Positions 1-64,000 of a DNA stretch of 64,000 nt are shown here, one piece after another; position 1 is the first letter of the stretch, and each line of letters starts with the position of its first letter. Origin of the DNA: Polytrichum commune (taxonomy: Eukaryota; Streptophyta; Polytrichopsida; Polytrichales; Polytrichaceae). The position numbers and the translations under genes were made by a program. The DNA lies in contig OX485806.1 of assembly GCA_950295325.1 (NCBI GenBank), forward strand, positions 9,734,001 to 9,798,000. Direction: 5' to 3'. The notes beneath the pieces are model-generated. The model was not told the origin of the DNA. It did no database searches and saw nothing but the letters and a program-made list of their open reading frames with translations.

Positions 1-450
1 CTTATCCAAGAAGGGAGTTTTTGCACTTGGTGGAAGATCTTTGTGTCTGGATCCGAGGGTTAGGCCCCTCACACAACAGGGAATTGGTCATCTTTTATTT
101 CGATTTCTAGTGGTGATCGTAATACGATGAATGGTGAATTGTGGCTTTTAGTGTTGTTTCTGAAGGTCGAGGCTGAAAGAAAGCTTAGGGGTTTCTGTTG
201 CCTCTTATACAGAGTTGCAAATATGTATCCATATAAGGAGTCAACACACATGCACTGCCTAACACCAAAACTAAATAAGGGGAGGTCGGATTTTTGTTCA
301 TGTTTCATCTTAGATTTGCTAATGCAACACAACTTTCAAGACTTAGAATTTATCAATAGAAGATGGAGAACAAGAAAATACTACCGGATAACACCTGCAA
401 ACCTTAACTCTTTCTCAGCTAATTCTGATGAAATTTGTGCTTTCATTCAG
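1..450. other. Upstream region or intron of the STAR1-like gene
   Basis: No exon is recognised here. The STAR1-like reading frame enters at about 451 directly after a splice acceptor (TTCAG), so this stretch is most likely intron, with the short first coding exon either hidden here or left of the window. Open frames in the stretch resemble no known protein. Confidence 0.5.
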
Positions 451-2538
451 CAGGGACAGAGGACGATGATGTGAGGGAACATTTGCTGAACATTCCTGAA
501 CCCGAGCACCTAAAACGAGAATTCTCCTCAAAAGATTCGCTCAAGAGGCGCAGTGGTGCGAAAATCAGCATTGTAAACCTGGAGAGATTCTCTGACGCTG
601 GTGTCCCCCTGTTGTCTGGAGTTACAATGAATGTTCAGTCAGGCCAGGTTGTGGGCATCATAGGCCCCAGCGGCAGCGGGAAGTCAACCCTGTTGCGCTC
701 CCTCAATCGGTTGTGGGAGCCCCCTGCGGACTCTGTCTACCTCGATGGGGTGGACATCACCAAGATCAATGTTCTCGCAGCTCGCCGCCGTGTGGGGATG
801 TTGTTCCAGACTCCCCAGCTCTTTGATGGTACATCTCCCCATTGCATTTCGGGACCTTCTTAAAGACTAGGAAAAACTACACGAAACATGTGATTTTGTT
901 TGAGGTGGGGCTTGAAGCAAAATCCGGTAGACCATGAAACTACAATCATTGCATGCCATGTAGGATTTCACGTGGGTTTTGCATCCATTCAAACCTCCTT
1001 GGTCTGCTAGGCCCTCAAGCTCTAGTGTAAAGCGAAGTATGCAGTTTTGGCATTCTCCACCAATGAGATATTTTAGAATTTAATGATCTCTGTCCCTCAA
1101 ACTTTAGTATCAAGTGCCCCTAAGTGCACGAGGTTGAACTTCAGTATCTTATGGGTGAAGAAGGAACCATCGGAAACTTCAGAAAATACATGGGTGCCAT
1201 TCAGAGGCGCCAGGTTGAATTCCTTGTAAACCAACATGTTTACTCAAGAGGATCCAGGCAAAGAGCAATTTCTGACAAACACACACTTGCCCTTTCTTGC
1301 TGTTGCATATTTCTTTTTGTTTGTAGACTGTTTTCCCATTAGATCACATTGTCAGACTGTTTTGGTTCTCGCCATCTTTCAAATGTGAGAGTCTTCAGGC
1401 AAAGGAGGAGACTGACCTTGTGTATATTGGTTATTATCTGTACTAGTCTTTCCAAGTATGCTGAATCTGTGCATCCTCGGCAAAAGCAGAGTATCACATA
1501 CCTTGGCAGACCGTATGAAGGGGAATTGCGAGTGGACAACATATGAACCCAATTAGTATCCATACTGAAGGGCGCTTCTTTTGACTGCAGTGTAGTATAC
1601 AGTCTTCAAAACACACTTGCTTCATGGGTTTTGTATACTGAGTTGATGTCTGCTCTAGTGTAACTACTTGTAGGTAGAATGTATCTCATTTTTAAAATTG
1701 ATGTTTAGAACAACAGTAATTGGTTGACATTTTTTTTTTTGAAATTCAGCAGTGGCTGTCATGGCATTGATACATGTACTCAATGGTTTGGTGTTTGCAG
1801 GCACTGTGGGTGATAATGTCCGATATGGTCCAAGCCTGCAAGGAAAGAATCTGTCAGAAGCTGCTGTTGAAGGCCTACTTGCTTTTGCAGATCTCGACGT
1901 GTCGTTTGCCAAGAAGTCTGTTGTTGGTCTCTCTGTTGGACAAGCGCAGCGGGTTGCTTTGGCACGCACACTTGCGAACGAGCCTGAGGTTTGTCCTTTG
2001 GCATCATTATTAACCTATATGTGCATTCTGTTTGAGATGTTGATATAAGCCTCAACAGTTTTTGCATTCTGAATCATGGATAAGATTGACATTCTGACCA
2101 TAAATACTCCAGAGAATGTCAACTTTTGCATGTATATTCTGCCTTGAGAGGCAAGGATTAATGGTAACCTGCCTACTAGAGTAAGATTTACTTCCATCTT
2201 TCAAGGTCTAAAAGATCAGACATGGGCACTTAGTTTTGTACACTCTCTTTCTGACCCTCTTATGAATTGGTGAACAGGTCCTTCTTCTTGACGAACCAAC
2301 AAGTGCTCTGGACCCTATTTCAACACGCCACATAGAAGATACAGTGCTGCAGCTGAAAAGAACGCGAGGACTAACTGTGATCATGGTCTCACATAGCCTT
2401 GATCAAGTCCGGCGACTTTGTGACTTGGTGTGTGTGGTCATTGCAGGGAAGCTTGTGGAAGTGTTGAGCCCAGAGGAGCTTCATGATGCAGTTGACCCTC
2501 GTGCAAAAGAGTTTCTCGATGCTGCCCAACAACATTGA
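451..2538 (+). CDS. ABCI17/STAR1-like: ABC transporter ATP-binding subunit, STAR1/ABCI17-like (5' end missing)
   Basis: Three exons, 451-828, 1801-1988 and 2278-2538 (stop TGA 2536-2538), join in phase into about 274 residues of a stand-alone ABC ATPase. Visible motifs are Walker A GPSGSGKST, a Q-loop (LFQTPQLFDG), the signature LSVGQAQRVALARTL (a V replaces the second G of LSGGQ, as I recall for STAR1 proteins), Walker B VLLLDEPTSALD, and the switch His in VMVSHSLDQ. The DDVREHLL start is typical of plant ABCI17/STAR1. In rice and Arabidopsis STAR1 pairs with the membrane protein STAR2/ALS3 to move UDP-glucose and give aluminium tolerance; no such partner lies in this window. The entry phase needs one base from an upstream exon, so the true start codon is missing. 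The two introns (about 970 and 290 bp) hold no recognisable gene. Family is secure; the transported substrate is inference. Confidence 0.88.
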
Positions 2539-3590
2539 GAGGTCCTTTGTGCATATACTAGGAGAAGGGTTTTGGGAAGGAACATTTGTTAAATTCCTTA
2601 TGCTTTTCAGGAAACTTGACTCATTTCAAATTGGCATGCCGGGATTGTCCAGGGAAGTGTGAGGAGGACCAGGGCAGGATGAGCCGATCACAGGCCCGAC
2701 CTTTGGTTGTGACCAAGTTCGTTCGACATCTCGCCCCAGTCCCCTCCACACAGCAAGGGTCGTCTTTAATTTTGGCGGCTTGGCTGACTGCATTCACTTG
2801 AAGATATGAATCATCTGTAACACTGTGTGAGGGTAGAAGAGGTTGCATATGTGTCTTTGTGTCTGTTTTTTCTGATGGGGACCCTGTTACTTGTTGTGGC
2901 TGGGTATATTCTTGTGGGATGTCGGACCACAAGAATGACTGGATGTTACATCATGCAACTCCAAAGTAGAACTTTTACAAATCAGAATACAAACACAGAT
3001 GAACTCGGGATATATGACAATTGCAGATGGTTTTGTTTTGTTAACTATATGAGAACTTGAATTTATATGTGTCATTCATCAAATATCCAGTATCCATGGG
3101 TAGATATGTCATTGGCAGAGCGCTGACTGTAGATACCCATGTCCAAGACTGCAAACATGATGATGATGATGTTATTGTGTTCAAGATGGAACCAAATTTT
3201 ATGTTGAAGTCGTCGATTTGAAACCATTCTGCTCTCACCTCAGTCAACCATTTCGTCAATGCAATGCTACCACACTTGTTTAAGTATCTTTGATTCTTGA
3301 ATCCAACTGCACACAATTAGAAAAACCTAACCTTCCAGAGAACTCTTCACCAAGCAGATGAACTGAACATGGAGGTTCCAACAAAGTATGATGAATACAA
3401 AGACTTAACTTAGGCCAAATTATCAAATAAACAAATTGTAACGATAGCTTTGCAGACCTTACAGTGCTTGTGATGGCTTCATGAGGGTTCATAAATCCTG
3501 TGTTGGTGCTCATGCACTTCGAGGGATTTTCTTTCCTTACAATCCTTCTGCTGTATTGAAAATCTTCAAGGTACAAAAAATATGATACTT

Positions 3591-3805
3591 AGTGTCACTG
3601 GTTCTAATTGTCTTGCTCAATACTAATTGTAAACCGTGGTGTAATGTCACCAACACTAAAGATTAACCCAACATTATTTGTCATTCCTTGTAATTTTTTT
3701 GGGGGGATTATAGATTTACAAGGTTGCAATTACTCTCACTTACCTGGTGGTTTTTCCATCCAAATTTCAATCATCCATGACAACATTTCATCACAAGTTG
3801 TTGAC
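3591..3805 (+). repeat. Dispersed repeat, copy 1 (partner at 5336-5545)
   Basis: The stretch around 'TTGTCTTGCTCAATA', through 'AATTGTAAACCG' and a T-tract followed by GGG, to 'CATCCAAATTTCA', recurs in the same order and orientation at 5336-5545 with many substitutions and small indels. It is an old interspersed repeat of unknown class. Confidence 0.6.
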
Positions 3806-4129
3806 AAGTGAAGGTAGGGTTTTGGCCGATGGATGAACTCATCCATCATCCATGACCGTATTTGTTCACTTATTCATACAAAGTGTCATCCAAAAAGTTA
3901 CCATAGTGACATAAAATACCATATGACACTAAATGCCATATGTTGTGTAGTTGTTGTCACACTTGTTTATGAATATTTGATTCCTAAATCCAATTGTGCA
4001 CAACCATAAAAGTCTATTCAACATACACCACCTAACTTTCCAAATAACTTGTCCCCAAGCAAATGAATTGAATACAGGTTCTAACAATCACAAGCACTGT
4101 TACTATGGGAAGTGGGTTGTAAATACACA

Positions 4130-4460
4130 CTTTTAGCACTCACTTCTCATATGATATGAAACATACAATTAGTGCAAGATTATTAGCAAATCCAATTCAT
4201 GTTTGTACTCTTTTTCCTCATTAATTTTGGAGCTCATTATTATATCTTAAATCATTGCCAAAGTGAGCATTCTTTTTCTTATAAAGTGATCATATAAGTC
4301 TCCCCAACTATGTTGACTTTTGAACCTTGAATGCCTAACATTATTTTGTGTACATAGTTCAATCTTTTTCAAATACATATCTTTTTGGTGTTTGTTCTTA
4401 GATCCACACCTAACCACACACCACTCAAATATAAGTGACCGTGTCATATGCATAAAAAAT
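4130..4460 (+). repeat. Family B arm, forward orientation
   Basis: Resembles the left terminal repeat of the 9744-12870 element: 'CACTTCTC-TA-GATATGAAACA', a TTTTCCTCAT run, 'ATAAAGTGATCATATA', 'ATGTTGACT', then 'TCTTTTTGGTGTTTGTTCTTAG' and 'ACACCTAAC'. A reverse-oriented copy lies at 6370-6715, so the two flank the first recognised exon of the RPA70N-like gene. Confidence 0.65.
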
Positions 4461-4807
4461 TAGGTCCACTTTCCTTATTGGCTTGCATTCCTTGTGCTGA
4501 ATAAAATGACTTACTTTCCGAAGAAGCTATTATCAAAGCCCACAAGTTACAATACGATTATTATGACGAGGGGGAATTACCGCAATCCAACATATCTCTC
4601 ATTCATCCAATATGAAAAACGTGATCTCCTTACATGTTTGTGGTCGATTATCTCAAATGACTTGGGCTAGATTGATTCGAGGTCTTTGTAGCTATTTCCA
4701 GTGTCTAATCAAGTAAAGAATTCACCTCTGGGATGCATACTATTTAAGGGCTTTTATGTTGGATGATTGTGAGGTAAGTTCGAATGCGATAATTCCGTAA
4801 CCGAATG

Positions 4808-5300
4808 CTCATCCAAGAGCAAAAAGGTCACTAGACTCTGCCACAAGTTTTCATCCATGGAGATACAATATGATGTGCAATCTCCAAATGGTGTCCAAGA
4901 GTTGATTGGTTATGGTTGATAACTAGCTTGAGTCGGTGGATGACGAGTCACTCCTGTGACTCGTCATCCACTCTCCTCTCATTGGTTATCTAGTCCATAA
5001 TAGATATTTAATCCAAGAGTAGGAGGTTTGCCAAAAACTTGTTGCAATTTTCACCCACGAAGGCACATTTATCATCCATATTCCCCTTCCACGAGTTGAT
5101 CAATTATGGCCTATAACCAGCTTGAAGTAGATGGAGGAGCTGCTTCTGTGGCTCGTCATTCATCCTCCTCTCATTGGTTATGTTTCACCCAAGTTCAAGA
5201 GGGTTGTCATATCTTGTCACAATTCCTCATCCATGAAGGCACACACTATCATCCATATTCTCTAGATTCTTTCCATGAGCTAATTGGTCATGATCAATAA
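4808..5300 (+). repeat. Degenerate tandem array, about 175 bp unit, about three copies
   Basis: Landmarks recurring in order are 'ATCCAAGAG', a 'CATCCATG-AG--ACA' stretch, 'GAGTTGAT-GGTTATGG' followed by an AACTAGCTTGA-like run, and 'GACTCGTCAT-CATCC'. Units start near 4808, 4990 and 5165. They have diverged strongly, so the array is old. Confidence 0.55.
4936..4971. repeat. Perfect short inverted repeat (15 bp arms, 6 bp loop)
   Basis: The arm GTGGATGACGAGTCA at 4936-4950 is exactly reverse-complemented at 4957-4971. It lies inside the ~175 bp tandem array, where the neighbouring unit carries a diverged form. Confidence 0.85.
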
Positions 5301-5335
5301 CCACCTTCGTTCATTATCTACACTAAACATTGTAT

Positions 5336-5545
5336 TTAGTGTCACCAATTCTATTTGTCTTGCTCAATATCAATTGTAAACCGCCTGTGTAGTGTCACCA
5401 AATGCAAACCTAACACTATTTATCAATCCGTGTGAATTTTTTTGGGCATCATGAAATTTACATTGTTGCAATTGATTGTCATCTACTAAGTGATTTCTCA
5501 TCCAAATTTCACTCACCCATGACAATACTTCATTTTTATATTCTT
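5336..5545 (+). repeat. Dispersed repeat, copy 2 (partner at 3591-3805)
   Basis: Same order of landmarks as the copy at 3591-3805. It lies shortly upstream of the RPA70N-like gene and may overlap its promoter. Confidence 0.6.
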
Positions 5546-5914
5546 AGGATGCAGAATATACCAAACCTTTTATTCACTAATTGGCATTCGTAAATTTCAT
5601 CCAAATATCAATCATACATGACAATGATAATCATAAGCCGATTAAGAAGAAATGTCATTAAGAAAGTACTGCATTGACATATAACACCGTATGACACTAA
5701 CTACAATGTTTAGTATAGTCAGTCGCTGGGAGATGGATGAATACGAGGATGATGGTCGGACCAGAACATTCATCCAGACATCGTCGTTTTCATCCAAAAC
5801 TCCAAATGCTCATGGCAGGCGGAGTTTCTGCTGCGCGTGGTTTGTTGCGATGAGTCTACTGCTCAAGAGTTGCTCTCTGATCTGCTCTCTGATCTGCGCA
5901 AGTTATTGTCCGCA

Positions 5915-7201
5915 ATGGAGCCTGCGGAGCTGAGCTTCTTTGAGATGAAGCAACTGGAAGAAGAAGACGAAGAAGACACGCACATGAGGAACAATACTTT
6001 GACGCCCTTGTTAGGATTTGTCTGCCCGATTTTCAAACCGAAGCCGGACGCCTACCCGGTCTTTCAGGTGATCATCATCATCTTTGCAATTTGCATCCAG
6101 GTCATAACCGTCGCGGCATCGTCAAGAACGGTCACTCAACATGAATTCTACGCAATATTTCATGATTATTAATACTCTTCATGAGTTTCACAGATTGATT
6201 TGATTTTCGTACTACGGGAAGGAGAAGTCGAAGTATATCAACGCCTTTTCCACATTGCCTTGTGCCTGCGTATAAGTACTTATCCAACAATGATAGGTAT
6301 AACTAGCAGCGTGAATGTAGCGTGGAATTCTATAAGTTAGACTTGAATGATTCTTCTGGGGCAACATTATAACACTTTTCATGATCAGACACCTGTAGTT
6401 GAGTGGTGTGAGGTTAGGTCTGTATCTAAGAATGGACATGCCAGATAGATATTTGTTCAAAAGAGTTTGGTCTTATACGAGCTCAGCATTTGTCAACCAT
6501 TCTAGGCTCGAGAGTCAACATAATTGAGCACGAAAAAGTTCACTTAACAAATGAATAAGATCTTTATACAACTAGAGAGTCCGAATGTGTTCAAGAATTA
6601 CGAGAGGAAAATGGCTACGGAGGTCCACCATGACTTGGAATTGGCAATCATCTCTCACTAATCGCGTGTTATGCATACTACAAGAAGTGTGTGCAGAGCT
6701 GAAAGTGTCCATTCAAGGCCGCTAGCTTAATTGCCTTAAGTGCGTATGGTATTGCTTAATAGCAAGATTAACCTATGATCTGATATCAGGGGATGTGTGC
6801 TTGATATTGTTGATGATATTCTTCTCTCTGGTTATTCTTATTCGTTGTCTTCATCCATCGCAGCTTGTCTTCCAAAATTACGCATGTGTTCTCTCCTTTC
6901 GCTACAAATTCCTTCCTTGAGCATCATCGCAGTCAATTCTGTCAGTGGACTATTTAATATCTCCACTGACAGAATTCAATTTAGTTAATCTCGTTTAGAA
7001 CGCTCTAATGGCAGATTGACTACGACTCGCAGATCAGCATCTCTAAGTAATTGCATTCTTCTAGTGCTCATCATGCCTTGGTTTTTCCCGCATGAATTAG
7101 TTCCAAAAGTATCTGAACCACCAAGCCTATATATGATAAAATTTCTATATTAAGCGGCTCAAAATGTCAAGAGATATTGATGTGGATATATAAGCTTCAT
7201 T

Positions 7202-7233
<32 letters not shown>

Positions 7234-9687
7234 CAGCTCACTGATTACCTGGTAGCTCGCAACAGGGAACTCATAAATAGCTGCAATATGCACAGGTGGT
7301 GGGTCATTCGGTGATCGCCATCCTAAATTGATTCTCATTGCTCCAGCTAATTATTCGCACTAACAAACTGACAAATATTGACTTCATAACTTCTGCAGAT
7401 ATTTAAAATTTACAGCAAGGGCCGCCAAGTCAGAGTAATACTCAGTGATGGCTATGACCTTGAGCATGCAGTGCTTGCACCTGAACTCTATAAAAAATTT
7501 CAGTGCAATCCAATTCCAAGGGGTTCAATCGTGAAGATCTATCAGCACTCTATGCACTCCCATATTGAGAAGAAGTACAGGTGGTAATTAATGACGCCAA
7601 TCATCGATATATTAGTTATTGAATGTTCATTTTACACTCACTATTATTCCATCATCGAGAACCAAATCACTGCAGCATGCTCGATCCAGAATTAGTACTC
7701 TTGTGCATATATATGCATTATTATAAGCTTTGTTTGAATTCATCATTATTCGAGCATAGTGATTCAGGAGATATCTGCATATATACCCCGCCGGGAGTTT
7801 GAATCTATTTCAGCATCGACATTACTGATTCATCATGTGTGGATGCGTGACCATATTTCCCATGATCTATCCACTCACTGATTACTCTATAATTTTTCAG
7901 TTTCTTTTTCACTGGCTGATCAATATGCAGACTCATAAGGATTCATGAGTTGGAGGTTCTAGTTTGGGGTTTCCGAATCATTGGGCTGGACTGTCTGGAG
8001 TATGGGATTTGGCCCTTTGGAGGAGAGTGGTCAGAAAGTGATTGGGAAGAGGCGAAATTCAGGAGGCTGGACTTTGATGACCGGTATAATTGGGAGGAAT
8101 ATATTGAAGAAAACCACACTATATTTGGGATCAGGCTCTCTACTGACGCTTTGGTGGCCATCAATGTCGTCTCCAGCCCTTATCTTCAGCCTACGCTTCA
8201 GGTTTGATCTCGTGCATATGTACATTGTAGGTCAATTTCGCACTTGATGATTTGATCACCTTGAACCCTACACTATTTTATTACAGCAGGACCACCCAAC
8301 CCCAACCTTAACCCCGACCACATTACCCCAATTATATCTCAATACTGCATCACAAAATAGGTTAGGTTGAGGTCGAAGATATTCCCACCCTAACCTGAAA
8401 ACAACCTCAAAAGCCCAAAAGCCCAGCCCCCAACAGATGTTGAGGTTGGGGTGGAGGTTGGAGATGGGCCGGGTGGCCTTATTGCTGTTAGATATCAACT
8501 TCCCGGCCGTTTCTTACATTTGGAGAAGAATTATTGCCGATGAACGTTATCTTACAGGCACTTCAGATAGAAGTCCCACGAGGATTTGAAAGGTCCAGAA
8601 AATGTCCGGCTTATGAATGCAAGACTGTTCTGCGTGCCCACATGTGATGACAAATCTGCAATTTGTTATTTTTGCATATTCTGGACTCTCAAGGTTCTTT
8701 AGCACACTGCCATATTCTACAGATTCCTCTAAAATTATCGGCGATTTGCCTGAAGTCTTGAACTTGAGCCGGTTATTTCACCAATTCGACTGGCCCATCT
8801 GTAACTAGCGGTTGGATCTCCCCGCTCGTAGCTTTGTCTCCAGTTTAAGAGAAATTGCATCAATTTTGTGCAAAAGTCGAAGGTGGAACCACTTTCAATA
8901 ATTCAAGAACTCAGGTTAACTTATGGTATCTTCCCTTCTACATATGACATGGACTACCTGCTGCAGAACTACCTCTAAAGTTCAGGCAATGTTTCAAAAT
9001 TTTAATCTCCTCAGGGTCGGATTGGATCATTGCGCATGATATATATATATATAGATAGCCATCCCGATCATGAGCAATCCCCCTGCACACTCTTGATTGA
9101 TTAATTTGAACCTGCAGATTGTGGATATTCGTAACATATCTGTTGTGGGGATTTCACGCGAGCAGTTTCGGATGATCCTGTCAGATGGTGAACACGTGCA
9201 GCAATCATTCTTGGGAACACTTCAATTGAACCAGAAAGCCAAGACTGGATTGTTTGTAAAAGGCTCCATTGTCAAGTTGCTCAACTTCGAATGGAGGACA
9301 GTTTCAAACAGAAGGTAAGTAGCCTACTTTACAGCAATATACTTGATTTCTTGATATTTCCAATTATATAATGTATAAGTGTAGAGTTGAGTAGTAATTC
9401 GTTTTTATTAACGTGGTGGACCTCATATTAATTGGTAAAATCTTCACCAGTTCTTGCAGATTATTATTTCCGTGCGAGGGTTCAATGTAGTCTAGCGTAA
9501 AGTTATTTTACACGTATCTCATGATGCCCTTCTCATTCGATCATGCATTTCTCTGTTTTCTCAAATTTGGCATGCAGGACTCTCTTTGTCCTTAACATGA
9601 ATCCTTCCCCAAATGGAGGTGGAATCATTAGCGATCCAGATCCAAGGCCGGTCTTCTTAGGACCAGATTTCTTGAGCGAGAACATTG
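5915..9687 (+). CDS. Protein with two RPA70 N-terminal-like OB domains (3' end not found)
   Basis: Exons 5915-6067, 7399-7580, 7931-8201, 9118-9314 and 9578-9687 join in phase into about 304 residues. Each of the two domains reads like the replication protein A large-subunit N-terminal OB fold: a strand before QVRVILSDGYD or FRMILSDGEHVQQ, then RGSIVKIYQ or KGSIVKLLNFEW, then a basic strand (KKYRLIRIHELEVL or SNRRTLFVLNMNP). In RPA this domain binds partner proteins in replication and repair. The central ssDNA-binding domains and the zinc finger are not seen. Exon 1 encodes a Leu-rich stretch and an acidic run (QLEEEDEEDT); ATG 5915 is the only in-frame Met before the first stop upstream, though an earlier exon is possible. 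The frame leaves the last exon at GT 9688, just before the element at 9744. It could be a real small paralogue or a truncated gene. Confidence 0.62.
6370..6715 (-). repeat. Family B arm, reverse orientation (in intron 1 of the RPA70N-like gene)
   Basis: The reverse complement carries the family B landmarks ('CGCGATTAG', 'CATTTTCCTC', 'ATCTTATTCATT', 'AATTATGTTGACT', 'CTAGAATGGTT'). With the forward arm at 4130-4460 it forms a 2.6 kb inverted pair. Confidence 0.6.
6935..6976. repeat. Perfect hairpin, 15 bp arms, 12 bp loop
   Basis: AATTCTGTCAGTGGA at 6935-6949 is exactly reverse-complemented at 6962-6976. It lies in intron 1 of the RPA70N-like gene. Confidence 0.85.
7201..7234. repeat. (TA)n microsatellite
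   Basis: Nearly pure TA dinucleotide run in intron 1 of the RPA70N-like gene. Confidence 0.9.
8284..8487. mobile_element. hAT-like foldback MITE, about 204 bp
   Basis: Starts CAGCAGGACCACCCAACCCC and ends with the imperfect reverse complement (GGGCCGGGTGGCCTTATTGCTG). Inner segments also fold back: CCCCAACCTTAACCCC pairs with GTTGAGGTTGGGG. Termini beginning CAG followed by ACCACCC resemble hAT elements. No clean 8 bp target duplication was found. Sits in intron 3 of the RPA70N-like gene. Confidence 0.6.
8650..8831 (+). repeat. Family C dispersed repeat (partial)
   Basis: Shares with 27893-28502 and 36998-37230 the ordered landmarks 'ATAGATT-CTCTAAAAT' (here ACAGATTCCTCTAAAAT), 'GAACTTGAGCCGGTTATTTC', 'ATCTGTAACTAGCGG' and 'GGATCTCCCCGCTCGTAG'. 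In intron 3 of the RPA70N-like gene. Confidence 0.7.
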
Positions 9688-9743
9688 GTACGTTGCTGTG
9701 TGTTCCTTGTAAAATATCGAATTTGCCATTTCTGAGATCCAGT

Positions 9744-10055
9744 TAAGGTAGATGGGTCTTAAATGGTTACATTTTTTGACTAGCCCACTTCTCTTAGGAT
9801 ATGAAACATGTGATTAGTATGAGATGGTTAAGAACTCCAAATCGAGGAGTAGCCATTTTCCTCATGATTTTCAAAGCTCTTATGAGTATCTTACTCATTA
9901 TCAAAGTAAAGGTTCTTGTGCTCATAAAGTGGTCATATAGGTCCCCCCAATCATGTTGACTATTGAGTTTAGAATGGTTATCTTTCTTTGAGTAGGCAGT
10001 CTAGTCTCTTTAAACACATGTCTTTTTGGTATATGTTCTTAGAGCTACACCTAAC
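9744..10055 (+). repeat. Left terminal inverted repeat of the 3.1 kb element
   Basis: Runs from TAAGGTAGATGGG to CTACACCTAAC. Internal landmarks shared with the right arm include 'GATATGAAACATG', 'CTCATAAAGTGGTCATATAGG' and 'ATGTTGACTATTGAG'. Confidence 0.8.
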
Positions 10056-12558
10056 TACATACCACTCAAATCCCATTAAGATAAGTAACCGAATTTGGCC
10101 ACGTCTGCCTTACACTATGCTTGTGATCAAATTTCACCACTTCATCTAACCTTGTTCCAGACCTATTTGCCACTGCAGGTCCATTGACACAAGATGAGAA
10201 GGTCCATCAAGACTAAAGGATGGATGATGGAAGGATACGATGGTTCAAGCTGCCATAAATTATGAAGAAATCCAGGCACATAGATGACGATCTCATCGTG
10301 CAAGAGGAAAAGCAACTCAGCAAAGAACTCCAGTGACCTAATAAAGACTGGATCAGGAGACAAATTATTTAATAAATTGTCATTTTATTACTTTTCAACA
10401 TGGCTTTACGCAAATTTTTCCGAGTTTGCAATTTTGTGCTTATTAAGAAATCATAGAAAGAGAGGGTATTATGCGTACCTGACATCCATCCAACATAAAG
10501 ATCTGACCTCCTGTAAGTTTGGTGTCGATTCGTCTCAAATGATCTTGAGTAAACTAATTCGAGGTCTCTCCTGCTAATTTCGTTGTCAAATCAACTAAAA
10601 AAACTAACCTCCGGGCTCCATATTATTTTGGGCTTTTCTGTTGTACGAAATGAGAGGTACGCTTGTATACGATAATTTCCCTAGCTTTGGAAATCATCAG
10701 CTACATTCTCGTGTATCATCATAATGAATCTACAATCAGTTGAAACTTCAGACCTCTTCCCTGAATTGTGAAGGAATGTCTTAAAAGTCGGGAATTGCGA
10801 TTAAAACTCTCCTGTAACTTGGTGAGTTTTTGTGGAACATGTATGATTGGAGGTTCAAGCTGGCAATTGCAAGTGGAAAATGTACAATCAGAATACAAAG
10901 GCAGATGGTGAACTGGGGATAAGTTATATGAGAACTGCAGTTTGTTTTGTTTTAATTGTTAATCATGAAGTTACGGCTCATTTTATGTCTCATTTGTTTG
11001 CTAAGAGACGAGTTGAATGGTGTTGCTAATGTTTGTAGGTACATTAGGTGATTATTGAATTGGCCTACTTCCACAATGACTTGAAACACTAAAATTAAGT
11101 AGATGTTTCAATGTCATTTCTTGGACCTCAACTGGGTTGCACTAATTTTGGACATGTCTCAATTTCTTCAGTGAAATCACAACAATATGGTAACTAAACC
11201 AAATAATTTTATTGGGAGCAAGCATAGTCAGGTATATGGGAAAAATGCTCTGGTATATTAAAACCATAATTTTTTTGGTCAAACGCTTAAAAGTAGTAGC
11301 AAAGTTTTGTTTAAATTGGATTTTTTTTCCATGGCACCCTTTATTGTTGTGTTAGGTACTCAAATATAGGATATCAAGATGAGGTCTTCAAAATTCATCA
11401 TTAACAATATTGCTCAAAAGGAAATGACTGAATCTGGTTTTGGACAAGGATTTCATGACCTTAAATATTTAAAAGTTGGATTTTTTTTCATATTCCTTGA
11501 ATTCATTATAAACTTGAGAGCACTATTTTAAAAATGTGTAGAAAAAAATAAATCTAATTTTATTTTATCATCTTTCATACGATTACGTGTTTAATAAACC
11601 TACTTGCACACTACTTGCACCATCTTCTAAAATATATAAACTTTTCTTTAAAAAAAAATTGTCAACGTAAATTGCTTGGCTTTGTAGATGAATGTATTTT
11701 TCAAATGTTTATAATTTTTTCCTTCACAAAATTCAAAGTTAAGTACATAGTTTTGAATTACTTTCACTTAAACCTATGTAGGGTAATGGAGTTGTGTACT
11801 TGACCATGCTTGCGCCTTGTTAGTGTGGAAATATTTAGTGTGGGCCACAATCAAGGTGGAAGTAACATGGGTCCAAGACCCTAGGTCTTCCCCCAAGTCT
11901 TCATAGAGCTTTTGACTAGTACATTGATTATTAGTTATAGGACAAAAGTAGCACCAAAAATAAAATAACCACCCACACTAATTTTTTAGAAAAACAATTA
12001 TTGTGGCCCATGCCAATTTTCTACTAGCGTGGGTTGAAAATTAATGTGGCCCAAATCAATTCTCATTAAAAATTAGCATGGTTCTAGAAAATTACTGTGG
12101 CCTACAGTATTAGGACTATTTAGTGTACTTGCATCATCAAAACTTGATGCTAGTGGAGTCTCGTACATTAAAATACAAAACTTGTGGATAATGTCTTGAC
12201 CAATGTTAGACTGGTATTTTTTTTTGAAAGTTTTAAAAGTTTTTCAATTTCTAATATTTTAATATTAATATAAATACCATATGGATATCTATAATGAGGA
12301 TTTTACACTTTTTCATACTAGTAGGGTACTTTCGGTCAAAACCCTAAGCCATCTCATAAGTTCATGATAGCTAGCTTAAGCTTACGACGAATTGTTCATA
12401 GCTCAAGCTCTCACTTTTTGTGGGCCCAAGCCAATGAGCTTTCGAGCATTCTTTGGCTTGTCATGGTCAATGCTTCTTTGTTTACCAAAGTAAGGTAGAC
12501 ATCCTCGATTCAGTTGCTTATCTAAATGGGACACCTATATTTAAGTGTTATATATCTT
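10056..12558. other. AT-rich interior of the 3.1 kb element
   Basis: No coding frame with recognisable similarity. Around 11815-12140 there are several 'TTAGTGTGGGCC' or 'TTAATGTGGCCCA' repeats ending in 'AGTATTAGGACTATTTAGTGTAC'; the same ending recurs near 63515. The stretch 12400-12470 resembles 36270-36350 ('CAAGCTCT', 'GAGCTTTCGAGCATTCTTTGGCTT'). The interior therefore looks like a mosaic of other repeats. Confidence 0.5.
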
Positions 12559-12870
12559 GTTAGGTGTAGTTCCAAAAACATGTACCAAAAAAAATTTGTT
12601 TGAAAAAAATTGGACCACATGCTCAAAATATAATAACCATTCTGGGCTCAATAGTCAACATAATTGAGAGACCTATATGACCAGTTTATGAGCACAAGAA
12701 ACTTCACTTCGACAATGAATAAGATATTCATGTGAGTTCCGAGGATCATGAGGAAAGTGGCGAAGGACTTGATTTGGATTTGCTAACCAACTCGATCTAA
12801 TCGCATGTTTCATATCCTCGGAGAAGTGGCTAGTCGGACAAAAGCAACCATTTAAGACCCATCTACCTTA
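12559..12870 (-). repeat. Right terminal inverted repeat of the 3.1 kb element
   Basis: Reverse complement of the left arm, ending CCCATCTACCTTA. Confidence 0.8.
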
Positions 12871-13147
12871 GCATCACTCTCCCTTTGATACCTCACTAAT
12901 TTGAGATGGCCACTTTTTGCACTTTGCTCCAAGATTCGAAGGCGAAGCTCTCAATTGTTCCTGACTTTAGTTGAAACCTTGTCAACTTCAAGTAAGCATC
13001 ATCAAACTCCCGAAAGCTCGCCGGAGCTCTCAACTCCAACTTGCAAATTTGGTGGCAACCCCAAGAGTTTCTTGGCAGTTTTTAAAGGATTGGCATGTTT
13101 TTGAATTCCGAGCACAGGCGGGTGTGCTGAAGCCGATTGTGATCGCG

Positions 13148-15750
13148 ATGATGGCTTTGAGCTGCGGTCAAGTGTCGAGGCTGCAGGGTGGGGGATTGGC
13201 GGTGCTGTCGTCGTCTTTTCGACGAAGGATTTCTCATCGTGTACTCTCGCAATGCTCCCTCCCCTCCTATGGCTCGCAGATTTGGCAGAGAGGTATTAGG
13301 CTGCCAACTAGGAGAGCGTGTGCAATGGTGAGTTTGGGACACAATAGGATTGACGATGGAGGTAGTAGGTGGGGGCAGCCATGTCCGTGCACCTCCGCTG
13401 CTGCTGGGGCGGACATGCCTTTGGAGCCAGACAGTTCCGGGGCTTCGGAATCTACACCCAAGGAGACAGAGGTGAGCTGCCTTTCCCCCACTAGCAGGCA
13501 ACATTCTGTCAACATGTGGCCAAGCATCCTGGAATGAGGGGCAGAGAGAGTTGTTTGTGTTGTTGTTCTTCTCCTTTGGGTTTGGAAATGGAGATTCTGG
13601 GGTGTGGGGGTAGAAGAACAATGGGAATGGGCAAGTTAATACCCACCCTACTCCAATCTACCAATCATGAAAACGCCCAATTTGCCTTCCTAGTAGCGGC
13701 AACATTAATCAACTCTGTAATCTCCAGGCCAAACATCCTGGAATGAAGGGCAGAGAGTTTTGTTGATGTTGTTCTTTTGGTTTGAAATGGAGCTGAGTTT
13801 AGGGTGTGAGGGTAGAGCAATGTTAGGATGTGTAAGTTAGCAACGTCGGCTCTACTCCAATCTGGCAATCATAAAAACGCGCAATTTGCCGTCCCGGAAG
13901 TGGCAAAATTTGCCAATTCTGTTATCTCCAGGTCAAGCATCCTGGAATGAGGGGCAGAGAGTAGTTATGTTGTTCTTCTTTTGGTTTGAAATGGAGCTGA
14001 GTCTAGGGTGTGAGGGTAGAACAATGTTGGGATGTGGAAGTTAGCAACGTCGGTTCTACTCCAATTAATTTTGGCAACTATAAAAAAATCGCCCAAGTTG
14101 TAGTTTTCGCATACTAGTTGATACCAGTCGGTGGTCATTTTTTTCTACGTCTTCGAGTTCCACTAGCATATTGTAGAAAGTTAGATTGTCACTTATGATG
14201 TTTCTGCTTTCAATTTGAAGAGAATCAGCAGCATTGTTCTGCTCCGAACACAAAGTAGACAACTTTAAGGTTGCCTCTAACTGGCGTTTCTTCTTCATCA
14301 TAATAGCATCATCGCAGGAGGAGATTATTAGGACATGCTTTTTCAGTAATTTGGCAACATTTGTCAACTCTGTTATCCAGGCTAAGCATCCTATAATGAG
14401 GGGCAGAGAGTTATTTGTGTTGTTCTGCTTTGGGTTTGAAATGGAGATTCTAGGGTGGCGGTAGAAGAACAATGCGATACGTAAGTTAGCACCGGCCCTA
14501 CTCCAATCTGACAATTTATAAAAACGCCCAAGTTGCTGTAGTGGGCATTATAGTCGGACTTCGATTTCCACTACCATATTGAAGAAACTTGGGTTGTCAC
14601 TTTATGATGTTTCTGCTTTCAATGTAATGAGTAGTCAATTGTTCTGCTCCGAACACAAAGCAGTCACCTCCTACGGTTGCCTCTAACTGTTCTTCATTAT
14701 AATAGCATCACAAGTTTAGTACTTATGATGTTACAATTTCTTTCCTGGAATTGACACTGGTATAGTGCCTTATGTACTTGGTCAGGAACGAAGGAGGAGC
14801 TTGACATCCGTGTGGAAGAATTGGCAGGTTGGCTAGCTCTTCCCTTTCTTGACTAGCTTTTTCTAAAGGGCGAGTGTGTGCACCTAAATTTACCTAATAT
14901 CTGTCTTCTACTCTCTCCATCCAGCACTCTTCACTAAGTTGTGAAGGCTTTGGTGCAAATTAAATGAAACCATTATAACTTGCAGGTCTACATTCGTGGT
15001 GAATTGCTGTCAGTAACCGCTTCAGAAGTTGAGGTTCTTATGGAACATGTGGTGTGGAGCAGACAAATGCTGCAGAAATGCGTGCACAAGTTGCAAAATT
15101 GGGTTTGGCAGCTGTGCTGGCCTATGGCCTTTTTGATGGAGTGACGTACACCAGTTTCTTTGTTCTAGCTTTTCTGGGGTATGAAAAAAGCACTGGACAA
15201 AATCCTGCTGCAAACCTCAAGGCCTTGCTCGGGGTAAGCTATTCTCCTCTAGTCTCTCAATTGTTCTTGCATTCACATCAATCTGAGATCTAACCTCTGG
15301 CCAGACCGTCATTTGAGAGAAAAAAACTCTCTAAGCCTTGTTATGGAGGTGATACTTGCCTCTTTTGCAAAGTGGCAGATAGATAGGTGGTCCTTCTTTG
15401 GGACGGTTTTCTTTTTGCCAGGATAATTATTTCTTCTAAGATTATCTTTTAGTGAGATCTGGGGAAGGGGTATTATTTTGTGTGGACAAGCTTTGGCACA
15501 ATGTGGTCTCATTCTAATGTTGTGTCTTCAGATCGTCGTACTGATGTGGACTGGGAACAATGTGACAAGGCCATTGCGTGTAGCAGGTGCAGCAGCTCTT
15601 GCGCCACTTATTGATAGATTTCTGAAGAAAACACAGGAAGTTCTGAAGTTGCCAAATCAGTTGTTTGCATTTATGATAGTGGTGGCGTCTTTTGCATCTC
15701 TGTGCTTCTCAGTTGTTGGCCTTCTCATCTTGTCCCGTTGGGGCAAATAA
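13148..15750 (+). CDS. Predicted plastid membrane protein (conserved plant family, unnamed here)
   Basis: Best model is exons 13148-13471, 15063-15233 and 15532-15750 (stop TAA 15748-15750), about 237 residues, all phase 0. Exon 1 starts MMALSC and is rich in Ser, Arg and Gln with few acidic residues, like a chloroplast transit peptide; its end (SGASESTPKETE) is acidic. The mature part starts NAAEMRAQVAKLG and has hydrophobic segments at AAVLAYGLFDGVTYTSFFVL, a weaker one in the GIVVLMWTG to AALAPLI region, and a C-terminal FAFMIVVAS...VVGLLIL ending SRWGK. I recognise it as a conserved green-lineage membrane protein but cannot name the family. The second exon's start is uncertain: its frame meets a stop (15030-15032) before a good acceptor, and open stretches at 14788 and 14987 could be further exons. 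Intron 1 carries a tandem array. Confidence 0.6.
13514..14545 (+). repeat. Tandem array, about 200 bp unit, four copies, interrupted
   Basis: Each unit carries 'AAGCATCCTGGAATGAGG' or a close variant, 'GGGCAGAGAGTT', 'GGTTTGAAATGGAG', 'GTAAGTTAGCA' and 'CTACTCCAATCTG-CAAT' before 'AAAACGCCCAA'. Units start near 13520, 13728, 13928 and 14376. The third and fourth are separated by ~270 bp; part of that insert ('GATGTTTCTGCTTTCAAT', 'GTTCTGCTCCGAACACAAAG') recurs at 14600-14680. It fills much of intron 1 of the plastid-protein gene. Confidence 0.75.
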
Positions 15751-18110
15751 ATAAAACTAGAAGTGTACTTTTATATGAACCAAAGGGTTCCCCTCACCAG
15801 CTCTGTGGAATTCCAACTGGTTGAGACTATTTAGCAAAATGGACACAGAAATTCTTCGAACCATGTGCTTGAGAGACCTGATGGATGATGTTGTTAGTAA
15901 GATATTCTGCAGTATTTGTGTAGCTGTGACCCTGGAGCCTGAGTTGTCTTGACATGTTTGCTCTCTTTCTAATGCTGCATGGATGATTGTGATGACTTCG
16001 GGTACAAATACTTGGGCTTGCTACTCTTCAATTCACCACTATGGTGTGGTCCTATTATGGCACCTTAACACTCTGTCTTGGAGATTTCCTGTATTCTGAT
16101 GAAATCTATACCTGCTCTATCACAAATTAGTACATTTCACTTGTGGCCACCAACTTCATCTTGAACCAAGGCTTTTTCAAAACGCTCAACTTTGTGATTT
16201 CAAATCTCTGTATTCTTTAGACGCTGTCGCTGCAGAGTTATGCTTTTCTCTGGAGAGGTTGGTATGTATGTACTATTCTTGTTGTGAGTTCAGTGCTGTG
16301 GGATTTTTTATTCCTATGTGGAGGAGGAAGGATAACTTTACTTATACAGTCTATATCACATATTTCTTTTGTAGCTTTTGCTATCTGTAATCTATTGTTG
16401 TTAGTAGGTAGGGTATTCTTCTCACATGTACCAGTTGGTTAGAAGTTCATCTTGGAATTCCTTTGTACCACGGGAACAAATCTTAGGCAAAGCTCAAGGC
16501 TCAACTCTTCCCGTCACGAATTGCTCTGCGCACTGTTGACATAAACATGAAGATTGTAACTTATGCCCCAGATCGTCAAATCTCATGCTTATATCGCTAA
16601 ACATAAGGAGAAAGCAGAGGAGTGAATAAGTTGGTAAAGTGGAGTGGTAAGGCCGGCTACTCCCCCTGTTTGTTGTTGACATGGTCTGACTAACTTAAGT
16701 TTGATAACCTGTTGTATGCCTTCACAGCAGAGAAAATTTATGCAAGGCTCTACTGTGTAGCCCTTAAAGTGTGTTGGGCCACTGCCATACTTTTTTCTTG
16801 GGCAGGAATTCATGCAATTCAGGACCGGAAGAGCCTTGAGCTTTGCCTAGGATTTTGTTCTCGTGGTCCAAAGGAAATCCTTTGACACTCCGGTGACCTC
16901 TTCCTGTGACAATTGAAGTCTTTCCAAGATGCATTCATTCGAAACAATTGGTAAATGTGAGAAGAATATCTTATTTGGTGCAGGAAGTGAAGTATTAGGT
17001 TTCCAGTAACATTTTGGAATGGTAAGGGTTTACAAATCCACTTAGGAACTGACTGATTCATGTCTTCGGAGAAACCTATCTGATGGTGACTGAACTTTAT
17101 GAGTGTAACTGTACGTCAAGATAACCGTCAAAGTAGTAGCAATTGTTGGTAGTGTCTGTTCCTTGTCCGGAATAACAACCCAGCTCTGAGTTGATTGTGT
17201 ACATTATTTGCTACAGAGAATTGAATCCGGATGTATTTATGTCCTTGCACTTCGATCTGTTATTCCTGTAACGAGAGACTGACGCTGGCGGAAAGTACAA
17301 GTTATTCGCTTTCTTATCAAGAGGGGTGGCAAGGTATATTCAGAGACACTGTATATCAATGGGTCAGAATATAGGATGGGCCGGAGGTTGGTGTGATGGC
17401 CGTTAGGTTTACCCTTGTGGTCGCTTCCTCCACTCTTAACCAATGGATACTTATTTGATTTCTGCACGTTAGGTTATAAGCTTAATGTCAGCCCAAACGT
17501 GTATCTAAAATTTCTGAGTAGTATTTCATGGGCCCAAAGTAAGTTAAGATGCATGCAGACGCGCACGCACACTTTCGTCATACCGTCTTGCTCCCAGGCA
17601 CCTCTTTGTTGTCTTTGAAGCGGTGCTGGCCTGGCGTCAGGGAGAACGCGGTTGTTGGCATGAGGAGATGCCAGGCTGCAAAAAATTGCCGTTGTTGGGG
17701 ATGCATTGTATGATTGTATACATGTAAGGAGATCTTTAGCTTCACTGTCGATTGCACCATTGATGGAGAGTCATGGGATCTGACCGAAATCTCTTGACAC
17801 GGTATATATCTGAAGCCTTCAGTATACTCTGGACGATTTAGGATTTTTAGTTCATTGAGGTTTGTAGATGCTGAAACTCGTTTCTGCAGAAGTCAAGTAA
17901 CTTAGTTCCATAGACATGTGCATTTCTGGGGTGCAGGAATAAATCGGTAATCACTTAATTGGGTCTTGGCATGGCAGGCCTGACAGAAAGCATTGGGACC
18001 TAAACCTAAGGCAGTTTGCCTTTTGGATTAGAAGGAAGAAGTCAGGAGGTTTTGAGTCGGACAGATAACCCTCACATTGAGAGAATGAACTCATACGCCA
18101 GACAAGCATT
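15751..18110. other. Intergenic region
   Basis: The first few hundred bases are probably 3' UTR of the plastid-protein gene. A foldback element lies at 16455-16880. The remainder up to the AIP2-like gene shows no coding similarity and should contain that gene's promoter and 5' leader. Confidence 0.5.
16455..16880. mobile_element. Foldback MITE, about 425 bp, ~55 bp terminal inverted repeats
   Basis: Left 'CCTTTGTACCACGGGAACAA' followed by 'TAGGCAAAGCTCAAGGCTC' is reverse-complemented at the right end ('GAGCCTTGAGCTTTGCCTAG', 'GTTCTCGTGGTCCAAAGG'). No coding frame lies inside and no clear target duplication was seen. Superfamily unknown. Confidence 0.7.
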
Positions 18111-19429
18111 ATGATGAGAGCTGGTCGGAGGGAGGTGGCATATGGTAGAGGAGGGATCTCAATTCAAAGACACTTGGCCGAGCTTCAAGTTAAAATTCTC
18201 TCTAAGCAAACGTTCAAGCTTGGAGTTGCAATCCTCACATCACTCATACGAGATCGGTACTCGTCTGCTTCACGCTCAGAGCAACGCCAGGTGAGGTTGT
18301 GGCTTGATTATTGATTGTAATAACTTATGAAACCGTCCACTTTCAAATTTCATTTTTATAGACCGAGAAGAGATTCCTGCTGGCTTTTTTTTTCACAAGA
18401 AAGAGTTTCTGGTAGAAGAGATGGCATGCCTCAGGTGATTGGGCATGGATTAATTGCTGTAGAATTTGTACAGTCACGTCGTGATGCATGTTGTAGTGGC
18501 ATTATGAATTTTGTATAGTCTCGAGCCTGTGTGTCATAGGTACAAAGGCGTCCAAAGAGGTTGGTATAATCCATTGATAGAGCACTTAAAAACACACATC
18601 CTGCCGGGTACAAACTTCAAACACCATGCTGGTTCATGTGCCTCCATAAGAGTAACTGGGAGAAAGGTCATAGGAAACGTATAATATGCAGAGAACATTG
18701 TTGACTAAGGTGTGAGTTTGATAATCTGATAATGGTGGATGGTATTTCAACAGGAAGGTATGAGAGCAGGAAAGTTATTAAGTTCTTCTTCATGCTCTTT
18801 TCTGAGTCTTGATTATACCCATTACCTTCTGACAGATTTGTCCTTACCCTGCACTGAAGGTCACCAACAACTGACAAATTGGTTCAAGGGTGATTCGTGT
18901 CTCAAGAGCCCAGTGTGTCTCCACAAAGTGTATTTTTTTCTCCATGGTCGTCCATGACAGGAAGTTGAATCTTACATTCACTTCTGACCAACTTTTCTGA
19001 TCGACAAGAGGGCCACAAAAGTTGCCTAGACCACAAAACTACCGTCAATTTGATTGGCAATAGAATACCGTAGGTCATACAAACTATCAGCCTTGATAGC
19101 CGGAGTGAACTGCTCCTTGATTGTCTTCATAAAGTTCACCTACAGATTGGGCTGCAATGCTGTTGCTCAACAGTGGGGGCCACGAAATTCTGCTGTGTCC
19201 ATTGCAACTAATTCTGGTGCTCTAGATAGCTTGTATATGTTTGACAATTTAGGTCACACATCAAGTCAGACTTGAGAGCAGGAGTAAACTGCTACCTGAT
19301 TGTCTTCATAATCTTCACCGACAGATTGGGCTGCAAAGCTGCTGCTCAACAGTGGGCAATGAAATTTTACTGTATTCGTTGCCTCTATTTTGGTACTCTA
19401 GAGGGCTTGTATATATGTGTATGTGTGTG

Positions 19430-19460
<31 letters not shown>

Positions 19461-22400
19461 TGACAATTTGAGAACTCTGGGTTTGTCTTGCGGGTTATAG
19501 ATGTACGCCACAGTCTCCAGAGTGGCCAGCCTTCTCACAACTCAATTTACTGGAGCTGATTTCTGGACGGTAGGCTTGGACCTTTTCCAAGCTGCTGCAT
19601 CAGTAATTACACAACTGGATGAACTGATGCACATGCACTCCTGCATCAACCTTTCCCATAAATTTCTGGGTGATGAAAGGCAGAGGAAAGCTGCTGCGGC
19701 TGCTGTCACCCACACGACCGCCCCCCAACAGGCCCCAGTGCCACCTTGTCCAGCAATTATGTCGATGAGCGACTCCTTCAAGCCCAGGATTCTCTCTTAA
19801 GCCTTGTAAGAGAGAGAGGCTTGCAGCAGGTGCAGGAAGTGAGTACTCTTCCTGCTCCAGTTCCAGTTCCAGTTCCAGTACCAATACCAGCACCAGCACC
19901 AGCACCAGCACCAGCACCAGCACCAGCACCAGCACCAGAGCCAGAGCAAGAGCCAGTTGATGGTCAGTCTCTATGCTGCTGGTGCAAAAACCCTGTCAGG
20001 GTTTTCTTATTGCATTCCTAATATGTGCGAAGGAAGTTCAGTTCATGTCCCTCAGTGCCAGCTTAGAAGGCCACATTGCCCAAGGTATGACTGTTGGACA
20101 AGTATGCAAGGAGAAGTGTTTCAAAGGACTGCGACCAGACCTCATGCCAAGGGCAATCTACTTACAATCTCATGTTCTTCCTTTGCCGAGCAATCTGTTG
20201 TTGTTGCTGCTGCTGCTGCTGCTGTTATTGTTGTGCATGTAGCATTTCTTCTTCCAATGGAGATGAATTACCTTTGTAAACTAACCCAAATGACCATCTT
20301 CTTCCACCTGGTTCTGTGAGATTCGTGGTGCCTGTTCCGTTCTCTAATAATGAATGATGGTTCTGTCTGACTGATGACGATTCTACAAATCCTGTCTTAC
20401 GCAGAGGGAGTCCGACGCTGGCGCATAATTGAGATCAGGCCTAGGTGGAGAAGCAGCAGCCCTGAGGCAGAGGGGCTTCACATTGAGGAATCACCTCAAC
20501 TTGAACAACCTCGACTTTGTCCAGCCGGTACTACTCCTACACTAGGCCATTGCAAATGTGATTGTTGCAGGAATGGATTATTTCATAGTGGTGGGCACCT
20601 GGCCAATCCAACTAGGAGGTTATGGATGTTTTTGGAGCTCCATATTAGCAAGAGCATAGGTAGCAGCTTGAGTAAATTGACTGACACAACAAACTTGACA
20701 GCAAATCCACAATTTTTGATTGCTGCTAGCATTTTAGTCTGCAATGACATGAAATGAAATTGATTTTAAAGTCCAGGAAGCCCAAAGACTAATGTAACTA
20801 AAAGTACATCAAGATGTTGTCAAACATGCTGATTTCCTAGGGTAGCAGAGGCAGGGGCCTCTGTGAGATAGAGGTCAATATCAACTTGATGGTCCTATTG
20901 GAAGAAATTCTTGAGACTTCCTAGTACTACATTCTAAAACAATGAAGGGAGCTTATCTCCAATGGAATTGTAGAGGGACACTCTAACACAAAGTATGCCT
21001 CATTTTCAACTACATTGTAAGAGCAAAAGTGACATAATATGTTATCTCTAGGAGTTGGGATAGTCGACCACTGGCCAGCTTCAACATGTCCATGGTTCGA
21101 GATGTGGTAAGCAACAATGACTTTGCATTGGGTGGTATCAATGGCTGTTGCAAGTACAATTCACATTCGATAGTCAAGAACGTCCTTGAGGTGAAGGTAA
21201 TCTAATTTCTTTCCTGTGAGGTGGGAAAGAGTTCCCCTCTTGAGCAAGTAAAGCCTCCTTGTGAGCATAAAAATGTGGTTTCTGGTGGTTTAAGTGTTGG
21301 TCTGTTTCTAAAATCTTTGTAAACAAAAAAAAAAAGTTGTCTGAATTTGGCAGATGCTCTTGTTCATGTCTGAACAGGTGAATGGCTGAATCTACTATTG
21401 GCAGCTTTGGTTTCCAAAATCCAGTGATTCCTTACCCTTTTGACCGGCGTGCGATGACAGTCGGGGAGCTGACCATGGAGATCCAGTCCATTATGGATCG
21501 AGTGAACAGCACATTTGCAGGTCGAAGTAGAGTGTTGGCTGAGGAGTTTCTTGGCCTGCAAGAAGCCATTCAGGCAACGCTTGCGGTATGATTTAAGCAC
21601 TTAAACTCATCATTCCTTTAGTATACACCAACGTGGGAGAATTATACAGGTGAATGCATGGGTATCATTAATCAACATCAATAATGGTATCAAAGAACAC
21701 ACCCCTGGGTATCAAAATTGTACTATCTGTCAAGTATTGATATTTAGTGGTATGTCAAGGTGTGAGAATCTTTGTTTACCTGAGTTATTATTTGGGTTAG
21801 TACCATTCTAAACCATATTGATACTAGGATGATTTTTTCTAGGTATGAAGGTTCTTGCATGGTATATAGACTTGAATGGTATTGAAAACCAAAATGTTGT
21901 CAAATACCCATACCCTACTGGTATCAAAAAATGGTAGATCCTCATTTTAGATACCCGAATGGTATAAAAAAAAAAGACAATATCCAGACCAACACTGGTA
22001 TACACACACTTGATTTAAGAATCTGTCATAAATAGGTAGGTATCCTGAACACCTTCATTCTGCCGGAGCTAAGTGGAATAAAAGTGTAAAAAAGCTTTCT
22101 GGGACAATGTGGCTCATACCCGATGAGGATGAATGATTACTAAAAATAGAGAAGGTTAATCAACATAATATTACAATCCTCTCCTTAGAAACCAACTCTA
22201 CATCAATTTTTGAAGGAAGCATTGACTTCATCATGTCCACAGTAGAGTTATCCTTTTATTCAACTGAAGTTTTGGACGGGAATTGATTTTTTTGCATACA
22301 ATACTTTCCATATTCGGTGAGTTTTCAGTGCATGTTTGGAGCCAGTGTGGAGGTTCGAACGAAGAATTTTCTATGTTGGTTCATTGCAAGCCAAACTCAT

Positions 22401-23731
22401 TTTGGCATCTCTTGATGCCGAAATGAAGACCTTTCTACATAGGTTCATTGAGGTTGTCAATGACTATTATAAAAAGTTCCTCATTCAAACCTCCAAGCTT
22501 GCCTCCAAGCTTGCACCGAAAACTTACCGAACATTAATAGTTTTGACATGTATGCAAAACGACCGACTATTGACTAAAACTCCAGTTGAATTAAAGGATA
22601 ACTCTAGTACCTTAGGTATTTCTCCCCCCAAAGGAAACCACTTGTTGTTGTGGCGAAAATGAGAAGGCGCGCATCTCTATAATTCTCTTCATTGTGTCTA
22701 CAGGAGATTAGCAACCCACCACGAGGCACACCACCAGCTTCCAAGGAAGAACTTGCAAAATTACCCATCTTAAAAGTTACTGAGGCAGTGTTGGCCAGAG
22801 TTGGAGCGGGCACCCAATGTGCGGTGTGTCACGAGGCCATGGTATTGAGTGACACTATGCAGGAAATGCCCTGCATGCACTACTACCATCCAGATTGCCT
22901 CAAACCGTGGTTGGTGAGATCCCGTGCTCATTGTTTTCCCATTCTTTAGAGTTAATCCTATAAGTCAATGGAACCTTTCATCAAGAGTTGGCCCCCTATA
23001 AGTTTCCATGGATCGGTTTGCATACAATATCATTAATTTCTTTCCACTTGTGGTGCATGCTTGGTCGTAATGTTTGAATGTGAATGAAGAGCAACTTGTT
23101 TTGGTTCAATAGGGATCAATCTCATTTTTAGCACCTCTTGGCATGCCAAAATGAGTTTAAATCCTCAATAAACCAATATAGAATGTTCTTCGTTCAAACC
23201 TCCACACTTCTACCTCAAGAACGCACTCAAAATTTACCAAACATGAAAGGTGTTGTATGCAAAACAACCAACTCCGACCAAAAGTCATGTTGAGTTAAGA
23301 GGATAACTCTATTGTCCGTATAATAAATTCTGGCAAGGGCTGTTGCTGCAAGGCTAGCCTACAACAAACTCGTGTGAGCTTCCCAACAAAAGTCGTACTA
23401 GATGGTTGTAGTGTAGACTCTTAGGTTAGGTATTTGCCATTGATTCCACAGGCAAAAGAATGTATCCATTGCAAATAATGAAAAAATTGTCTGATCACCC
23501 CAAGATTTTTTATTTCGCCCTTCCTATGTCACATGGAAATCTTCCGTCGAGTTGTCAAACTTCTAGGCTGAATAAAAGTGTATTTGGATGGATCAGGAGA
23601 AGCACAATTCATGTCCGATTTGTAGATTTGAGCTACGAACTGATGACGAGGAGTACGAAGGCCAGAAGCAAAGAAGCCGGGAAGCTGAAGAGGAAAGAAT
23701 GCAACTTCAACCTGCTGTCCAGGAAGGATAA
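18111..23731 (+). CDS. AIP2-like: AIP2-like RING-H2 E3 ubiquitin ligase
   Basis: Seven exons, 18111-18290, 19501-19669, 19732-19962, 20405-20527, 21425-21585, 22704-22913 and 23597-23731, join in phase into 402 residues. The N-terminal third (LAELQVKILSKQTF, then ATVSRVASLLTTQFTGADFW) and the C-terminal RING match the layout of Arabidopsis AIP2, the E3 that degrades ABI3 in abscisic-acid signalling. The RING-H2 spans roughly residues 324-372: CAVC, then PCMHYYHPDC, then CPIC, so all eight zinc ligands are present, followed by an acidic EAEEER tail. PPASKEELAKLP before the RING is also AIP2-typical. It is longer than Arabidopsis AIP2 (about 310 residues) because of a Pro-Val/Pro-Ala repeat and a basic exon 4. 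Exon 4, the 62 bp intron 2 and the exon 5 acceptor are placed only by phase and consensus. The last intron, which splits the RING, holds a MITE. Confidence 0.82.
19090..19470 (+). repeat. Tandem duplication (~180 bp unit) plus TG/TA microsatellite, intron 1 of the AIP2-like gene
   Basis: 'GGAGTGAACTGCTCCTTGAT', 'ACAGATTGGGCTGCAA', 'GCTCAACAGTGGG' and 'TTTGACAATTT' occur twice, about 180 bp apart. The second copy is interrupted by a GTATATATATAT microsatellite at about 19408-19450. Confidence 0.75.
19845..19945 (+). repeat. (CCAGTT)n/(CCAGCA)n hexamer run, codes Pro-Val/Pro-Ala
   Basis: Hexamer repeats run in the exon 3 frame of the AIP2-like gene and would encode alternating Pro-Val then Pro-Ala, ending in Pro-Glu/Gln-Glu. 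A consensus GTGAGT at 19839 just before the run could alternatively remove it by splicing. Confidence 0.85.
22243..22606. mobile_element. Family A foldback MITE, copy 1 (intron 5 of the AIP2-like gene)
   Basis: Begins TAGAGTTATCC and ends GGATAACTCTA. The inner half is palindromic: 'GTGGAGGTTCGAACGAAGAA' is answered by a TTCAAACCTCC-type run, and 'ACTCATTTTGGCAT' sits near the centre. TA at both outer ends suggests a TA target site. Confidence 0.8.
22947..23311. mobile_element. Family A foldback MITE, copy 2 (last intron of the AIP2-like gene)
   Basis: Begins TAGAGTTAATCC and ends GAGGATAACTCTA. Central landmarks 'GCACCTCTTGGCATGCCAAAA' and 'TTCGTTCAAACCTCCACA' match the other copies. It separates the two halves of the RING domain within the intron. 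Confidence 0.8.
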
Positions 23732-23839
23732 TTGTTGGACAACGATTCTGGGTTTATGCCACTATATTGTACAGAGATACACAGTGATATGAGCACTTGG
23801 ATGTCCTTATACACTACGTAATGGATCGCATTGATCTAG

Positions 23840-24215
23840 TAAGTCCTCTTTAAGTAAGCTATGTGAACCCTATTGTGGGCACTTCCAACTCCAAAGATAA
23901 TTTTGGCTGTTGGATCGGATTGGGAATTGCCTCGTGCCAATCCGGTTAGCAATTGTGAACTACAATGATTCTTCATTTCAAGTTTTAGAATTGGAGCTGA
24001 GATGCAAGAGTTATAAGAGATCAAAATGAAGATTCTCTTTCTTTGTATTGATCACATATTGTCCATTAATTTTGAGCACATTGTCCAATCTCATTGTAAC
24101 ACGTGTCTTTTGGTGTTTGTTTATGACTACAAGCCTTGCCAAATACCACTCAAATATCGTGTCCAGTTAAGAAGAGGGACTACACAAGGCCTTTGGAGGT
24201 GATATTAGGTGGTGT
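23840..24215 (+). repeat. Family B-related dispersed repeat (subtype shared with 59125-59460)
   Basis: The tail 'CCAATCTCATTGTAACACGTG' followed by GTCTTTTGGTGTTTGTTTA, a TGCCAAATACCACTCAAATA run and 'AAGAAGAGGGAC-ACA-AAGGCC' recurs at 59330-59465 and, more distantly, at 10000-10110 and 60600-60720. Confidence 0.6.
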
Positions 24216-25287
24216 TGGAGGTTTAGTCTGAGGCATCCCAAACTCCTCTACATTAGAGCAAGGCCACCACACCTCGACCTTAAAACTTCAATATTGGATC
24301 AGGATGGGTTGATAATAAAACATTCAAGCCAACATTCTATTCCCACCCACCCTCAAAACTTGTATATTATTCACATGCCGGCCTGACAATCCTACTGAGC
24401 ATACTCAATACATTAGTCCGATGCCATCATTTAGATTTCACTAACAGTAGCTTTTGCCCTCGAGAGACTTCGTAATTTATATGTGCGCATCCCAGCCTCT
24501 GCAAATGAAGCTCAGATCAAGGGTTGTTGGTGTAGACTTATTTAAAATCGCTCTTGATCTTACAATTCTCATCGTTTATTCCGCTGCAAAAGAAGCTGGG
24601 GAGAAGCTTGATCATACTCCACAACACCCCAACATACTGCACTCTCAACTTGGAATCTTGACCCGGCAATAGTTGTTTGTTGTGTTTCTTGTTCTTTCAA
24701 TTCTTATCACGAATTTGGTTGCAGACATACTCCACAAAACACTAACAACTATTGCATATACTCAATCGGGAATGTTAACCCAGCAAAGGTTGTCAGTTTT
24801 TTTCAAAATCTCATTCTGATTCTGAAAATTCCCAGCATAGATTCAGCAGCAAAAGAGGCACCGACGTATGACTGGCGTTTCAAATTTTTTATTGGCCAAG
24901 TAGGTTCTTTGATAGGCACCATCATTGATATTGTGTATTGATATATATCATGCATTCACCTATATACCGGTCCAACATTGGTCTACACCACTATAAAAAG
25001 TTAGGGTTGGTTATGAAGGAATGATTTGGCATTTGAGAAACTCATGGCAGTTATTCCAAAGTTGCACAACTGAGCTCCTCATGAATATGTTTTGGTCCAA
25101 CACTGGTGTAACCTATGTAGATTAAACTCTCAAGAACATTCAGGTTTGCAAATTCAATTAATCTTCCACTTACATCCCCACAGACAAAGGACATGTGAGC
25201 TTCACTCATTTCCAGTTATGATTCATTTGGATTGGCTTTATTTGCCCAGATCAAACTTTTCACATTCATGACCCTCTTGTGAAATGC

Positions 25288-26075
25288 AGAACCGTAGTGC
25301 TTGCATTTTGAAGAATGCAGTGACTTTGAACAACATATGCATACAGAAGCAAAATAGTGGGTTTCAAGTCAAAGCCATTTTAGCCACCCCCATTTCAAGC
25401 CATAGCCATTTCCAGCCATAGCCTACAATGAAGACACAAGAACCCCCTTCATTCTGCGTCGTAATGAAATGAACAATATTGCGGATCACCATGCCACAGT
25501 CCAAGAATTTGCGGATTCCAGAAATCATAGTGCTTGCATCAATGCAGTGAATTTGAACACACATACATACAAAATCAAAATAATGTTGCCAACCCTAGCC
25601 ATTTCAAGCCATAGCCTGTGGAGACGCAGGAACCCTTTGATTCCTCGTTGTAATGAGGTGAACGTTACCTAATGCTGAACTCCAATGGCTTGTAAATTCA
25701 GAACCGTAGCAGATATGTAGTGACTCCGAACACATGCATACAAGAACAAAAGAGGATTCCCAACCAGAGCATTCTCAAGTAACAGCCTACACAGAAGACA
25801 TAAGAACCCCTTTGATTCAGCACTGGAATGAATTGGACAGCAATGCAGGTCATCATGCCGGACTCCAAGAATTTGTATATTCAGAATCGTAGCGTTTGCA
25901 TCCCTGTAGTGACTTTGAACACATATACATACAAGATCTGAAACAGGGTTCCCAACCATAGCCATTTCAAGATATACCCCACACCGAAGACACAAGAACC
26001 CCTTTGATTCAGCACTGGAATGAGATGGACAACAATGCAGATCATCATGCTGAACTCCAAGAATTTGAGCCATGG
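25288..26075 (+). repeat. Tandem array, about 180-190 bp unit, 4+ copies
   Basis: 'CTCCAAGAATTTG' or its variants recur near 25499, 25678, 25859 and 26052. Each unit has 'AATCGTAG-G-TTGCAT', 'GTAGTGACTTTGAACACAT-ATACA', 'CCAACC-TAGCCATTTCAAG' and 'AGACACAAGAACCCCTTTGATT'. The last unit ends less than 160 bp upstream of the PDR start codon, so the array forms most of that gene's proximal upstream DNA. Confidence 0.85.
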
Positions 26076-26231
26076 CGGCTGTTCCACACAAGAGCATCTT
26101 GGAGGCACCCTTAGGTTGATTACTTGTTGTAGGTTGTAGCATGATTTCTATGGACCATGGGCTGGTGTCACCGAACCCTAGAGAACCGCAAGGTGGTGCA
26201 AATGTGTGTTAGGTAGGAATATTATACGGCG

Positions 26232-29200
26232 ATGGCATCACCTTCAACATATGATGGAAGCTGGTTTGCACAAGGCCATGGGGGTTCCAGAGTTTGGAAC
26301 GACTCACCTGCAACCTCACCTGTTGAGGCCAGGGAGACAATCCAGTGGGCAGCCATGGAGAAATTGTTGGAAGAGCAAGGCATGCGCCAAAACCTCCTGG
26401 ACAATGCCCTGGCGAGAAGCGAGCATGACACAGAACAACTCCTGTTGCACATCAAAGAACGCATTGACCGCGTGGGCATCGAGGTACCAACCGTCGAGGT
26501 TCGATTTGAGCATTTGTCCGTCGAAGCCGAGGTGTACGTCGGAGATAGAGCGTTGCCCTCTCTGCTCAATTTCACGCGTGACATGTTCGAGGATATGTTG
26601 GCATCGTGTCGAGTCTTGCCGTCAAACAAACGGCCGTTCACCATCTTGCAAGACATAAGTGGGGTTATCAAACCCGGACGAATGACCTTGTTGTTGGGAC
26701 CTCCTGGTGATTCCTTGAATGCTCCTCTCACGTGTGATTTGCTAGTTGAAACTTTCATTTACGTGCTTCTTGTTGCAGATTATCTTGACAAAATTGCAGT
26801 AGACTGTGCAAAGTGGGCGGATAATATTTGGGATGCGGCCACTTGGGGAGGGAGCAAGCAAGCATTGCTTGATATAGTGACAAAAATTTGCTTTGTCATT
26901 CACAAGTTACACAAATATCATCATGTTTTGCAATTTCAGCCAAGTCAATGCATGAAAGCTTGAGAGTAGCAAAACTGTACCCTTAATGTTTGTGTCTGGA
27001 TTATGCGTTTGACAAGAATCTGATCATGTCTTGTGATTTCAGCCAAATCAATGCATGAATAGATAAGAGTAGCAACTATGACACTCGTATGTGTCTGTGG
27101 GTATGATCGTCAAAAGTTTGGTGCCATCTTTTGTACCAAATTTGCTTTGTCATTGACAAGTTAGAAGTATATGATCATGTTCTGTAGTTTCAGCCAAGTC
27201 AAATGCATGAAACCTTAGAGTAGAAAAACTGCACCCTTAATGTGACTCTGGATTATGTGATTGACAAGAATCTGATGATGTGTTGTAATGTCAGCCAAAT
27301 CAATGCATGAAAAGACAAGAGTAGCAATTATAACCCTAATATGTGGGTGTGTGTGAATTATGTGATCAACAATAGTTTGGTGTTATCATATGTGTCAAAA
27401 TTGTAACCCTAATATGTTTGCGAGAAATAGTGGATTTTGCTAGTACTTACAAAAACTGCGAACTCTCATTTGTATGATCTTGTGTGGTCATCAGTAGGTG
27501 TTTTGAGAGGTGAGTGAGACGTAGTCGGAAACTCATGGCGGGGATTGATCATTACATGATGTGCAATAGGAGCTGGGAAATCGACGCTCCTACGGGCATT
27601 AGCCGGGAAACTGGACAACGATTTGAAGAAAGAAGGCTTGATCACGTACAACGGTCACCGGTTGTCAGAGTTCATCCCGCAGCGTACGGCTGCGTACGTG
27701 AGCCAGAACGACGACCACATCGGCGAGCTCACGGTGCGGGAGACGTTGGATTTCGCGGCGCGGTGCCAAGGAGTGGGGTCGCGGTTCGAGCTTCTCGAGG
27801 AGCTCGTGAGGAGGGAGAAGCACCTCGGGATCCAACCCGACCCCGACATCGACGCCTTCATGCGCGGCACCGCGGTGGAGGGTAAGTTAAAGCGCCAGTG
27901 TTCGGGGAGATTTTGGGCAGAACCGGTCGAGATCCACGTGTTTCCAAGTCCAACCGGTTACATGTTGATATAATTCGGCTTTCCTTTATTAATCTAAGAT
28001 ATACTAGACTTATCCATGAATTCAAGCGGAGATTTGGTCGGGAGTTGGTTGTTTGGCATACAACACTTTCCATGTTCGGTAAGCTTCCGATACATGCTTT
28101 GGAGTCGGTGTGGAGGTTCGAATGAAGGACATTCTATATAGGCCCAATCTCATCTTGTCATGCCAAGAAGTGCTAAAATGAGTTTGGCCCTCACTGAACT
28201 AATTTAGAATGTTCTTCGTCCAAACCTCCATACCGACTCCAAGCATGCATCGAAATCTTACCGAACATGGAAAGTGTTGTATGCCAAACAAACCAACTCC
28301 CGACCCCCGGGGTCCCGACCAAAGCTCCAGTTGAATTTAAGGATAACTCTAGTATATTTTGGTTTTCCTTTTAGTTTAAGATATATCTTTATAGATTTCT
28401 CTAAAATGATCGACAATTTGCCTAGTGTCTGAACTTGAACCGGTTCTTTTTCAAACTCAATCAGCTCATCTGTAACTTGCAATCGGATCTCCCTGTTCGC
28501 AGGTAAGCGCCACAGCTTGTCAACCGACTACATCATGAAGTTGTTGGGCCTCGAGATCTGCGCCGACGTCGTTGTGGGTAGCGACATGCTCCGCGGGATC
28601 TCGGGTGGGCAGAAAAAACGCGTGACGACGGGGGAGATGGTGGTTGGGCCGAAGAAGACGCTCTTCATGGATGAGATCTCGACGGGGCTCGATAGCTCCA
28701 CGACCTACCAGATCGTGAAATCCACACGCGATTTCGTGCACCTGCTACAAGGCACCGTGTTGATGGCGCTCCTGCAGCCGGCGCCCGAGACGTTCGACCT
28801 CTTCGACGACATCATCCTCCTCGCGGAGGGCCATATCATTTACATGGGCCCGGGGAAAGATAGCGTCAAGTTTTTTGAATCCCTAGGCTTCCACTTACCA
28901 GAGCGCAAAGGTGTCGCCGATTTCCTCCAGGAGGTGACATCCCGAAAGGATCAGGGTCAGTACTGGTCGGGCAGGTCCCCGCACTCCTACAAACCCGTCG
29001 TGGAGCTCGCGGCCGCATTCAAGAGCTACCACATTGGCCGCGAGGTGGGCAGGTATATTACCATGGCAGCACCAACCTTATATGGTTATATATGTCATTC
29101 GATTCATCATGATGTATGACACCTCATAACTATGGATTCAATACCATTAATTAAGGTAAGTGGGTCTAAAACGAACATAATTTTTCCGATTATGGTAGAG

Positions 29201-32200
29201 GGAATTCCCTACAAATAATATAGGAGTTGCCGCCCCGGGGCAGGTACCTTGCCACGCCCTTCGACATATCCAAGTCGCACCCGAATGCCCTGGTGAAGGA
29301 GCCCTATGCACTCTCCAATTGGGAGCTTTTCAAGGCATGCATCGGCAGGGAGTGGCTGCTCATCAAGCGCAACAAATTCCTCTATGTGTTCCGAACTTGC
29401 CAAGTGAGTGTTAACTCGTGTGAATCTAATACGAGAATATTATAATTATTTAGTACACCCTGCAGAGGATCCCTAACAAATTCATCAAACTACATGTTAG
29501 GTTAGGGCTCACTTGTTTGTTAGATTTTCCTAGATATAACAAAAATGAGGCATGTGGCTTTAGCTTAGATCGTTGCATCCAAATTTCTAGCCCGACTCTT
29601 GCGCCAATTGTGTTTGCTCTCCGTCTTACCAAATAGCTTTCTTTACAAGAATATGCCTATCAAGTGAGTCCCCCAATGTATTTTTGCTATTATTGCCTTT
29701 TGAGATTCTCTAATAAGGTATAAGGGCATGTTAATCCCTCCGTTCATAACTAGGATTGCTCATTGTCCACCGAGATATTGTTACAAAGGGCCTCTCTTTG
29801 GAGGTTCTGGTCAATTAAATGTTCTCATATTTGCCTAGCCAAGGCCTCCAAAGAGTGAGTCCCCTTATCACCATCATAATCGGTGGACAATGAAGATTTT
29901 TGCTTACGTATGGTGAGACAACCATGTGGCCTTACCTTATACAGCTCAAATAGTCGATGACAGCGGAAAATGTTTGTCTGTTCAGTGGACATGCTTTATC
30001 AGCCTGACTTCTTCTCCAAAACTTTGTACATAACACTACTCAGCACAAGCTGAGCGTTCCCTTGCCACTTGAGGGAGCCAACAACTGGTGCAGGTTGACC
30101 CGACCACCCCCTACCCACCCAAAAAAAACCCTCGGAGGCTTACCAACCCCATCACATGTGTTGTTGGGCATAGCAGGCTAGCAGTGCAATAAGTGTAAAG
30201 TTTAGAAATTATCATTGGGTGATGCAAAGTGGAACAATACCTTCAGAATCAGCTGTCGATGATCCTCTAGTGTGCCACACCGGATTCAAGTTGAATCTGG
30301 TGGGTTGCTCGGATATTCGGGGGCCCACATAACATTACTACTCTCCTGAGTAATGTCATGTATAGCATATGTAATATGATCGCATATTAGAAACACACAA
30401 TGAGCTCCAAAACAGTGTAATATCATCTCTAGACCCTGCAAATGGGGTGCAAATGATGATAATGTAGGAGTTGTTGTCGGGCTGCAGGTGACGCTGTTGT
30501 CCATCATCTGCTCCACATTGTTCCTGCGCACACGCCTTCACCCGGTGGACGAGCAGAACGGGTACCTGTACATGAGCACGCTGTTCTTTGCACTCATCCA
30601 CATGATGTTCAACGCGTTCACGGAGATGACGCTCACCGTGTGGCGCCTGCCTGTCTTCTACAAGCAGCGCGACAACCTTTTCTACCCCGCCTGGGCGTTT
30701 TGCATCCCCGGCTGGATCATGCGCATCCCGTACTCCGCCATCGAGGCGCTCATTTGGTCGTGCATCGTCTACTTTGTGGTCGGCCTTGCACCTGAGGCCG
30801 CGCGCTTCTTCAGGTACCTAGGGCCCCTAGGGTGGGATGCAACTACCACAGTATGATTTGCACAAGGGACTGCATGAGAGAGAGACACACACACACAACG
30901 ACAAACACACGTGTTGGCATGAATGAGGGAGGGATACTGCACCTTGATCATAACCGCGAGCTCATTTGTGAACCCGAAACAGGTATACGGAGCACGGTTA
31001 TGGGACAAGTGCCAGGGACCAGCTACAATAAGTCAAGATTAAGTATCTAGATGTTGAGCTTATGAAGCATCATCAAGTCAATAGCTTGAGTGGTTGGGAT
31101 TCATCTCCACCTTGCAAGTAGTGTGGACTCCACCATAACATTCCTCCGCACCCAGTACTCATTATATGGGACTAGGACCTCATGCACTTGATACTACAAT
31201 CTTGGCTCCAAGGTCCGCATCCCTTTTTGATTTCAGTCTGAATCTGAAGGCACGAAGGGGATGATGACCCAGGCACTAAATCAAAAGGTACTTATTAAAG
31301 GAGGAAGAAGAAACAATGGATGAGCAAGTTGCCCCAGTTATCACCGTTAGAAAGAGTCCACCTCTTAAGCCAAACAGCAGCATGCAAGCAATGTGTCTCT
31401 ACAGTTTATGCTATTGCTGGCAAACATAGGCGTTATTCTTTCTCTCTTAAAAAATAGGTTTTTTTGGCCAACGCCCCCGCCTGGCACGCGTGGTCCTATC
31501 AGGTACTTGGTGTTGTTGTTCCTGATGCACCAAATGGCGATCGGATTGTTCCGCACAATCGGTGCAATTGGGCGCACGATGGTGATCTCCAACACGTTCG
31601 GCTCGTTTGCGCTCCTCATCCTTTTTGTGCTCGGGGGCTTCATTTTGTCCAAGGACAAGATTCCCGACTGGTGGATCTGGGGGTTCTGGATCTCGCCCTT
31701 GTCGTACGCGCAAAACGCAATCGCCGTGAACGAGTTTCTCGCCGACCGGTGGCGCATCCCGAGCCCGAATGCCCCGCTCCCCTTGTACCTGAGCATCTTA
31801 ACAAACAAGGGCATGTACCACGAAGCTTATTGGTACGACATCGGGGTGTGGGTGCTCATCGCATACACGTTTTTCTTCAACTTCACCCTCACACTCGCGC
31901 TCAAGTATTTGAAGCCACTCGGCAAGCAGCAGACCATGTTGCCCGAGAAGGTCATCGATGAGAAGCACGAGGCGCGGACCGGGGGGCAATGTTATAATCA
32001 AGAGGGCCATGTTTGTAATTCTTCATGGAAGGGGGTGGCATTCAAATATGGTGATGGAGATGATGATGATGATCCTGAGCTAGGGGCCTACTCAGGTTTT
32101 ACAATTATAATCGTATTCCTTACCGTTTGTTGGTTATTATTCTCTCGATAGATATATCCGATTCTAACTCAACATGATTTTTGGTCGGGAGTTGGTTGTT

Positions 32201-35063
32201 TTGCTTACAAGACGTTCCATATTCGGTAAGTTTGCAGTGTATGCTTGGAGGTAGTGTGAAGGTTTGGACGAAGAACGTTCCCTATCGGTTTATTGAAGGT
32301 CAAACTCATTTTGGGATGCCAAGAGGCGATAAACTGAGTTTGACCCATTAATGACCGAAATAGGTTGCTCTTCATTCAAATTTCGTTAGTATCTCCGAGA
32401 ATGCACCACAAATGGAAAGAAAATATTGATGCCAACAACCAATGAAACATAGGGGATCAACTCCCAACAAAAAAAATTTGAAGTAAGGATAACTCAAATG
32501 AATACAATCTTGTTGCGAGGAGCTTCGAGAGATGAGTGCATTGATATATTCTTGTGACAAAGCTCATGCATGAATAATAATGATCTTGTCATAAGTTATC
32601 GGAACCTTATTTTGTCGATGCCCCTGCTTATTATACAGAAGTTACCCCCAGTGTTAAAGCCTTGCAACAAACTGGCATGATCCTGCCATTCCAGCCATTG
32701 GCACTGACGTTTGAGGACATGTCCTACTTTGTTGACATGCCGGCCGAGATGAAAACCAATTTGAAGTTGAATACAAACCGGTTGCAATTGTTGCGGAACA
32801 TTAGTGGCTCATTTCAGCCGGGTGTGCTCACGGCACTCATGGGCGTCTCGGGTGCGGGAAAAACCACACTTATGGACGTGCTTGCGGGGCGGAAAACGGG
32901 TGGCTACATTGAGGGCGCGATTAAAATTGCTGGGTATACAAAAATCCAAAAAACATTTGCTAGAATTGCAGGTTACGTTGAGCAGACCGACATCCATTCA
33001 CCACAGGTTTGATATAATTTGCCTTGTCGTGTCTTGTCAACATATTTACAATTTGTTGACCCTGAAGAGTTCCAGAGAGTTTATTTCTATTGATTTGTCC
33101 CGATGAGACATTTTGGAATGGGTGGATAAGGATGCAGATATTTGAATCCATTTTGGTTCAAATACTCTTCTGGCAATTATACATGGCATATGAAAATATT
33201 TGTGTAAGACTTGAATCAGAAATCTTAAAAGGAGTTATTTCTCTTCAATTACTGTAGGTACCACAAATGTGTAGAAAATCTATGTGCAACCAGTAGTCCC
33301 TTTTCACTCCTTCGTTGCAAGTCCACTTGGAGCCTTTTTGATAAAAACAACATCATGTTTTACTGATTCCAAATAGGCCTCTAAGACTAATCATGAATGT
33401 AATCGTTTGAATTCAAGTTTGTGTTTGTTTTATTGTTTTACGAGTGCCTCTTGAAACCCATTACAAATGCGCTACAACAAAATACACGAGCATCTAACAA
33501 ACGAACTCATGGAATCTCATCAATTCCCACTTTGGTTGGTTCTCTTTCCAGGTCACAGTTTACGAATCTTTGATATACTCCTCGTGGCTAAGGTTACCCC
33601 GCGAGGTAAACGCAAAGAAGCGCAAGGTCTTTGTGGAAGAGGTGATGAATCTCGTGGAGCTTGACAATCTCCGGTATGGCCTAGTGGGACTCCCCGGCAA
33701 CACGGGACTCTCCACGGAACAAAGGAAACGGCTCACGATAGCCGTCGAGCTCGTGGCCAACCCTTCCATCATCTTCATGGACGAGCCGACCTCGGGGCTT
33801 GACGCGAGGGCGGCTGCCATTGTGATGCGGACGGTGCGTAACACGGTCAACACGGGGCGCACCGTGGTTTGCACAATCCATCAACCGAGCATCGACATTT
33901 TCGAGGCGTTTGATGAGCTCGTGCTTGTGAAACGGGGCGGTGAAATCATTTACGTGGGTCCGCTCGGAAAATACTCGAGCGATTTGATCTCGTATTTCTC
34001 AGAGATTCCCGGCGTGCCCCCAATCGCATCGACATATAACCCCGCAACGTGGATGTTGGAGATCACGACCCCGGCGATGGAGACGAAGCTCGGGGTAAAC
34101 TTTGCCCAAATCTACACAAGCTCAGAGCTTTACAAGCGGAACAAGATGGTGATCAAGAAGTTGAGCGTGCCAAAACGCGGCTCGCAAGACCTCAAGTTCC
34201 CAACCCAATTCTCACAGCCGTCGTTGGAGCAATTCAAGGCGTGTTTGTGGAAGCAAAACCTCACGTATTGGAGGAGCCCGTATTACAATGCCGTGCGCTT
34301 TTTTTTCACTGTGATCGTCGCCATTATGTTTGGATCGATCTTTTGGCAGCTCGGGAACAAGAGGGCGACGCAACAAGACGTGCAAAACGTGATGGGTGTG
34401 TTGTATGCGTCGGTCTTGTTTCTGGGCGTGAACAATGCTTCCAGTGTGCAGCCAGTAGTTTCCGTAGAGAGGTCTGTTTTCTACCGGGAGAGAGCGGCCG
34501 GCATGTACGGGCCCTTGCCTTACGCATTCGCGCAGGCGCTCATCGAAGTTCCTTACATTTTTGTCCAAACGTTAGTTTATGGCATCATTACCTATGCGAT
34601 GATCCACTTCGAATGGACAGTGGCAAAGTTTTTCTGGTACCTTCTCTTCATGTTTTTGACGTTCACCTATTTCACATTTTACGGCATGATGGCAGTCGGG
34701 TTGACGCCTTCTCAACAATTAGCGGCCGTTACGTCTTCGGGATTCTACTCCTTGTGGAACCTCTTTTCAGGTTTCTTGATACCCAAAGCGAGTATGCCGA
34801 GTTGGTGGGTTTGGTACTATTGGATTTGTCCCGTGGCATGGACGCTCTATGGCTTGATCACGTCGCAATTAGGCAATGTTCAGACCCCGTTTTATGCCGC
34901 GGGTTTCGGCGCTCAAATTGCTGTGAAGGACTTCATCACGAGCTATTTGGGATACAAATATGATTGGTTGGGCAATGTGGTTGCAGTTTGTTTTGGATTC
35001 ATGGCAGTGTTTTGGCTGGTGTTTGCATTTTCAATCAAATACCTCAACTTTCAAACCCGTTGA
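26232..35063 (+). CDS. ABCG/PDR-like: Full-size PDR-type ABC transporter (ABCG subfamily)
   Basis: Eight exons, 26232-26706, 27570-27881, 28503-29052, 29244-29403, 30488-30813, 31503-32050, 32639-33006 and 33552-35063, total 4251 bp: 1416 residues and a stop, the usual PDR length. The order is reverse, (NBD-TMD)2. NBD1 has Walker A GPPGAGKST (about residue 155), signature [10 protein letters not shown] (about 299) and [16 protein letters not shown]2 has GVSGAGKTT (about 860), [15 protein letters not shown] and [12 protein letters not shown], then CTIHQPS. TMD1 ([22 protein letters not shown]) and TMD2 ([30 protein letters not shown]) carry PDR hallmarks. Both catalytic sites look intact. PDRs export terpenoids, hormones or other lipophilic compounds at the plasma membrane; the substrate cannot be read. 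ATG 26232 opens the frame. The exon 6 donor (32051) is chosen only by phase. NBD2 and TMD2 sit in one 1.5 kb exon. Confidence 0.93.
26883..27397 (+). repeat. Tandem duplication, ~258 bp unit, in PDR intron 1
   Basis: Two consecutive units (26883-27140 and 27141-27397) share 'AATTTGCTTTGTCATT', 'TTTCAGCCAAGTCAA', 'ATGCATGAAA', 'CTGGATTATG' and 'TTGACAAGAATCTGAT-ATG'. Each unit contains two half-repeats built around 'CAGCCAA-TCAATGCATGAA'. Confidence 0.8.
27893..28502 (+). repeat. Family C dispersed repeat filling PDR intron 2, split by a MITE
   Basis: The left part (27893-28004, 'GGGGAGATTTTGGGCA', 'GTTTCCAAGTCCAACCGGTTA') and right part (28352-28502, 'GAACTTGAACCGGTT', 'ATCTGTAACTTGC', 'TCTCCCTGTTCGCAG') together reproduce the continuous copy at 36998-37230. 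The splice acceptor of exon 3 (AG 28501-28502) is the last two bases of the repeat. Confidence 0.75.
28005..28351. mobile_element. Family A foldback MITE, copy 3 (nested in family C repeat)
   Basis: Begins TAGACTTATCC and ends GGATAACTCTA. The central palindrome includes 'GGTTCGAATGAAGGACATTC' and 'GAATGTTCTTCGTCCAAACC'. Both flanks continue as family C repeat, so insertion was into that repeat. Confidence 0.8.
32149..32496. mobile_element. Family A foldback MITE, copy 4 (PDR intron 6)
   Basis: Carries 'CTAACTCAACATGATTTTTG', 'GTCGGGAGTTGGTTGTTTTG', 'TGCTTGGAGGTAGTGTGAAG', a central 'GGTCAAACTCATTTTGG' palindrome and a terminal 'AAGGATAACTC'. The ends are more worn than in other copies. Confidence 0.75.
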
Positions 35064-36997
35064 ATTAGTCGAAACATCTTGGGCAAGGACATCGTTATAA
35101 GATTTTTGTTGATGGTATTATTTTCAAGTATCGAGGATGTATGTTGGACATCAATTGAAGGCATTCGGCAGATTGGATTTAATAAATATGCCACCAGCAA
35201 CTAGAATTCTAAAAATTTCAGTATAATATGCTACCCTCATAATCTGGGAGCGCCAGGAATCTGTCCAACTTCTTCACTTGGTAATTAGGTGCGCTAAATA
35301 AATGCACAATTTCCCAGGTCTGGTTCTGTAGCACTAATCATTTTAGTCACATATAGAAACAAGTATAACCTTTACGCTTCAGTTCTTTCTTGTTTTTCTT
35401 GTGTCTTAGACAACTTAAAACTAGTACACCATTAATGGTATTTAGTGTCACTATTTGGAATTAAGCATTGCTGTAACTGTTTCCCAAAGATCTCATTTTT
35501 GTTTTAACAACAAAGATCAAATCGGTCATTTGGAGAGTGTACAACATCAACATCTTTACTTCATATGAACTTACACTAACAGTAAAAAAGTCATAGCACT
35601 GCATACCTCCGAATATTGAGTGACAGTAAATCCCACAAACGGTGGTGTTCTTTGAGCATTAATGAATTTCACTGTTGGCCTTACCCTGATAAATTCATTC
35701 TTTTATGCTACAGGTTGGGATGTTGGGACCCCAATTTTGCACTTTGATAAAGGTGGTTCATTCCCACGTCCAAGGAATGGAGGTGCAACACCTCAAAGAC
35801 TAGAAATTTGAAGAAATATGGTGAAGCAGCGAAACTTGGCGAATATGTATAGAATGATGTCCAATTCCATCTAGCCAACGATGATGATTATGAGGGCATT
35901 TACTAAATATTTTCTACCTTAATGTAGTTCACACTAGGAAGATACCATGTTGCAGCTCGAAGAAACTGAGACATGTAAAATGACAGGACTCATGATTATG
36001 CTTTTACACTTTAACGCCCCCTTTATACTAGGGAGATTGAAAATTCAAAGAAAGGATCCTCCTCATTGGAGAGAGGCTCTTATATAGTGAAGCTTGTTAA
36101 CTCAGTTCAACTTTACACTTGAGCTTTCAAAGCAAGAGCTCAAGCTTTTTACCCGGTTTATAAAGCTCCGACAGCACTATTGTGGATCCAATGTAGTGTC
36201 CATGACAGGCTTTCGGTGATTTTTTACAAGCTCCCAGTCGGAATCATGAGGGACCTCATGTAGGTCCCTAATATTTATCGAGAGTTCAAGCTCTTGGTTT
36301 TTGCGCCTCAACCCAATAAGCTTTTGAGCACTCTTTAGGCTTTTCTTCAATTCTTCTTTAAGATTGAGTGTGATTTCTTGGAAGAGAGTTGTTTATGTTG
36401 TTAACAAAAGGAATGATTGACTTCTACTAAAGGTTAAGGAAGTTGCATGAAGAAAGTATCTCACCAATGCAACGAGTTCTAACAACTTGGCCTCAAGAGT
36501 CGCTTGATTTTTTGTACTCTTCAATTCAACATATTCATGATATGTCTACTATGAGTCATTGCAACAGCAAAGGTGTCATTCTAACCTCTATGGTCAACAT
36601 GCTTCCCAACCATATCCTCATATAAAAAGATTTTTCTACATCTAGCGCACCAAAATGTACCTTATAGTAGTATATCCCCCCTATAATGTCACTCTAATGG
36701 GTCTCATGTAAGGTCTTTGACAAGACCAAAGCACCATGGAATAGGCAAATCACCGTTGCGGATGGCCACAATGAGGTCCTCCACATACTTAATTTGAATG
36801 CGATCATTTTTTTTGACATGAGCCCTTTCCATGATAAGGTGCTTAACGTGTGAGATATCTTCATGTAAGGTGTTCTTAAGGAGTTCAGTGTCGTAATAAA
36901 TTTTAGTGTATTCCACATCATGGGTATTGAAGTTGAGATTAACCAAATCACAGAGTTGGTCACCAAGCATTTCCCCCTCTTGATTAGCAATACTTTA

Positions 36998-37230
36998 GGT
37001 TAGTGTCAGGGGAGATTTTGGGCACAATTGGTCAAAATCTTAGTGTTTCCAAGTCCAACCGGTTACATGTCGTGATCTTTCGGACTTTCTTTATTAAGTT
37101 GAGGTATATTCTATAGATTCACCTAAACCGGTCAGCAATTTTCCTAAAGTCTTGAACTTTAACCGGTTATTTCTCAGCTCAACCGGTTTGTGTGTAACTA
37201 GTGGGCGGTTCTCCCTGCCAACATTGAGTT
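36998..37230 (+). repeat. Family C dispersed repeat, uninterrupted copy
   Basis: Runs from 'TAGTGTCAGGGGAGATTTTG' through 'TCCAACCGGTTACATG', 'TTCTTTATTAAGTT', 'AACCGGTTATTTCTCAGCTC' to 'GTAACTAGTGGGCGG' and 'TTCTCCCTGCC'. Several CCGGTT motifs are spread along it. No terminal inverted repeats were seen. Confidence 0.7.
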
Positions 37231-38139
37231 AGTTTAGGGAGACGGGTTATCCAATTAACTCATCCTTTTGTTCAAGTTTCCCAAAAATTTCCACTGAATC
37301 AATGCCTTTAATGCGGATGGGGAGGTTGGGCACGTCCCCAAATGGGTTTCAAGATGGAAAACATGAACTCTATGTTGGAAAAGAATTTTCCAAAGAGCAT
37401 TACTGAGGGACAAGGCCAACAACAAAGAGAAGCCAAAGAGTATTGATCTAGGTCAATAACCTTGAGACTACCAAACATTTGTGAGAGAATTGGCGAACCT
37501 TGTTCACCAACTCTCTCCATGTAGTTCCTTTTCTTCGTTTACAACCAACTGAATGGAAGTCCGGATGAGGGCGTTTCACTTTCTTGATGAACCGAAGATG
37601 TAGACGCAATCAAAAGAAACAAACTCATTTTGGAACATGGTCGCTTTCACATGTGCTCAAAGGATGGGTGACCTTCTTATCACTTGATTTTCAATGCACT
37701 CTACCCCCTATGGTCCACCCAATCATACTGGGGTTACCGGGTGAACTGGATATTTTCAACGAATCATGTGGGAACCTAGGGGTTTGCCCTTTGAGGAGAC
37801 AAATGTGGGTTGGCTTGTATGCGCATGTTCAAAGTGTCCACCTTTGAAAGGAGGCAATACTCTTTGTAGGCCCTCTAATCCTCGTGAAACCTGTTTCAAA
37901 ATTAGATAGATAGATAGAAACTCCGGTCCCTATTTAAGGGGCCGGCGTGAATGAAGTGTCCGTTCATATTGTCAAATGACCTGATGCCCATCAGGCAAGG
38001 GGAAATTTGGACAGTACTACTCTCCCCTTTCGAGGATGGACACTATAGTAGCCGAGAGACAAAATAACAGTAACCCACCTTGGTTGTTAGCACGAATTTA
38101 CGTCTTTGTTATAGTATAAGTTGTGGTTTGTTGTGTTTG

Positions 38140-38235
38140 GTGGTCGCCAAGTCATGGCTCCTCGGTTGGTTGAGGGAGGATATTTGTAACATTTAAGCGG
38201 TCCGGGTTCGATTTCAAAATTACATATAGAATTTG
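38140..38235 (+). repeat. Possible tRNA-derived sequence (SINE head or tRNA relic)
   Basis: 'TGGCTCCTCGGTTGGTTGAGGG' resembles a tRNA A box, and 'GTCCGGGTTCGATTTC', about 50 bp downstream, resembles a B box with the GGTTCGA core. No full cloverleaf was folded by eye, so a working tRNA is unlikely. Confidence 0.35.
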
Positions 38236-39727
38236 ACCAACTCGAAGATGAAGCAACACCATAGTTCATGCCAATGACAACATTGGAGTCATCTTTCTTT
38301 CTTTCTTTTTTCTGATTACGCTCAAGCTATTGAAAGCTTGTCAAGTCCAAATCTAGAAGTTCCCAGAAAAATGTAAGTTTGAACTCCCAACTTGAGCTTT
38401 CACACCCTCTATTTATAGGGGGGACAAGGGGACCTAAACCGTTAAACACAATTCAACAGTACCTTTGTTTTGCTTACCTGCCGACTAAGGGGCCATCAAG
38501 AACTGGTCCTTCAAGCCCACATCGATTTGCATAGTAGGTAACCAGGTTTGTTCTATGTAAGTACCACTACCACAAGGCAATGATACCCACTTAAAATTCA
38601 GAGACAATGATAAAAACTCAAACAATGTTGGGTGGCAAGGCAAGCATGGTAAAGTAACAGGAGTAATTGGACCACAAATTAATACACGTGTGCAACAAAC
38701 TACCTGAGAGTTAACATATCACTAGATTGGGATTGGAGTGAGATGAATTTGTCTTGGGTGAGGTAAACTTCAGAGTCATCGCTTTATCTTATCGAGGAAT
38801 TTATATCTCCTCCAGTGGCTATGAGAGGGAAGAGGAAGTTTAAATATCCATAAACACTACTAGTGTGATGAAATCGTCCATAGGAGGCCAAAAATGTGAT
38901 GCTACAGAGCATTGTGTTGTCTCAAAGCGGCTCAGTCTTGACAGATACTAATGCTCGTGAGAATCATGAGTTTGCCTCCCCAAGTTGACATCTCCCACTT
39001 TTTCCCCCATGAAGGGTGACTACACTGAGCTTGCTCAACCAAGATATAGAAATAATTTATTTCTTAAAAGAGTTGGATGTTTTATGTAGCCAACATACAT
39101 GTGACATCAAATGAGAGCATCTCCAGTCATCACCAGATTTGACTTCCGATTTGGTATACATGAAAGGCCATAGAATAGCTTCTAGAATGGGAATGGAAAC
39201 AAGAGGCCTGCCTTTGCCCTTGCCCTCAATGACTGCATGACCTGATAGCCAAACAAAATTTTGTAGCACGAAGTAATTACGGACCTCCCTCAGAATAAAA
39301 GGGGAAAGTAGCAAGACCAATACAATACAAACCCAAGAAATGGATGATGGCCAGGAATTCAGTATACAAAGAAAAAGCAACACTGAGCTGGTGAACCCTC
39401 AAGCCAGATGTAAAGAATCAGTAATAGGGGGACTTGTGACGTCCCTCCAAAACTCCCTTTGATATACAGCTTCCCAGGGCCAGGCCTAGGGACCTGCCTA
39501 TAACAAATCTATACAACGCTACCCTCTCCATGTGGAAGGCATTTATAGGTCCCACCACCAATGCACAACCCGCAGAAACTTTCTGTACAGAATGTAATTA
39601 ATCACATTTCTGCTTCACCAGGAATCTGCACATATCAATCAAATAAATGGAATTTTAAAAAGGAGTTGTTGAATGATTAACCAAGAGTGTAAACAGACTG
39701 TCCAAAAGTCCTCTCGCAAAGTCACAC

Positions 39728-39941
39728 CACTACACCATATATCTGACTTAGTGTAGGCACACAATTCATCATCGACACACAACAATGAACATGAGACTAA
39801 TCTTGTGGGCCACACTGTTTTTCTAGTAACACCTTTCCTCACTAATGTTCATAATCACAGGTCACATAATTCACCATGAACATAGATTATGGTGGGTTAG
39901 TAGATTCTAATGCCACACTAAATCAGATGCATAGTGTAGTG
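39728..39941. mobile_element. CACTA-like MITE, about 214 bp
   Basis: Left end CACTACACCATATATCTGAC then TTAGTG is mirrored at the right end by CACTAAATCAGATGCATAG then TGTAGTG. Termini reading CACTA inwards from both sides resemble CACTA elements. A shorter relative lies at 43640-43828. No coding capacity. Confidence 0.7.
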
Positions 39942-40173
39942 GCTGACTAAAGAACACATAACAGACTCTGTTGAAATCTTATTGCGATTGTATCAATTTA
40001 AGACGAAACCAGGTGGGGTATGATTCATAAGAATTGACAAGCCCAGAAAACATTTGACACCACTTGGTGTAGAACTCAATGAATAGATGACGTTTCATTC
40101 ATAAACAGAAATGTGGGAAACAATGAAGGGACAAGGAATGAATTTTTCGTACATGAGCACTTCAGGCATGACA

Positions 40174-43100
40174 TCATGAAATCGCTTGATCCTGATTGCA
40201 GATGCTCTCCACATTCTCAACTTTAGAAGGTGATCCTGGCACCACCTCGAGTTCTAAGATGCTCTCTGGAACACAACTTTCACAAACGGAATTTCCTGTT
40301 GTGTCATCCACATGACAAATGATGCTGCTGGAACCTCCTCCCCCATCCGTTCCAGAAGGCACAAAGCTTTTGCTACTCGTTGCAGAAATGTCCTCTTCTT
40401 TGTGGGCTTCAGATTCATCCGCTATTTCCAACACCTTACTTGCCTTCAGAAATTCCCCTGCCAAAACGTCAAGCAAAGGCATAGAGGGTCCAGATTCATG
40501 GACATCGTGGTCATTTTGCTTGTCAAGCAACCGGAGTGAAGCCACTTCCCCAAGTAAGCCTTTCAATGGGATTTGTGAGCTTTGACGTTGCAACTTGTAC
40601 TTGGGATCCTCTTTCGCTTCATCAACCCCGCCACAACAACGTCCTGACAAAGCTTCAACATCTTCACAATCATCCCTTATTTCTTGATTTTCCGCACTTC
40701 TGTCTTTCTCTAATGAAAGCCGGGCGACTTCTTCAAGTGCGCCTTTAAAAGGGGGTGTCCCTATACGACTTGCACGGTACATTTTGCGCCGGGAAACCCG
40801 CCTTCCCGTTTTCTCATCCGTGTGCCCTCCTGGCCGAGATTCCTCAAGTACTTCAATCTTCCCTCTCATGCTTTCATTGTCTCCTTGTCGCTCTGCATTT
40901 CTGAGTTCAGGAAAGTTTAGTTTGGCACCGACACCAAACTTTTTCATGGCCACCTGATCATAGGCATGTGCTGCTGCTTCAGCGGTTGGGAAATTCCCAC
41001 AGTTGTCATGTTTCTTCAGAACACTGTCCCAAAAACTCACCTGGAATGTACTCCGGTTTGCATATACACCAAGATACTTGGTGGGCTTCGTCCCACCAGG
41101 GCTTAAAGGGGCTTGACTGGAAGAAGGCGAATCAGGTTCTTCATCCTCATCCTCGAGGGCTTTCACTTCAGATTGAACTGGAGCTTCAGCAATGTCCATG
41201 CCCACCTGTGCCACATGGTCCCAAAAAATTGATTCAAAATTTTATTTTGCAATATAAGCCAGACAGGGCAAAAGAAACCCCCTTTCCAATCGAGTTCATC
41301 CTTTACCAGAATCGTCATGAATCGGTCCCCTACAATTTGCCATTGGTCGATTTGCATACAAAATCAATAATCTCTCTCCACTTGTGGTGCATCCTTGGAG
41401 GTAGTGTTTGAGTTTAAGTGAAGAGCATTATATTTTGGTACACAAAAGTTTGACCCTCAATGATATGCTATAGATTGTTATTCTTGCAAACCTCTACACT
41501 ACCTCCGAGCATGCACCAGAAACTTATCAAATATGGGAGGTGTCGTATGCAGACCAACCAACTCTCAATTGAAGTCCCAATGAGTTAAGGATAACTCTAT
41601 TGTCAGCAGCAAAAATCAAAGTCAACCAATGAAAACATTGAAAGGGATAAATGGTACTAACCTGGCTTGAAAGGGCTTGACTGGAAGAAGGTGAATCAGA
41701 CTCTTCATCTTCATCTTCAAGGATCTTGTCTTCGGCACCATTACTCGGAAGTTGTGCACGCTCCATCACTACATTATTACCAACCACCTTAACAGTTGAT
41801 CTTAATGTCTCTATTTCCTCAATCAGGTTCAATTTTGCTTCCTCCCCAAACTGCCCATAAGCCACCTGTCAACAAAACCACATGCACTTAAACTTGGAAT
41901 CAAACTTAATATACAGTATTTGATCAAAGTCAGCTCAACTTCACTCTAATAGAGCACAAAAAGTACCGGGCCATCCATAAGAGAGGCATGGTTTGAAATT
42001 TGGAAGACTTACACTAATGCTTCACACAAAGATTATCCACTGGAAGTGAGCAGTAATGTGTACACACTCAAATACATCTGGAGCCATTCTTATCAGTACA
42101 TTTAAGATAAATACTCGGGGGCCACACTATTGAGCTCATTTCCATACTAAACCATTGGGGATAATATTGTGGCACAATTTACCAACCCACAAAATCTAAC
42201 ATCAGAGGCCTTCTTGAATCATCACTATGGATCATCATTCAAAAATGGTTTACCTGATCATGGGCACGAGCGGCTTCTTCAGCAGTTAAGAAAGTTCCCA
42301 GGTACGTGTGCTTCTTTGTTGCTGGGTTGTAATATATAGACTGAAACTTGTGACCATTACAGTACACACCACGAAAGTCGGCCCGCCTTGTCATATTACC
42401 TCGGCGGCTTGGCTTCTTAATGACTGAAGCACGAGCAAATGTCCCCTTCTTCGATCTCATAGATCGAAACGAGCTTTTATTATTCAATTGTTGTAGAGGG
42501 GGAGGAGGCACTTCATCTTCATCCGAGCCAGCTCCTTCCGACTCCCTGCTAGCATTTGAAGGCGTGTTTACCACATGTGCAGGCCTACTTCGCTTTCCTT
42601 TCATAGGTTTGCTTTCAGATGTACTATCGTGCCGCACACTCCAAGACTCCCCATCATCCTTACCAGAGGCTTCCGAGTTTGAGTCCATGCCAGTCGCCTC
42701 GCGTGCACCCGCACGACGTGCAGCATCCACAGAACTAAAAACACCAACCGATTGGTAGTCCTTCAGCTTTGGGTCATAACACATCGCCTCAAAATCACCT
42801 GCATCCGTGAGCTGGATCAAGACCTTTTTGATTGACTGCTTCGCTTTCGCTTTCAAGGAGTGGAACGATTCCGGAAAATTTAAAGGAGCCGATGCTCCAC
42901 GCTTGCGGTAGGCAACTTCATCATATGCATGCGCGGCCTCTTCGGGAGTGTCGTATATGCCGATGTATATGTGCTTTTTGGTTCTTGGTACATATATTTT
43001 GGCCTTAAATCGTCCACTGGGAGTTGCCTGCACACCCATATAAGTGCGCTGTGACTTTCGTTTTGCCAAAGATTTCCCTGGAGTTTTCGCGGCAGCTGAG

Positions 43101-46100
43101 GACCGAAACCGTCCAGCATGCTCATCATCTGCAAGAGACTGTTTGGACTTGGATAAAGGCGGTTTTTTACTCGCTTGTCCACTTTTCTCTCCACCCTTCT
43201 CTACTTGGATCTTTCTATCCCTCCGAGTCTTTGGTGGATCAAGTGTCGTTGACTCTTTCAGAGAGTGCGCGGTGTTTTTCTCGGCACTTGGGACGGTCAT
43301 TGAATTCTCAGATTTCCTGCCATCTTTGTCCATCATGGCACGACGCTTTGAGGTCGTTTTATACACTCGTGCGTAATCAGACTCAACATAGCTATCAGCA
43401 AAAGCCCTGACAAGACAATCCAAGAACAGCACACTTATTTAGTTCCCAAGTACGGCTCAAGTATGACTGAATCCTCAACAACAAAGATTTGGAAGCTGGA
43501 CAATTCACAAATGTATGGTACCAGCAATTCAATACTCCAGCAACACCTGTAGTGGACTACACAAATGTGGAGATACTGTTGCAAGTTCAGTGACAACTTT
43601 CACACAAACATTGCAAGAACTTACACTAGGATTTCATTACACTAAACATCTAACTTAGTGTGGCATTGAAATTGGTGTGCCATGATCATTAAAGTGGTCA
43701 TTGTGACTTGTGATGTAGCACGAAGTGTCAAGTGTCATCCTCTCTAATTGCCACCCAGTGATTGCAAGACAATGCATGTGAGTTGATAAATACTGTGGGC
43801 CGCACTAAATCAGATGTTTAATGTAGTGACAAATTTCACAAGGCAAAACCACAACTCCAGCAAGATATGTAGCCCTATCTCATCAACTATGTCAGAACAA
43901 GCCCTGATTGACAGTCTCATTAACAAAAGACCCTCAAGTTTGCAGTTTGAGCGCAGAGTACAGCATAACTAACCTATAAATGTTGCTCTTTCGCTGAGCA
44001 CGCTGAGGTGGTAAACTTCCCTGGCTGGTGATTTCGGGTTCCTGCTTCGCAGCATCCTTCTCTTTCTTCGCAGTTTCCTTCAAGGCGGAAGCTGCCTCCT
44101 TCCCGCTGCCTCCAACATTACCTTTGCCTTTACCACTTGGGGCACGTCGTTTCTTCACAGGTGGAGCCAATTCATCAACTTGCTCAACTTTAGGTTTCTT
44201 TGATTTTAAAATATCTTTGTCTGACTCTGATACAGCTCCAGATTTCCGCTTTACCTTGTGAGGAGGGGACATTTCTGGTGCCACAGTAATCGCCTTCTCT
44301 TGCCCTGAGCTTGAACTACTTCTTGGTGCCTTTGTCATAATAATTTTCTTACTCGAAGCTGCATTAACCAAACATACTGGGATGTATTAAAATATATACA
44401 TATATATAAATAAAAAGCTTGCAGGGAAATAAAGAACACCTAATGTTGACCCACTCACATGACCCCATGAAGGCAAAGTAACATCTCATATCACTCTAGA
44501 GTAAAGTGTTATTTAGTGACTGTTACTACGTTACAATGTACATATCCTCTGAAAAGAAAGGGACTCATCTTCCACAAGGAATGGGAGGAATCCTGAACAA
44601 AGTTTAACAACATGGCATCCTTCAACAAAACGACATGCATAAATCTTCATTACACTCCTTGTGGGTAGTCCAATGAAAAACACAACTAAGCCATATTCTG
44701 TTAATCTGGCAAAGGACAGAATCACAAAACAGCTCTGTGTAATATAATAAGAGCAATAGGAGAAACCTTGAGATGTAGCAGAATTTTTTGAAGGCTCCCG
44801 CTTTTCATTCTTGACCCCAGCTTTGCCAACATCCTCCCATGATTTACTCTCAGCAAGAGGTTTTGAATCTGAAGTAGCCAACCTTGTCCTCTGCAGTTTA
44901 CTTTTCAGAACTTTTGGTTTACTGTTCTCCTGCTTATCCTCAGTGTCTGGAACCTTTCGTTTCAGGACTTTCACTCCACCTCCCTCTGTCTTCTTCTGTG
45001 AGGCCAAACGTTTCTTTTTGAACCACTGTGCAATATCTTGGGCCTTTGGCTTCCTCTTGTTAGCTTCTGTGTTCCCCTTTAAGTTCCTGCTTGCCTGCAA
45101 TCCATCAAGTGATTAATACGAGGACCTCCAACCTAAAGATACACATATCTATACAAATGCAGCCTGTCAGTATGGTTTTTACACTTTGTGAAAATTATTG
45201 CCTCCTTTGAAAGAAGACAATGTACGGCAGGCTTTGGATGCTAGGTTCATCATGCCTGAATTTTTGAAAGGTTCAAGCTCAAGACATACTTTTGAACTAC
45301 ATGAACAAAAGTCCTATCACAACTATCTCCAAAATATGAATTACAGCTATCAATCAAACCCTTGAACCTATATTTGACAACCTATATTGTAGAGCCTCAA
45401 CCTTCATATGCTTCATCAAAGTCACTCTAGTCTCCTAGACAAAGAAAGCTATGGTCAAATCAAACCTCATGCATGATGGTTATCTAAGAACCAGATCCCC
45501 CACCACATACCGCTGTATAGTTTACCTGAATTTCCTTCATTTCAGGGAAATTGAGAGTGGACATAGAGCCCAAATCTAAGGCTTTCTGGTCACGTGCACG
45601 CGCTGCCTCCAACATCGAGTTGTACATACCTACGTACACTTTCTTCCTCATGCTCCGGTCATAAATAGTGGCTTCGAACCTCCCTGACTGCGACTTACGC
45701 ACCCCTGTTAATCGAAACTCTGGATCACCGTTCCCAAGCTCTAATAACTGTTTTTTCTCCTCCTCATTCAACTCTGCGGCAACAAATGGCTCTGCAACAA
45801 ATCCGGGTTTTTGCTGCCTCACATTCTTTCCATCAACCGACTTTCCTTTTGGCAGTAAACAATCCTCTTCCATTTTCACCCTGAACCCTGTCATAACATC
45901 CAATCCCAGTTCCGTGTCAGTGGGGCCATCTGACTCTTCTTCATCTGGGTCAACTAAATCTGACCCAGCCACTGGCAACGCTAAATCCTTCACTTGTATT
46001 TTCTGGTTCTTTTTGCCAGGTTTTTCAGGCCCTTCTTCCTCTTCTATCTCCATCCCTTCCTGGCTGATTGCAAAATTGCTCAACAAAAGCAGGCGATCTG

Positions 46101-49100
46101 GTCCTGATGCCTCCCGGCCTAGCCTTGATGCTGACCAACTCGGTCGAATCAAGTCATCCTTCTTGGGACTTGCATCCTGGTTGGAAACATCTTTGTGAGA
46201 TTGTTTCCGATTCAATCGTTCCTTCGAAAGAGTGCCTGCACTTCTGGAATGATTACTCAAAACCCGTTGTTGAGACGCTTCAGGTACAGCAGCAGCAGCT
46301 ACAGATTTCTCATCCTGTGGATTTACCTTACTGCCGGTTTCAAAACCACCTAACAGATTCAGAGTCTCCACAGGATTTCCAGAAGATTCCACTTTTGTTC
46401 GAACCCCAATTGAGTTGCTGCCATCTGTTGCTGGCAAGGATGACTGAACAATCCCAAGTGTCACCACTTCAGGTTCATCATCTTTCTTTTTCATGGTTAA
46501 TGGCTGGCGTTTCTTCAGTCCAGGACTGTCGTTCAGAAAATCCTCCTCCATGGAATTCGATGATGACCCCACAGCAAAGGGCGAGCTATTAATTCCAAAG
46601 TCAAATTCAGACCCTTGAACAAAGTTGGTGACTGCACTCTTTCCCCGAAAGATCCTTGCAGCATCATCATAGGCCCGGGCAGCTGCCTCCTCGGTCGTGA
46701 ATGTTCCTAGCCATAATCTCTTGCCCTCAGGCGTTCGAATCTCAGCCCCGTATGCTCCCCATGGGCGCTTCCGGACCCCCACAAACCTCGAGAAGAACAC
46801 CCTTCGCCCCTGCATAATTTTAACATTCCAACTTTGTACAGTCAGTTCATTTTCCAGTTCATTCATTCATCGCACCTGGAACACTATGGCTTCCCTGCAC
46901 CTTTCTTAGTTTAGAAGAAATCCCACACTGTTTCTTGATGTGAATTACCTAATAATCAAACCAATATTTCCCAGTACAACTACATAACATTCTTAAGTCG
47001 CCTATTTAGGTTCCAATGAATATGGAGTAATTTTTAGGTACTCCAGATAACCTAAGAATAATTCTATTGAGGACACACCTTAAATTGAATCCTGGTAGCT
47101 GGAAGAACCCTAAGTGTCCAAAGATAGGCAACAATGAGGTGTCGACTAATGCCACTTGACTATGCTTGGCATTCATCCATGTACTCAAGGACCTTGATTC
47201 TTGGAAATATAGAATGTAAAGAGAATTTTCTTACAAATTTTTCTTACGTAAAATGCTCTCTAAAATCTCCAATATGTCAAACTTAAAAACAAGATAGTGG
47301 CAGAAGTCAAGCACACACAATTGCCAGATTACAATAATGTAGTGACAAGCACAAGAGGTAAATAATTCACTTTGAGAAATCAGTACCTGGCCTCGACCCA
47401 TGGAGGAACTGTCTCTTGGAGTCTGAACCTTTGACTTTCGTTTGATAGCCAACCCAGGAATTGCACGTGGTTCCCGAGGCCCACACCGCACTCCCATAGT
47501 GGCCATATCCAATCCTCCAAAATCAATAGTAGGAAGAATACTCAGCTGCTCATATGACCTTTTCCCATTCACCACACCAGAAATGTGCTGCAGACTGCAG
47601 GCCAACCCAACTCTGTTAAGATCTATTGGACCAATATCCACCAAGCATGAAACACTTGGTGCACCCAGTGCTCCTAGTCGCTTCATAGGTCCTCCATTGA
47701 TATAAACCTGACTACTGGGAATATTTGAACGGCACAATTTGTCATGAAGTGGACTTCCACTACGGTGCACTCCTCGAACCCCTCCAGTTGACCCATTATC
47801 CATACCAGCTTTACTTCCAATCGTGGGCCCAGTGTATGGAAGAGAGATGCCGTGACTGCTGAGGCGATTACCCAACTGGGCACGGAAGTGCTCTAACTCG
47901 TCAGCAACCTTAGTGGCAGCCGACCCAAATTTCACTTGAGTATTTCCCATCAAAGTGGGTTCTTGATGCCCACATCCTGTCATCCGGCAACTACTAGACT
48001 CTAGGTTACACTCCAAGCAGATTTTATTGCTTAATCCAATAGTGCTCCCAAAGCTTCGGCCATCATCCTTCAACTGTGAGCATCCTGCCAAGGACAAGCA
48101 AAACCTACATTACTAAACCTACAATGTAACCCATACCTGAAAAAAATAAGCAATACGAAATTTAGCCACAGCCATAAGAATTATCCTCTAACTCAACATG
48201 ACTTTTAAGTTGGGAGTTGGTTGTTTTGCATACAACCCCTTCCATGTTTGGTAAGTTTTTGGTTGCAAAAGAACTAATGAATAATTATATGGGACCACCT
48301 CCCAACAAACAGTCCCATTAAGTTGAAGGATAACTCTATTGTCCAGAGCATGTCACACATAATGTGAGCAATATTGTCATTATATCGGCCCATGCTTAGA
48401 GCAGTTGGCAGTGAAACATTACTTGCAGTGTAAACCTGCAGCTAACAACTAGGTAGCCTTCACACCCCACAACAGCTGAAGAAGCTAAGATACAGTATTA
48501 TAAAAATAAGAAGTCTTTTCCACCGGTAATTGTCTAGTCCATTCTGATTCGAAGTATAGAACATCTGGTCCTTGATATCCTGCTACCCAAGTCTATCACG
48601 GAACTGCAGGATTTTAATATAAGGATTTTGGAAGAAGGGTTGAGCAGATATGAATCTTAGATGACAGAAATGCACCTCCATAGCAATGATCCTAAATGTC
48701 ATGGCAAAAGTATCCTCTTTTCCTATGCACATATTTTTCAAACTACTCTCACAAGAGCTGCTCTTGGCTAGCTTTCTGAGTAATGGACATTATTGCAATT
48801 CCAAAGGACTGATACTCCCTAAATGTGATTGGAGTCCGAAGTTGAATATCATAACCCTGGATACAATCAGAGTGGGAGAGTGGCCAACCTGGAGTTCGCC
48901 TTGTTGCTGATTTTGTGCTGAAGGAACCACCCTCCACAAGCTTGATATCACTGTGAATCTGTCCAGCCATCTTTTTTGCACTTGCAGACCTTTGAAAGAT
49001 GGGCATGCTAAATTCATCCTTCACTATCAAATTTTCGGGCATCGATACAGCCAGTGATGGCTGGTTGATGATCACAGGAGCCCATAGCTTCGGGGGTAAA

Positions 49101-50383
49101 ACAACCTCCATCTCATGTGCAACAGCAGCAGCTAGAATAAGTACCGAGAATTCCCCAAGTTGAGGGTGCTCCATGATTTGCTGGTTTTTCAAAGTAAGGG
49201 GATTTACAGTGAATCCTTTTCGTTGTTTGTGCATTTGACAATATCTGGAAGGCCAACAGCCACAGCTTATTAAAAAGGGGATTTCTCCAAGACACATGAC
49301 ATATCCAAATTGAGCTCTGATGTTCTAGGCAAATGACACACAAGGCCTACAGCTAGCAACTCTTGGTGTACATGAGCAACAAAACAGAATGAAAGGACAC
49401 ATCCAAAAAAAATTATTGTGCCAAAGACAGCAACACAATAGTAACAACAAATGGACAGTATGGAGGAACAGTCAAAACACATACTTGGTGTTCTCAGACT
49501 TGAGAAAGACAGGAAAGCGACACCGATCACGGGTCGGAAACTCCACAAAGTCACACTGCTTATACGGTGCCGAAGGATCCTCAAGAATATGCCAAAGACA
49601 GAATTTGTACATGTGGCCCGAATCCTGCAGACAGTATTGAGAGCAACTCTGCCTCGAGGAATGGCATATATGGCCCGATCGCACCTTTGCAGTGAGTCCA
49701 TTATTACCTGGAGGAGGCCTTGACAGATGTCGTGGCACATTTGTAGGAGGTGGCAAGGGGACTAACCCTCCTCCCACACCAGGTGTCAAATTAGAGGGAG
49801 CAGCTGGAATTCTTCGTTGACCAGCAGCTGTCAATGGTAGTCCTGGTGAGTAAAGAGAGAGATTGGTGGTTAGGGGTGATAGACCAGGGGCCGGAATGCG
49901 GATTCCTGTCGCAGGAGCCAAAAGGGTAGAGGATAATGTCATTAAATTAGAAGAAGGTGGTGGTAGCGACCGATAAGCCACAGGGAGTGTTCCAAGAAGA
50001 GGAGGTTTTATTTCAGGTCTACTAGACTCATTGGGAACTATTACTCTCTGCCCTGGGACAACAGCAGTGGCAATTTGTGTGGGCAATGGTGTGCTTGGAA
50101 ACTCCAGTATTTTTTGACCAGCCAATACTGGAGCCCCCACACCTGAGTGAACTTTTTGTCGCCACACGGCTGTCCTTGCACGAGAAGGCTGAACTGGACT
50201 GCTACTGGCAGAACTGCTAGAAGCCAAATTTCCTACTCCTTCACATTTCGCCTTCGAATCAAGCTCTGCCAGTTCCAACTTGGAAATAAGTGGCTGGGGA
50301 GATTTGTCACTTTCATGGCCAGGGAGATTTATGGCGCTGTCGCTTGCCTCATGTTGAGCTTCAATCTCAATGTGGTCCTCCAT
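40174..50383 (-). CDS. Predicted zf-C3Hc3H plus multi-AP2 protein (five AP2 domains), possibly two adjacent genes
   Basis: Minus-strand exons 50383-49485, 49244-48931 (3' end uncertain), 48084-47387, 46809-45526, 45094-44767, 44358-43974, 43406-42254, 41865-41662 and 41205-40174 can be read in one phase as about 2098 residues. The N-terminal 299 residues are Pro/Ser-rich and end in a zf-C3Hc3H domain (about 234-315), as in KANSL2/INO80D chromatin subunits. Then come one ERF-type AP2 domain (about 645-700), a second (1005-1062), Lys-rich nuclear-type linkers ([21 protein letters not shown]), a third (1423-1482), a degenerate one, a fourth spanning an intron, and a fifth (1797-1854). Phases from 48084 onward fit exactly. 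The weak link is 49244 to 48084: without that splice the frame stops at 48749, giving a 464-residue C3Hc3H protein, and the AP2 part would be a second gene starting within exon 48084-47387. Likely nuclear DNA- or chromatin-binding protein. Confidence 0.75.
40906..41079 (-). other. AP2 domain 5, divergent
   Basis: Reads [19 protein letters not shown], then [17 protein letters not shown] and GAKLNFPE. It resembles domain 4 most. The exon's acidic lead-in ([16 protein letters not shown]) nearly repeats one in the preceding exon. Confidence 0.85.
41291..41600. mobile_element. Family A foldback MITE, copy 5 (intron of the AP2 gene)
   Basis: Contains 'TTTGCATACAAAATCA', 'GTGGTGCATCCTTGGAGGTA', 'CACTACCTCCGAGCATGCAC' and ends 'GAGTTAAGGATAACTCTA'. 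The left end is worn. Confidence 0.7.
41815..42379 (-). other. AP2 domain 4, split by an intron
   Basis: Exon part 42379-42254 reads [18 protein letters not shown], then [17 protein letters not shown]. The next exon (from 41865) completes it with [14 protein letters not shown]. The intron falls after DQ in phase 0; the other four AP2 domains have no intron there. Confidence 0.85.
42692..42835 (-). other. Degenerate sixth AP2-like repeat
   Basis: Reads [15 protein letters not shown], then [20 protein letters not shown]. It aligns with the [10 protein letters not shown] and [18 protein letters not shown] parts of domain 2 but lacks the first strand and the LNFPE end. Confidence 0.55.
42869..43048 (-). 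other. AP2 domain 3, divergent
   Basis: Reads [19 protein letters not shown], then [20 protein letters not shown] and SAPLNFPES. Complete AP2 layout with SGRFKAKI in place of the ERF strand 2. Confidence 0.87.
43640..43828. mobile_element. CACTA-like MITE, about 189 bp (intron of the AP2 gene)
   Basis: Left CACTAAACATCTAACTTAGTG is mirrored by CACTAAATCAGATGTTTAATG then TAGTG on the right. Related to the copy at 39728-39941. Confidence 0.7.
45541..45714 (-). other. AP2 domain 2, divergent
   Basis: Reads [19 protein letters not shown], then [17 protein letters not shown] and STLNFPE. It keeps the GVR start, three-strand spacing, GMY turn and LNFPE end, but not the RPWG and AEIR residues of ERFs. 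Confidence 0.85.
46621..46788 (-). other. AP2 domain 1, ERF type
   Basis: Reads [18 protein letters not shown], then [18 protein letters not shown] and RGKSAVTNF: the full YRG and RAYD elements of plant ERF domains. The only one of the five with a normal ERF sequence. Confidence 0.93.
48177..48338. mobile_element. Family A foldback MITE, copy 6, internally deleted
   Basis: Keeps both ends ('AGAATTATCCTCTAACTCAA' and 'AAGGATAACTCT') and the 'GGGAGTTGGTTGTTTTGCAT' arm but has lost the central ~200 bp. It lies in the intron that decides whether the C3Hc3H and AP2 parts are one gene. Confidence 0.75.
49215..49684 (-). other. zf-C3Hc3H domain (KANSL2/INO80D type), split by an intron
   Basis: The frame 49684-49485 gives C/H ligands in [30 protein letters not shown] and RDRCRFPVF. 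The last ligands (KYCQMH) come from 49244 onward, joined through a consensus GTATGT donor at 49484. Spacing matches the family: C..H, an ILEDP-AP-KQC core, then C and C..H. Confidence 0.8.
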
Positions 50384-53300
50384 GTTTTGCTGCTTCACCT
50401 GCAAACTGCAGAGGTAGTGCTCATATTTTAGTTTAACAAGAGCAATCTAAAAGTCATTGTCACCACAAAAGAGAGACTTTTGCCCTCACCATCCATATGT
50501 CTAAGACCAGATACTCTTGATCATTGAGAAAGCAGCATCAAACAGTATTCTCAACACAATCATCCTGCTGCAAGTAACAGGTAAGGGAACTCTTACTGAC
50601 CCTCACTCTAAGATTCACTTTCAAAGGGAGGAATTACAGAGACACAAGAGAATGCACCATGTAGTTTGATGGCAAAGGGTGGAAGAGATGACTGGAACCA
50701 TTTCACAGGCTTTTGACATGAATGGAAGTGTACATACTATATCACATGCAACACAGAGACCCTCCAGCAACGCTGATGCATGTTTGGTATTCATGCAGAA
50801 TACTCCGATGGAAAATTTCTGTTCTCTTCACTGTGAAACAACTCTTCTGCCTATATGTAAAGGGGAGACAATCGTAATGGTTTCTTGAAGCTTTCTTTAT
50901 TTGAGGCTCTTTCTGAAAAATAATCACTGGTTTTGTATTTCACGCCACTTTCTTGTCTCATCCTGGCACTTGATTTTACGACTAGATGAGGATCATACAC
51001 TGGGGGAAAAGATAGAAGGCTTTTTTTTCCTTTTTGTTGAGGCTCTTCATGATCTCAACCTTGTCCCCTCCATACAGAAACCCTTCAGATCTTTACACCC
51101 ACTAAAGTCCAAATGGAAGTTGATGACAACTGACTTGATTGATATGGTTATTTTTTATTGTAGTTTTTAGAGTCAGAGATTAGTATGTCGATTTGGTGAC
51201 AGAGGATTCAAAACTTTGAAGGAGCAAGTTTTTAGTTGAAGTGGCAAACATGCACTTGCCACCATCCTGCAGTAGTGGTAATTGTTACTTGCAGTATTTG
51301 AAAAAACAAACAACTAGGCACAACATAAATTAGACTGCTCATCAGATCAAGGTACTAATGAGGGAAACATTATTGCACTTTCAGTATGGACCCCAGCCCT
51401 GAGTTCTCAGAAATCACTGCCAACTAATGCCAACAATTGACAAAGCCCCACACCATTGAGGATGACTTCTTCCACTGGCCGTTAAGTTCATAAGAAAACT
51501 ATGGTGCAATCAATACTTCAAGGTCAGACACTCATGAAACAGATGCATACATGGGCATAGACACCCCACGATGCATATATGCATATTTGTCCCAGATAAT
51601 GCAGATTAAGACTCTAGAATTCAATGCCAGACCAATTTTCTCTCAAACTGTATTTACAAATGAATAAAACCAGACATAAGGAGGTAGATTGCTCCACAGG
51701 AGTGCAATTCTAACATGTACAATTCTCTATCTAAGTGTTGAACTTATCAATTAAACACATGCCTCATTTTCGGACCCCTCTCCAGGGAAGCATCTAGTAC
51801 ATGTAACTGCAATAAGCTCAAAATCAAAGAAGTGTTTTACAGAAAAAGAGAAGTTTAGATAGGTAGGGATGTAAGGATGTACCTCTTGTTCCCCCTTCAC
51901 CTCCAAATCAGGCTTGGTACACCCAAAAGAAGATTTCAACACCAGCCACAGCACAACAAGCTGCCATCCTTTTTTCTTCTGAGTGGCTCTCAACCCGAGG
52001 CCCTTATTACTGCTCAGGACTGTGAACTACTTAATTGTACCTCTCAAATCCTAATACTTCTCCATGCATTTAGACTGTTCCTAGAAGAGGATTCTTGGGC
52101 ATCGTATCCAGAAGATATTCTGCTGCAATCCAGTCAAAGCAGGTCCGCAGTCATGGAAGAGAGGAAGCAATACTTGGAGTTCTCCGTTTCCACTGAGTTA
52201 CATACAAGCCTTTCCTCTTCCAATCTCCAAACCCTAAATGGTTACCATCCCTGATGCCCCATGGCTGCCTATATAGACCAGATTATGCGGATTTGAACTC
52301 TTGTCGATCTCTGAAGGACATCATTTGATCATGATTAAGTGTGATACTGTAGTGCACAGTACCTGAAAGTGCTGGTGACCCATTCTCAATCTAGTGCTTC
52401 CTGTACCCCCATGGATCTCAACACACAAAATGCTCTTTCTCTGTACCCTGTTTCCTGCCTTTCTAGTTTGCAAGACAGCTGGGAGTATGAATAAACAACA
52501 GCATCCCCGAGTGCTGTAGCAACGCCGCTAGATATTGCAAGCCTCTGTAATATTGTCCTCGATATCCACATATATTTTGTGCGTTATGCACCCCTGCCAG
52601 TAGTAATTTTTGTCAAAACTCCTGTTGGCTTTGACCAAAGTGAAAAATGTTCCACAAACATGCAAGTCAAACCAAAATAGCTGTCCTGGTATTCCAAGTT
52701 ATTATGATTCAACCACCCCCTGTTGCAGCTGCACGGATCTCTGAAATTTGTCATGCCAGTTACGACCAGGATTTCCAATGTTTCCAGCTGCAAGGGAAAT
52801 CCAATGAAGCTCCATTTCAATTGGATTCAAGAACTCCACTTCCAATTCAGATAAGCATGTTACGGATCAAGACATTCACTGCCACCCATGTATAGCTTTG
52901 TAGAAGATGAAACTATGCTGACAAAATCCACAAGATGCACTACAGACCTTAGAACACTTGTCTGTACTATCGCTCCTTCATTTCCCATCCACTCTGCAGT
53001 CAACCGCCCAGTTTGCCCCTGTTTTTCCCAAAACCTGTTGAATATCTTCCCATAGTGCTAAAACCTACTCTTCATCCAATCCCATTCGCTCCTCGATGCA
53101 TCTAAGGTCGAAAAACCAGAAACAAACTCCCTTGCCAAGGCACACATGGTGCAATATTGAGTGAGTAAACACTTCCAATCCCACCGTCCACTGATAGAGA
53201 GGAGCTGGCTATCTTGCGCCTAAAACTCCAATTATAGTGATTGCAGCTGTGACATACAACAACAACACAGTCATGATCAATATCCGTCAATTTTACCCTA

Positions 53301-55504
53301 ATGCACAGACACGAGCTGTGTATATTGCAGTAATTATCACTCACAGATAATGCTGCAGCCACAAGACAAATCAAGCCATCATCTACCTCTCCAGTACTCA
53401 TGGTAGAAAAATTCTCAAAAACATGGAACAACATTGTCAGCTTCGACAAAAGGGCATCGTCATCGTGAGTGACTATGTCATCTACTCCAGAGTGTTTTTG
53501 CTTGGACTAGGTCTCCAGAGACCAGATAGAGAGAACACAACCAATCTTATGCGGCAACCTTCACAATATCACAATCTTACAGGACGAGTGGACGCAGCAG
53601 CAAACCACATATTCGAATCGTCATCAACATGTGTACTGTATGTCGTGTCCAGTGCAATCAATCATACATGGCCCATACACCATACTTATGGGACCCGCTT
53701 TTGTTGATGATTTCATTCCGGCCACCTTTTGAAACTGCGGTTCAGAAATAGTAGCTACTACTACTAAAGGAAAGAGTGTAGGCATCCGGGATCTAGCTTT
53801 GTGACATCCATTTCTAGCAACGCTTAGTAATTGTGGTGTTCTCCGCATTCAATCACTAGCGGCGCTGAAATTCAATGTGCAGTTTACCCGGTCGACATAG
53901 CGCCCTGATGAATTGCAGGTCCACAGCACCCAGCTCCTCCATCATCTTCACATAGGCATGATGGGTGCATACAGCCATGTCCAGACATTGCACTACCCTC
54001 GTACCCAAAGGAGGGGGCCGGGGACAACCAAGCAATCAAGTCAGCCCTAACCTTCGAGCTTTTCATCACAAATTGTTGGGACTGGGACTACTGCAGCAGC
54101 AGCCACGTGCACGAAAGCTACAATAGGACTACTGCTGCTGCTGCTCCCTCTTCTTCTTGCTGCAATAGTAATAATAATAATGGGTTTGTCAAAAAGATAC
54201 AGCTGAATTTCCCACTCTGCCATCATCATCACAACGAATTCGGAGATTGACAGGGGCGAGTGTGTTGGTGGGGTGACCCTTTTTTCCTGTCTTGCGGAAT
54301 CTTCGTCGTCAGTGGTAGACTGAGTCCTGGCCAAACGGGAGAGACGATCAAACCACATGGGTGGCACCAATTGGCGACCCATGGAGGGGCCCTACAAGAT
54401 ATATGCATAACCAGAAGAATTCCCGCTCTCGAAAAGAAAGAGGAAAGGAAGGAGGCGGGATCGAAGGAAGGCAGAAAGGGAGGGAGGGATAGAGAAATTT
54501 CAGGATTGTCAACAACGAAGGAGGATTGTTGGAGGAAGAAGAGGAATAGGAATAGGAGGAGATATAGTCGAAGCTGTTATGCTGCTGCAAGCCGGAGGCG
54601 GAGGGAGGGGAAAGGGAAGGGTAGGGTAAACATCCCATTCGGTGTACCTACGGGAGTTCCAAGCGGAAACTGGCTTTCTCGAGATTCGAAGCGGAACAAG
54701 GAAGAGAAGGCTCTCTCTCAGAAGGAAGCGGAGGTCCCGAAACAAACAACCCGGTGGTCATGTATGTCTGTAGTTCCGGGTCCTTGTTTATGGCGTCTAT
54801 CCCAACAACAAGCTATAAGCGCCGCAACAACAACAACAACAACAAGCTGCCGCTCGCCCTTCATGCCAATCGCTTCGACAATATCAACAACAACAACAAT
54901 AACAACAACAAAAGAAAAGAGACCCAAGTCTACCAACTGGACCCAACCAAAAAGGGAGGAGACCCACCCAAGAGTCAAGCCGTCGAACACCACACACACA
55001 CTCATACCCATACCTGAGATGATTACTTACTTACCCAGCTTACCACATAACCCCGAGATTCCTGGAACTAACCAACCACAACACCACCACCACCACCAAA
55101 CAACACCAAAAATCCCCCCGCTCCACACCACACCATAACCACACCATACCAAACCATACCCCGCAGCAGCAGCAACAGCAACAACATAAACATTAACACA
55201 AAGCTAAACTAAACTCGAATATCCTAATAGCTCCCCTGCTCCACTCCACTCACTCCACTCACTCAACTCAACTCCACTCCACTCCCTAGATCCTGCTCCT
55301 CCCCTTGGTTACCTTACCTTAACCCGCAAACCCCTTCACCACTCCCCCGAATCTGCACCAGTCTTGTTTATGCTTCCGATGCTTGTGCTACTCCGCGTCG
55401 CTCTCTTAGAAACCTGGAGCTGGCCCCGTCGCTACGTTAGATCTGGCAAACCTGGGTCCAAGCCCTCCGACTGCCTTCCGCTGCTGCTGGAGACTGATGA
55501 TGAA

Positions 55505-55533
55505 GAGAGAGAGAGAGAAAGAGAGAGAGAAAG
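55505..55533 (+). repeat. GA microsatellite (CT on the minus strand)
   Basis: GAGAGAGAGAGA run with AAAG interruptions, next to the GC-rich stretch. Confidence 0.9.
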
Positions 55534-55559
55534 GCGAAGCGAAGCGAAGAGAGAGACAA

Positions 55560-55900
55560 CAGAGGAAGGAGAGAAAGAGCGAAGGCGGCTCGGCTCTCTT
55601 CTCGCGCTCTGCCTGCTGCCTGCCGTCGTCTGGGCACACTGCTGCCCAACCGACGGCTCTCGACGTCCGTGCCCTTTCGTCGCCCCCTGTCCCCTCGTGC
55701 CTGCGCTCGTGTGGACGACACTCGCGGCCCTCGTCGCGGCGGGGCAGGCAGACGGGATGCGGGTGGACGGAACCCCATGATTTCGTCGACGGCGCTTGGA
55801 CGAGCGTGGACGCGGTGAGGTGACGGTGCGCGGTCGTCGAGGCAGCCACTGCGTCCGGCGCGGGCAGCGGAGGGCGTTCTGCGGCGTAAGGGGACTGGAG
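55560..55900 (-). promoter_or_regulatory. GC- and CpG-rich block, candidate promoter
   Basis: Clearly richer in G+C and CpG than the AT-rich DNA around it, and open in several frames on both strands because of that composition. Its place upstream of the CT-rich leader suits a promoter for the minus-strand gene. A short GC-rich exon is an alternative. Confidence 0.4.
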
Positions 55901-55914
55901 TCTGGGTTAGTAAA

Positions 55915-58400
55915 GCTAGCAGCGATTGATGATTGGGTTGAAGCTTGTCTAGGACCCGGTAGTATAGCTGGTGCTGATGAACCTGCTCGTGGTTTAACCC
56001 TTCGTGGTCTAAGGGGTACTAGGCTCCATGTGTGACCTACATGCACTCCATCTATGAGCCCTTCGCACGGAGTTCCTCTTATAATATTGTAAAAACACTT
56101 CAGTCTACTATATTATATTCGGGAATTTCGGAACGGCATGTGTGTTGATGCAATCGCCGGTTCAAAGTTTTGAACTAGCCAGTCGAAAGTGCGACATCAA
56201 ATGTGTTAAGCAGAAGGAGGGGTCGGTGCAAGTGACCTGATGAACTGTGTTGCAATTGGTGATTGAGTTGAGGTTTGTCTAGGACCCGATAGTATATGTG
56301 GTGGTGCTGGTGGAGATTTTGTTCGTGGTTTAACCCTTCGAGGTCTAAGGGGTACTAGGCTCTCAATGTGCGACCTACATGCACTACATCATGAGCCCTT
56401 GGCACAGAGGTCTATTATAATATCATAAAAAATCAGTACGCTATATTATATTTTGGAATTTCATAACAACAAGGCTGCAAGTGTGTTGATGCAATCACCG
56501 GTTCAAAGTTTTGAACTAGCCGGTCGAAAGTGCGACATCAAATGTGTTAAGCAGAAGGAGAGGGGTGGGTGCAAGTGACCTGATGAATTGTGTTGCGATT
56601 GGTGATTGAGTCGAGGTTTGCCTAGGACCCGATAGTATATGTGGTGTTGATGGTGGAGATTTTGTTCGTGGTTTAACCCTTCGAGGTCTAAGGGGTACTA
56701 GGCTCTTAATGTGTGACCTACATGCACTACATCATGAGCCCTTGGCACGGAGTTCTATTATAATATCATAAAAAATCAGTACGCTATATTATATTTTGGA
56801 ATTTCGGAACAACAAGGGTGCAAGTGTGTTGATGCAATCGCTGGTTCAAAGTTTTGAACTAGCCGGTCGATAGGGCAACATCAAATGTGTTAAGCAGAAG
56901 GTGTGGTGGGTGCAAGTGACCTAATAAATTGTGTTGCAATTGATCGAGTTGAGGTTTGTTTAGGACCCAAAAGTATATGTGATGGTGGTGGTGGTGGTGG
57001 TGGTGGTGGTGGTGGAGATTATGCTTGTGGTCTAAGGGGTACTAGGCTCTCAATGTGTGACCTACGTGCACTATATCTATGAGCCCTTGGCATGGAGTTT
57101 TATAATAATATTATCAAATTCATATGTTATATTGTATTTGGGGTTGTGGAACTTCTCTAGGGTGCATGTGTGTTGATGTAGTCGTTGGTCCAAAGTTTCG
57201 AAACATATGCCTAGCGACAATGGTATGTTGAGCAAGAGGTGTGGGTGTAGATGATTGGAATCTCAATTTATTAACTTAGATGCAGTTGGTGATTGGGTTG
57301 AAGTTTGTTTGGGACCCAATAGTATTTGTGGTGGCGGTGTAGATTTTGTTCATGGTGAACTCTTCAAGGTCTAAGGGGTACAAGGCTCTCAATGTGTGAC
57401 CTACATGCACCATATCTATGAGCCCTTGGCACGTAGTTTTATAATAATACTATGAAGATTGATATATTATATTATATTATGAAATATTGGAACATTGAGG
57501 GCACATGTGTGTTGATGCAGTCACCGGTCCAAAGTCCAAAAACGATCAGTCGGCAACAAAGATATGTTAAGGAGAAGGTGTGATTGGAATCTCACTTGTT
57601 AAACTTAATTGTGATTGGTAATTGGGTTGAAGTTTGTTCGGGACCTGATAGTATAGCTAGTGGTGGTGGTGGAGAATGTGCTCATAGTGAAGGTCTAAGG
57701 GGTACTAGTAGGCTCTCAATGTGTGACCTACATGCATTATATATATGAGCCCTTGGCATGGAGTTCTAATAATGCCATAAAAATGATCTACTATATTATA
57801 TTTGGAGTTTTGGAACGGTGAGGGCGCATGTGTGTTGATGCCAGTTTAAAGTTTTAAATGGTCAACCATCCACAATGGCATGATAGACAAAACATGTAGG
57901 TGCGGGTGACTAGAATCTCATTAATAAACTTAGTTGCAATTGGTGATTGGGTTAAAGTTTGTCTAGGACCCACCTAATAGTATATATGGTGATGGTGGAC
58001 GAGTTGTTTGTGTTTAACCCTTCAAGGTATGAAGGAACTAGGTTCAATGTGTGACATATGTGCATTACTTCTACGAGCCCTCACCAAGTTTTAAAATCAT
58101 ACCATGAAACCAATCTATTGTTCATTTTCAAATTTTGGCAAGGCAAGGGCACATGGACATTAATGCAATCGGCAATCCAAAGTTCCAAAATGGCTGGCCA
58201 GTGGCAACGCCAGAACTTGCAATTGCGAGTGACTAGAACATTGCTTGATAAACCTAAGTGTGATCGATAATTGGGTTGAAGGTTGTCCATGGCCCGGTAG
58301 TGGGTAGTGGTGAAGTTGCTCGTGCTTAACCCTTAAAGGTGTAAGGGGCTCGGTTTGTAACCTATATAGGTCCAATGCTTCTACAAATACTCGTTGAGTC
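55915..58400 (+). repeat. Satellite-like tandem array, ~330 bp unit, eight copies
   Basis: 'GATTG-GTTGA-GTTTGTCTAGG' starts recur near 55931, 56263, 56603, 56941, 57291, 57618, 57946 and 58268 (spacing about 320-350 bp). Each unit carries 'GGACCCGATAGTATA', a GGTG run, 'GTTTAACCCTTCGAGGTCTA', 'AGGGGTACTAGGCTC', 'TGTGTGACCTACATGCAC', 'GAGCCCTTGGCA' and 'GTGTGTTGATGCAATC'. Copies 1-3 are most alike and later copies decay rightwards. A (GGT)n expansion occurs at about 56983-57012. Confidence 0.92.
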
Positions 58401-59124
58401 TTAAAATCATGAAATTCATGATTTTAGGTTTAGATTTTATTTAGTACACTATGTTATATCTCATAGAGCAATAAAATGTTATCATATGTGACATTGATGA
58501 TTGATATACTGCCACAAGTGGTCACTCCCTTGTACAAATATGAACCACTTGAGATGAAGAGGCATTTTAGGGGAGCTATGAACTAATGCACATATTCATG
58601 GAGTTTTTGCACGTTCCACAAATATTTCATGGAATATATCTAGTATATTAGATATATCCAATATTTTACATCAAATTACAATCGCTTGAATTTTCTAAGA
58701 TTTTATATCTTATCTTTGAAACATTAAATAAAACTTTGTATTTCATAGCACGAAGTTTTCTAGTGGAACACCAATGACCCATGTGTACACTACGTATGTA
58801 TTTGCATCCAAGCACGCCTAAACCATGTAATTGAACCCGATTTATGAATAACGTACAAGTGTTAAACTAGTCTGACCACGTTATAAATGTATGAGACCAT
58901 GAAAGATATGTAACAACCCTAACTCAACACTAATTGTTGACCACTTGCATTGTGAAGGTGTCATATTATGCACTCTCCCATGTTTCCCCATGGTTTTCAA
59001 CCAAGTTCGATCTCCATGATTGTCAAGCATTCAAAATATGATGATTTGTTGCTTCTGTACAAACACTTCAGTATGTGGAATGCTAATGCATAGATAGATA
59101 GATTGATAGATTGATAGATGATCA

Positions 59125-59460
59125 TGTTGTGGGTACAACCAACTCCACGAACATTTATGATCATTGGATCACCTTGAAAATTGTCGCATCCAATTAGTGA
59201 TTGTGAATCATAAAGATTGTCATTACAAGTTTCAAAACCAAGGTTATGATGGGAAATTTATATGAAGTTAAAGTGAAGATCTCAAGGGTTGTTCAAGATG
59301 AGCTTCCAATTGCGTTCACCCTGAACATTCCTACACTTTGAGCAAGTAACTCAATCTCATCTCAACACATGTTTTTTGTGTCCATTTACCACTACAGGCC
59401 ATGCCATGTGTGACCCACTCAAACATAGGTGTGCAATTGAGTAGAGTGACCACATAAGGC
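59125..59460 (+). repeat. Family B-related dispersed repeat
   Basis: Ends with 'CAATCTCATCTCAACACATG', 'TTTTTTGTGTCCATTTACCA', 'TGACCCACTCAAACATAG' and 'GAGTAGAGTGACCACATAAGG', matching the order at 24085-24200. Confidence 0.6.
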
Positions 59461-60043
59461 CCACGCACCTAGTTATAGGCAAATTCACCAACATTGCATT
59501 GCTAGAGTACATTACCATTACCACAAATGTCTAGTGCCTTGAGCCCGCTCGTATGAGAAGTGGGTACATTAAACATGGTGATTTAGTGTGGGGTGCACTA
59601 ACTTTGGGGTGGGTATTAGTGTGGGTTTCCACACACATGTTTTTTTGTAGTTATTTAGAAGTGCCAACAAGTGTTGTGTGAGTATACAAGGTCTCGTCTA
59701 GGTATGACAAGTGTAGTGATAATACGAGACTCAAATAATATAACACCACACAAAGATTGATCTTTAGATTGAAGTATATTCTTATACCAAACTCAATGCT
59801 TGAGTCAATAACATATCAATACACTTGCAATTTGACTTGAGCAATGAGGTCATTCCATGGCACATAGACTTTACTAGTATCAAAATCACTATCTATCTCG
59901 AAGTACCTATAATTGAATGGTATTGAGAGATAGAGAAAATCAAAATAAAATAATCAATCAATTAATTTTAAAAAACCATTCAAGGTATGTGGGTTTTATT
60001 CAATTCATTTTTCATGTTTTGCAACTTCTATCAATTACAATTA

Positions 60044-60525
60044 CACGACATAAATTTGTGTTGCACTAGCAAATCTACGATGAAACATCAACAAAATCAA
60101 GATTGAAAACCAAATTTGCCCTAGTTTAGTTATGGTTATTGGAAATGCTTGATTGTTGGTTCTTACGACATAAATTTGTGTTGCACTAGCAAATCTACGA
60201 TGAAACATCAACAAAATCAAGATTGAAAACCAAATCTGCCCTAGTTTAGTTATGGTTATCGGAAATGCTTGATTGTTGGTTCTTACGACATAAATTTGTG
60301 TTGCACTAGCAAATCTACGATGAAACATCAACAAAATCAAGATTGAAAACCAAATCTGCCCTAGTTTAGTTATGGTTATCGGAAATGCTTGATTGTTGGT
60401 TCTTACGACATAAATTTGTGTTGCACTAGCAAATCTACGATGAAACATCAACAAAATCAAGATTGAAAACCAAATCTGTCCTAGTTTAGTTATGGTTATC
60501 GGAAATGCTTGATTGTTGGTTCTTT
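60044..60525 (-). repeat. Near-perfect tandem array, four 120 bp units
   Basis: The period is exactly 120 bp: 'TTGCACTAGCAAATCTACGA' starts at 60061, 60181, 60301 and 60421. Units differ by only one or two substitutions (such as TTTGCCC, TCTGCCC, TCTGTCC). The period is a multiple of three, so a minus-strand frame of 169 codons stays open through all four units as a 40-residue repeat. No known protein family is seen. Confidence 0.95.
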
Positions 60526-62442
60526 TGAAATAAAACATAGGTCCTTTCAATAATGTTCACAATATTAAGTGGGGAGTAGTTGATATAACTTGAAGACTGG
60601 TCCAATCTCTTTCAAACACGTGTCTTTATGATGTTTGTTATATGATATTCACGTAACCACACACCAATCGGAAATCCCTCGAACATAGATGTCCAATTAA
60701 GAAAAGTAACCGAGTAACACTCACATATGTTCTTATTTAGATCCGGTTTTAGTACCCGAGATGGTAGTCTCACAACAACCAAACCCTAGATGAAGGCAAT
60801 AGCATGCCACAATTGTTCCTTAATTGGAGTAGGCCGTGGAGTTGGCAATACTAGTTCGCGTGGAGAGTAACAATGGTCGGGGAAAACCGACGGCTAGTTC
60901 ATTATCAGCCGATGGATTTCCCCTCATGGCCGGTCCAAATTTCCTACCATCAGATGGCAATCCAACGGTAAGTTCAATCCTCCGGCAATTAGCCGATGGA
61001 CCAGAAAATGTCCTGGAAATGTAGCCGATTCTTCTTGTGAGTTACTGGATTTGTCTGGGGCATCTGATGATGCACTTGAGGAAGTACCCTAAACCTTAAA
61101 CTTTTTGAATTATGCAACCTTTCCATGACCAAATCCAATTGCTTCTATGAAGAATTGGGGGACCCTTGGCCTTCAAGCGGTGAAGGCATTGCTAGGTTCA
61201 ATTCTTGCCAAGGATATTAGCTCTTCAAATTTAAAGTTTTGAACGTGCGTTTCTTTTCACTTATTCAAGATTTTGTACTAAGAAATGATTTCTAATAACT
61301 TTTCATACACTTTTTAAACAATTAGTGCGGATATGAATTCCATTTAATCGGATATTGGCCAATGAAAATATGAAAATATAGGCAATTGGCCGATTGATTT
61401 TACTAAAGACCGGCTGTTGCCAATGTAAATTGGGAAAAATCCGACCCTTCGTAGCAACTACCGGCAATTAGCCACTAAGGCTTCAAAAACTTCCCGAACT
61501 CTGGAGAGTAAAGTAGGCTTGTTGATTGAGTTCGGGTTTCGCAAGCATAAAGTCGGTAGTTGTACTTTTGTCATCTCTCTTAGTCTTATTGTGTATGGTT
61601 GTCTTTATTTAGAGTCACCACCCCACCTTTTGATTTCGATTTTGCAGCATGGAAGAGCTAAAGCTTGTACCTTCTTTTTTTAACTCGTGTCCATATATTG
61701 GCAACAAAAGTTCATCCAAAGCCTGCCATTGTTGCTACTACTTCAAGCCTACAAAAGTAGAGTGATGACAAATTGACAACAAAACTTCATCCAAAGTTGG
61801 CTATTAGTGGCTACTAGTCCAAGCGTGCAAAAGTGGAGTGATGACAATCATTGTGAATGGAGTCCAATGCTATACTGTAGCATTTGGTACTTCAAAGTTT
61901 TCAAAGTTACCTTCTATTCACCCAAGCAACACCTCCCCAAAATCGTTTTAAATATTTCATCCCAAATTATTAGCTTCTTGAAGGAAAATAAATTATTAAA
62001 AAAAATGTACCTCTAAATGTGGATCTGAGTGAACCGATGGCATCCTTGTGAAGTTAGGATTGTAAAAATTAAAAAATTAAAAAATTAAAAAATTCCAGTC
62101 TTCCACGTGTTCCAAATCAAAAGAATATAGTGTGAATGTGTGATATGGTCGAGTGAAGGTGGTCACCGGACCAAAAAATATATATATATCCTTCTCAATC
62201 TATAGGGGTTCATGTTATGAATCATTCATCCATGTTTGCATGACTAGCCAACATTGTGTATTATTGATCATCCATAACAACCGGTATACCAATAGTTTGT
62301 CCACGTAACAATATTTAGCCCAAGACTTCAATGTGTTATTCTTTTACCCCCCGGCAAACTAACTAAGATTCAATCACGAGTTTGAGTTTTGAAGGGAACT
62401 TCTCGGCATAACTTACATGCATACAAACTCTTGAGATATTCA

Positions 62443-62486
62443 TGGGTTGTATGATTTGTCTCTCCATTGACAAATCATACAACCCA
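62443..62486. repeat. Perfect hairpin, 18 bp arms, 8 bp loop
   Basis: TGGGTTGTATGATTTGTC at 62443-62460 is exactly reverse-complemented at 62469-62486. The flanks (AGATATTCA and TTGATATATCT) extend it imperfectly. Confidence 0.9.
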
Positions 62487-62749
62487 TTGATATATCTATT
62501 CTAGTTATTTAGTTCAAGCTTTGTTTGAGGTGTATTTGGAAAAAATAAAAAATAAAAATTGGACATACTTTGTGAAAAAGAAGGTCAACATTTTATTCTT
62601 GATTTCAAATGTCAACATATTGGAACGTAACAATAATTTCCTATCGTCAAACATTCGGAAACAAGTACTCTAGTGACATGCCATCACTTTGTTTTCCCTC
62701 CACACCACCTCCGACACGAGGCAGTAACATTTGTCCCATAGCCCTACCT

Positions 62750-63118
62750 CGGGGGGGGGGGCAGTGTGTTAAAAAGTTAATGATATAGGTGCGAACAACC
62801 ACTATTTTATAGGGGGGTATTACTTTTTAAAAAAAAATTCACATGCTATCATTATGTAAATTTCTACTTTGGGTTAATAGAAAAATGGCTTGCATTACTT
62901 ACAATTCCAAATTACCTATTATTTCATACCCTATATTACTCTTAAGTTCATTTATAATTTTTTGCCCCCATGTTTTTTAAATACCATATCATTTGTTCGC
63001 ACGTATATTGCTACTCCAACCAATGACTACCCCCCCCCCCCCCCGAGAGCCCTACTCAGTAAACCCGTAATGGATTCACATGTGAGCTCTCTCTCTCCCC
63101 CCCTCCCCCCCCCCCCCC
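62750..63118. repeat. G- and C-homopolymer runs
   Basis: A run of G at about 62751-62761 and runs of C at about 63029-63044 and 63096-63118, beside AGCCCTAC and GAGCCCTACTC. Homopolymer lengths may be unreliable. Confidence 0.8.
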
Positions 63119-64000
63119 TGAAATTGATATTGACTTCTTTCTCAATGAGGTCATTGCATTTCATTACTAAAGGGAATTTGCCTTTCCAACACCATCTTGA
63201 TGTATTTTTAGTCATGTAGCATTTTGGGTACCTAGACCTTAAAACCAATGTCACTGTCTAGGATGTAGGAGGCTCATCAAAACTCTAGAAAAAAACATCC
63301 AACACTTTACATATTGGTATAATTCCAATTGTTTTTAAAGTTGAACCGTCAAGGTCTTACGGTACGTTGACCCAACCATAATCGAGGTCGTCGACTCAAC
63401 TAATTTGTTGGCACCGAGGGTCTCGACAAGCTTAATGGAGAGGGCCTAATTTAGTACTAGAAATGCAGCACGGGTTGAGAATTAGTGTGGGTTCTACAAA
63501 AATTAGTGTGGGTTGCAATATTAGGACTATTTAGTGTACTACCTATTTGTGTAAATGAAAGCTTACCCTATTGACCTCACACAATGCCCTTTCTTTTCTT
63601 GACCTTTCAAGCATATCCTCTCACAACCATTCATGTCCAATGTTTCCTCTCACTCATATGTTTCTCAACATTTTCGTTCGCACTTTGTGGTTTTTACATA
63701 AACTTGTATATTGTGGATGAAGGGTTCTCCTCAAAACAAGCCGTTTAAAATTTTGAAGGGCAACTCTTTTCAACCGGACCTCATTAGACTAGGTTGGGTG
63801 TCTAAACTAAAGTTGAAGCAAAATCATTTGGAATATATAATTAGATAGATAGATAGCACCCTAAGCTAATCACATCTTCATTCAGCTGCGTCCCGCCCCT
63901 CCCACACCTCTTGCACTGCCCAGTCTTCCTGCCCGCACCTGCATGGGAATGCTTTCCCGTTGGGAACCAATGGGACAATATCCAATCACTTAAGCCATTA

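Follow-up and report, generated by a model that had tools for sequence, protein, structure and literature searches.

A predicted moss gene that appears to combine five, and possibly six, AP2 domains with a chromatin-type zinc finger

In the moss Polytrichum commune, a minus-strand locus within the window analysed here (64,000 nucleotides of contig OX485806.1, assembly GCA_950295325.1, positions 9,734,001 to 9,798,000) appears, as judged from its sequence, to be a single gene encoding five, and perhaps six, AP2 domains together with a chromatin-type zinc finger. The explanation we favour, by a modest balance of probability, is one gene whose product, some 2100 residues long, is a nuclear regulator associated with chromatin and related, on the bryophyte side, to the TcA3Bz1-type proteins. 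The identity part of this explanation is predicted with high confidence, and the mechanism set out at the end is offered tentatively, at somewhat below an even chance.

The gene model, predicted from the genomic sequence with splice sites picked by hand, consists of nine minus-strand exons that join in phase to give 2112 residues. Six of them, A1 to A6, lie between 46809 and 40174 and are spliced in phase, at AG/GT sites of compatible phase, to yield 1461 residues ending at a stop codon at 40174. Exon A1 (45526..46809) carries the AP2 units D1 and D2; A2 (44767..45094) and A3 (43974..44358) supply portions of the basic linker between D2 and D3; A4 (42254..43406) carries D3, a degenerate unit that we call Dx and the beginning of D4; A5 (41662..41865) carries the end of D4 and one copy of a linker repeat of 70 nucleotides; and A6 (40174..41205) carries the second copy, D5, the C-terminal tail and the stop. 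The coding frame extends upstream of A1 through three further exons (50383-47387): U1 (49485..50383), with the proposed start ATG at 50383, the bulk of the zinc finger and an in-phase join at the donor gtatgtgt; U2 (48889..49244), also joined in phase in a coding frame, with the donor gttggcca; and U3 (47387..48084), with a phase-0 join to A1 (...MGRGQ joined to GRRVFF...). The U2 donor is weak, and the U2-U3 junction is the least certain of the model. In all nine exons of the extended model the used frame is the top-scoring of the six, and it contains no internal stop. An earlier note on this DNA had claimed five AP2 domains at one locus in six phase-compatible exons, and the in-phase joins, the stop-free frame and the profile units described below bear this out; its exon set was right for A1-A6 and overlooked the in-phase zf-C3Hc3H exons U1-U3 upstream. 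It is improbable that the locus instead holds two neighbouring genes, one for a zf-C3Hc3H protein (U1-U3) and one for a penta-AP2 protein starting from an ATG near A1, for example at 46866 or 47401. The frame of A1 is open upstream to the ATG at 46866 and, were the intron retained, the U3 frame would continue to a stop at 47231. However, AG/GT sites allow an in-phase join of U3 to A1 across an intron of 577 nucleotides, within the range of the other introns (240-804 nucleotides), and published relatives, including a Taxus transcript, unite zf-C3Hc3H and AP2 in one protein (PMC6781369).

The zf-C3Hc3H domain (PF13891; 49226..49642, minus strand, residues 248-306) is interrupted by the U1/U2 intron; its Pfam score in U1 is 42.3 bits against a cut-off of 27, and it was also recovered in a scan of the host genome, where there is one further match (C1:64378440). 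Searching PDB sequences with the zinc-finger part, at an E limit of 10, returned nothing. No B3 domain was found by Pfam in U1-U3, A1, A4-A6 or five open frames that lie upstream on the minus strand (51751-52026, 53102-53506, 54047-54391, 55406-55906 and 55432-56112), and Pfam found nothing above cut-off in these five frames, the downstream frame 39057-39398, the U2-U3 part or the A2-A4 linker. One of these open frames shows a weak RAD24_helical match. A pattern search for EAR motifs (LxLxL, DLNxxP), TLxLF and KGRP/RGRP AT-hooks found none of them.

All AP2 units lie on the minus strand. When each was given singly to the Pfam AP2 model (curated cut-off 33.3 bits), D1 (46621..46794; 39.9 bits) and D3 (42866..43048; 36.9 bits) scored above the cut-off, and D2 (45541..45717; 21.2 bits), D4 (41815..42382, interrupted by the A4/A5 intron; 20.4 bits) and D5 (40903..41082; 16.3 bits) below it. 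D1 additionally matches AtERF96 (E 4.1e-18) and D3 a WRI1 chain across two stretches (E 3.1e-16), and the predicted fold of D5 is AP2-like. A profile built from D1-D5 and run against the model protein recovered six units: D1-D5 themselves at 90.5-108.6 bits, scores that are high by construction as the profile was made from the same five units, and Dx (42686..42823), which lies between D3 and D4 and was found independently of that construction. Dx scores 13.2 bits (i-E 3.5e-6), where the best unit among 2000 protein shuffles reached 5.4 bits. Given alone to the Pfam AP2 model it has no match; its predicted structure of three strands and one helix looks AP2-like, and AP2 domains are among the best matches in a fold search, all of them weak. 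The five domains counted previously are thus confirmed and Dx had been overlooked; in the Pfam scan suggested as a check on the array five units match, and two of the six clear the cut-off singly. It is highly improbable that the locus consists of decaying tandem duplicates of AP2 exons forming an array without function. Dx is degenerate, and D2, D4 and D5 fall under the Pfam cut-off, as such decay would predict, but 1461 codons are free of stops, every exon shows coding signal and five units match along the length of the profile made from them.

The earlier description of an ERF-type domain with four divergent domains after it holds: in the first tree described below D1 is placed with the ERF/DREB domains, and it retains 6 of the 7 DNA-contact residues of AtERF96, D2-D5 retain 0-1 of them and Dx none. 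This pattern would fit a reading in which the divergent units have lost DNA binding and the array serves for protein interaction or as a linker, with D1 and the zinc finger alone acting, as would the Asn of D5 at the position of AtERF96 W41 and the net charge of -2 in both D4 and Dx. We consider this reading rather unlikely, if a serious one. The R2 segment of WRI1 likewise retains 1 of the 7 contact residues, and the WRI1 structure was solved with DNA; contact residues are therefore a poor guide for D2-D5. Furthermore, D2 (+5), D3 (+4) and D5 (+2) are basic, the frames are open and the predicted folds of Dx and D5 are AP2-like. The D2-D3 linker as a whole has a net charge of +46. PHROGs matches of D1-D5 to phage HNH endonucleases were discounted: D1 is among the matching units, and the matches are thus uninformative about D2-D5 in particular. 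Dx had no match in PHROGs.

The divergent units were probably multiplied by duplication inside the gene. The comparison drew on 80 rows, namely 79 of the 105 AP2 matches outside the window plus one locus from the A4 search described below; the other 26 matches were left out by eye, mostly as near-copies within the same cluster. The 76 rows with at least 41 model columns entered the first tree, and 75, without the long-branched locus L091, the second. In the first tree, which set the units beside 76 AP2 domains from elsewhere in the host genome, D3-D5 formed a clade (support 98/88) and the positions of D2 and Dx were unresolved. In the second, once the long branches Dx and L091 were removed, D2-D5 grouped together (99/88) and D3-D5 again formed a clade (100/77). 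The grouping of D2-D5 apart from the ERF-type D1 points to duplication within the gene; against this, the data are compatible with D1-D5 sharing a single origin (p-AU 0.178). Each of D2, D3, D4 and D5 sits on a long branch, which may have inflated their grouping and leaves its exact order unsure. At the DNA level, the sequences coding for D4 and D5 have a common 47-nucleotide stretch (79% identity), and the D4-D5 linker contains a direct repeat of 70 nucleotides, with copy 1 (41664..41733) at the end of A5 and copy 2 (41100..41169) at the start of A6, 81% identical at a spacing of 564. Paralogue searches of the host genome covered U1-U3, A4 and A6, with match counts that are lower bounds, and as far as these exons were searched there is no second copy of the gene: U1-U3 gave at least three matches, all to their own exons; A6 at least two, to itself and D3; and A4 at least 63 (107 of 122 candidates scored), to itself, D5, D2 and other AP2 domains, the last at 1.2e-10 and weaker.

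Set against one AP2 domain per protein in the ERF/DREB class, D1 alone is ERF-like; the AP2/ANT class has two domains, R1 and R2, where six units occur here, and the RAV class has one AP2 domain with a C-terminal B3, where more than one AP2 domain and no B3 occur in the parts scanned. The predicted protein does have the zf-C3Hc3H domain of the KANSL2/INO80D-like kind. KANSL2 and INO80D carry this domain, and we know of no AP2 array in proteins like them. Among the matches listed, the literature yielded no fusion of an INO80 subunit D/KANSL2-type protein with AP2. A published table lists 'INO80 complex subunit D-like' for A. thaliana in its KANSL2 row (PMC6607013).

The closest published architecture disposes, in general, of the earlier statement that no plant transcription factor of this kind had been described. 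Zhang et al. (2019) report proteins of Taxus, Ginkgo, Marchantia and Physcomitrella in which zf-C3Hc3H accompanies three AP2 domains, some with B3 and others without; TcA3Bz1, Gb_05581, PTQ32953.1 and five Physcomitrella proteins are among those described (PMC6781369). Like these, the gene predicted here combines PF13891 with an array of at least three AP2 domains in one frame, PF13891 being N-terminal to the array. TcA3Bz1, Gb_05581 and PTQ32953.1 carry B3; the domain is not required in the TcA3Bz1 type, for in two of the five Physcomitrella proteins zf-C3Hc3H precedes the array and B3 is absent, an arrangement shared by the scanned parts here. The published count is three AP2 domains, obtained with a Pfam profile (threshold 1e-5) that weak extra units could have escaped, whereas we find five plus a degenerate sixth. 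The proposed kinship is based on shared architecture. More than two AP2 domains also occur in the Solanaceae ERF-5 clade (more than three; PMC11508751) and in Rheum proteins (two to four; PMC13158899), but these are of the ERF-subfamily class and zf-C3Hc3H is unmentioned in the parts of those papers covered. The pine protein PITA_21665 has three AP2 domains, but with B3 N-terminal to them and, in the parts covered, no mention of zf-C3Hc3H (PMC11122039); apicomplexan ApiAP2 proteins, as far as the sources covered go, have several AP2 domains each but belong to a distant lineage. Among the matches listed, titles and abstract openings disclosed no plant protein with five AP2 domains, searches by protein name returned PMC6781369 alone, and no functional study of zf-C3Hc3H/multi-AP2 proteins came up in the literature searches. 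What is new is accordingly the AP2 count (five plus one) and the history of the array; the family is known and little studied, and this member is unusual.

Based on these observations we propose that the N-terminal zf-C3Hc3H part, of the KANSL2/INO80D-like kind, would tether the protein to a chromatin complex, that D1 would bind GCC-like DNA in the manner of an ERF domain, that D2-D5 may contribute weaker or different contacts with DNA or protein, and that Dx may be decaying or structural. Neither the words 'potential DNA-binding' in the Pfam name nor the resemblance to KANSL2 demonstrates a function. More speculatively, and in our estimate unlikely, a moss KANSL2/INO80D-type subunit with up to six AP2 domains gained by internal duplication might recruit a complex that modifies histones or remodels chromatin, bringing it directly to composite sites on DNA, and the 'three-AP2' relatives might have hidden units too. 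A plant chromatin-type zinc finger combined with an AP2 array has been on record since 2019 (PMC6781369); the present member suggests that such arrays have a capacity of at least five units, multiplied by duplication inside the gene, and that counts of AP2 units made with profile cut-offs can be too low. Bryophytes are well suited to knock-outs, and so a direct functional test is feasible.

On the minus strand, 46809-40174 was assembled in a hand-built gene model into six exons (A1-A6) with AG/GT joins, compatible phases and a terminal stop, and three further exons (U1-U3; 50383-47387) carry the frame upstream to an ATG, giving a total of 2112 residues. The splice sites were picked by hand, the weakest being the U2 donor. 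In codon-usage tests with the downstream exons as training set for scoring the upstream ones, and with the roles then swapped, the used frame ranked first of six in all nine exons; introns scored negatively in their three frames, which is partly automatic because the background was drawn from these same introns. The upstream part encodes a zf-C3Hc3H domain (residues 248-306; Pfam 42.3 bits against a cut-off of 27). Given singly to the Pfam AP2 model, the ERF-type unit D1 and the divergent unit D3 score above the curated cut-off and the divergent units D2, D4 and D5 under it. A profile derived from D1-D5 recovers all five, together with a degenerate sixth unit, Dx, located between D3 and D4 (13.2 bits, against a top score of 5.4 among 2000 shuffled proteins). 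In pairwise comparison Dx exceeds all 500 shuffles with D2, D3 and D4, and narrowly with D5, but not with D1. AlphaFold2 modelled both Dx (pLDDT 75) and D5 (pLDDT 80.5) as three strands and a helix, from alignments that contained the other AP2 units. The nine top PDB matches of modelled D5 are all plant AP2 domains; that of modelled Dx is also an AP2 domain, but weak and with unrelated chains alongside. The claim of the earlier note that a single locus encodes five AP2 domains is borne out, and was understated in view of the extra Dx unit and the upstream zf-C3Hc3H exons.

The C-terminal tail encoded by A6 (40174-40903) contains two alike stretches of 15 residues each, noticed by eye, which could be candidate interaction motifs. 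Elsewhere in the window, which covers 9734001-9798000 of contig C4 of the host genome, open frames resembling exons of PDR-type ABCG transporters were seen by eye on the plus strand (26217-35063), and a 171-residue open frame on the minus strand (60041-60556) is a tandem repeat of about four near-identical 40-residue copies.

A tree of these units with 76 other AP2 domains from the host genome (408 Mb in 64 contigs, C1-C7 being 42-78 Mb each) places D1 on the ERF/DREB side (98/96), within a weaker fork with AtERF96 (80/94). The units D3, D4 and D5 make up a single clade (98/88), in which D4 and D5 are sisters (99/89). D2 and Dx had no resolved placement there; in a second tree, without Dx and the long-branch row L091, D2 groups with D3-D5 (99/88). 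D2-D5 are long branches in the trees, and a single origin of D1-D5 was not rejected (p-AU 0.178). The DNA coding for D4 and D5 shares a 47-nt stretch (79% identity), and the D4-D5 linker contains a 70-nt direct repeat (81% identity), which, as judged from sequence, shows local duplication at that place and does not alone prove duplication of AP2 units. Exon A6 as a query against the host genome matched only itself and D3. Based on the grouping of D2-D5, the shared D4/D5 DNA, the linker repeat and the matches of A6, we read the divergent units as having probably multiplied within the gene. Queries with U1-U3, A4 and A6 found no second gene copy in the host genome.

The AP2/ERF domain of AtERF96 contacts the GCC box through R16, R19, R21, W23, R31, R39 and W41 (PMC7593309). 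D1 keeps six of these seven residues, D2 and D4 one each, and D3, Dx and D5 none; among the 76 other host domains all seven are present in 33, at least five in 44 and at most four in 32. The R2 segment of WRI1 keeps only one of the seven, yet WRI1 has been solved with DNA, so that losing the ERF contact set does not demonstrate lost DNA binding. Two other host loci, L083 (C6:40676763-40676921) and L094 (C1:40399278-40399433), encode alike divergent AP2 domains with none of the ERF contacts and a long common branch. A further locus, L104 (1606-5175; contig C2, about 209.1-212.7 kb), has a single open frame of 1190 residues. It contains one AP2 domain that just reaches the Pfam cut-off (33.9 bits; cut-off 33.3), another AP2-like stretch that is very weak (1.3 bits), and a KIB1-4 beta-propeller match too weak to reach its cut-off. 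RWRPE in the YRG region occurs in nine host AP2 rows, which were included for this pattern in a selection of 13 rows; their likeness to the RxRPELG/NK/R signature, which according to PMC9520294 characterises an AP2 clade specific to mosses, is confined to RxRPE, so that a moss as the source is probable and not demonstrated.

The earlier note had regarded the architecture as undescribed in plants, a point largely answered by the 2019 description of zf-C3Hc3H with three AP2 domains (PMC6781369). TcA3Bz1 and its relatives in Taxus, Ginkgo and Marchantia combine zf-C3Hc3H, B3 and three AP2 domains, another Ginkgo protein has three AP2 domains only, and two of five three-AP2 proteins of Physcomitrella have zf-C3Hc3H without B3 (PMC6781369). 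The present gene model is like these two in having zf-C3Hc3H and an AP2 array with, in the parts scanned by Pfam, no B3, and differs from the proteins described there in having five AP2 domains and Dx rather than three. To find those proteins, PMC6781369 searched with a Pfam profile at 1e-5, a level that only D1 and D3 of our gene model would pass singly; any weak units that the relatives hold could hence have been missed in counting. Further plant proteins are reported with three AP2 domains in pine (PMC11122039), more than three in Solanaceae (PMC11508751) and two to four in Rheum (PMC13158899). Among the matches listed, our literature search found no plant protein with five AP2 domains; it also found no functional work on TcA3Bz1-type proteins.

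The D2-D3 linker is strongly basic (net charge +46), which would fit a nuclear protein and does not demonstrate one. The zf-C3Hc3H domain is found in KANSL2- and INO80D-type proteins. The only further match to it in the host-genome scan, L100 (C1:64378440-64378553), has no AP2 match nearby and presumably resembles INO80 subunit-D-like proteins. A KANSL2 table row lists "INO80 complex subunit D-like" for A. thaliana (PMC6607013). The gene is a further representative of an already described protein type with an unusually long AP2 array. It would encode a regulator whose N-terminal part attaches it to a chromatin complex and whose D1 attaches it to DNA, while D2-D5 would supply added contacts.
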